Source: Candidatus Zambryskiibacteriota bacterium (lineage in GTDB: Bacteria > Patescibacteriota > Minisyncoccia > Phycocordibacterales > DATDWN01). Taken from it: DNA of 36,834 nt. The DNA is taken from assembly GCA_026394775.1 (NCBI GenBank), contig JAPLZY010000003.1:1-36834 (forward strand), read 5' to 3'. Of the stretch, positions 1 to 36,834 are shown one piece after another. Position numbers and translations under genes: made by a program. Position 1 is the stretch's first letter. Every line of letters begins with the position of its first letter. Below the pieces are notes generated by a model. It was given only the letters and a program-made list of their open reading frames with translations. It did not search any database and was not told the origin of the DNA.

Positions 1-3
1 AGG

Positions 4-90
4 CGGAGATGGAGGGATTCGAACCCTCGAAGCCCTTTCAGGCTTACATCTTTAGCAAAGATGCGAAATCAGCCACTATTCGACATCTCC
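4..90 (-). tRNA. tRNA-Ser(GCT)
   Basis: This is a class II tRNA read on the minus strand. The 7-bp acceptor stem (GGAGATG/CATCTCC) closes. The anticodon stem CATCT/AGATG holds the loop TTGCTAA, so the anticodon is GCT (serine, AGC/AGU codons). A long variable arm (about AAGCC...GGGCTT) and a canonical TTCGAAT T-loop follow. The discriminator is G, as expected for serine. CCA is not encoded; CCT follows the discriminator. Confidence 0.95.
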
Positions 91-119
91 TTTTAAGTGA
101 ACCTTAAGACTTTACCACA

Positions 120-770
120 TCAGTGAGCTATGGTAAATGCAATAATATTTTTCACCCCCGCTTCTTTCAGTGCTCGTCTTGATTCATCTAAGGTCGCCCC
201 TGTGGTGGTCACATCGTCGATCAAAATTACAGAACTTTCAGGTGGAAAATCCATAGTTACTTCTTGTGTGTGATGTAGGTTTGTGAGTCGCAAGGATCTA
301 TTTTTGAGTTTGTTTTGCTCAGGAGTATCGACAGTTTTTCTCAATGCATGCGGTATGTATGTAATAGTAGAGGGGAGAAGCACGGTAAGTCTTTGTGCGA
401 TCTCTTCTGTGTGAGAGTATCCACGTTTTTGAATTCGTTTTTTACTACTCGGCACAGGGACAAGAAAATAGTTTTTCCAGTTTTCAAATAAATTTTTATC
501 AGCATATTCTTCAATAATCACATCTGCAAGAAGGGGGACCACGAGATTGATGAGAGAAATATTTTTATGATATTTAATTTCCCAAATAAGTGAACTCACC
601 CGAATGTCTTTATATGCAAAAAGAGCGTAGGTTGATTGGTCGATAGGTTTTGCTTGTGGGAATGATAAAATATCTTCTTGACTGAGTACTCTGGTTACAT
701 GCTGGCTCTGACGTGGAGGAAACATCCAGTCGATGAAGGTAGAGATAATATTTTTGACGAAATTACTCAT
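120..770 (-). CDS. ComF-like phosphoribosyltransferase family protein
   Basis: The protein is about 216 aa. Its C-terminal half carries the PRPP-binding signature of type I phosphoribosyltransferases (VILIDDVTTTGATLDE) and the upstream PVPSSKKRIQKRGYSHTEEIA block typical of ComF. ComF proteins are linked to DNA uptake or amidophosphoribosyltransferase-like chemistry; the substrate is unknown. I start at the internal ATG at 770 (MSNFVKNIIS), because a longer frame would run into pilM and its promoter. Classical ComF has an N-terminal CxxC zinc finger right after a FPPxC motif. Here the sequence reads FPPRQSQ and no cysteine is present, so the finger is absent. The gene is divergent from pilM across a 34-bp spacer, and a link to the pilus (competence) is plausible but inferred. 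Confidence 0.8.
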   Translation of the reverse strand: MSNFVKNIISTFIDWMFPPRQSQHVTRVLSQEDILSFPQAKPIDQSTYALFAYKDIRVSSLIWEIKYHKNISLINLVVPLLADVIIEEYADKNLFENWKNYFLVPVPSSKKRIQKRGYSHTEEIAQRLTVLLPSTITYIPHALRKTVDTPEQNKLKNRSLRLTNLHHTQEVTMDFPPESSVILIDDVTTTGATLDESRRALKEAGVKNIIAFTIAH

Positions 771-804
771 GGTGTATAATAATATATGATACAATAATAC
801 TCTT
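771..804. promoter_or_regulatory. divergent comF/pilM promoter
   Basis: This very AT-rich 34-bp spacer holds a plus-strand extended -10, TGATACAAT (787-795), 9 nt before the pilM ATG. On the minus strand, TATTAT-like hexamers lie 5-10 nt before the comF ATG. No Shine-Dalgarno is visible on either side. Confidence 0.45.
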
Positions 805-1953
805 ATGACATCCTTTTTATCTAATTTGTTTGGAAAAGAAACACTGAGTGTTATCGGCATCGATATCGGTTCTTCTTCTATAAAAGTTGTTCAGTTAAAG
901 AAGAAGGGTGCACAGGCCATCCTTGAAACATATGGTGAACTTTCGCTTGGGCCGTATGCAGGAGTGTCAGTCGGTCAAGCCACAAGTCTTCCTGAGGAAA
1001 AGATCACTCAAGCATTAAGCGATCTTCTTAAAGAAAAAGAAGTAAATGTCACCACACGTCTTGCGGGGATAGCAATCCCGTATTCGTCGAGTTTGATGAC
1101 TGTGGTTGAAATGCCTGTCGTGCCACCTAAAGAACTTGCAACAATGATACCGATCGAGGCACGTAAGTACATACCGGTACCTATTTCAGAAGTGTCTCTC
1201 GACTGGTCTGTTATTCCACGCGATACATTTAAACTAGATCCTTTGCCTGAAGACGCTTCAGTACAAGCGGCAGCCCCTACAGTAGCACCTACAGGGAAGA
1301 TGCAAACCCAAGATGTGTTACTTGTTGCAATACATAACGAAACATTGAGTCGGTTTGGAAATATTGCCGCAAAAAACCAACTCATTACCTCTTTTTTTGA
1401 AATAGAGATTTTTAGTACCATGAGAGCTGTGTTAGATCAGACCACTGCACCAATGATGATCTTTGATATGGGGGCAGCCACAACCAAGCTTTTCATTGTT
1501 GAGCGCGGTATTTTGCGTGTATCACATACGATCAATAGAGGTTCTCAAAATATCACATCTGCAATTTCAAAATCTTTTGGAATAGAAGTGGATAAAGCTG
1601 AAGTTATGAAGCGGCATTTTGGTCTCACTGACACCACGCCTGATGGAGTAAATGTTTCAAAAATTATTATATTGACACTCGACTTTCTTTTTATAGAAGC
1701 AAATAGAATTATTTTGGCATATGAGAAAAAGTATAATAAAAATGTAAGCAAGGTATTGCTTGTTGGAGGAGGGTCTTCGCTTAAGGGTATTGAGGCTCTT
1801 GCGCAGAAGAATTTTCAGACTGAGGTTTATGGAGGAGACCCTTTTTCAAAGGTTGTTACACCAGCTTTTCTTGATGAAATACTCAAACAGACCGGTCCTC
1901 AGTTTGCAGTAGCTCTCGGCCTTGCTTTACGTCGACTCGAGGAACAGGCTTAG
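805..1953 (+). CDS. pilM: type IV pilus assembly protein PilM
   Basis: PilM is the actin-like cytoplasmic ATP-binding protein that docks on the PilN/PilO inner-membrane platform of type IV pili. Visible motifs are the phosphate-1 loop IGIDIGSSSIKVVQLK (residues about 17-32), phosphate-2 MIFDMGAATTKL (about 218-229) and the adenosine loop VLLVGGGSSLKGI (about 316-328). The length of 382 aa is slightly above the usual 350, owing to an Ala/Pro-rich insert near residues 150-165. It is the first gene of the pilus cluster and is followed by pilN- and pilO-like genes in the usual order. Confidence 0.93.
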   Translation: MTSFLSNLFGKETLSVIGIDIGSSSIKVVQLKKKGAQAILETYGELSLGPYAGVSVGQATSLPEEKITQALSDLLKEKEVNVTTRLAGIAIPYSSSLMTVVEMPVVPPKELATMIPIEARKYIPVPISEVSLDWSVIPRDTFKLDPLPEDASVQAAAPTVAPTGKMQTQDVLLVAIHNETLSRFGNIAAKNQLITSFFEIEIFSTMRAVLDQTTAPMMIFDMGAATTKLFIVERGILRVSHTINRGSQNITSAISKSFGIEVDKAEVMKRHFGLTDTTPDGVNVSKIIILTLDFLFIEANRIILAYEKKYNKNVSKVLLVGGGSSLKGIEALAQKNFQTEVYGGDPFSKVVTPAFLDEILKQTGPQFAVALGLALRRLEEQA

Positions 1954-2011
1954 TCTTGGCATCTCTTGCGCCTAATAAGTATCAAATAGGAGAGTAATCC
2001 ACCTTTTTTCT

Positions 2012-2047
2012 TTGTTTCGTTTGCTTTGTGTTCTATAATATGGGGAG
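2012..2047 (+). promoter_or_regulatory. pilN promoter and ribosome-binding site
   Basis: TATAAT at 2034-2039 is preceded by a weak TTGTTT at 2012-2017 (16-bp spacer). GGGGAG at 2042-2047 lies 3 nt before the pilN ATG. The promoter splits pilM from pilN, so the downstream pilus genes may have their own start. Confidence 0.45.
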
Positions 2048-2050
2048 CTC

Positions 2051-2668
2051 ATGGAACCAAAGTTTCAAACATCTTTCATACCCAAGTCACCGATTGCAAG
2101 CGCAAATTCAGCGTCTTTTGCGAAGACCAATTCTTTTAGTATTGTAGGTACAATCGGCACAGTCTTTTTTATACTCGCACTCCTTGTTTCCGGATTAGTT
2201 TTTGGTTACGGTTATTATTTGAAAACCCAACTCAATACCGCCAAGCAAGCGTTGGTGGAAGCAAGAGGAGCATTTGATTCTCCTGAAAACAAAAAAATTA
2301 TTCTTGCATCAAATCAAATCAAATCAATTCAAATGTTGCTTGATAGTCACACTGTTGTGTCACCGCTTTTTAAGCTCCTTGAAGAACAGACACTTCCTAC
2401 AGTAAGACTTACTTCATTTGAATTTAGCCGAGGTTCAAAAGCGAGTGTGTCGGTGTCTATCGATGTAGAGGCACAGAGTTATGCATCACTTGCACAACAG
2501 TTAAAAATATTTTCAGAACTCAAATATTTAAAAAATGTAACTTTCGATGGCATTGATCTTTTGGATTCTGGCGCCGTAGAGACTGTATTTACTGCAGATG
2601 TCGATGCAGAGTTTCTGGTGTACAGCAAGAAACTTCAGACAGTCTCTATGACAAGCACTACCCAATAA
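2051..2668 (+). CDS. PilN-like type IV pilus inner-membrane protein
   Basis: This 205-aa single-pass protein has a cytoplasmic N-terminus of about 30 residues, then a membrane segment at about 33-57 (VGTIGTVFFILALLVSGLVF). A coiled-coil-prone stretch (about 60-105) and a ferredoxin-like alpha/beta periplasmic domain follow. That architecture and the position between pilM and a pilO-like gene identify it as PilN (Fimbrial assembly/PilN superfamily). Sequence identity to classical PilN is not obvious by eye, so the call rests mainly on topology and synteny. It would form the platform with PilO and bind PilM through its N-terminus. Confidence 0.75.
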   Translation: MEPKFQTSFIPKSPIASANSASFAKTNSFSIVGTIGTVFFILALLVSGLVFGYGYYLKTQLNTAKQALVEARGAFDSPENKKIILASNQIKSIQMLLDSHTVVSPLFKLLEEQTLPTVRLTSFEFSRGSKASVSVSIDVEAQSYASLAQQLKIFSELKYLKNVTFDGIDLLDSGAVETVFTADVDAEFLVYSKKLQTVSMTSTTQ

Positions 2669-2672
2669 TTTT

Positions 2673-3242
2673 ATGAAAAATCTCATCCCTTTTATTCTTA
2701 TTATATTTGCAGCAGGAATGCTCTACTTTTATTCTTTTCCAGAATGGAAGAAGACACAGTCCTTGAAAAGTAAACAGACCGAGCTCAATCTTGCGTTAGG
2801 GCAAGCACAAGAACTGAAGAAAATCAGAGAAGAACTGACTGTACGGTACAACGCTATCTCACCAACAGAAAGTGAGAAAATAAACAAAGTTATTCCTGCG
2901 CGTTATGATCCAATCAAGCTCGTCGCCGATCTCAATAGTCTAGGTTTAAAATACGGAATGCCTGTTCGAGATGTGTCGATAAGCGCAGATTCATTCAAGG
3001 AGACAGGTGGTGCAATAGAAGCACCTGCACCAGCCACTCCGTATAAAGTAGTGAAACTCAAATTTTCTGTCGAGGGTCAGTATAAGAATTTCTACGCTTT
3101 TCTTTCAGATATTGAAAAAAGTCTTCAGTTGTTAGGTATCCAAAAAGTAAGTGTGACTACTGAAAAGAAGTCAAACTCTAAAGAAGCGAGCACGGGATCT
3201 TTGGGGTATGAAATAACTCTCGATACATATTGGATGAATTAA
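2673..3242 (+). CDS. PilO-like type IV pilus inner-membrane protein
   Basis: This 189-aa protein has an N-terminal membrane anchor (about residues 4-22, LIPFILIIFAAGMLYFYSF), a Lys/Glu-rich coiled coil (about 25-75) and a C-terminal ferredoxin-like domain ending in LGYEITLDTYWMN. This matches PilO, the heterodimer partner of PilN. It starts 4 nt after the previous stop, so the two are probably co-translated. An Ala/Pro patch (EAPAPATP) interrupts the C-terminal domain. Confidence 0.8.
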   Translation: MKNLIPFILIIFAAGMLYFYSFPEWKKTQSLKSKQTELNLALGQAQELKKIREELTVRYNAISPTESEKINKVIPARYDPIKLVADLNSLGLKYGMPVRDVSISADSFKETGGAIEAPAPATPYKVVKLKFSVEGQYKNFYAFLSDIEKSLQLLGIQKVSVTTEKKSNSKEASTGSLGYEITLDTYWMN

Positions 3243-3246
3243 TACC

Positions 3247-3600
3247 ATGGAATCTTTAAAACATAACAAAAAATTAGTCATATTACTCGCTATCTCCTTT
3301 ATTGCTTTTTTAGCATATCAATTTGGAGGTGTCTTGATGCCAAAGAATAATGATTTCTCTGTAGATACTGCTACGGAAGATACAATCACCAAAGATATTT
3401 TGGTTTTGTTGAATCAAATGCAGCAAGCGCGTATAGACGGGGATTTGTTTACGTCGACTGCGTGGACAACACTTGTTGATTACTCGATCCCGCTTCCATC
3501 TGACGTACCAGGAAGAGCAGATCTCTTTGGTGTGAGCCTTGGATCGAGTGGCTCAAATGCTCCCAAAATCCCAGTTGCTACTACTACGGTGAGTCGTTAG
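3247..3600 (+). CDS. small membrane-anchored protein in the pilP position
   Basis: The protein is 117 aa with one N-terminal membrane segment (about residues 9-30) and a short soluble tail. It lies 4 nt after the pilO-like gene and 11 nt before pilB, exactly where pilP stands in other pilus operons. It lacks a lipobox cysteine and the beta-sandwich length of PilP (about 170 aa). It may be a lineage-specific replacement that caps the PilN/PilO platform. I recognise no family; the role is inferred from position. Confidence 0.6.
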   Translation: MESLKHNKKLVILLAISFIAFLAYQFGGVLMPKNNDFSVDTATEDTITKDILVLLNQMQQARIDGDLFTSTAWTTLVDYSIPLPSDVPGRADLFGVSLGSSGSNAPKIPVATTTVSR

Positions 3601-3611
3601 TACATACACCT

Positions 3612-5345
3612 ATGGATGATATACTTCAAATCTTAATTGAAAAAAATCTTATACAAAAAGATGAGGTTGCTCTCATTGTAAAAGAGGCGAACGAAAAAAA
3701 TATCCCTATTGAACAGGCTTTGTTGAATAGAGGAATACCCGCGTCATCTATTTTGCAGGCAAAAGGGGAGTATTTGGAAATGCCTACTCGTTCTCTTGAT
3801 GGTATTGAAATTCCTCGAAGTGTACTTGAGTATGTGCCAGAAGATTCAGCCCGACATTACAGCTTTGTTCCGATTGCTATAGCAGATGGAGTTCTTGAAG
3901 TTGGTATTACTGACCCAGACAATGTAGAAGGGCGTGATGCATTAAATTTTATTGCATCAAAAATAAATATGCCTTTTAAAATCTTTCTTATATCGAAAGA
4001 AGATTTTGATAGAGTGATCGCTTCGTACAAAGGACTCTCTGGAGAAGTAAACAAAGCGCTCGATGAGCTCGAGACTGAGCTAAAAATAGAGGCGGATACG
4101 GCAGATAAAAATTCTTCAAAAAAAGAAGGGGGAGAATCTGAGGGGGTTGAAAATGAAAAGATCAGTGAAGATGCTCCGGTTACTAAGATTGTAGCTACTA
4201 TTTTACGATACGCGACAGATGGAAGTGCATCTGACGTACATATTGAACCTCAAAGAGAGACTGTAAAGATACGATTTCGAGTTGATGGTGTTCTTATGAC
4301 AAGCCTCGTACTTCCTTTTAAGGTGCACTCTGCTGTTGTTGCTCGTATAAAAATATTATGCAATATGCGTCTCGACGAAAAACGAAAACCTCAAGACGGT
4401 CGTTTTAGTGCACGTATCGAAGGTAGAAAGATCGATTTCCGTGTATCCACATTCCCAACCTATTTTGGAGAAAAAGTTGTGATGCGTTTGCTTGACCAAG
4501 AAAAAGGAGTAAAAAAACTCGATGATTTGGGCTTGAGTCTTCGTAATATCGAACTGATCCGTAAGGCACTTAAAAAACCATACGGGCTTATTTTGATCTC
4601 AGGTCCAACAGGGTCTGGAAAAACTTCAACATTGTATTCCATGATCACTGAGTTGGATATGGAACATCAAAATGTACTCTCACTCGAGGATCCGATTGAA
4701 TATAATATTGAGGGTATGTCGCAGTCTCAAGTACGTCCGGAAATCGACTACACCTTTGCATCAGGACTTCGTACAACACTCCGTCAGGATCCAGATGTGA
4801 TCATGGTGGGGGAGATTCGAGATAAAGAAACAGCACAGCTTGCTATCCAGGCCGCACTTACAGGACACCTTGTGCTCTCAACCATCCACACCAACTCAGC
4901 GGTTGGTGTGATCCCACGTCTTATAGACATGGGTGTTGATCCTTATTTGATTGCTCCAACACTTATCTTGGCTATTGCTCAGTGCCTTGTTTCTGTGCTT
5001 TGCCCGAATTCGGGTAAACCAATACCTGTCGAAGGAAGTATTCAAATTATGGTGGATAAACAGTTTGAAGATTTGCCTCTCGAGTTTAAAAATACCTTAG
5101 GTTTTACGAAGGAGGTATATGAAATATTACCTACTTCAGAATGTCCAAACGGAGTGCGAGGGCGTCGAGCAGTGATGGAGGTACTCGAAATGGATAAAGA
5201 GATTGAGAGTATTATTTTGAAAAGCCCAACCGAGATCGATATTACTCGTGTTGCTCGAAAAAAAGGAATGCTTACAATGAAAGAAGATGCAATACTAAAA
5301 GCAATGAATCGAGAAATTCCTTTTGAAGAGGTGAACACTCTATAG
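3612..5345 (+). CDS. pilB: type IV pilus extension ATPase PilB/GspE family
   Basis: This 577-aa secretion ATPase powers pilin polymerisation. Domains: an N-terminal GspE N-domain (about 1-150), an acidic linker (about 150-190), then the catalytic core. Walker A is GPTGSGKTS (G331-S339, K337), the Asp box is near LSLEDPIEYNI, Walker B is VIMVGEIRD (about 396-404), and the His box is LTGHLVLSTIHTN. The C-terminal tetracysteine zinc site of PilB/GspE is degenerate: LCPNSGK and SECPNGVRGR keep only one cysteine each, so zinc binding is doubtful. The gene lies between the platform genes and pilT. Confidence 0.95.
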   Translation: MDDILQILIEKNLIQKDEVALIVKEANEKNIPIEQALLNRGIPASSILQAKGEYLEMPTRSLDGIEIPRSVLEYVPEDSARHYSFVPIAIADGVLEVGITDPDNVEGRDALNFIASKINMPFKIFLISKEDFDRVIASYKGLSGEVNKALDELETELKIEADTADKNSSKKEGGESEGVENEKISEDAPVTKIVATILRYATDGSASDVHIEPQRETVKIRFRVDGVLMTSLVLPFKVHSAVVARIKILCNMRLDEKRKPQDGRFSARIEGRKIDFRVSTFPTYFGEKVVMRLLDQEKGVKKLDDLGLSLRNIELIRKALKKPYGLILISGPTGSGKTSTLYSMITELDMEHQNVLSLEDPIEYNIEGMSQSQVRPEIDYTFASGLRTTLRQDPDVIMVGEIRDKETAQLAIQAALTGHLVLSTIHTNSAVGVIPRLIDMGVDPYLIAPTLILAIAQCLVSVLCPNSGKPIPVEGSIQIMVDKQFEDLPLEFKNTLGFTKEVYEILPTSECPNGVRGRRAVMEVLEMDKEIESIILKSPTEIDITRVARKKGMLTMKEDAILKAMNREIPFEEVNTL

Positions 5346-5362
5346 TATACTTATACAAACAT

Positions 5363-5758
5363 ATGACTGAAGATTCTTCACAAATAAAAATTCTCCTTGT
5401 TGATGACGATCGTTTTTTGCTCGATATGTATTCAGTTAAATTTCAAAAAAGCGGTCTACATGTTGACGTTGCTCCTGGAAGCAGTATTGCATTACAAAAA
5501 CTCCGTGAAGGCTATAAAGCCGATATTATTTTGCTCGATATTATTATGCCAACCATGGACGGCATTGCATTGCTCGAGATTATGCGTGCTGAAAAGCTGG
5601 CAGCAGAAGCCACTGTGGTAATGCTTACCAATCAGGCAGATGATGAAGAAAAAGCAGAGAAATTTGGTATTGACGGGTTTATTGTAAAAGCTATGACCAT
5701 ACCTTCGGAGGTGGTGGCTAAAGTGCTTGATATACATAAAAAACGTAAAAAAATATAA
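5363..5758 (+). CDS. stand-alone response-regulator receiver domain
   Basis: This 131-aa CheY-like protein has no output domain. Hallmarks are the acidic cluster DDD (residues 14-16), the phospho-acceptor Asp in IILLDIIMP (about 57), Thr in VMLTNQ (about 88) and Lys in GFIVKAM (about 110). It is placed between pilB (17 nt after) and pilT (2 nt before). A role in controlling the balance of extension and retraction is likely by context, as with single-domain regulators of twitching motility in other bacteria. The cognate kinase is not in the window. Confidence 0.9.
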   Translation: MTEDSSQIKILLVDDDRFLLDMYSVKFQKSGLHVDVAPGSSIALQKLREGYKADIILLDIIMPTMDGIALLEIMRAEKLAAEATVVMLTNQADDEEKAEKFGIDGFIVKAMTIPSEVVAKVLDIHKKRKKI

Positions 5759-5760
5759 CC

Positions 5761-6822
5761 ATGGAACATAAACAAATAATCACTGACCTGATAGATAATT
5801 TGATCGAACAAGAAGCTTCCGATCTGCATTTGTCTGAAGATAAGTTGCCGATCATGCGTGTTGCAAGCTCGCTTATTCCACTTGTAAGGTATAAGGTGCT
5901 ATCGAGACAAGACTTAAAAGGGATACTCGACACGCTCCTTTCTCAAAAACAAAAAGAACAATTTGTAGATCAGAAAGAAGTTGATTTTGCTTATGACCAT
6001 AGAGGTATCATACGTCTTCGAGGTAATGCTTATTTTCAGCTTGGAAAAATTAGTGTTGCACTCCGTCTGATCCCAAAAAAGATCCGTACCATGGAAGAAT
6101 TAAATCTTCCTCCAATTCTTGAATCCTTTGTAAATAAACAACAAGGCTTTTTTCTAGTGGTGGGTCCTACCGGTCAAGGTAAGAGTACTACCTTGGCAGC
6201 CATGATAAACCACATCAATACACATCGTCTTGAACACATTATCACAATCGAAGACCCTATTGAGTATATTTTTGAATCAGATAAATCACTTGTCGAACAA
6301 CGTGAAATTCGAGAAGATACACCTGACTTCCATACGGCACTTCGTGGTGTATTTCGTCAAGATATCGACGTCTTGATGATTGGGGAAATGAGAGAGCCAG
6401 AGACTATCGCAACAGCAGTGACTGCGGCAGAAACAGGGCATTTGGTTTTTTCAACACTTCATACCAACACTGCATCTCAGACAGTTGCTCGTATCGTAGA
6501 CTCATTTGTTGCTGAACAGCAAAGTCAGATTCGCGTGCAGTTATCTGCATCTTTGATTGGCATATTCTCTCAACGACTCATTCCGCGAATTTCAGGAGGC
6601 ATGGTTCCTGCATACGAGCTTTTGATCAACAACGCGGCAGTTGCAAACTTGATTCGAGAAAACAGAGTTCATGAATTAAATTCAGTTATCGAAACAGGTT
6701 CAGAGCTCGGAATGATTGACCTTAACAGGACTCTTTCTGAACTTGTGAAAGCTGGTGAGATTACGGTAGAAAACGCATACATGTTCTCTCAGAATTCAAA
6801 AGGTTTGGAGCGTCTTTTGTAA
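5761..6822 (+). CDS. pilT: type IV pilus retraction ATPase PilT
   Basis: This 353-aa protein is the retraction motor. Motifs: Walker A GPTGQGKST (135-143, K141), Asp box ITIEDPIEY, Walker B VLMIGEMREPETI (about 207-219), His box AAETGHLVFSTLHTN, and a C-terminal VANLIREN resembling the AIRNLIRE retraction motif of PilT. The length is normal for PilT (340-370). It starts 2 nt after the receiver-domain gene. Confidence 0.95.
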   Translation: MEHKQIITDLIDNLIEQEASDLHLSEDKLPIMRVASSLIPLVRYKVLSRQDLKGILDTLLSQKQKEQFVDQKEVDFAYDHRGIIRLRGNAYFQLGKISVALRLIPKKIRTMEELNLPPILESFVNKQQGFFLVVGPTGQGKSTTLAAMINHINTHRLEHIITIEDPIEYIFESDKSLVEQREIREDTPDFHTALRGVFRQDIDVLMIGEMREPETIATAVTAAETGHLVFSTLHTNTASQTVARIVDSFVAEQQSQIRVQLSASLIGIFSQRLIPRISGGMVPAYELLINNAAVANLIRENRVHELNSVIETGSELGMIDLNRTLSELVKAGEITVENAYMFSQNSKGLERLL

Positions 6823-6828
6823 AATACC

Positions 6829-8040
6829 ATGTTATATACATATAAAGCATTAAATCAAGAAGGAGGTGTAAAAGAAGGTACTATCGACACGATAACAATC
6901 GATAGCGCTATTTCTGCACTTCAAAAACAGGGTCTCATTATTTCATTTATTAAACCAGTTGAGGATAAAAAAGATATTTTGAGTTTTGAGTTCAATTTTT
7001 TTTCAGGAGTCTCAAATAAAGATATTGTTGTTCTCTCGCGCCAAATGGCAACTCTTTTTGATGCTCAGGTTTCAGCATTAAGAATTTTTCGATTGATTGG
7101 TGGGCAAGTGGAGAGTGTTCTGTTGCGTAAAACACTTGCGCAAGTATCAGATGATCTACAGGGAGGCCTGAGTATCTCAGCGTCTTTAGGAAAACACCCA
7201 AAAATATTTAGTGACTTTTATGTCAACATGGTGCGAGCGGGAGAAGAGTCAGGAAAACTCGACGAAACATTTAACTATTTGGCGGACTACCTAGACCGTA
7301 CATACGAAGTCACCGCAAAAGCAAAAAATGCATTGGTCTATCCTATCTTTGTTATCGCAACCTTTTTTGGAGTTATGATCCTGATGCTTACCGTTATTAT
7401 TCCGAAAATAGGTACGATGATCAAAGACTCTGGTCAAGAAGTTCCATTTTACACAAAGATTGTCCTCGCGTTTTCTGACTTTTTTGTACATTACGGTATC
7501 TTTCTTGGGATAGGCGTTGCCATATTTCTTTTTGGTGTTTATAAATACTCACAAACATCTGAGGGTGCTCGATATTTAGGTCAGTTAAAACTCGAATTAC
7601 CTTATCTAGGAGATTTGTATAGAAAGCTCTACCTTTCTCGTATTGCTGACAATATGAACACGATGATCCTTTCAGGTATCCCAATGCTTCGAGCACTTGA
7701 GATCACCTCGTCTGTGGTGGATAATGAAATATATAAAAATGTACTCGACAGCTCATTAAATGCTGTAAAGGGCGGTATGTCACTTTCAAACTCATTTGCT
7801 CAATATGACCAACAAATACCAGGAATAATGGTGCAGATGATAAAAGTGGGTGAGGAGACAGGGGAGCTTGGAAATATTTTGAAAACACTCGCAAAGTTCT
7901 ATCAAAGAGAGGTTACTAATGCAGTAGATACCCTTGTAGGACTCATTGAACCGATTATGATCGTTTCTCTGGGGCTTGGGGTGGGGGTTTTGCTGGCTTC
8001 GGTTCTTATGCCTATTTACAACATCGCTTCCGCCGGCTAA
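6829..8040 (+). CDS. pilC: type IV pilus inner-membrane platform protein PilC/GspF
   Basis: The protein is 403 aa. Two repeated T2SSF domains begin at LSRQMATLFDAQVSALRIF (about 65-85) and LYLSRIADNMNTMILSGIP (about 265-283). Each is followed by the family motifs (MVRAGEESGKL and MIKVGEETGEL). Membrane segments are near residues 165-190, 215-240 and 370-395. PilC is the rotary platform that couples PilB/PilT to pilin. The C-terminus ends at ASAG, and a long hairpin follows. Confidence 0.95.
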   Translation: MLYTYKALNQEGGVKEGTIDTITIDSAISALQKQGLIISFIKPVEDKKDILSFEFNFFSGVSNKDIVVLSRQMATLFDAQVSALRIFRLIGGQVESVLLRKTLAQVSDDLQGGLSISASLGKHPKIFSDFYVNMVRAGEESGKLDETFNYLADYLDRTYEVTAKAKNALVYPIFVIATFFGVMILMLTVIIPKIGTMIKDSGQEVPFYTKIVLAFSDFFVHYGIFLGIGVAIFLFGVYKYSQTSEGARYLGQLKLELPYLGDLYRKLYLSRIADNMNTMILSGIPMLRALEITSSVVDNEIYKNVLDSSLNAVKGGMSLSNSFAQYDQQIPGIMVQMIKVGEETGELGNILKTLAKFYQREVTNAVDTLVGLIEPIMIVSLGLGVGVLLASVLMPIYNIASAG

Positions 8041-8076
8041 GAAAGCTTCCAAATTATGAACAATCTCATCGTCTAA

Positions 8077-8132
8077 AATTTAAAAATAGTTCTCACCAGC
8101 GCACTCAGGCTGGCTTAAACTATTTTTAAATT
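8077..8132. terminator. long inverted repeat after pilC
   Basis: A perfect 15-bp inverted repeat (8077-8091 with 8118-8132) encloses a second 5-bp GC stem CCAGC/GCTGG (8096-8100 and 8109-8113). It separates pilC from the pilin promoter and can form on either strand. The T-run lies inside the distal arm, so it may be a terminator or a 3'-end stabilising structure. Confidence 0.55.
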
Positions 8133-8200
8133 CTATACGCGACCTTGTCCAAATTTGAAAGCTCTCTGTGTTCTTACTTCTAATCTCTAGCTTCTACCCT

Positions 8201-8275
8201 AGGGTTATCCACAGGTGATGACTGTGTTGATACAGAAGCTCACGTATAATATGAATATTCACTAATAGTTAATAC
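8201..8275 (+). promoter_or_regulatory. promoter of first pilin gene, with DnaA-box-like site
   Basis: TTATCCACA, the consensus DnaA box, sits at 8205-8213. TATAAT follows at 8245-8250 inside CTCACGTATAATAT. The leader is then about 20 nt and has no Shine-Dalgarno. The same blocks recur before the second pilin (8756-8810), so the promoter was duplicated with the gene. Confidence 0.6.
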
Positions 8276-8716
8276 ATGCATATGGTTAAAAAAGGTTTTA
8301 CATTGATTGAATTGTTGGTTGTGATTGCTATCATCGGTCTGCTCTCTTCTGTCGTCCTTGCTTCTCTCAACACAGCACGAGCAAAGGGTGCAAATGCTGC
8401 AGTTAAATCAAACTTGAATAATACACGTGCACAAGCTCAGCTTGTGTATGATAATGATAACGGTGTATATACAAACGTATGTGCAAACACTCAGGTTATT
8501 GCTGCAATGGCAGCTGCAGCTACTGCGGGTGGTGGTACAGCAGGTACAGCTACGAACGACTGTAATGTAAGTACAACTGCATGGGCATCGTACTCAGTTT
8601 TGAGATCAGCAGAAGGTACATTCACTACATGGTGTGTTGACTCAACAGGTGCGTCAAAGGGTCAAACAGCAGCTAACGTGACAACTCTTGGTACAACAGG
8701 TACCGCATGTATATAG
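8276..8716 (+). CDS. type IV major pilin-like protein, copy 1
   Basis: This 146-aa prepilin has a short basic leader and the class III cleavage/methylation site KKG|FTLIELLVVIAIIGLLSS (Glu5 present), followed by the usual hydrophobic helix. The globular part is Ala/Gly/Thr-rich and has four cysteines (CANT, NDCN, TWCV, ACI), possibly two disulphides. ATG at 8276 and ATG at 8282 are both possible starts. It is about 80% identical to the next gene and shares an exactly identical 3' end, including the untranslated tail. The first copy says LSSVVLASLNTARAKGANAAVK, as does the second. Confidence 0.92.
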   Translation: MHMVKKGFTLIELLVVIAIIGLLSSVVLASLNTARAKGANAAVKSNLNNTRAQAQLVYDNDNGVYTNVCANTQVIAAMAAAATAGGGTAGTATNDCNVSTTAWASYSVLRSAEGTFTTWCVDSTGASKGQTAANVTTLGTTGTACI

Positions 8717-8734
8717 TATTTTTTCTTTAGTTTC
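8594..8734 (+). repeat. 141-bp perfect direct repeat, copy 1
   Basis: The last 123 nt of the first pilin gene and 18 nt of its 3' tail are base-for-base identical to 9234-9374. The middle of the two genes has diverged. Such a mosaic is typical of recent duplication plus gene conversion. Confidence 0.9.
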
Positions 8735-8755
8735 CTAATTTCTAACCCCTACCAT

Positions 8756-8906
8756 AAGGTTATCCACAGGTGAGGTATATCTTCATATGCAAGCTCACGT
8801 ATAATATAAATATTCGTTTTTTATAAAACGGGTATCCAATAAAGAGAGTATTGGGTACGGAGTATTATTAATAAAAGTATTTGAATAATCGTTAATACAT
8901 ATATAT
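8756..8906 (+). promoter_or_regulatory. promoter and long hairpin leader of second pilin gene
   Basis: A DnaA-box consensus TTATCCACA (8760-8768) and TATAAT (8800-8805) match the first pilin promoter. Unlike copy 1, the leader is about 95 nt. It contains a 10-bp hairpin (8832-8841 with 8849-8858, one G-T pair, loop AAGAGAG) before the shared TCGTTAATACATA start region. The second copy could therefore be regulated after transcription start. Confidence 0.55.
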
Positions 8907-9356
8907 ATGTTTAAGTTTAAAAAAGGTTTTACATTGATTGAATTGTTGGTTGTGATTGCTATCATCGGTATTCTTTCTTCTGTTGTGCTTGCTTCTCTCA
9001 ACACAGCACGAGCAAAGGGTGCAAATGCTGCAGTTAAATCAAACTTGAATAATTTGCGTGCACAAACTGAAATTGTGTATGATGACAATAACGGTAGCTA
9101 CCTTAGCCCAAACTCTGTTTGTGCAAATCCACAAGTTGTTGCTGCAATGGCAGCAGCAGCTACTGCGGGTGGTGGTACAGCAGGTGCAGCTACGAACGAC
9201 TGTAATGTGGCAGCAGGCGCATGGGCAGCGTATTCAGTTTTGAGATCAGCAGAAGGTACATTCACTACATGGTGTGTTGACTCAACAGGTGCGTCAAAGG
9301 GTCAAACAGCAGCTAACGTGACAACTCTTGGTACAACAGGTACCGCATGTATATAG
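8907..9356 (+). CDS. type IV major pilin-like protein, copy 2
   Basis: This 149-aa prepilin has the processing site KKG|FTLIELLVVIAIIGILSS and the same helix and Cys positions as copy 1. Differences cluster in residues about 48-80 (for example EIVYDDNNGSYLSPNSVCANPQ), the surface-exposed alpha-beta loop in pilins. The C-terminal 41 residues are identical to copy 1. The two may be alternative major pilins, or a major and a minor subunit. The prepilin peptidase gene follows directly. Confidence 0.92.
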   Translation: MFKFKKGFTLIELLVVIAIIGILSSVVLASLNTARAKGANAAVKSNLNNLRAQTEIVYDDNNGSYLSPNSVCANPQVVAAMAAAATAGGGTAGAATNDCNVAAGAWAAYSVLRSAEGTFTTWCVDSTGASKGQTAANVTTLGTTGTACI

Positions 9357-9374
9357 TATTTTTTCTTTAGTTTC
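9234..9374 (+). repeat. 141-bp perfect direct repeat, copy 2
   Basis: Identical partner of 8594-8734, 640 bp downstream. Confidence 0.9.
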
Positions 9375-9445
9375 TTTTGTGCTTATTTTTCTTGTACACA
9401 ATAGGCATATATATTTTTCTTGTTCAGTTGTATAATAAAAGCAAT

Positions 9446-10291
9446 ATGATGATCTTATTTTTTCTTGCTGTAGCTATTCTTGGTTTATTGGTAGGAAGTT
9501 TTTTGAACGTTGTTATTTATCGATACAACACAGGTCTCTCTTTTGCCAAAGGTCGCTCTCAGTGTTTTGTTTGTGGGAAAAAGCTTGTGTGGTACGAGCT
9601 TATACCTGTAGTAAGTTTTGTTATACAAAAAGGTAGATGTCGCTCATGCCAAACAAAGATCTCTCTCCAGTACCCGGTAGTCGAAGCACTCACTTCGCTT
9701 TTGTTTGTTGCTGTGGCGTGGAGACAGGTGTGTTTGTATCCTGTGTTTTCAGTATTTGAAAATGGTCTTTCATACTCGTGTATTCTTGCTGTGTATTATG
9801 CTGTCGTAGTCTCACTCCTGCTCGCTATCGCAGTCTATGATATGAGACACAAGATTATCCCTGACGGTCTCGTATATACCTTTATTGCTCTTGCCACAGC
9901 AAAACTTCTCTTATTTACTTATTTTTTTGGTTTACCGTTGAACATGGGACATACTTTAAATCTTCTTGCACCACTCTTACTTTTTACACCATTTGCACTT
10001 CTCTGGCTTGTGTCAAAGGGAATGTGGATTGGGTTTGGTGATGCAAAGCTTGCGTTTGGCATTGGAGCCTTACTTGGTTTACCTCTTGGTCTCTCGGCTA
10101 TTATGCTTGGTTTTTGGATCGGAGCAGCGGTAAGTATACTCTTGCTTGTTCTTCAAAAGTTTATGTGGGGTCAAACAAAAATGAATTTAAAGTCAGAAAT
10201 ACCTTTTGCCCCTTTTTTAATTATCGGTACACTCGTTGTTTTGTTTACACATCTCGACATTCTCGGGCTAACAGACTTGCTCAATGGTTAA
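9446..10291 (+). CDS. pilD: prepilin peptidase/N-methyltransferase PilD
   Basis: About 281 aa from the ATG at 9446 (MMILFFLAVAILGLLVGSFLNVVIYR); a TATAAT ends 9 nt upstream. PilD cleaves and methylates prepilins. The SFLNVVIYR motif, the paired zinc site CFVCG...CRSC in the first cytosolic loop, and both catalytic aspartates are present (YDMRHKIIPDG, and GFGDAKLAFGIGALLG with the GxGD motif). Six to eight membrane segments follow. Here the four cysteines are intact, unlike those in PilB and LigA of this window. The 3' end overlaps the next gene by 8 nt (ATGGTTAA). Confidence 0.95.
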   Translation: MMILFFLAVAILGLLVGSFLNVVIYRYNTGLSFAKGRSQCFVCGKKLVWYELIPVVSFVIQKGRCRSCQTKISLQYPVVEALTSLLFVAVAWRQVCLYPVFSVFENGLSYSCILAVYYAVVVSLLLAIAVYDMRHKIIPDGLVYTFIALATAKLLLFTYFFGLPLNMGHTLNLLAPLLLFTPFALLWLVSKGMWIGFGDAKLAFGIGALLGLPLGLSAIMLGFWIGAAVSILLLVLQKFMWGQTKMNLKSEIPFAPFLIIGTLVVLFTHLDILGLTDLLNG

Positions 10292-10907
10292 ATTTTTTAG
10301 ACAGCATAAAGAGGGGTTCACACTTATTGAGCTGGTTGTGGTGGCAGGTATTATCAGTGTCATTATGCTCATTGTGGTTTTTGATACTAGAAAATTTAAC
10401 GACAGTATCGCTCTTAAATCTGCTGCTGCAGATGTTTCGATTGCTATGCGCCAAGCACAAAATTTTGGAGTGTCTGTCAAAGAGTCGAGCCCAGGTCAGT
10501 TTAATGCACCGTATGGAATGTGGTTTGATTTATTAAATCCATCCAATATTTTTATATACTCAGATACAAACAACAACCGAGCATTTAACGGCTCTTGGGA
10601 TTGTGCTGGCAACGATGAGTGTAAAGAAAAGATACCGTTACGTGCAGGGATTCGAATAAATCGCTTGTGCGCAACAGATTTTGGAAATTCGCTTACGTGT
10701 TTTAATACAGGTTTTAGATCTATTACGTTGACGTATGTAAGGCCAAACCCTGAGCCACTCGTGAGGTCATTTGATACAAATAATGCTCAGTTGTTTGGCG
10801 CATGGAAGGGTCTTTATGTAGAGCTGGTGAGTCAACGGGGGACATTTATATATGTGGTTACTGATGCAGTGTCTGGTCAAATAACAGTGCAAAATACTAT
10901 TCCATGA
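10284..10907 (+). CDS. minor pseudopilin, GspH/FimT-like
   Basis: This 207-aa protein has the prepilin site KEG|FTLIELVVVAGIISVIML and then an extended globular domain (AAADVSIAMRQAQNFGVSVKE), as in GspH/FimT pseudopilins that sit at the pilus tip. It contains a CAGNDEC pair and a later cysteine pair. It overlaps pilD by 8 nt and the next minor pilin by 4 nt, so the genes are translationally coupled. The subfamily is assigned from sequence style and order, not from a search. Confidence 0.8.
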   Translation: MVKFFRQHKEGFTLIELVVVAGIISVIMLIVVFDTRKFNDSIALKSAAADVSIAMRQAQNFGVSVKESSPGQFNAPYGMWFDLLNPSNIFIYSDTNNNRAFNGSWDCAGNDECKEKIPLRAGIRINRLCATDFGNSLTCFNTGFRSITLTYVRPNPEPLVRSFDTNNAQLFGAWKGLYVELVSQRGTFIYVVTDAVSGQITVQNTIP

Positions 10908-11458
10908 TGTTTAAAAAAAACAAAAATCAAAAAGGCTTTACTCTTATTGAAATCATGGTCTCTTTGTCGGTATTTATTGTCATAATGACCGTCAGCATGG
11001 GATCAATTTTAAGTATTTTTGATGCCAATAAAAAGTCGCAGACAAAAAAGATAGCGATGGACAATCTTAACTTTGCTCTCGACTCTGTTTCGCGCACCAT
11101 CCGTTTCGGAACAAACTTTTCTTGTGGTACGAGTGCTTCAAACCCACCGCCTGCAAACGATTGTCCTTCTGGCAGCACTTCTTTTAGTGTAAGAGATTCA
11201 AGTGGACAGCTTGTTGTTTACAGTCTTCTTAATGGACGAGTCATGAAAGCGGTCAACAATGCTACGGCAAATGCTATTACATCTTCTGAGGTAAGTATTA
11301 CACGAGTAACTTTTTATGTATTTGGTTCTGCAGTTTGGCCTGACCTTACTCAACCACGGGTGCTGATCAGTATTTCAGGTACAGTAGGTAGCAAAACGTC
11401 TACAAGATCAGTTTTTAACTTAGAGACCTTGGTTTCTCAGCGTAAGCTAGATATATAA
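10904..11458 (+). CDS. minor pseudopilin, PilW/GspJ-like
   Basis: This 184-aa prepilin has the processing site QKG|FTLIEIMVSLSVFIVIMTVS and a C-terminal half of beta-strand character. A block MDNLNFALDSVSRTIRFG matches the helix after the membrane anchor in GspJ/PilW proteins. Two cysteines (CGTSASNPPPANDC) could form a disulphide. ATGATG at the start overlaps the stop of the previous gene. Confidence 0.78.
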   Translation: MMFKKNKNQKGFTLIEIMVSLSVFIVIMTVSMGSILSIFDANKKSQTKKIAMDNLNFALDSVSRTIRFGTNFSCGTSASNPPPANDCPSGSTSFSVRDSSGQLVVYSLLNGRVMKAVNNATANAITSSEVSITRVTFYVFGSAVWPDLTQPRVLISISGTVGSKTSTRSVFNLETLVSQRKLDI

Positions 11459-11459
11459 T

Positions 11460-12023
11460 ATGAACTTTCTTAAATACAATTTTAAAAAAACAGGATTTAC
11501 ATTAGTAGAAGTACTTGTGGCTATTTCTATTTTATCGATTTCTATTCTTGCGACTTTTACCGCAGTACAAAATTCTCTCAAGTCTACAAACTTTGCAGAA
11601 GACCAGGTGATTGCCTATTACCTTGCCGACGAAGCGCTTGAGTTTATCAGAAATTTTCGAGACTCAAATGCAATCAGGCATGTGAGTGCGCTCGGTAGTG
11701 GAGGTACCTACGGATGGCTTTCTGGATTCGCGGGTGCTGGAGGAGATCCATGTTTTCCTGGTAAGTTTTGTCATATTGATGTACCAGGAAATAGAGTCTA
11801 TGAGTGTAGTTCAGACGCTGCTTCATGTCCTGTTCTTTTGTATAATGCATCAGCTGGTGTGTACGAATATGTAACTGGTACAGCGACTCAATTTAAGCGT
11901 TCCGTCTCTATTACAATGACAAATGCAACGGAAGCTGTGGTGAGAGTACAAGTTTCCTGGACAGCTCAAGGTATTTCAAAAGACCATGTTCAGTCGGTAA
12001 CCCTGAGAAACTGGACTGAATAG
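11460..12023 (+). CDS. minor pseudopilin, PilV/GspI-like
   Basis: This 187-aa prepilin has the processing site KTG|FTLVEVLVAISILSISILATF. The motif FTLVEVLVA followed by YYLADEALEFIRNFRDSN is characteristic of PilV/GspI. The C-terminal part has four cysteines. It starts 1 nt after the preceding stop. Confidence 0.8.
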   Translation: MNFLKYNFKKTGFTLVEVLVAISILSISILATFTAVQNSLKSTNFAEDQVIAYYLADEALEFIRNFRDSNAIRHVSALGSGGTYGWLSGFAGAGGDPCFPGKFCHIDVPGNRVYECSSDAASCPVLLYNASAGVYEYVTGTATQFKRSVSITMTNATEAVVRVQVSWTAQGISKDHVQSVTLRNWTE

Positions 12024-12031
12024 AAACTATT

Positions 12032-14549
<2,518 letters not shown>

Positions 14550-14575
14550 AATCTGACGAATATTAAAAAAAGTGC

Positions 14576-14587
14576 TAGTATAGTGAC
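14576..14587 (+). promoter_or_regulatory. gatC extended -10
   Basis: TGCTAGTAT (14573-14581) ends 6 nt before the gatC ATG, with no Shine-Dalgarno between. This places the transcription start at or next to the start codon. Confidence 0.45.
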
Positions 14588-14869
14588 ATGATTGAGAAAA
14601 AAGATATAGAAAAGCTTGCGCTACTGGCACGTATTGAGGTTAGTGATTCAGAAAAAGATTCACTTGCTTCAAGTATTGAGTCTATTTTGGCGTATGTTGG
14701 CCAAGTCACTTCGGTTTCCGAAAGTGTTGCTCAGGGTCTCCCTACGCTTCGTAATGTTATGAGAGAAGACGAAGTGCGACATGTATCTGGTGAGTATACA
14801 GAAGACTTGCTTGCGCTTTCTCCGGAAAGAGATGGTATCTATGTAGCAGTTAAAAAAATCCTTAATTAA
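14588..14869 (+). CDS. gatC: Asp-tRNA(Asn)/Glu-tRNA(Gln) amidotransferase subunit C
   Basis: This 93-aa protein begins IEKKDIEKLALLARIEVSDSEK and continues SIESILAYVGQVTSV, the standard GatC fold. GatC wraps around GatA/GatB and stabilises the amidotransferase that makes Gln-tRNA(Gln) or Asn-tRNA(Asn). The C-terminus is slightly atypical (EDEVRHVSGEYTEDLLALSPERDGIYVAVKKIL). gatA follows after a repeat-containing spacer; gatB is not in the window. Confidence 0.93.
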   Translation: MIEKKDIEKLALLARIEVSDSEKDSLASSIESILAYVGQVTSVSESVAQGLPTLRNVMREDEVRHVSGEYTEDLLALSPERDGIYVAVKKILN

Positions 14870-14871
14870 TA

Positions 14872-14905
14872 TACGAATTGAATACTTACGAATAGATACG
14901 AATAA
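14872..14905 (+). repeat. TACGAAT spaced repeat, copy 1
   Basis: TACGAAT heptamers at 14872, 14887 and 14897, with start-to-start spacing 15 then 10. The same spacing recurs between ftsE and ftsX and between ftsX and pyrG. Confidence 0.8.
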
Positions 14906-14910
14906 ATACA

Positions 14911-16329
14911 ATGGATCTTAAAAACCTTACAATTTCAAAAGCTCGCAAAAGTTTGGACTCAAAAGAATTTACTGCAGTCGAACTTGCCTCAGCATATCTT
15001 GAAGAAATAAAAAAGAAAAACACAGATCTCAATGTGTACTTGGAGGTGTACGACGATGTACTCGCCCAGGCAGAAGAAGCTGATAAAAAAATACAGAGAG
15101 GAGAGTCAACACCGCTTCTCGGTATTCCGCTCGCTATCAAAGACAATATTGTTATAAAAGGTAAACGAGCCTCTGCAGCATCTAAAATTTTGGAAGGATA
15201 TGTTGCTCCATATGATGCAACCGCTATTGCTAAGCTAAAGGCGCAAGGTGCTGTCTTTTTAGGACGAGTAAACATGGACGAGTTTGCGATGGGAGGCTCG
15301 ACTGAAAACTCAGCGTACGGTGTGACCAGAAATCCAATTGACCCTACTCGTGTATCAGGTGGTTCTTCAGGTGGCTCTGCAGCTGCAGTGGCAGCAAACT
15401 TAACCCTAGGCTCTCTTGGTTCTGACACAGGAGGCTCTGTTCGACAACCCGCGTCTTTTTGTGGAGTAGTTGGCTTCAAGCCAACCTACGGATCAATTTC
15501 ACGTCACGGACTCATGGCTATGGCCGCGTCTTTAAATACTATTGGACCGATTACAAAAACGGTTACAGATACAGAAATACTTTTCGATGCAATCAAAGGT
15601 ACAGATCCTTATGATGGTGTAACGATAGGTGAAGGAGTATATCCACTCACTGTAGAAAAAAAATCACTAACTATTGGAGTTCCATGGGTTCTTTTGGAGG
15701 AAAAAGGAATTGAGAACAGTGTTAAAGAAAATTTTAAAGCGTCAGTAGAGAAATTTAAATCTCTCGGCTACACAGTTGTCGATGTTTCACTTCCACATAT
15801 TGCGCTAGCACTTTCTGTTTACTATATTTTGATGCCTGCAGAAATATCTTCTGACATGGCGCGATTTGATGGAGTAAAATTTGGACTCCATGTTGACGGA
15901 AAGGATTTGCTAGAAGATTATATGAAGACCAGAGGAACAGGGTTTGGTGCAGAAGTGCGTCGAAGAATTTTGCTCGGTACCTACGTGCTTTCTGCAGGTT
16001 ATAATGATGCATTTTATGGTAAAGCTCAGATTGTCCGCTCATTAATGCAAGAGGAATTTAAAACAGCATTCGAATCTGTTGATCTTATTCTCACACCCAC
16101 CACTCCGGCACCTGCATGGAAGATGGGAGAAAAAGAAGATCCACTTTCTGCATACCTTGCCGATATCTTTACTGTAACTGCAAACATTGTCGGTATTCCT
16201 GCACTCTCTGTTCCATCTGGCACAACAAGTGTAGATGGTATAGACCTTCCTTTAGGTATTCAGCTTATGGCAACTCACATGGGTGAGAAGTATTTATTTA
16301 AAGCCGGTAAAGATTTCTTAGGTGAGTAA
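14911..16329 (+). CDS. gatA: Asp-tRNA(Asn)/Glu-tRNA(Gln) amidotransferase subunit A
   Basis: This 472-aa amidase-signature protein releases ammonia from glutamine (or asparagine) for tRNA transamidation. The Ser-cisSer-Lys triad is visible: K77 in PLAIKDN, S152 in SGGSSGGSAAAVAA and S176 in GSDTGGSVRQPA. The length is typical (470-490). The FDGVKFG and RRRILLGTYVLSAGY blocks are conserved GatA motifs. It is expressed after gatC, across the TACGAAT repeat spacer. It needs GatB, encoded elsewhere. Confidence 0.96.
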   Translation: MDLKNLTISKARKSLDSKEFTAVELASAYLEEIKKKNTDLNVYLEVYDDVLAQAEEADKKIQRGESTPLLGIPLAIKDNIVIKGKRASAASKILEGYVAPYDATAIAKLKAQGAVFLGRVNMDEFAMGGSTENSAYGVTRNPIDPTRVSGGSSGGSAAAVAANLTLGSLGSDTGGSVRQPASFCGVVGFKPTYGSISRHGLMAMAASLNTIGPITKTVTDTEILFDAIKGTDPYDGVTIGEGVYPLTVEKKSLTIGVPWVLLEEKGIENSVKENFKASVEKFKSLGYTVVDVSLPHIALALSVYYILMPAEISSDMARFDGVKFGLHVDGKDLLEDYMKTRGTGFGAEVRRRILLGTYVLSAGYNDAFYGKAQIVRSLMQEEFKTAFESVDLILTPTTPAPAWKMGEKEDPLSAYLADIFTVTANIVGIPALSVPSGTTSVDGIDLPLGIQLMATHMGEKYLFKAGKDFLGE

Positions 16330-16332
16330 TTG

Positions 16333-16379
16333 TTTGATGGTCCCCATCTGGGTTTTGAATTTAGATGGGGACCATCAAA
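16333..16379. terminator. perfect 17-bp hairpin after gatA
   Basis: The arms 16333-16349 and 16363-16379 are perfect complements, with a 13-nt loop. Outer ends are TTTGATGG/CCATCAAA. No long U-tract follows, so it may be a terminator of weak type or a 3' stabiliser. Confidence 0.6.
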
Positions 16380-16426
16380 GACAAAATTCTATAAGTGCAG
16401 CCTTGTCTCAAATATGAAAACTCTTG

Positions 16427-16477
16427 TATAATAATGTTATTCTTTATTCTGACTCCTAATATCTAACTTCCATTCCA
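16427..16477 (+). promoter_or_regulatory. promoter and leader of the SH3/HEPN-like gene
   Basis: TATAAT at 16427-16432 is followed by a 45-nt leader. The leader contains a CTAATATCTAACTTCC stretch also seen, diverged, near 8180-8200 and 8736-8754. Confidence 0.4.
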
Positions 16478-17452
16478 ATGGCCGACGAAAAACCAAAAGA
16501 TGATAAACCAAAAGGGGATTCAAAGCCAAAGACAGAGGAGAAAGCTCCAGAACAGAAAAATCCTGGACGTGAAATAGTAGAACTCCTTTTCTTTTTCTTT
16601 ATCATAACGACTCTCTTGGGCGGTGTTTTTGCTTCGGCTACTAATTTTTTGTCTGGTGATTTTTCTAAAAAAATAAGTGTCGAAGGTTTACTTGGTTCGT
16701 ACACACGACCTTTTCCTGCGGTGCTCAATCCACTTGGAGGCCGTGCTCTGGTGGCGCGTGAGAGTACAAAGGTTTTTAATGCTCCAGGAGGTGATGAAAT
16801 AGGGACTCAGAAACAACGAGCAGAAGGAAAAGTAACTGAAGGTTCTGTGGAAGTAAACTCTGTGAGATATTGGTATATTGATTTTGATAAAGGTGTTGAT
16901 GGGTGGGTACAAGAAGATGCGCTTCGGTATATTAAACCAGGAAGTAAAGCTTCTCTCTTTTCCGCATTTCTCTTAAAACTTTTAGGGATTGTCTTTTGGG
17001 TGCGTCTCTTTTTATGGCTTGTTGCTATTATCCTTCTTGTGGCTGTAGTCTATGTTATTTACAATCTAGGGCAAGTGAGAAATAATACTCGGCTTAAACT
17101 CTACAGTAGTCCAGAAGAAGCAAAGATCACCCCTGTGTCGTTGAATAAAAATTGGGATCGAGTATTGTCGTATGTGGAATCTCAAAACGAATCAGAATGG
17201 CGACTTGCGGTGATAGAAGCAGATATAATGCTCTCTGAACTTTTAAATACAATGAATTTGGGAGGGGACTCTATTGGTGAAAAACTAAAAGGGATAGAGA
17301 AGAGTGACTTCAATACACTTGATCTCGCTTGGGAGGCACATAAGATTAGAAACCAGATTGCACACGACCCTTCTTTCATGCTTACTCAACGCGAAGCTAA
17401 ACGAGTAATCGGACTCTTTGAAGCGGTGTTTAAGGAATTTGCGTTTGTGTAA
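16478..17452 (+). CDS. membrane protein with SH3-like and HEPN-like domains
   Basis: This 324-aa protein of unknown function starts with a charged Lys/Pro/Glu tail (1-30), then a membrane segment (about 33-53, IVELLFFFFIITTLLGGVF). Next is an extracytoplasmic SH3b-like domain (about 84-152, ALVARESTKVFNAPGGDEIG...RYWYIDFDKGVDGWVQEDAL). A long hydrophobic stretch follows (about 163-205), then a cytosolic helical domain. That last part has HKIRNQIAHDPS (about 287-298), the R-x4-H motif of HEPN domains, some of which are RNases. Domain names rest on motif recognition. Start choice: ATG with upstream TATAAT. Confidence 0.6.
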   Translation: MADEKPKDDKPKGDSKPKTEEKAPEQKNPGREIVELLFFFFIITTLLGGVFASATNFLSGDFSKKISVEGLLGSYTRPFPAVLNPLGGRALVARESTKVFNAPGGDEIGTQKQRAEGKVTEGSVEVNSVRYWYIDFDKGVDGWVQEDALRYIKPGSKASLFSAFLLKLLGIVFWVRLFLWLVAIILLVAVVYVIYNLGQVRNNTRLKLYSSPEEAKITPVSLNKNWDRVLSYVESQNESEWRLAVIEADIMLSELLNTMNLGGDSIGEKLKGIEKSDFNTLDLAWEAHKIRNQIAHDPSFMLTQREAKRVIGLFEAVFKEFAFV

Positions 17453-17480
17453 AGCTACGAATAATCAGAAATATGCTCCC

Positions 17481-17528
17481 GCAGCAAGTACAGAAAAACC
17501 CCTTTCGGGGTTTTTCTGTACTTGTTGC
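17481..17528. terminator. bidirectional terminator hairpin overlapping the initiator tRNA 3' end
   Basis: A 22-bp stem (17481-17502 with 17507-17528, one G-T pair) has a GC core and flanking A5/T5 tracts (AAAAACCCC, TTTC loop, GGGGTTTTT), so it can end transcription both ways. On the minus strand the stem's first five bases (17524-17528) are the last bases of tRNA-fMet. Confidence 0.85.
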
Positions 17529-17859
17529 GGGGCCGCGAATTGCACGCGGGCCTGAAGGTTATGCTTACCACTACAGTTTTCACTGCTTCTCAGAATATGC
17601 ACTCTGGAAATTTGCGGTCTGGACTATACCATCTCCTTTTTTTAAATCGCTTTAAAAGGTAAGGAGTTCGCCATCTAGTCTCTACACATTTATCAATAAA
17701 ACTCGAAAGCTCTATTGAATTTAGCTCGGAATTGCCTCTATGTTAATTTAATCATTAGCATAAGGGGTTTCTCCGAATTTGACGAATGCACTCTTGTTGA
17801 TTTCTCTACAAGGGGCCCATACGATTGAGCCTTCCGAGATACTACTTCTCTACCCCGCT
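17525..17859 (-). tRNA. initiator tRNA-Met(CAT) interrupted by a group I intron
   Basis: Exon 1 is 17859-17828 and exon 2 is 17563-17525. Spliced, they form a 71-nt tRNA with acceptor GCGGGG/CCCCGC, anticodon stem GAAGG/CCTTC and loop CTCATAA (CAT). Position 1 is A opposite A72. This unpaired 1-72 end is the mark of bacterial initiator tRNA. The usual three G-C pairs in the anticodon stem are not kept (only two). D-loop AGTAGTA lacks G18; T-loop TGCAATT has G55. CCA is not encoded. The intron interrupts after U33. Confidence in the tRNA is high; the initiator label rests on the 1-72 mismatch and the GCGGGG acceptor. Confidence 0.9.
17564..17827 (-). ncRNA. group I intron in tRNA-fMet
   Basis: This 264-nt insert lies in the anticodon loop. 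The 5' exon ends in U33, which forms a U-G wobble in P1 (GGCU pairs with GGCC in the intron). The intron ends in G. The conserved core strings are present in order on the minus strand: P-like AATTCGGAGAAACC, Q-like CAATTCCGAGC, R GTAGAGACTAGATGG and S GATGGTATAGTCC, with P7 formed by GACTA and TAGTC. There is no endonuclease ORF. The intron must be removed to make functional initiator tRNA, presumably by self-splicing. Confidence 0.9.
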
Positions 17860-17900
17860 GTACATTTATAGTATAGGTTTTTTATGCCATATGCAAGTCA

Positions 17901-17918
17901 TGGTATACTATTTTACAT
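17901..17918 (+). promoter_or_regulatory. extended -10 of the secreted protein gene
   Basis: TGGTATACT (17901-17909) ends 9 nt before the ATG at 17919, with no Shine-Dalgarno between. Confidence 0.5.
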
Positions 17919-19322
17919 ATGAACTATAAAATATTTTTTGCTCTTTTTATTACTATTTTATTCGCTTCTCCTGTATCCGCTGCCACTCCTACACTCTCTT
18001 CATACACTGTATCTCCCTCAAATGCCTCAAGTGGCCAACTTGTTTCTCTGTCTTGGACTGCTCAGGATGCCCAGGGAGCATCTCTCTTGGTGAGCTGTGT
18101 CTCTGGTGTAAAAGTAAAAAAAGAAGACGGAAGTATCTTCCCGTGTGATACCAAAACTTCGATCTCAGGACAGTCGAGTGATTCGTTGGGTTTTTTTGTG
18201 GTAAACACAAGCGGTACTCTAAAAACAGTTACGTTTACGCTTTACCCAAAAGATTCGTCCGGAGCTGATACTTCTATAGGTCAGAGTCGATCGGTCACTC
18301 TCTCAACCATGCCTTACCCGATCAGCACTTTTTCTGCAAGCGCAACTACAACTAAGTCTCTTGCAACAACAACACTGACATGGAACGCACCAGAGCTTGA
18401 TGGGGTAAACATTCAGATTGCATGTGTTGAAGGAATAACTGTATTTCAAGATAGCGTAGGTGTTGCGCTTCCGTGTGGTCAGTTGGTTTTTGCAACCAAG
18501 CAAGGCCCAAACTCAAATGTCAGTCTTTTATTTAAGAACAGAAACATAGACACAGCGTCAGTGAAAATTACACTTTTACCGTACGTTTCAGAAGGAGCTT
18601 ATGACCTGATACATTCTGAGTCACTGGTGCTTGATGTGGTTTCGGACAAAATCACTCCCACACAGCTACTTACATTTGTCGCAACTCCTCCGCGCATTGT
18701 ATCAGACGACAATATGACACTCCTGTGGACTACAAAATACACAAGTGCTGTGACATTTAAGGTGGAGTGTGTAGAAGGCCTCTCTGTATATTTTGTGACA
18801 AGTACAACCACTGCCCCTTTGGCATGCGGTAAGATTGGGGAAAGCTACTCACCAAATTCAAATGTATTACTCTCTTTTATTAATACAGGAACCAGTCAAA
18901 AGACTGCATTCTTTACCCTGTACCCACAGCTTCCAGGTGGTGGGTTTGATGGGATCAATACAATGAAGACTTCAATAACTGTCTTGGCTAAAGGACAGGT
19001 AATAGAGAAAACTCAAACATTGGCGACATCTCTTGCGTCAGCCACTACTCTTACTGGTGGAGTAAAAAGTGCTTCCCCAGTATTCATATTCAGTAAACTT
19101 CTTAGGTTGGGAACGAAAAATACTGACGTGACCGAGCTACAGAAATTCCTTTCAAAAGATAAAGTGCTCTATCCAGAAGGAGTAGTCTCAGGATATTTTG
19201 GCCCCGCAACACAAAGAGCGGTGGGTCGTTTCCAAGTGAAATACGGTATTGCAAAAAGTGGGGAAGCAGGATACGGACAAACAGGACCAAAGACTCGAGA
19301 GAAGTTGAATGGGGTGCAGTAA
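17919..19322 (+). CDS. secreted Ig-like protein with C-terminal peptidoglycan-binding domain
   Basis: This 467-aa protein has a clear signal peptide (MNYKIFFALFITILFASPVSA, cleavage after ASA or AAT). Three tandem Ig-like repeats follow (about 23-130, 131-240 and 245-350). Each has a matching cysteine pair: LVSCVSG...FPCD, IACVEG...LPCG and VECVEG...LACG. The third-repeat core is TFVATPPRIVSDDNMTLLW. After a Thr/Ala linker comes a PG_binding_1 domain (about 395-465: LGTKNTDVTELQKFL...GYFGPATQRAVGRFQ). It is likely attached to the cell wall or surface. Its function (adhesin, or scaffold) is unknown. Confidence 0.85.
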   Translation: MNYKIFFALFITILFASPVSAATPTLSSYTVSPSNASSGQLVSLSWTAQDAQGASLLVSCVSGVKVKKEDGSIFPCDTKTSISGQSSDSLGFFVVNTSGTLKTVTFTLYPKDSSGADTSIGQSRSVTLSTMPYPISTFSASATTTKSLATTTLTWNAPELDGVNIQIACVEGITVFQDSVGVALPCGQLVFATKQGPNSNVSLLFKNRNIDTASVKITLLPYVSEGAYDLIHSESLVLDVVSDKITPTQLLTFVATPPRIVSDDNMTLLWTTKYTSAVTFKVECVEGLSVYFVTSTTTAPLACGKIGESYSPNSNVLLSFINTGTSQKTAFFTLYPQLPGGGFDGINTMKTSITVLAKGQVIEKTQTLATSLASATTLTGGVKSASPVFIFSKLLRLGTKNTDVTELQKFLSKDKVLYPEGVVSGYFGPATQRAVGRFQVKYGIAKSGEAGYGQTGPKTREKLNGVQ

Positions 19323-19350
19323 AATATAAGTATTGATATATTCGAACCTA

Positions 19351-19366
19351 TGATATAATGTCATAT
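19351..19366 (+). promoter_or_regulatory. extended -10 deciding the start of the HTH gene
   Basis: TGATATAAT (19351-19359) overlaps an upstream ATG at 19358, so that ATG is unlikely to be transcribed. The next ATG, at 19367, lies 7 nt beyond the -10 and gives a leaderless mRNA. Confidence 0.55.
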
Positions 19367-20059
19367 ATGGCCAAGTTCGAAGAAAAATTAAAAGCACGGG
19401 AAATGCGAAAAAAAGGGTTGTCTTTGCTTAAAATTGCACGAAAATTATCCGTGGCAAAAAGCACTGTTAGTGTATGGTGTGAAGATGTGGTTTTGACTCA
19501 AGACCAAGTTAATGCATTGTTGAATGATCGAAATGAGTTGCTTACTACAGGTCGAATGATGGGTGCTGCTGTAAACAAGAGAAAGAAGCAAGAGGTTATA
19601 AAAGAAGCGAATGTTTTTGGTGAAAGACTGATTAAAAATCTTTCACACAGAGAATTGGTTTTGGTGGCTACGGCCTTATATTGGGCAGAAGGTTCAAAAG
19701 CTGATAGCACAAGTCGATTTATGTTTATAAATTCTGACCCGGAGATGATACTTCTGGTGAAGAATTTTTTGATTTCGACTATGGATGTTTTGCCTGACGA
19801 TATTGTATGTTCAATTCAAATAAATAGGATTCATGAAAAGAGGATAAAGGTGGTCTTGAATTTTTGGAAAAATCTGTTAAGATTGCGAGATGAGCAGATA
19901 AGAAAGCCTTATTTTGTAGACACTAAAGTACAAAAGGTGTATGAGAATTATGAAAGTTATTTTGGAGTTTGTCGTTTGATTGTTTCCAAAAGTTCTCAGC
20001 TAAAATACAAAATGAGAGGTCTTATAAAAGCTCTGAAAGTTAGTACATTGTCGGCGTAG
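19367..20059 (+). CDS. HTH protein with possible LAGLIDADG-like fold, next to tRNA-Met
   Basis: This 230-aa protein has an N-terminal helix-turn-helix (about 8-40, MRKKGLSLLKIARKLSVAKSTVSVW). A central block LVATALYWAEGSKADSTSRFMFINSDPEMI (about 95-125) resembles the first motif region of LAGLIDADG-type homing proteins, and an alpha/beta C-terminal part follows (about 140-225). That relation is a guess from motif style. Its stop codon (20057-20059) lies inside the following tRNA-Met, so the gene ends exactly on a tRNA 5' end. That placement, with the lack of a leader, suggests a small mobile gene. Confidence 0.6.
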   Translation: MAKFEEKLKAREMRKKGLSLLKIARKLSVAKSTVSVWCEDVVLTQDQVNALLNDRNELLTTGRMMGAAVNKRKKQEVIKEANVFGERLIKNLSHRELVLVATALYWAEGSKADSTSRFMFINSDPEMILLVKNFLISTMDVLPDDIVCSIQINRIHEKRIKVVLNFWKNLLRLRDEQIRKPYFVDTKVQKVYENYESYFGVCRLIVSKSSQLKYKMRGLIKALKVSTLSA

Positions 20060-20126
20060 CTCAGGTAGTTAGAGCACATCACTCATAAAGATGAGGTCCC
20101 AGGTGCAAATCCTGGCGTCGACACCA
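20050..20126 (+). tRNA. tRNA-Met(CAT), elongator type
   Basis: Acceptor GTCGGCG/CGTCGAC pairs along all 7 positions (one G-T). The anticodon arm CATCA/AGATG holds CTCATAA (anticodon CAT). The arm matches elongator tRNA-Met (ACATCACTCATAA). There is an A31-A39 mismatch. The discriminator is A and CCA is encoded. D-loop AGGTAGTTA has A at position 18; T-loop TGCAAAT has G55. A tRNA-Ile(CAT) alternative is less likely from the arm sequence. Confidence 0.93.
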
Positions 20127-20200
20127 AAGCAAAAAACTCTTTGAAATTATACAATTTTATGTATAATAGATTAGGTTCGCAAGAATCGAAATAAGAAATT

Positions 20201-20506
20201 GCGGCTGTAGCTCAGCTGGTTAGAGCGCTGGCCTGTAGACAAACATGCAGCTTTGTGTCGAAATGATACATTGAAACTCTTTGGGATAACGGTGAAGGCT
20301 AAGTCCTGTAAAGGATATGCGAACACCGTGGGAACCTCTTATTCACTGTCCTAATAACCATAAGACAGATAGAGGGCGCCGTAGAGACTAGATACCGAAG
20401 CACCTAAGGACTTTTTAAGTCTACGGTGAAGATATAGTCCACGCCATTATGAAAATAGTGGATCAGTGCACGCTAGAGGTCGCCGGTTCGAGTCCGGTCA
20501 GCCGCG
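20201..20506 (+). tRNA. tRNA-Asp(GTC) interrupted by a group I intron
   Basis: Exon 1 is 20201-20236 and exon 2 is 20469-20506. The spliced product has acceptor GCGGCTG/CAGCCGC, D-arm GCTC/GAGC, anticodon stem CTGGC/GCTAG (one G-T) and loop CTGTCAC with anticodon GTC. The T-loop is TTCGAGT and the discriminator G73 fits aspartate. The exon-joined GCCTGTCACGC is the canonical Asp arm. CCA is not encoded. A TATAAT lies upstream (20162-20167). Confidence 0.93.
20237..20468 (+). ncRNA. group I intron in tRNA-Asp
   Basis: This 232-nt insert follows U35 of the anticodon. The 5' splice site has the U-G wobble (exon CUGU pairs with intron GCAG) and the intron ends in G. R (GTAGAGACTAGAT) and S (GGTGAAGATATAGTCC) core strings are present, forming P7 GACTA/TAGTC. 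R is identical over 13 nt to that of the tRNA-fMet intron. There is no ORF. The insertion position differs by two bases from the tRNA-fMet intron. Confidence 0.9.
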
Positions 20507-20521
20507 CAATATTGGACGGAG

Positions 20522-20541
20522 AGACGCGAAAGCGTCTTTTT
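20522..20541 (+). terminator. terminator after tRNA-Asp
   Basis: AGACGC-GAAA-GCGTCT stem (20522-20537) is followed by a T-run (20538-20541). It ends the tRNA transcript. Confidence 0.85.
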
Positions 20542-20634
20542 GTCTAATGTACCTTGGTTATTTTCTGGTTCCAACCGATTTATTTCCTTTTCTACAAGTT
20601 TTCTATTTTTGCCGATTACCATATAATTGAATAT

Positions 20635-20967
20635 ATGGCTTTTTCTTTCTTCCGTCTTGCAATCTATGAATCAGATATTCCTACCTATAAAGAAGCTATT
20701 GATTATATGGAGAAAAATCATATGGAAATAAATCAACGGGGTACGGCATCTTGTGTCGGAGGAGACGACGCATATAGAATATGGCTTGGATTTAGCAGAA
20801 TAGGTGTTCCTTCATGGAAGTGTTCTTGTGTAGATGATGTGCGTGAAAAAAATAAAAATCCATGTTCTTATGTGCTCGCTGCATCTCTAGTATGGGACAG
20901 ACTGCGAGGCGTCCCAGATCCTTCCGATGAAGACATAGAATTTTCATTTAAGAATACGTATAATTAA
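20635..20967 (+). CDS. small protein with SWIM-like Cys motif
   Basis: About 110 aa from the ATG at 20635 (MAFSFFRLAIYESDIP); TATAAT at 20622-20627 ends 7 nt upstream. The segment WKCSCVDDVREKNKNPCSYVLAASLVW is reminiscent of a SWIM zinc finger (CxC...CxH), but the final His is Tyr here. The N-terminal HMEINQRGTASCVGG block is of unknown type. It precedes an unknown gene (19-nt gap), probably as an operon. Function unknown. Confidence 0.55.
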   Translation: MAFSFFRLAIYESDIPTYKEAIDYMEKNHMEINQRGTASCVGGDDAYRIWLGFSRIGVPSWKCSCVDDVREKNKNPCSYVLAASLVWDRLRGVPDPSDEDIEFSFKNTYN

Positions 20968-20985
20968 AGAGATTTTGGTACTAAA

Positions 20986-21546
20986 ATGAAAAACAAATTC
21001 CTTACAAAAAAAGATATCGATTTGTTCTATAAACTTCACCCATCTTTGATGATGTATGCTGGTGAAAAATTAGGTATGAAAAACATACCTAAAAACTGGA
21101 AGACATTTCGGAAACTGTCTCTGGATATTGTAAATGAATTCCGAACAAGGTTATATGAAAATACAGATATTTTTGATCAGTTTATAAAGGAAAATCCACA
21201 TAATTTTTCAGATAAAGAACTTGAGATTGTCAGGGAATGGAAACATTTTTTGAAAGGTAAATTTTTTCTTATGGAATACACAGATACCCAGGGAATGTTT
21301 TTGGATAGCAATAACCCGCCTCGTGCGCATGCCGTATCATCTTTAAAAAGTAGTTTTGAAGACATGTTTTGTTTGATGCCACTTCCTATTTATATGGAAG
21401 CAGTGTTTTTGCCGTTTAAAGGTCAGATTATATATGATGGAATTTTACAAGTAAATAATATAATTTTCGGCAGGCATATGACCCGTAACTTTAAGGAAGA
21501 TTACAAGAAAGCAAAGAAAAAAGGAATTATCACCGTGCTTTCTTGA
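20986..21546 (+). CDS. hypothetical protein
   Basis: This 186-aa soluble, charged protein has a Lys/Asp-rich N-terminal half and a C-terminal part with FLPFKGQIIYDGILQVNNIIFG and RNFKEDYKKAKKKG. I do not recognise the family by name. It follows the SWIM-like gene and overlaps the 3' end of the convergent helicase remnant by 17 nt. No membrane segment is seen. Confidence 0.6.
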   Translation: MKNKFLTKKDIDLFYKLHPSLMMYAGEKLGMKNIPKNWKTFRKLSLDIVNEFRTRLYENTDIFDQFIKENPHNFSDKELEIVREWKHFLKGKFFLMEYTDTQGMFLDSNNPPRAHAVSSLKSSFEDMFCLMPLPIYMEAVFLPFKGQIIYDGILQVNNIIFGRHMTRNFKEDYKKAKKKGIITVLS

Positions 21547-22516
21547 GTTTATCACAGTATCTCTGTCTTTGTTTAAATTGTCTATCAAGAAAATCTATTT
21601 TTATATCTCTATAATCAAATACTAATTTTGGGTCTGTGCTGTGTAAAAGACGTCCGATGTATTGAACGAGCTTTCCTTCAAATGAAAATGGAAAAGCAAG
21701 CACAAGAGAATTTATATTTTGTACATGCAAGCCTTCTCCAAAAAATTGACCCGTCGAAAGAATGACTTGGTAGTGTCCATCTTGAATCTGCTTTATTTTT
21801 GATGTTCGCTGGGGTATTGAATCATCTCCGGATATGGTAATTATTTCACATTGACCTTTGAGGTATAGTTCTAGGATTTCCAAATGCTCTTTTCTCTCAC
21901 TTAACACAAGCACTTTATTTTCCTTTTGAATTTCGGATAGAATATCATTCACTATTAACTTATTTCTTTCTGTATCAAAGCAAATTATCTTTGCTAGCAG
22001 GTTAAAATGATCAGTTTTCCATTTGAAGGGTATTTCTAGACTTGTTTCTTCCACTACCACTGAAATACTTTTTGGTTTTTGTTCACCTTCAGTATCGTCA
22101 GTTACTCCGCTCTCTTTCAGGGTTGCAAGAATGTCGCCAATATATACGTAAATTAATTTTTCATCGTTGTGTTTGCGTTTCGGTGTTGCTGTCAGACCAT
22201 ACAGATATCGAGGATTGAGATGAGTAATAACTTCACGGAATGTTTTTGCAGGAATATGATGGCATTCATCAATAATAATCGTACCAAACTTATCACTCAA
22301 TTCTTGGATATTTTTGTATCGGCCAAAACTCTGTAATAATCCGACTGTAATTTCTTTCCCAATCTTCTTTTTTGTACTTGAAAACCTGCCAATACGAAGC
22401 TTTGGAATATTTAAATATGTTTCAATTCTCTCTATCCATTGATCGAGGAGTTGTTGACGATGAACAAGAATGAGAGCTGGTAATTTTTGTCTCGCGATTA
22501 GCTCCATACCGATCAT
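21530..22516 (-). pseudogene. 5'-truncated superfamily 2 DNA helicase
   Basis: The 328-residue frame carries SF2 motifs Ia (ILVHRQQLLDQW), II (DECHH, 83-87), III (LTATPK), IV (KVLVLSERKEHLEI), V (FFGEGLHVQNINSLVLAFP) and VI (VQYIGRLLH). Motif I, the Walker A GxGKT, is missing: the frame opens at MIGMELIARQ, just where the GKT segment should have ended. A stop lies directly upstream. Motif VI also lacks its last arginine (QxxGRxxH). Without motif I it should not hydrolyse ATP, so I call it a remnant. It was probably of the XPB/UvsW-like type. Confidence 0.8.
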
Positions 22517-23267
22517 TTACAAAAATTTGCCTTTACGCGAAAGTCTCATCAAATCCCTCCATAAAGAATTACTCAAGTACTCTACGAAAGATGATTTGCA
22601 TCGAGGTGAGTATAAACGCAAAGAAAATCTGGTTGGCATCTTAGATGATAAAGGAAATGTTGCTCAAATAATGTTTGAGACGACATTAGCATATCTCACG
22701 CCAAAAGAAATGAACGAGCTTGTTGAGTGGACACAACAAGCATTCGAAAAAGAGCGTTTCCATCCACTTCTCATCATCGCTAACTTTATTATTGAGTTTC
22801 TGAAAATCCACCCATTTGAAGATGGTAACGGGCGTCTTTCACGCACACTGACGAATATGTTATTGCTTCAATTGGGGTATTCATTTATGGAATATGTGTC
22901 GCACGAACAGATTGTTGAGAAGCGTAAGGACGAGTATTATCTCGCATTACGCTCATCACAGGCGACATTCAAAACTGAAAACGAAAGTATCGGACCGTGG
23001 CTCAATTTTTTCCTGTCAGTTGTGAAAGAGCAAGCAACGAAATCAATAACTCTTGCACAAGAAGAAAACCACGAGGACAATATGTCTCCAAAACAAAACG
23101 AGGTTTTGGACTATCTTTCTTCTGTCAAAGAGGCAGGTCCAGCTCAAATCGTAAAGGCAACGGGGATTATCATGCCGACTGTCCGTAAATCGCTCGAACG
23201 GCTTGTTGAAATTGGTAAAGTGAAGCGCATCGGTAAGGGGAGAGGAACGAGATATTTGATATTGTAA
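22470..23267 (+). pseudogene. Fic-domain protein lacking its N-terminal part, plus winged-helix tail
   Basis: The 265-aa frame contains the intact Fic motif HPFEDGNGRLSR (114-125) and a C-terminal wHTH (about 205-265, LDYLSSVKEAGPAQIVKATGIIMPTVRKSL). Fic enzymes transfer AMP (or similar) to a hydroxyl. The first 14 residues are antisense of the helicase, and true Fic homology begins at YKNLPLRESLIKSLH. The N-terminal region of this class, which usually holds the inhibitory helix motif (S/TxxxE(G/N)), is missing. The product may be dead, or if translated from the internal ATG it could be uninhibited. It is divergent from the helicase remnant with a shared breakpoint near 22512-22520. Confidence 0.75.
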
Positions 23268-23309
23268 ACTTTATAAAGTTTAGTAAATATCGATAACTTT
23301 ATAAAGTTA
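23266..23309. promoter_or_regulatory. pair of 16-bp palindromes, possible operators
   Basis: Two perfect 16-bp palindromes sharing a 14-bp core (AACTTTATAAAGTT), 23266-23281 and 23294-23309, have centres 28 bp apart (about three helical turns). The first begins within the Fic stop codon. They look like a dimer-of-dimers operator. The Fic wHTH could be its reader (inference). Confidence 0.5.
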
Positions 23310-23370
23310 CTGATTCGGCTTTTTCCTCGATTCAAGCTATGAAAATGTAGCCATCATACTCCTTAATCCT

Positions 23371-23400
23371 GGTTCTCACTTCATCCACTAGTCCGCGCAA
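23371..23400 (+). repeat. terminator-associated element, copy 1
   Basis: GGTTCTCACTTCATCCACTA and the following bases resemble two later copies at 24009 and 24438. All sit directly 5' of a terminator. Confidence 0.5.
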
Positions 23401-23401
23401 G

Positions 23402-23433
23402 GAAAAAGAACCATAGAAATATGGTTCTTTTTC
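23402..23433. terminator. bidirectional terminator
   Basis: The 13-bp perfect stem (23402-23414 with 23421-23433) carries A5 and T5 tracts at its base, loop AGAAAT. It lies between the Fic remnant and the amidotransferase gene. Confidence 0.8.
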
Positions 23434-23457
23434 TGTATACTGATTGATTGTAAGAAC

Positions 23458-23472
23458 TGATATACTTTGAAT
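23458..23472 (+). promoter_or_regulatory. extended -10 of the amidotransferase gene
   Basis: TGATATACT (23458-23466) ends 6 nt before the ATG at 23473. This supports the ATG over the upstream in-frame TTG at 23467. Confidence 0.55.
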
Positions 23473-24015
23473 ATGAAAATTTTACTCATAGATAATGGAA
23501 CAACACTTTTAAATAAGCTTAAGTTACTTATTCCTGGAGATGAAATAACTCACACATATGATGATTTTGATGCGGATACAAATAATTTTGACTTGGTAAT
23601 TTTATCCGGAGGGAGTAAGTATCAATTGATAGGTAATGAAGATAAGTTTGAAAAAGAAATAAGTTTTATAAAAAATACAAAAATTCCAGTTATTGGAATT
23701 TGCTTCGGTTATGAGCTTATCGCTTTGGCTTTCGGCGCCTCACTCAAAGAGTTGCCTGAAGGTAAAAAAGGGCTGTATGAAGTTCGGGTTTTAGATGAAA
23801 GTCTGGGAACAGGAGTAATAAAAGTATATGAGAGTCATAGGTGGGTGGTGGATCAGTTGCCAGAAGTCTTTAAAGTCCTTGCAATATCTGAAGATGGTCC
23901 TGAGATGATTAAACATAAAGATCTACCTATATTTGGAATTCAGTTCCACCCAGAAAATTTTGTAGAGGAAACTGATGGAAATGAGCTGTTTTTGAAATTA
24001 TTATCGCAGTTCTGA
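23473..24015 (+). CDS. orphan class I glutamine amidotransferase domain protein
   Basis: About 180 aa. The triad is visible: nucleophile C77 in VIGICFGYELIA, and H159/E161 in FGIQFHPENF. The fold and motifs match the GATase domain of GMP synthase (GuaA N-terminal) more than other class I enzymes. There is no synthetase domain and no partner nearby, so the acceptor is unknown. It stands alone between two terminators. Possible roles are peptidoglycan precursor or nucleotide amidation, or gamma-glutamyl hydrolysis; the sequence does not decide. Confidence 0.8.
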   Translation: MKILLIDNGTTLLNKLKLLIPGDEITHTYDDFDADTNNFDLVILSGGSKYQLIGNEDKFEKEISFIKNTKIPVIGICFGYELIALAFGASLKELPEGKKGLYEVRVLDESLGTGVIKVYESHRWVVDQLPEVFKVLAISEDGPEMIKHKDLPIFGIQFHPENFVEETDGNELFLKLLSQF

Positions 24016-24059
24016 CTTCATCCACCAGGTCACACCAACAAATGCCCGAAAGGGCATTT
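24009..24059 (+). terminator. terminator-associated element copy 2 with terminator
   Basis: GTTCTGACTTCATCCACCAG and the following bases (24009-24038) are followed by hairpin AAATGCCC-GAAA-GGGCATTT (24040-24059). Confidence 0.75.
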
Positions 24060-24094
24060 ACGCGTGCCGAAAAAAAGCTTCGGGAGAGCTTTTA

Positions 24095-24109
24095 TGGTAT
24101 ACTCTTATG
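24095..24109 (+). promoter_or_regulatory. extended -10 of the TPR-like gene
   Basis: TGGTATACT (24095-24103) ends 6 nt before the second ATG of ATGATG (24110), so 24110 is the likelier start. Confidence 0.5.
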
Positions 24110-24415
24110 ATGAATGAAGGAATTCCAAATCAAGAAGTTCCCAGTCGTATTGGGGTGATCGACTCTTTACTTAGAAACCCTGAGGATTTTTCACTATTAG
24201 TCCGGTATATAGATGATCTTGAAAGTTATTGCCGAAATAGTGCAGATTCTCTTCGTGTTCATATTCATAAAGCAGAAATTCTACTGACCGCTTCTCATTT
24301 TGATGGAGCTTATGAAGCATTCCTCGATGCCAGAGATATGGCATATCCAGAAGGAAATAATGAACTTGCGGAGAGGATGGACCAGGAAGCAGCGAGGCTT
24401 AGAGATCTACCGTAA
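24110..24415 (+). CDS. small helical protein, TPR-like
   Basis: About 101 aa, all-helical and acidic. LRVHIHKAEILLTASHFDGAYEAFLDARDMAYPEG resembles a single TPR hairpin (A-x3-Y/F pattern), too short for a full TPR array. Function unknown. It stands alone between two terminators. Confidence 0.55.
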   Translation: MNEGIPNQEVPSRIGVIDSLLRNPEDFSLLVRYIDDLESYCRNSADSLRVHIHKAEILLTASHFDGAYEAFLDARDMAYPEGNNELAERMDQEAARLRDLP

Positions 24416-24437
24416 GTTTCTGGTAGGTTCTAATTTT

Positions 24438-24495
24438 GATTTTCATCTTATCCACCAGGTCGCACAAGCAAAACGCCTTCAGGCGTTTTTCTTGT
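24438..24495 (+). terminator. terminator-associated element copy 3 with terminator
   Basis: TTTTCATCTTATCCACCAGG and the following bases (24438-24467) precede hairpin AAAACGCC-TTCA-GGCGTTTT, which extends outward by ACAAG/CTTGT (24464-24495). Confidence 0.8.
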
Positions 24496-24502
24496 GTGTT
24501 TA

Positions 24503-24519
24503 TGATATAATGCATTTCA
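24503..24519 (+). promoter_or_regulatory. extended -10 of the membrane-anchored protein gene
   Basis: TGATATAAT (24503-24511) ends 8 nt before the ATG at 24520. Confidence 0.5.
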
Positions 24520-25017
24520 ATGAAAGAAACATACATAATTATAGCTGCTTGTATCTTGGTGGGTGCATTACTCTTATCAGTCTTTTTTAAAGGAGAAAAG
24601 CCTGTCCCTCTTCCTGACTACATGCCGGATCAAAGTACGGCTACCACGACACCAGTTGTCATGCGACCAAATATTCTTACGTATGGTGAAGTTAAAAATG
24701 TTCGACTCGGGCAAACTTTACGGTTTGCTGATTTTTCACTCAAGCTCACTCGGGTCGAGTCAGACAGTCGATGTCCTGCCAATGCTAAGTGTGCGTGGGC
24801 GGGGACTACGATAGTAAGTGGAGAATTTGTAGGTGCTACTGGTACTACAACTAAAGTAATTGAACTAGATAAGATCACTGCATTTGGATCTGCTACAGTG
24901 TCGCTGGTAGAAGTTCTTCCTCTCTCAATGCAAACACACAAAATTATCAACTCAGAATATCGCTTTACTCTAGATGTACAAAAGAAAAATAGCGTAGTTA
25001 ACTCATTTGCAAACTAA
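24520..25017 (+). CDS. membrane-anchored secreted protein with SRCPANAKCAWAG motif
   Basis: This 165-aa protein has an N-terminal signal anchor (about 5-23, IIIAACILVGALLLSVFF) and a Pro/Thr-rich linker. The folded domain starts near residue 55. The segment ESDSRCPANAKCAWAGTTIVSGEF (about 84-107) resembles a motif found in small secreted or lipoprotein-like domains that pair two cysteines. No catalytic residues recognised. Function unknown. Confidence 0.65.
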   Translation: MKETYIIIAACILVGALLLSVFFKGEKPVPLPDYMPDQSTATTTPVVMRPNILTYGEVKNVRLGQTLRFADFSLKLTRVESDSRCPANAKCAWAGTTIVSGEFVGATGTTTKVIELDKITAFGSATVSLVEVLPLSMQTHKIINSEYRFTLDVQKKNSVVNSFAN

Positions 25018-25077
25018 TTTCAGGTTTTTAAATATATGCTATAGTGATTGTCGTGCAAGATTTTTAATAATCAGTTA

Positions 25078-25149
25078 GCCGTTGTAGTTCAGTGGTAGAA
25101 TACCCCCTTGGTAAGGGGGTGGTCTCGGGTCCGATTCCCGACAGCGGCT
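25078..25149 (+). tRNA. tRNA-Thr(GGT)
   Basis: Acceptor GCCGTTG/CAGCGGC. The anticodon stem is CCCCC/GGGGG with loop TTGGTAA (anticodon GGT). T-arm TCGGG/CCCGA has loop TCCGATT, that is C55 instead of U55. D-loop AGTGGTA keeps GG. The discriminator is T, accepted for Thr. CCA is not encoded. Confidence 0.95.
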
Positions 25150-25211
25150 CAAAATAAAAAATAGCAGTTTTTTTGATATACTATACTTACTATTAAATAT
25201 AAATAAAAAAA

Positions 25212-25469
25212 ATGGAAGGAGAACCAAAAAGTAATGAAGTGATCATGGGTGAATTAGAAGCAATAATGATGGATTTGGTTGTGAGTGATCCAGGGGGTTT
25301 TCAGAAGATGAGAAATAAAAAAGCTGAAGAACTAAGTAAAAAATACCCAGGTTTTAATACAATCGCACTTTACCACTTGCTAATAGATTCTAATCCGGTA
25401 GAAGGCAGCATCACAGAGTTTGATTTCCCAGGAGATGACTCGATAGAAAAGTTTCTCCGGGATCAATAA
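25212..25469 (+). CDS. hypothetical small acidic protein
   Basis: This 85-aa acidic, mostly helical protein (MEGEPKSNEVIMGELEAIMMDLVVSDPGG...) has no motif I recognise. A doubled -10 (TATACTATACT, about 25179-25189) lies upstream, with a leader of about 20 nt. It may be a real gene, given the Glu/Lys-rich composition and clean start, but support is modest. Confidence 0.45.
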   Translation: MEGEPKSNEVIMGELEAIMMDLVVSDPGGFQKMRNKKAEELSKKYPGFNTIALYHLLIDSNPVEGSITEFDFPGDDSIEKFLRDQ

Positions 25470-25504
25470 TAAGATTGAAACATTTATCCAACTTTTGTAA
25501 ATGC

Positions 25505-25533
25505 TTGACAGAATAAACTGTGTATGATAGGGT
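25505..25533 (+). promoter_or_regulatory. promoter for candidate structured RNA
   Basis: A consensus TTGACA (25505-25510) and an extended -10 TGATAGGGT (25525-25533) have a 17-bp spacer. TTGACA boxes are rare in this window. Confidence 0.55.
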
Positions 25534-25539
25534 ATAGTC

Positions 25540-25648
25540 TGACGTGCTGAACCAGGTGGACATACACCAACCTGGTTCAAAGAAACCGCTTAAGGCACCT
25601 GACTTTTTTCCTCCGAAGGATTTGTGCAGGTACCTATGAGCGGTTTTT
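25540..25648 (+). ncRNA. candidate structured RNA with intrinsic terminator
   Basis: The roughly 109-nt transcript folds into two parts. Hairpin 1 (25549-25578) is GAACCAGG-TGG paired with CCA-CCTGGTTC with one bulged A. Hairpin 2 (25583-25646) has outer stem AAACCGCT/AGCGGTTT, an inner stem ACCTG/CAGGT and an apical TCCT/AGGA, then T5. It ends before prfB, which has its own -10, so it looks like an independent small RNA. SRP RNA, 6S and tmRNA signatures are not seen. Alternatives: a transcription attenuator or a spurious read-through structure. Confidence 0.5.
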
Positions 25649-25686
25649 CTATACCAAAATTAGCCATTTCTGCTATACTTTTCTCC

Positions 25687-26583
25687 ATGCAGCCATCTAA
25701 AGAAGAACTGAAAGAAAGTCTCATCAAAGAACAAATGGAGCTCGAAGAGGCAATGCTTTTGCCTGATTTCTGGTCTGACAAAGACAAGGCCCAGGCAAGT
25801 ATCAAACGTATAGCAGAGCTCAAAGTGCTCATTGAAGGGGGAAGTAAATACGACGCTGGGGATGCGGTTATGACTATATTTTCTGGCGCAGGAGGAGATG
25901 ACTCTGAAGACTTTTCGGCTATGCTTTTACATATGTATCTTAAATATGCAGAGAACAAAGGTTTTGGTGTTTATTTTGTACATCAAAATGAAAATGACCA
26001 TGGGGGATACCGAAATGTCACTATTCAAATATCCGGCAAAAACGTCTATGGTACTTTAAAAAATGAGTCAGGGGTACACCGTCTTGTTCGCATATCTCCC
26101 TTTAATGCAAATGCAAAACGACACACCTCTTTTTCAATGGTTGAAGTTATTCCTAAATTCGAAAAAGTAGAAGAGCTTGATATTCCTGAGTCCGATATTA
26201 AAGTTGAGCTCTCACGTTCGTCTGGTCCTGGAGGACAAAATGTAAACAAAAGAGAAACTGCAGTGCGCGTGGTGCATATTCCAAGTGGTCTTGCAGCAGC
26301 TAGTGACAATGAACGGTCTCAGGCACAAAACAAAGAACAGGCAATGAAGATTTTGTATGGAAAAATATATACTCAACTCGAAAAAGAACGCACTGCAAAA
26401 GAAAAAGGAATGTATATTTCAAAGACCACTCAAATCGAATGGGGGAACCAAATTCGCTCATACGTACTACACCCATACAAAATGGTCAAAGACCATCGTA
26501 CCGGAGTAGAGACTGGAAATGTGGATAAAATCCTTACTGATGGTGAGATTGATGAGTTTTTAGAAGCTGAAAAGTCTCTATAG
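25687..26583 (+). CDS. prfB: peptide chain release factor 2, short form
   Basis: 298 aa from ATG 25687; extended -10 TGCTATACT (25671-25679) ends 7 nt upstream. RF2 ends translation at UAA/UGA. The codon-recognition tripeptide is SPF (137-139, HRLVRISPFNA), and the catalytic GGQ is at 182-184 (SGPGGQNVNKRETAVR). E. coli RF2 is 365 aa. Here domain 1 is cut: from LPDFWSDKDKAQASIKRIAELK the protein goes almost directly to KYDAGDAVMTIFSGAGG, losing about 55-65 residues of the helical domain. No programmed frameshift site exists in the 5' part. The presence of RF2 shows UGA is a stop here. Confidence 0.92.
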   Translation: MQPSKEELKESLIKEQMELEEAMLLPDFWSDKDKAQASIKRIAELKVLIEGGSKYDAGDAVMTIFSGAGGDDSEDFSAMLLHMYLKYAENKGFGVYFVHQNENDHGGYRNVTIQISGKNVYGTLKNESGVHRLVRISPFNANAKRHTSFSMVEVIPKFEKVEELDIPESDIKVELSRSSGPGGQNVNKRETAVRVVHIPSGLAAASDNERSQAQNKEQAMKILYGKIYTQLEKERTAKEKGMYISKTTQIEWGNQIRSYVLHPYKMVKDHRTGVETGNVDKILTDGEIDEFLEAEKSL

Positions 26584-26626
26584 TAGAACTTTTGCTCCCG
26601 ACCTCTATCTGCGGTATACTAGAGGG

Positions 26627-27307
26627 ATGATTTATTTCGATAATGTCTCGAAAATCTACCCTGACAATTCTGTTGCTTTGCAGGATATCTCTTTTACTAT
26701 CGAACCAAACGAGTTTGTATCTATTGTGGGACATTCTGGTGCAGGAAAAACCACATTGCTTAAAATGTTTCTCGCCGAAGAGAGACCAACTGAAGGAAAA
26801 ATATTTTTTGAGTCGACTGATATTCATAAATTAAAAAAGCATGAGATTAATGACTTCCGTCGAAAGGTGGGAGTGGTGTTTCAGGATTTCCGACTTCTTC
26901 CGTACAAGACTGTGTACGAAAATATTGCATTTGCAATGGAGGCTGCAGGAAGAACTGATGAAGAGATAGAGTCAGACGTACCTCACGTACTCGACTTGGT
27001 GGACTTGGGTAAAAAGATCTGGAATTTCCCCGGAGAGCTTTCAGGTGGAGAAAAGCAGCGTGTAGCTATCGCTCGTGCGATTGTAAACCAGCCAGATGTT
27101 ATTATTGCAGACGAGCCAACAGGAAACCTGGACCCTTTAAACACATATGACATTGTGCAGATCTTGAAAAAGATCAACGACCTCGGGACGACTGTGGTCC
27201 TTACAACTCATAACAAAGGGGTGATCGACTCTTTGGGTAAGCGTGTGATCACTATGGAAGACGGCCGGATTATCCGAGACGACAAAGATGGTAAATATAT
27301 AATTTAG
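26627..27307 (+). CDS. ftsE: cell-division ABC ATPase FtsE
   Basis: This 226-aa ATPase has Walker [10 protein letters not shown] (35-43, K41), the Q-loop VFQDFRLLP, signature [14 protein letters not shown] and Walker [14 protein letters not shown]. With FtsX it controls periplasmic peptidoglycan hydrolases at the division site. It starts ATG at 26627; TATACT (26615-26620) ends 6 nt upstream. ftsX follows after the TACGAAT repeat. Confidence 0.95.
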
Positions 27308-27314
27308 GTAAACA

Positions 27315-27356
27315 TACGAATATACGAATAAAAAACTTATGAATGAATACGAATAA
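27315..27356 (+). repeat. TACGAAT spaced repeat, copy 2
   Basis: Heptamers at 27315, 27323, 27338 (TATGAAT variant) and 27348. The last three keep the 15- and 10-nt spacing of the other copies. It fills the ftsE-ftsX spacer. Confidence 0.8.
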
Positions 27357-27371
27357 ATTAACTTCAATTAT

Positions 27372-28301
27372 ATGATGTGGACATCTACCAAAAGAATAAT
27401 GCGCTCAGGTTTCTTTAGTTTTTGGAGAAACGGCTTTGTGTCCGTCTCTTCTGTTTTAGTGATGGTTATTACATTGTTTGTTATCACGACCACTATTTTC
27501 CTGAGTGCCATTTTAAACGCATCACTCGAAGAGATCAAAAACAAAGTTGATATCAATGTGTATTTTGTGCGCACAGCACCTGAAGAAGATATCCTTGCGC
27601 TCGCAAAATCCCTCGAATCGCTCCCTGAGGTAAAGACACCAGTAGAGTATGTTTCTAGAGCTGATGCATTGGCTGATTTTCGTCGTAAACACCAGGACGA
27701 TCAGTTTACTCTCCAAGCGCTCGATGAGCTCGGTCAAAACCCTTTGGGCGCATCCATCAATATTCGAGCAAAAGAACCTTCTCAATACGAAGGCATTGCT
27801 GAGTTTTTGAAAAGTAAAAACACTCTTTCTAAAGACGGTACTACACTTATCGACAAGGTAAATTATTATCAAAACAAAACAGCGATTGATACATTGACCA
27901 AGATGATAAATTCGGCAAACCGTCTTGGCTTTATTGTCACACTCTTCTTGGTTTGTGTGTCTATCCTTATTACATTTAATACCATACGACTCGCTATATT
28001 TATGTCACGGGATGAGATCTCAGTGATGCGCCTTGTAGGTGCGAGCCGTATGTATATCAGAGGTCCATTTGTTGTCTCTGGTGCTATCTACGGCATGGTT
28101 TCAGGCTTTATTACCCTTATTCTGTTTTTCCCGATCACTCTCTGGCTTGGTAATGCTACGGCAGAATTTTTCGTCGGACTCAATGTGTTTTCATACTATA
28201 TAACCAACTTCGCTCAGATCTTCTTTATTGTTATCTTCTCAGGTGCTTTCATTGGAGCGCTCTCTAGTTTTCTTGCGGTTCGCAAGCATTTAAAAATATA
28301 A
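27372..28301 (+). CDS. ftsX: cell-division ABC permease FtsX
   Basis: 309 aa. Topology matches FtsX: a first TM (about 22-45, SVSSVLVMVITLFVITTTIFL), a large extracytoplasmic domain (about 46-180) with VDINVYF and the P-x4-T-D/E region, then TMs near 188-208, 238-262 and 275-300 with RNEISVMRLVGASRMYIRGPFVV-like sequence (DEISVMRLVGAS). ATGATG gives two possible starts (27372 or 27375). It is the partner of FtsE. The gene is in the ftsE operon. Confidence 0.92.
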   Translation: MMWTSTKRIMRSGFFSFWRNGFVSVSSVLVMVITLFVITTTIFLSAILNASLEEIKNKVDINVYFVRTAPEEDILALAKSLESLPEVKTPVEYVSRADALADFRRKHQDDQFTLQALDELGQNPLGASINIRAKEPSQYEGIAEFLKSKNTLSKDGTTLIDKVNYYQNKTAIDTLTKMINSANRLGFIVTLFLVCVSILITFNTIRLAIFMSRDEISVMRLVGASRMYIRGPFVVSGAIYGMVSGFITLILFFPITLWLGNATAEFFVGLNVFSYYITNFAQIFFIVIFSGAFIGALSSFLAVRKHLKI

Positions 28302-28303
28302 TA

Positions 28304-28378
28304 TACGAATGAAAAACTTACGAATGAATACGAATAAGATGAAGGCTATTTGCATTATTCGTAGCCATTCGTAATCAT
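28304..28378 (+). repeat. TACGAAT spaced repeat, copy 3 with inverted copy
   Basis: Direct heptamers at 28304, 28319 and 28329 (spacing 15 and 10) are followed by the inverse ATTCGTA, ATTCGTA and ATTCGCA at about 28354-28382. The direct and inverted halves can pair into a long hairpin between ftsX and pyrG. Confidence 0.8.
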
Positions 28379-28392
28379 TCGCATAGTTTTCG

Positions 28393-28406
28393 TATAATTA
28401 ACTATC
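28393..28406 (+). promoter_or_regulatory. pyrG -10
   Basis: TATAAT (28393-28398) ends 8 nt before the pyrG ATG, after the hairpin of the repeat. Confidence 0.5.
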
Positions 28407-30068
28407 ATGGATAAGAACAAAAAACAGAAAAAACATAAATACATTTTCGTCGTCGGGGGAGTAATGTCAGGAGTCGGTAAAGGTATTGCGTCATCATCTA
28501 TCGGTAAGATCCTTCAAAATAAAGGCTTTAAGGTCAACCCTATCAAGGTTGACCCTTATTTAAATGTAGACGCGGGTACCATGAACCCTACAGAGCACGG
28601 AGAGACATTTGTGCTCGACTCAGGCCTTGAGACTGACCAGGATATGGGTAACTATGAGAGATTTATGAATGTAAACCTTGGGCCCGATGACTATATTACA
28701 TCGGGTATGGTGTATAAATATGTAATTGAAAAAGAAAGAAACCTAGGATACCGAGGTAAATGCGTAGAAGCGATCCCCCATATTACTGAAGAGATCACTC
28801 GTCGCTGGAAGCGTTCTGCTGAAAGTCACGATTCAGATATTTCACTCATTGAAATCGGAGGAACGATTGGCGATTATCAAAATATTCTTTTCATAGAAGC
28901 GGCACGTGTATTGAAAATTAAAAACCCTCAAGATGTGATATTCGTCATGGTATCGTATCTTCCAGTACCAGGAGTGTTGGGAGAAATGAAAACCAGACCA
29001 ACACAAAATGCAGTCCGACAGCTAAACTCATACGGAGTGCAACCAGACATTATCATTGCTCGAGGGAGCCATCCTCTAGACTACAAACGAAAAGAAAAGA
29101 TAGCTATTGCATGTTCTGTGGCGGTAGATAATGTGATCTCGGCACCTGATATTTCAAGTGTGTACGATGTGTCTATTAACTTTGAAAAAGATAAGATAGG
29201 GGACATGATCCTCAAAGCATTTCATATGCGAGCAAAGGTTAAAGGTGATGCACTGGCTGACTGGAAGAAATTTGTTGATGTGTCTAAAAATACAAAAAAG
29301 ACTTTGAGGATTGCGGTGGTAGGGAAATATTTTGACACTGGAGATTTCGTTCTTTCAGATGCCTATATTTCAGTGATCGAGGCGATCAAGTTTTCAAGTT
29401 ATTGGAAAGGAGTAAAGCCAGAGCTTACATGGATCAATTCAAAAGAATATGAGGCAGATCCAAAGAAAGTAAAAGATCTCTCGGGATATGATGGTATTAT
29501 CGTGCCAGGAGGCTTTGGTGAATCAGGGATCGAAGGAGTGCTCATGGCTATACGCTATGCTCGAGAAAACAAGATACCGTATTTTGGCCTTTGCTACGGC
29601 ATGCAGCTTATGGTTGTCGAGTACGCTCGCAATGTGCTCGGTTGGAGCGATGCGCACACCGCAGAGATCAATCCGAAGTCTTCTCATGTGGTCATCGACA
29701 TTATGCCTGAGCAAAAGAAAAACCTCGAAGAAGGGAAGTATGGTGCGACCATGCGTCTGGGCTCTTATGAAGCAAAACTTTTGAAAGGTACTCATGCTCA
29801 CAAAGCCTATGGTGCAGAAACAATCAACGAACGTCACCGACACCGATATGAGGTGAACCCAGAATACGTAGAAGAAATCAAAGCAAAAGGCCTCGTCTTT
29901 TCAGGTACATCGCCAGATGGACGGCTAATGGAAATCGCAGAACTTCCAAAAGACGTACATCCGTTTTTCCTTGGGACTCAATTCCACCCAGAGCTCAAGG
30001 CTCGCCCTTTGTATCCGCATCCTTTGTTTACCGCATTTATTGAAGCAGTATTGAAGGGGAAGAAATAA
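28407..30068 (+). CDS. pyrG: CTP synthase
   Basis: This 553-aa enzyme converts UTP to CTP with glutamine. The synthase domain starts with FVVGGVMSGVGKGIASSSIGKIL (P-loop), then VDPYLNVDAGTMNPTEHGE. The C-terminal GATase domain has nucleophile Cys in YFGLCYGMQLMV and His/Glu in LGTQFHPELKAR. The length is typical (535-555). The N-terminus has a short basic extension (MDKNKKQKKHK). It is the last gene of the ftsE-ftsX block and is followed by a hairpin. Confidence 0.96.
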   Translation: MDKNKKQKKHKYIFVVGGVMSGVGKGIASSSIGKILQNKGFKVNPIKVDPYLNVDAGTMNPTEHGETFVLDSGLETDQDMGNYERFMNVNLGPDDYITSGMVYKYVIEKERNLGYRGKCVEAIPHITEEITRRWKRSAESHDSDISLIEIGGTIGDYQNILFIEAARVLKIKNPQDVIFVMVSYLPVPGVLGEMKTRPTQNAVRQLNSYGVQPDIIIARGSHPLDYKRKEKIAIACSVAVDNVISAPDISSVYDVSINFEKDKIGDMILKAFHMRAKVKGDALADWKKFVDVSKNTKKTLRIAVVGKYFDTGDFVLSDAYISVIEAIKFSSYWKGVKPELTWINSKEYEADPKKVKDLSGYDGIIVPGGFGESGIEGVLMAIRYARENKIPYFGLCYGMQLMVVEYARNVLGWSDAHTAEINPKSSHVVIDIMPEQKKNLEEGKYGATMRLGSYEAKLLKGTHAHKAYGAETINERHRHRYEVNPEYVEEIKAKGLVFSGTSPDGRLMEIAELPKDVHPFFLGTQFHPELKARPLYPHPLFTAFIEAVLKGKK

Positions 30069-30103
30069 AAGGTATTAACCTTTTGTTTCGACGTCACATC
30101 TCG

Positions 30104-30131
30104 GAAATAAGAGAGATTGCTCTCTTATTTC
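30104..30131. terminator. hairpin after pyrG
   Basis: Perfect 12-bp inverted repeat 30104-30115 with 30120-30131 (loop ATTG), separating pyrG from the toxin-antitoxin operon. Confidence 0.65.
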
Positions 30132-30170
30132 ACTCGAAGCTAGTGGAAATAAGTAAATAAAGATGTTTTG

Positions 30171-30228
30171 TTGACAAAGAAGTTCTAAAAAAGTATGATA
30201 ATATCATATTAAATTATAATACAATTGT
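30171..30228 (+). promoter_or_regulatory. toxin-antitoxin promoter and operator
   Basis: TTGACA (30171-30176) and TATGAT (30194-30199) with a 17-bp spacer. A palindrome TATGATA-A-TATCATA (30194-30208) covers the -10, as in self-repressed toxin-antitoxin promoters. A second TATAAT (30215-30220) lies 8 nt before the antitoxin ATG. Confidence 0.65.
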
Positions 30229-30447
30229 ATGACTACAATCTCAGTACCACTAACTCCAGATTTGGAGAAATTCATAAAAAACATGGTCAAGAATGGTCGT
30301 GCTAACAATAAAGCAGATGCTGTTCGAAAAGCCCTTCTTCAACTAGCAGAAAATGAAGCGGTTGATGCTGTTTTGCGAGCTGAACGAGAACTTGCACAAG
30401 GTCTTGGTATGCGAGGTGATCTTCGTGAGCTTGCAAAAAAAATATAA
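30229..30447 (+). CDS. ParD/RHH-type antitoxin
   Basis: The 72-aa protein begins MTTISVPLTPDLEKFIKNMVKNGRANNKADAVRKAL, a ribbon-helix-helix DNA-binding domain (beta strand 2-8, helices about 10-22 and 27-42). The C-terminal half (AERELAQGLGMRGDLRELAKKI) would bind the toxin. It stands 5 nt before the toxin gene under its own promoter and operator. It acts as antidote and autorepressor (inferred from the family). Confidence 0.8.
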   Translation: MTTISVPLTPDLEKFIKNMVKNGRANNKADAVRKALLQLAENEAVDAVLRAERELAQGLGMRGDLRELAKKI

Positions 30448-30452
30448 AAAAT

Positions 30453-30713
30453 ATGATAGACATTATCTACCTTCCAAGTTTCGTTCGCCAGTATAAGAAT
30501 TTAGAAAAAAGCTTGCAGGATGAAGTTATTGAAAAGATAGAATTATTTAAGAATAAAGAAAATCATAAGCGGTTGAAGTTGCATAAACTCCATGGTCCAC
30601 TCAAAGGTAGATGGAGTTTTTCTGTAAACTATAAGATACGAATTGCATGTGTTTTTGAATCAAAAAATATAGTCGCATTTTTATCAATTGGCGATCATAA
30701 AGTATATGAATAA
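30453..30713 (+). CDS. RelE/ParE-family toxin
   Basis: The 86-aa protein IDIIYLPSFVRQYKNLEKSLQDEVIEKIELF...LHKLHGPLKGRWSFSVNYKIRIACVFE has the RelE/ParE fold pattern with basic residues (LKLHKLHGPLKGRW, YKIRIA). RelE-like proteins cut mRNA on ribosomes, ParE-like proteins block gyrase; the sequence does not tell which. It pairs with the upstream antitoxin, and its stop overlaps the next start. Confidence 0.8.
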   Translation: MIDIIYLPSFVRQYKNLEKSLQDEVIEKIELFKNKENHKRLKLHKLHGPLKGRWSFSVNYKIRIACVFESKNIVAFLSIGDHKVYE

Positions 30714-31311
30714 CCCATCTCTTCAAAATCTCCTCAAGTTCTCAGAATTCATTGCTCAGTTTCGTATGGTTGAGCGTACCCTCTACCTTGAAAGATTGAA
30801 GAGAGATGAAAATGATGCTGAGCATTGCTGTGTGTTGGCTTTGACTGCAGGGTACATCATTGCGAGTGAGAAACTAGATCTTGATGTAGGGAAAGTGATG
30901 CTCTATGCCCTTGCACACGATCTCGTAGAAACCTATGCAGGAGATACAGATGCATATAGTACCGATCAGAATGCTCATGCCACAAAAGAGGTGAGAGAAC
31001 ATGAGGCACTTTTGCGTATAGAGAAAGAATTCCCAGAGTTTCCTGAGCTTATCGGAGCACTGAACAAGTTTGAAGCAAAAGAAGATAAAGAAGCTCGCTT
31101 TGTATATGCACTCGATAAAATACAGCCAACTATTGCGGTGTATCTGGATGGAGGGTATTCATGGAAAAAACAAGGTATTACCCTTGAACAAGTTATTACA
31201 AAAAAGAGAGATGTAATCGCAAATGCTGACTCTCTTGTGTTTGATTATTTCAACCAATTGACTGCTCTTCTAAAAAAAGAAGAAATAGAACTTTTTCCAC
31301 AGGTACAGTAG
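30706..31311 (+). CDS. HD-domain phosphohydrolase, YfbR/HDDC2-like
   Basis: About 201 aa from the ATG at 30706, overlapping the toxin stop (ATGAATAA). Metal ligands are visible: H40 in DENDAEHCCVLAL, H71-D72 in LYALAHDLVE, and a C-terminal Asp in FVYALDKIQP. The RDENDAEH and ALAHDLVETYAGD motifs match HD-domain 5'-nucleotidase family members such as YfbR. Such enzymes remove phosphate from deoxynucleoside monophosphates. It may be a passenger in the toxin-antitoxin operon. Confidence 0.8.
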   Translation: MNNPSLQNLLKFSEFIAQFRMVERTLYLERLKRDENDAEHCCVLALTAGYIIASEKLDLDVGKVMLYALAHDLVETYAGDTDAYSTDQNAHATKEVREHEALLRIEKEFPEFPELIGALNKFEAKEDKEARFVYALDKIQPTIAVYLDGGYSWKKQGITLEQVITKKRDVIANADSLVFDYFNQLTALLKKEEIELFPQVQ

Positions 31312-31333
31312 CGGTTGTCGTCTAATGGTAGGA
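31311..31333 (+). pseudogene. 5' fragment of a Glu/Gln-like tRNA
   Basis: GCGGTTGTCGTCTAATGGTAGGA has a tRNA 5' acceptor strand, TC at 8-9, and a D-arm with GG (TAATGGTAG). It matches Glu/Gln-type 5' halves. The next bases (AAT) break the D-stem and no matching 3' half (CAACCGC) is found in the window. It is cut where the LAGLIDADG cassette begins. Confidence 0.6.
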
Positions 31334-31338
31334 AATTA

Positions 31339-31353
31339 TGATATAATTTTCCT
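31339..31353 (+). promoter_or_regulatory. extended -10 of the LAGLIDADG gene
   Basis: TGATATAAT (31339-31347) ends 6 nt before the ATG at 31354. The cassette carries its own leaderless-type promoter. Confidence 0.55.
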
Positions 31354-32052
31354 ATGCCATCTAATTGGAATAAAGGTAAAACTAAATTAATTGATTTTTT
31401 AGTTAAAAAAATATCGGATACTATGAAATTGAGGAAGTTCGATAATTTTAAAGTTTGGAGGGATAAAATGAAGTTGGAAGGGAAGATTAAATCAAAATAT
31501 GTTGAATTAAAAAAGAATGGAGATTTAGCAGAACTAATAGGGGTGACCCTAGGAGACGGCCATGTGTGTAAATATTTACGTACCGAAGAATTGCGGATTA
31601 TATCAAATTTAAATAATCCAGGTTTTGTTCATAGATATGCTGATTTGGTTTATAAAGTTTTTGGTAAAAAAGCATATGTGCGTGCAAGTAATCAGTCTAA
31701 TAGTATACGAATTGGATTATATGAAAAGTATATTGGGAGTTGTTTAGGGATAGCTGCAGGAGCTAGAAAAGACCTTGTCATCATGGTCCCGGACTGGATT
31801 TTAGTCAAAAAAAATTATATAGTAAGGTACCTCAGGGGTTTGTATGAGGTAGAGGGGTCCCATTCGGTTCATGTGCCAACATGCATTTATAAAGTTCAGT
31901 TTTCAAACAGTAATCAGTCTATGTTAGAAAATGTGTTTACATTGGTTTCTCGATTAGGATTCCATCCTCATAAAAGTAAGAATATGATCCATTTATCGAG
32001 AAAAGCCGAGGTGTTCAAGTTTCTTGATGTGATAGAGTTTCGAAAGTATTAA
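31354..32052 (+). CDS. LAGLIDADG homing endonuclease between tRNA fragment and tRNA-Gln
   Basis: This 232-aa protein has two LAGLIDADG motifs: LAELIGVTLGDGH (58-70, acid D68) and YLRGLYEVEGSH (159-170, acid E167). It is a monomeric double-motif enzyme. A Lys-rich N-terminus (1-50) precedes it. It starts after its own -10, 21 nt downstream of a broken tRNA 5' fragment, and stops 4 nt before tRNA-Gln(CTG). No intron core was seen around it, so it is free-standing. It is likely a mobile gene that cuts tRNA-gene sequences; the target is inference. Confidence 0.85.
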   Translation: MPSNWNKGKTKLIDFLVKKISDTMKLRKFDNFKVWRDKMKLEGKIKSKYVELKKNGDLAELIGVTLGDGHVCKYLRTEELRIISNLNNPGFVHRYADLVYKVFGKKAYVRASNQSNSIRIGLYEKYIGSCLGIAAGARKDLVIMVPDWILVKKNYIVRYLRGLYEVEGSHSVHVPTCIYKVQFSNSNQSMLENVFTLVSRLGFHPHKSKNMIHLSRKAEVFKFLDVIEFRKY

Positions 32053-32056
32053 TATT

Positions 32057-32127
32057 TGCCAGATCGGCTAAAGGTAGGCCCTCGCTCTCTGAAAGCGGTA
32101 ATCTTGGTTCGATTCCAAGTCTGGCAG
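32057..32127 (+). tRNA. tRNA-Gln(CTG), integration site
   Basis: Acceptor TGCCAGA/TCTGGCA, D-arm GGC/GCC, anticodon stem TCGCT/AGCGG and loop CTCTGAA (anticodon CTG). T-loop TTCGATT is regular. Discriminator G73 fits Gln. CCA is not encoded (CAG follows). The 5' side abuts the LAGLIDADG gene; the 3' 60 nt serve as the C-terminal coding part of the minus-strand recombinase. Confidence 0.93.
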
Positions 32128-33582
32128 CAGTCTCGGTAAATCACTGTTTTTAGGTGTATTTGCCAATAGCATAAATGGGTTTTTGAATAGATATTGAGCC
32201 ACGGATTTGTTTTTGAATGTTGCGTTCGAGAGTAACTGTTCTAGCATTTTTCTCTTTTCGTACTCATCAAGAGTCAAATACTTTTCTGAGGCTTGGTTGC
32301 CGTCTAAAAAAACTTTTTTGATCTGTTCGATAGCTTCGGCGGATACAGCACCTTTAAGCTGAACTTTTTTCAGTTGTTTCTTGAGTTCGGTTCTCTTGTT
32401 CTCAATCTCAAGCATTTTTTGCTCATACAAATCCTTTCTCAAGACTTGAGCAGTGTAACTATCTACAAGGAGGGATTCTTTCTCTGAAAGCCCTTGTAGC
32501 TCGTTAAGGAGGTTGTCGGTACTGGTATCCACATAGGTTGCTTTACCCGTATTCAACTCCTTGTATGCCTCATAGGAAATCTCAATAGTTTCTTTGTCAA
32601 AAGCAAGGACTTTAAACATTTCAGAGAGGGATGTATCAACATATTCAGATCGCATATATCCTTTATGCTCATCACAGATACCTTTGCCATTGGTGCAGTA
32701 GTAATACTTGTGTCCCTTGCGAGTGTCAACGGTTAGCGCACACCCGCAATGTTCACATTTGAGAAATCCTTGAGCAGAATAAAAATATTTTTTTGGATGT
32801 GGATGAGCACGACCGTGCAAAATTGCTTGAGCGTCATTCCATTGTTTTATAGAGACGATTCCTTTGTGTTTTCCCTCATATATTTTTCCATCACGTTCCA
32901 TCATCCCACAGTAAAAACGATTGATAAAAAATCTGTGTATCTGATTTGATCGACACATGCCACCAGTTTTTGTACGAAGTCCTTCGTCATACAAAACTTT
33001 TGTGATTTGTTCGAGAGTGTTTCCACCAGTTAAATATAGTTCATAGGCTCTCACAATGTACGGAGCAAACTTTTTATCTATCTTCACTGTCTTTGTCGCT
33101 TTATCATTTACATATCCAAGTGGTGCATGATTAGGCCATTCTCCTTTTTCAAGTTTTGCACGATTGCCACGTTTTACATTACTGCTTAAATCTCTGATCA
33201 TTTGATTGGCTTGACCGAAATTGACGGCAATCAAAATGACATTATCTGTTGGCAGATGCACACCCTCAAAGGTGTGAATTTTTTGAATGACACCACGTTG
33301 AAGTAAATCAATTATTTTTCCACCATCAATAAAATTACGAGCAAGACGATCGAGTTTCCAACAGATGATTCCTTGAGCTTTGCCTTTCTTAATCATGTCT
33401 ATCATCTTGTTAAAGACAGGACGACCCTCAGCTTTAGCCGATCTGCTCTCGTGCATGATTTCTAATACATCAAGATTATTTTTCTCTGCAATCTCTCGCA
33501 TTTCAGCTTCTTGAGAATCCAAAGACATGACCTGTTTGTCCTCGGTATCAGTGGATTTACGGCAGTAGATGATGTATTTCAT
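32068..33582 (-). CDS. large serine recombinase, C-terminus antisense to tRNA-Gln
   Basis: This 504-aa serine integrase or resolvase has catalytic S10 in YCRKSTDTEDK, and the conserved LDRLAR (77-82) of the resolvase domain (1-145). A Recombinase domain (about 150-260) and a zinc ribbon with C276, C279, C296 and C303 (KCEHCG...YCTNGKGIC) follow. A long coiled coil is at about 340-430. The last 19 residues (LPDLESNQD...) are encoded by the strand opposite tRNA-Gln, a sign that a crossover occurred inside the tRNA gene. It integrates and excises the element that contains it. It overlaps the next gene by 4 nt. Confidence 0.92.
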   Translation of the reverse strand: MKYIIYCRKSTDTEDKQVMSLDSQEAEMREIAEKNNLDVLEIMHESRSAKAEGRPVFNKMIDMIKKGKAQGIICWKLDRLARNFIDGGKIIDLLQRGVIQKIHTFEGVHLPTDNVILIAVNFGQANQMIRDLSSNVKRGNRAKLEKGEWPNHAPLGYVNDKATKTVKIDKKFAPYIVRAYELYLTGGNTLEQITKVLYDEGLRTKTGGMCRSNQIHRFFINRFYCGMMERDGKIYEGKHKGIVSIKQWNDAQAILHGRAHPHPKKYFYSAQGFLKCEHCGCALTVDTRKGHKYYYCTNGKGICDEHKGYMRSEYVDTSLSEMFKVLAFDKETIEISYEAYKELNTGKATYVDTSTDNLLNELQGLSEKESLLVDSYTAQVLRKDLYEQKMLEIENKRTELKKQLKKVQLKGAVSAEAIEQIKKVFLDGNQASEKYLTLDEYEKRKMLEQLLSNATFKNKSVAQYLFKNPFMLLANTPKNSDLPRLLPDLESNQDYRFQRARAYL

Positions 33583-33797
33583 GATTTTAGTTTAACTTTT
33601 TTCTCTACTTCCTCAGAAGCGTTGATTAAGGATAGCAAACATTCCTGACAATACAAATCTGGCTTCGATTCATCTACATCCTGATACTCTATGAAATCAA
33701 TTTGGTATGTATCAGTTTTGTTCGGCTTTTCACCACAAAAATAATCGAGAAGATGAATGCAACCACAAGGATGAATATGTAATTTTTTAGTTTCCAT
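33579..33797 (-). CDS. small Cys-rich protein
   Basis: This 72-aa protein has METKKLHIHPCGCIHLLDYFCGEK and later DLYCQECLLSLI. The cysteine pattern CxC...CxxC suggests a zinc-binding protein. It sits between Rep (11-nt overlap) and the recombinase (4-nt overlap), so all three are one operon. It could help recombination or replication, or regulate them. No family recognised. Confidence 0.6.
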   Translation of the reverse strand: METKKLHIHPCGCIHLLDYFCGEKPNKTDTYQIDFIEYQDVDESKPDLYCQECLLSLINASEEVEKKVKLKS

Positions 33798-34626
33798 TTT
33801 TTGTTTTGGTTACTTGAGAGTCGTCATACACGCTATAGGTGCATTCCCCAAGATATGACTGATATTTGGTTACTTTGACTGGTGGTTCGTCTCCGACAAT
33901 GAGGTTGATGAGGTCATCAAACGGACTAATTTTCGTCGACACTGGACGCAGAGTGTTGCGACCACAGACATACGATTTTGATTGATAGAGACGTCTATCT
34001 GACATTGTTTTGAACATGTACTTTGCCATGTACGTAGCCAGTTTAGGAGATCCGTCGGTGGGGACACAATCAAGAAAACCTCTTGCCCATTGATGTTGAA
34101 AGTGACGAGTACCTCTGGCTGTTGTTGAGTCATAATTATGTTCGTTACAAAATGCTAAAAATCTTTCATGTACTTTTGGTTTTATTTTCAACCATGCACT
34201 CCACGGAATCTCCTGAAAAATATCAATGATGGGTAAACCCCAGAAAATACAGTGAAAATGAACAGTACCTCTTTTCTGATATTCTGGTACAGCGATGTAT
34301 CGGAATTCAGCACCATACATTTTTCGCAATCTGGTGATAAATTCTGTGAGATATGTATAGGCAGTAACCACAGATTTTTCATTGACGGTTGTGAGCGTGA
34401 TGAAGATAGGTTTGTCATGTGATTTAAGATTGGTATGAATGAGACGAAAGAAATTTCTGCGTGCTCGGACTACATTGTCTAGTCTTTTTTGCAATGACTG
34501 GTCAATGGTAAGTTCCTCTTTTTTTCTTTGAGTAAATACTGTTCGCAGTCTCTTTGGTTGAGGCTCTTTTTCGTATTGGTATAGTTCTGCATAATTTCCT
34601 GATTGAATCAATTTTGAATAAGGCAT
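33787..34626 (-). CDS. HUH rolling-circle replication initiator
   Basis: This 279-aa Rep-like protein has the three HUH motifs: I FITLTT (75-80), II GTVHFHCIFWG (120-130, His123 and His125) and III TYMAKYMFK (198-206, Tyr199 and Tyr203, with Lys202/Lys206). The Y-x2-K-Y spacing resembles ssDNA-phage and plasmid Reps of the viral gpII/VP4 type. Such a protein nicks the plus origin and starts rolling-circle replication. With the serine recombinase it makes an integrated plasmid- or phage-like element. No capsid gene is visible. It starts ATG at 34626. Confidence 0.88.
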   Translation of the reverse strand: MPYSKLIQSGNYAELYQYEKEPQPKRLRTVFTQRKKEELTIDQSLQKRLDNVVRARRNFFRLIHTNLKSHDKPIFITLTTVNEKSVVTAYTYLTEFITRLRKMYGAEFRYIAVPEYQKRGTVHFHCIFWGLPIIDIFQEIPWSAWLKIKPKVHERFLAFCNEHNYDSTTARGTRHFQHQWARGFLDCVPTDGSPKLATYMAKYMFKTMSDRRLYQSKSYVCGRNTLRPVSTKISPFDDLINLIVGDEPPVKVTKYQSYLGECTYSVYDDSQVTKTKNGN

Positions 34627-34660
34627 TGAATGAGTTATTAAAGACTAATTATTAAGTGAG

Positions 34661-34855
34661 TTATTTATCGAGTCTCTCAAGCGGGGTGGTCATCCCGCCC
34701 GAACTCAGTTGAGTTTCGGGCGGAGATTTCCCACTCCCGCTTTCCGCGAATACAGCAAACATCTCAGTGTATGATTTGAGATATTCTTGAGCTGTCTCAT
34801 CTGAAATATCTAAATTATATTTATGCTTGAAATATGCTTGTATTCGTTCGACCAA
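34661..34855 (-). CDS. small hypothetical protein upstream of rep
   Basis: About 64 aa from a TTG start at 34855 (VERIQAYFKHKYNLDISDETAQEYLKSY). The frame stays open further upstream (NFQFSQQ) to 34876, but without an ATG. The N-terminal helical part looks like a real small domain. The C-terminal GSGKSPPETQLSSGGMTTPLE is encoded by a GC-rich hairpin island. It precedes rep in the same direction by 34 nt. Function unknown. Confidence 0.5.
   Translation of the reverse strand: MVERIQAYFKHKYNLDISDETAQEYLKSYTEMFAVFAESGSGKSPPETQLSSGGMTTPLERLDK
34681..34748. other. GC-rich hairpin island, candidate nick origin
   Basis: Three GC-rich stems lie in AT-rich surroundings: GCGGG/CCCGC (34681-34685 with 34694-34698), CCGCCCGAA/TTCGGGCGG with CTCA/TGAG (34695-34723), and GCGGA/TCCGC (34721-34748 region). 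Rolling-circle origins are often such hairpins next to rep. No nick site was identified. Confidence 0.4.
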
Positions 34856-34879
34856 TTGTTGAGAGAATTGAAAATTTAT

Positions 34880-35296
34880 CTATGTGTTTGATAGGTATAG
34901 AAAAACACCTTGAGATAAATAAAAAGAAACCGTTTTGTAGGGTTCTTAGTGTGGTATTTTTATTTAGTTTTTTATTTTAACCTCCTTTTGTTTTTAACTA
35001 GCGATGAAGTGATACCATGCGTTTTTGTATCGGAGTAGTGCTAGATTTCTTAATTTAGGGTGAGGATTTTTTGATTTTATTTAGTTTTTCGCGTGCTGTT
35101 TAAAATCAAAGAGCAGACTGTACTGACACTAGTATCTGCTTGATCGAAATCGAAGTTAACAAAATGATGTGGATAACTGATGACTGCATTCCAAAGTGCC
35201 ATATTTGAGTTGGTGGTGATGTGAGAGAGACTGTGAAGTGGAAAAACTATAAAAAGCCTTGAAATATAAGGTTATTTTTGAAACCAAAGAAAGTGC
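34880..35296. other. 0.4-kb AT-rich noncoding region with DnaA box
   Basis: I see no convincing gene here. The stretch is AT-rich with T-tracts (TTTTTATTTAGTTTTTTATTT) and has the consensus DnaA box TGTGGATAA (minus-strand TTATCCACA) at 35168-35176. It may hold replication-origin functions of the element. Confidence 0.35.
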
Positions 35297-35326
35297 TTGA
35301 CAAAATGCTATCAAGTGGTGTATAAT
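35297..35326 (+). promoter_or_regulatory. sigma70-consensus cargo promoter
   Basis: TTGACA (35297-35302) and TATAAT (35321-35326), spacer 18 bp. Both hexamers are perfect, unlike the chromosomal promoters nearby. Confidence 0.8.
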
Positions 35327-35338
35327 ATACCCAGAAAA

Positions 35339-35391
35339 CTTGCTGTGATGGCAGGTTACGAAAATCAACAACCCTGTGATGGGGTAAGGAG
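35339..35391 (+). promoter_or_regulatory. twin stem-loop leader with identical TGTGATG loops
   Basis: Stem-loop 1: CTTGC-TGTGATG-GCAGG (35339-35355). Stem-loop 2: ACCC-TGTGATG-GGGT (35371-35385). The 3' side of loop 2 touches the Shine-Dalgarno AAGGAG (35386-35391), 7 nt before the ATG. This could be a protein-binding or ligand-binding regulatory leader. It does not match the guanidine-II (ACGR loop) class. Confidence 0.5.
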
Positions 35392-35398
35392 AATTGAC

Positions 35399-36088
35399 AT
35401 GAAGAATACGAACGAACGGGGTATCTACCCCTCCGTGATGATGCATCACTCGAGCTACAGCCAACTGGCTATCGGTGGAGCGATGCTGACTCATTTCCAC
35501 CAAGACGAAGAAGAAGCTTCCTGCTATCAGTGCACGCCGACTGGTTGCAGTGGATGGCGGACTCGCTTTGACGGCGGAAATGGTCCTGGCATTCAAGACT
35601 TGCCGTGCGACTTGGTCGCAATGTATGTCGAAGGTCAGATCAACATCTCGGGCTACGAAGGGGCGTACGACTCTGAAGAAATCGTCGTACCGCTCTGTTT
35701 CGCTGTTGTGGTTTTCCGATCGAAAGAGGAGAAGGACTACAAGGGCAAAGTTGTTCGTGAAGCCAGAGAAGAGTACATCTATCTCTGGAGCCACTTCGGC
35801 TTTACCGACCGAGTTCGGCACGATGCTGTGTACGATCTGAAGGATGCATTCGAAGTCGCCCGCAAAGGTGGACCGACAATGACATTCGATGAACGAATTG
35901 CTCACTCTCGAGAAATCGGATGGGACAATGCCAACTCAGAACGTGAGTGGCACCTCGTCGGCAAAGGTCGGGTTCCTGGTCGCATTCGTCAACTTCTTCA
36001 CCGCACGGTGAACGAAACGAAGCGGGTCGTCGACAAGAACTTCGGTCAGGGTGGTGCGTTCTTCAAGCTTCCGCAGAAAAAGAAGTAG
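35399..36088 (+). CDS. hypothetical cargo protein of the element
   Basis: About 229 aa from the ATG at 35399 with a strong SD. It begins MKNTNERGIYPSVMMHHSSYSQLAIGG. A Cys/Gly patch (EEASCYQCTPTGCSGW) near residues 40-55 may bind metal. The middle is acidic and aromatic, and the C-terminus is basic (ending KLPQKKK). I recognise no family. G+C is near 50%, well above the host genes, and codons such as CGG/GAC/CTC are frequent, which suggests foreign origin. It is followed by a hairpin and a second GC-rich gene. Confidence 0.7.
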   Translation: MKNTNERGIYPSVMMHHSSYSQLAIGGAMLTHFHQDEEEASCYQCTPTGCSGWRTRFDGGNGPGIQDLPCDLVAMYVEGQINISGYEGAYDSEEIVVPLCFAVVVFRSKEEKDYKGKVVREAREEYIYLWSHFGFTDRVRHDAVYDLKDAFEVARKGGPTMTFDERIAHSREIGWDNANSEREWHLVGKGRVPGRIRQLLHRTVNETKRVVDKNFGQGGAFFKLPQKKK

Positions 36089-36110
36089 TTCATTACAGTT
36101 TCAAAAAATA

Positions 36111-36142
36111 GAGCCGAGCAATCCTTCGGGAAAGCTCGGCTC
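36111..36142. terminator. hairpin between cargo genes
   Basis: Perfect 9-bp stem GAGCCGAGC/GCTCGGCTC (36111-36119 with 36134-36142) with an inner CC-TTCG-GG. No U-tract follows. Confidence 0.6.
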
Positions 36143-36227
36143 CAGTATTCAGACTCACGAATTGATTTTAATTCGCGAGATGATTCTGGAAATTCAAAAA
36201 GAAAGTTCTTTGAGGAGAAAAAATCAT

Positions 36228-36590
36228 ATGGGAAAAGCAGGAGTTGAACCGGAAGTTCGATACAACGTTCATTGCATGGAGTGCGGGAGCGTATGGCAAC
36301 CACTCGCCAAGAGTCCGCTCTGGTGGGCAGCCAAACAAAGAGCAGAAAAGGGATTCCTCGATGCTCTCCACGTCAGTGGCAAGAAGTGCGGTTGTGTGAA
36401 AGAAGAAAGACAACCCAACGCTCCTTTCCGAGTCTTTGGCTACGATTTCGATTGCCGAGACTTCAACATCCCATTCACCACCTTCATGGGCCCCGTCAAA
36501 GCGTTCATCGAAGCAAACAAAAGTGGTGATGTGGTGTTCATCCAAGGAGTCTCCAGTTCAGTGGAACAGAGACTCAAAATGATTTTCTAA
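36228..36590 (+). CDS. hypothetical cargo protein with Cys pairs
   Basis: About 120 aa from the ATG at 36228, chosen because GAGGAG (36212-36217) lies 10 nt before it; the open frame extends upstream without support. It contains HCMECGSVWQPLAKS (about 16-30) and KKCGCVKEE (about 50-58), CxxC and CxC pairs that could bind one zinc. The C-terminal half (FRVFGYDFDCRDFN...MGPVKAFIEANKSGDVVFIQG) looks alpha/beta. Family not recognised. Base composition matches the previous gene. Confidence 0.65.
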   Translation: MGKAGVEPEVRYNVHCMECGSVWQPLAKSPLWWAAKQRAEKGFLDALHVSGKKCGCVKEERQPNAPFRVFGYDFDCRDFNIPFTTFMGPVKAFIEANKSGDVVFIQGVSSSVEQRLKMIF

Positions 36591-36592
36591 CC

Positions 36593-36655
36593 AACCCGCT
36601 TCATCTACAGAGATCGCTTCATTGCAGTCTCGGGTGAGGCGGTTTTCTGTTGTAA
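36593..36655 (+). terminator. possible terminator after the cargo
   Basis: AACCCGCTTCA near 36593 can pair imperfectly with TGAGGCGGTT before TTTCTG at about 36645-36655. The long loop makes this uncertain. Confidence 0.35.
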
Positions 36656-36748
36656 AAAATGTAAAAATATTGTACAGTTTCTTTAAGTAACTCAGGCACC
36701 CACAACTCTCAATTCGAATTTAAATACAAACTAATTTCTCCACAGAAG

Positions 36749-36770
36749 GAAGCGTCACAGCTTCTTTTTT
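36749..36770 (+). terminator. intrinsic terminator between cargo and transposase
   Basis: GAAGC-GTCACA-GCTTC is followed by T6 (36765-36770). In the plus direction it is a canonical terminator; on the minus strand the same bases encode the last residues of the transposase. Confidence 0.7.
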
Positions 36771-36834
36771 CGTCTCCGATGTTGTTTGAGTACTTCTCCA
36801 GGAGTCTTGTAATCAAGACATTTCATGATCCTCC
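36755..36834 (-). mobile_element. 3' end of an IS30-like transposase gene (cut by window edge)
   Basis: The minus-strand frame from the window edge to the stop at 36755-36757 reads RIMKCLDYKTPGEVLKQH then RRRKKKL. The KCLDYKTPGEV block is the C-terminal motif of IS30-family DDE transposases (RP.KCLxxKTPxEV). The basic tail ends the protein. The gene continues beyond the window. It marks another insertion near the element and may belong to it. Confidence 0.65.

Follow-up and report, generated by a model that had tools for sequence, protein, structure and literature searches.

A tRNA-directed large serine recombinase at the end of a probable integrative rolling-circle plasmid-like element in Patescibacteria

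The window, meaning the whole 36,834-nt stretch of DNA analysed here, is the entire contig C23 of a 753-kb genome that is 99.7% complete and, like all of the sequence data used, derives from MAG assemblies. Towards its right-hand end a tRNA-Gln gene is met by minus-strand genes for a large serine recombinase (LSR), a cysteine-rich protein, an HUH Rep and a further small protein, followed by two plus-strand ORFs, with the features as follows.

32057..32128, plus strand: tRNA-Gln(CTG), the target gene, its 3′ part being the B half of attL (ARAGORN; tRNA 3′ ends used in 65/80 relatives)
32107..32115, plus strand: T-loop 9-mer GTTCGATTC, at -22 to -14 relative to tRNA nt 74, the predicted zinc-ribbon (ZD) motif of the attB half-site
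32125..32128, plus strand: predicted crossover core CAGC, tRNA nt 71-74 (core/tRNA identity in 37 relatives)
32129..32168, plus strand: attL on its element side (P′ arm), read in antisense as the C-terminal codons of the recombinase
32068..33582, minus strand: large serine recombinase, 504 aa (Pfam, PHROGs, family alignment and tree)
33579..33797, minus strand: Cys-rich ORF, 72 aa, with CxC ... CxxC; no family assigned
33787..34626, minus strand: HUH Rep, rolling-circle initiator, 279 aa (REP_ORF2-G2P, 9.8e-16; phrog_3419 rolling-circle initiation, 1.1e-21)
34252..34260, minus strand: HUH motif H123-F-H125 of Rep (alignment of homologs)
34018..34032, minus strand: YxxxY catalytic tyrosines Y199 and Y203 of Rep (alignment of homologs)
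34661..34855, minus strand: hallmark small ORF, 64 aa, with a two-helix N-terminal half; homologs lie beside Rep or the recombinase in most elements
35399..36088, plus strand: cargo ORF 1, 229 aa, with a good RBS and higher G+C; no family
36228..36590, plus strand: cargo ORF 2, 120 aa; no confident family
36695..36834, strand not assigned: IS-like end, also terminating four other contigs with 100% identity

The terminal 140 bp resemble, in translation, what we take to be the end of an IS30-type transposase, and it is at this repeated sequence that the contig breaks. Because the contig stops inside a repeated insertion sequence, element DNA extends beyond 36834 and the attR of the window lies outside it.

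The recombinase ORF matches the Resolvase (4.8e-20), Recombinase (4.9e-13) and Zn_ribbon_recom (6.8e-06) profiles, all three domains scoring above the Pfam cut-off, together with the phrog_95 integrase (2.8e-80), and its catalytic region with YCRKS is conserved among 18 homologs in the family alignment. The gene extends 61 bp into tRNA-Gln on the opposite strand, such that the stop and about 19 codons are antisense tRNA, as the first-pass annotation had stated for the last 19 codons. Likewise its description of three overlapping minus-strand genes was borne out, the recombinase and Cys-rich ORFs overlapping by 4 bp and the Cys-rich ORF and Rep by 11 bp, with the right edge that it gave (34855) corresponding to the start of a fourth minus-strand ORF, the hallmark small ORF, outside its three genes. 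A homolog of the Cys-rich ORF was absent from every fetched locus and this ORF is a lineage-specific accessory. In Rep, H123, H125, Y199 and Y203 are invariant across 12 homologs and PF23343 is matched. The predicted Rep model is fair (pLDDT 78) and, in the structural comparison that had been proposed against HUH families, its best fold matches were mainly viral HUH Reps, but at a weak E of ~0.04.

When 347 genomes of the order were searched at the protein level, close homologs of the recombinase with 41-60% identity were recovered, nearly all of which, on adequate contigs, terminate at a tRNA. In a separate scan of named genomes, in which the best 80 of 400 relatives were analysed, 65 of the 80 recombinase genes terminate on the 3′ end of a convergent tRNA. 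Among the remaining 15, several reach the edge of their contig, and in three a tRNA lies no more than 230 bp away. Twelve tRNA amino-acid types are targeted (Gln, Ser, Lys, Tyr, Ile, Val, Leu, Trp, Arg, Glu, Pro and Gly) with the type switching 31 times or more along the recombinase tree, the nearest relative of the window recombinase (79% identity) lying at a tRNA-Gln(TTG). Within the order there is also a more remote group of LSRs, with ~35-40% identity, which mostly overlaps tRNAs too, its targets including Ala, Thr and Met. Plasmid records yielded distant recombinases only. The relatives found in the named-genome scan reside in Zambryski-, Nomura-, Taylor-, Kaiser-, Moran-, Falkow-, Magasanik- and Doudnabacteria among others, in keeping with the CPR-type host proposed at first reading, and the few records that bear non-CPR names may be mis-binned. 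The tRNA-targeting LSRs are a large monophyletic set, with more distant relatives of the same order, across many lineages of Patescibacteria.

Serine integrases rarely use tRNA genes (PMC4383910), as the first-pass annotation had stated, but in this LSR family tRNA use is the rule and not an oddity. The open-access literature searched yielded neither a serine recombinase directed at tRNAs nor a cassette array of the serine type from Patescibacteria. At the tRNA-Ser(GCT) locus of genome G064 a congener has the same neighbourhood without the element, with the tRNA inverted, so that this is an imperfect and not a clean empty site; for the tRNA-Lys flank of genome G253 no useful relative was found. 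To our knowledge, serine recombinases are not known to target many different tRNAs.

In some elements a second copy of the tRNA end, of 21, 17 or 12 bp, lies ~5-6 kb away, and these elements led to a conserved far-end site of 27 bp, consisting of GTTCCAACNTCGTMCCANNNNNCC followed by three nucleotides. This site is present 2-9.5 kb from the tRNA in 40 of the 65 tRNA-linked loci, and its 16-nt arm alone gives 66 matches on the expected att strand, one on the other and none in shuffled DNA (1.11 Mb). The final three bases of the site are nt 72-74 of the element's own tRNA in 36/40 loci, the rare GAC and AAC ends included, and a 37th locus (L166) agrees with its tRNA if an encoded CCA is allowed for. 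In 20,000 permutations none matched core and tRNA as well, a value that overstates certainty since related elements, which are not independent, were treated as if they were; core and tRNA do co-vary in many separate lineages. Across 37 relatives, identity to the element's own tRNA at nt 71, 72, 73 and 74 is 0.97, 1.00, 0.97 and 0.95, as compared with 0.66, 0.53, 0.65 and 0.95 for cross-pairs, such that three core positions are variable, with 53-66% identity expected from cross-pairs. No excess identity exists after nt 71-74, and the shared att core is very short, ~4 bp, as is characteristic of LSRs.

In the structure of the LI integrase bound to DNA, the zinc-ribbon motif of attB sits 5 bp closer to the centre than that of attP (Rutherford et al. 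2013, PMC3783163). When the T-loop 9-mer GTTCGAATC (-22 to -14) was compared with the far-end arm GTTCCAACN (-27 to -19) the best match of 27 shifts was at 5 bp, with a mean of 5.9/9 identities against 4.7 for the next best, the far-end P arm repeating the T-loop GTTCnAA exactly 5 bp further out than the tRNA does. The LSR-type offset of the ZD motif between attB and attP is therefore present, in one half-site only; in the right half-sites no motif was found beyond A/T-richness and coding constraint, and the P′ arm pattern A.t.....AAAATC..c.TTTTT.GG, which is conserved across 62 loci, may likewise owe its conservation to coding. It had been proposed at first reading that a second tRNA-Gln 3′ copy should mark attR and that its absence would count against an element. 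No long second copy exists in the window or in its own genome, the one candidate being merely a chance 11/12 match in another gene, but since the far site in most elements shares only a ~4 bp core and a T-loop mimic shifted by 5 bp, a test based on a long tRNA copy is misleading. A far-end-type site on contig C22 of the same genome was also considered as the attR of the window and rejected, since what it delimits is a cassette of ~1 kb lying between host genes; this contig carries core genes.

Taken as a guide to mechanism, these sites suggest that the LSR would recombine a short attP core, corresponding to tRNA nt 71-74, with the 3′ end of tRNA-Gln in a predicted attP x attB reaction. Recombination at this core would leave the tRNA gene whole with the element downstream. 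The T-arm and acceptor strand of the tRNA may form one attB half-site, with the zinc ribbon reading the near-universal T-loop GTTCRAnTC in attB and, in attP, the copy of this motif on the P arm, which would be set 5 bp outwards, the offset that LSR attP/attB pairs demand. Because the T-loop is near-universal and few core bases have to match, one enzyme lineage could use many tRNAs. By placing antisense tRNA at the end of the recombinase gene, integration would also change the C-terminal tail of the enzyme. After a presumed excision the HUH Rep would nick the circle and replicate it by rolling circle, and the hallmark small ORF might, at a guess, encode a directionality or copy-control factor. 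The excised form that the first-pass annotation had predicted was not found when IMG/VR was searched with one pattern for the circular attP junction.

Delimited related elements are mostly 4-7 kb in length, and most of the relatives inspected carry the recombinase, an HUH Rep, the small two-helix ORF and variable cargo, a homolog of the small ORF being present also in one delimited element that has no recombinase. Cargo of the delimited relatives includes a DNA methylase, AbiEii and a ClpP-like protease (Pfam), together with an MFS transporter and an NYN domain (both by inspection) and unassigned genes. Rep is of the REP_ORF2-G2P type in some relatives and of the filamentous-phage G2P type in others, the type being swapped between elements. 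No Rep relatives were found in IMG/VR. A 5.4-kb IMG/VR contig (L191), in which no terminal repeat and no tRNA were found, is a related element with a DNA methylase and a possible nuclease.

That the recombinase gene merely happens to end beside a tRNA can hardly be maintained: the window taken alone does have no attR, and nothing else speaks for a chance neighbourhood, while the position is common to 65/80 homologs, the cores match and the motif is shifted, and distant LSRs on viral contigs lie near tRNAs in only 2/27 cases, some of these contigs being trimmed close to the gene. At the level of the family chance is already refuted. It is also improbable that the locus is the prophage of a micro- or inovirus-like ssDNA phage integrating by means of a serine recombinase, as the first-pass annotation had entertained. 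The nearest phage relative of Rep is indeed microvirus VP4 (30%) and a G2P Rep of the inovirus type (Phage_CRI, 1.6e-15) occurs in some of the related elements, but the likeness to ssDNA phages ends with Rep, a gene whose type is exchanged between elements; the other genes of the inspected 4-7 kb elements are cargo, and neither Pfam nor PHROGs recognised a coat or assembly-ATPase gene in the elements scanned, nor were capsid/coat and assembly genes recognised in the delimited relatives inspected, the window element itself being incomplete. An integrative and mobilizable or conjugative element of the AICE or IME kind, with Rep doubling as relaxase, is a less remote alternative but still an unlikely one. 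A Rep with an integrase at a tRNA is the layout of an AICE, and Rep scores with RepSA of pSAM2 at 4.3e-05, which is below the cut-off; on the other hand AICE integrases belong to the tyrosine family, and no FtsK-like transfer ATPase or canonical relaxase was recognised in the window or in the elements inspected. With a probability of roughly 0.86, the locus in the window represents one end, the one bearing the recombinase, of an integrative rolling-circle plasmid-like element that uses a tRNA-dedicated LSR family. This upholds the initial reading of an element integrated at tRNA-Gln, with tRNA, LSR, Cys-rich ORF and HUH Rep placed as described and the relatives in agreement, and of an integrative plasmid in which LSR and HUH Rep are coupled, a coupling that recurs in relatives.

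The LSRs of phiC31, Bxb1 and Listeria A118 (LI integrase) have the same domain order, catalytic region, short core and 5-bp shift of the ZD motif as the window family, which differs in being dedicated to the 3′ ends of tRNAs of many isoacceptors and in having the T-loop as its attB motif. In the streptococcal ICEs that use serine integrases at rumA, integration swaps the 3′ ends of target and integrase and so changes the integrase C-terminus (PMC4701971). The window-type elements resemble these ICEs in that integration would alter the C-terminus of the recombinase, whereas rumA ICEs alter a dispensable protein gene and window-type elements leave the tRNA intact. In NCBIfam the recombinase came closest to CcrA, XisF and CcrC/B, each with a score well short of its cut-off. 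Tandem stacking of LSR elements behind the 3′ end of a single gene is known from SCC and SCCmec. The window element is not of the SCC type, its recombinase scoring 78.9 for CcrA against a cut-off of 700 and its target being a tRNA and not the rlmH 3′ end; SCC/Ccr systems use rlmH and form larger islands, as against many tRNAs, elements of 4-7 kb with an HUH Rep, and cassettes of <1 kb in the window family. AICEs such as pSAM2 and other tRNA-integrating plasmids likewise combine a rolling-circle Rep with an integrase at a tRNA 3′ end, but they do so with a tyrosine integrase and long tRNA-restoring repeats where the window family has an LSR, a ~4-bp core and a T-loop mimic, and no transfer gene was found in the window or in the elements inspected. 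The rule that emerges can be read from sequence, with the T-loop as attB motif, a mimic shifted by 5 bp in attP and a core at tRNA nt 71-74, and from it att pairs can be predicted for dozens of enzymes. Such enzymes may represent a retargetable integrase class for bacteria with few genetic tools, and the rule offers a way to delimit CPR mobile elements that standard tRNA-repeat searches would miss.

Far-end sites occur also without a window-type recombinase, a pattern scan finding them in 22/347 genomes and the reversed control in none. These observations raise the possibility, for which the odds are somewhat short of even, that the same family also moves mostly one-gene cassettes of 0.2-1 kb that end in the 27-bp site and are stacked behind tRNA genes in an integron-like manner, the plasmid-like element being the autonomous member of such a serine-recombinase cassette system. 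In keeping with this, eight loci with a site but no window-type recombinase are situated downstream of tRNA-Gln at a distance of 0.6-5 kb, in six further element loci the first site is followed by a second after another 0.5-1 kb, and genome G295 has 18 sites with no recombinase match. The array in G064:C1, which lies behind an element with the recombinase and small ORF, has 15 direct sites over 13.6 kb, with mostly one small ORF in each interval and mostly one orientation. At L086 and L097, two of the eight tRNA-Gln loci, the stretch next to the tRNA is repeated immediately behind the site, which is what tandem cassettes sharing a start would give. Against a cassette system, neither movement nor a circle of any cassette was seen, cassette starts are not conserved, which leaves the partner half-site undefined, one G064:C1 interval of 6.2 kb holds several genes, some of them host-like, and the stacking could reflect independent insertions of small non-autonomous elements.

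The fuller proposal, that Patescibacteria practise integron-like gene capture by a tRNA-dedicated LSR acting on mostly one-gene cassettes with 27-bp T-loop-mimicking sites behind tRNAs, the LSR being spread by a rolling-circle integrative plasmid, is marginally more tentative again. Tandem one-gene cassettes ending in a conserved site are shared with integrons, and clusters without a recombinase recall CALINs, but integrons have a tyrosine recombinase, a folded attC and an attI anchor where here there are a serine recombinase, a 27-bp site and a tRNA anchor. The far-end sites were considered as integron attC, having a similar GTTCCAAC start, and rejected on account of the serine-type recombinase and of flanks that, by inspection, have no conserved second arm. 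Should the cassette arrays prove mobile, they would constitute an independently evolved integron-like system. Site-bounded DNA of this kind, which favours the cassette reading, is found in the window's own genome as well, where a cassette of ~1 kb on another contig is flanked by one good and one degenerate site.

At the tRNA-Gln gene, the stretch from 31311 to 32128 of the window holds, in order, a remnant of the tRNA-Gln 5′ half (TCGTCTAATGGTAGGA), an ORF of the LAGLIDADG family and the complete tRNA-Gln, in which the D arm is altered. This ORF and the other features of the window considered here are:

3612-12523, large type IV pilus/competence-like cluster, recognized by inspection
30229-30713, small ribbon-helix-helix/RelE-like toxin-antitoxin pair, from weak Pfam matches
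31354-32052, LAGLIDADG ORF
36695-36834, IS-like end

A LAGLIDADG ORF lies between a 5′-half remnant and a complete tRNA-Gln in three other genomes (loci L003, L004 and L009), with protein identities of 53-59%, and in L003 the counterpart of the remnant is intact (TGCCAGATCGTCTAATGGTAGGA). The ORF looks like an intron-less homing endonuclease that inserts into the tRNA-Gln D arm and carries in a replacement, cleavage-resistant 5′ half. The putative toxin-antitoxin pair lies next to the locus where the recombinase element is integrated.

In several relatives (L006, L007, L010, L011 and L012, among L005-L013), tRNA-Gln is followed some 30-100 bp downstream by inverted copies of its T arm, such as CTTGGACTCGAAC, which are possibly the tails of decayed recombinase genes. 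In G005, contig C14 (L065), two elements, each with a large serine recombinase and a Rep, face each other; one sits at a tRNA-Glu gene and the other at a tRNA-Ser gene about 70 bp from it, and their recombinases belong to different lineages. The large serine recombinases of a second, more distant clade in the order (L037-L052) likewise mostly end on tRNA genes, those for Ala, Ser, Val, Thr, Met and Gln.

Contig C1 of genome G295 (L082-L085) holds 18 copies of the conserved far-end site in several clusters, often paired about 400 bp apart and mostly with no adjoining tRNA, and the protein search of 347 genomes of the order returned no recombinase match in G295. The window's own genome carries a small cassette, with an unclassified 260-aa ORF in the opposite orientation, bounded by one degenerate and one good far-end site:

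4114-5133 of contig C22 (L076), cassette of about 1 kb

Contigs C4, C9, C27 and C32 carry identical copies of the IS-like end at their own termini. The type IV pilus/competence-like cluster could provide a route for DNA uptake; it includes prepilin genes at 8276-8716 and 8907-9356 that, by inspection, are near-duplicates of each other.
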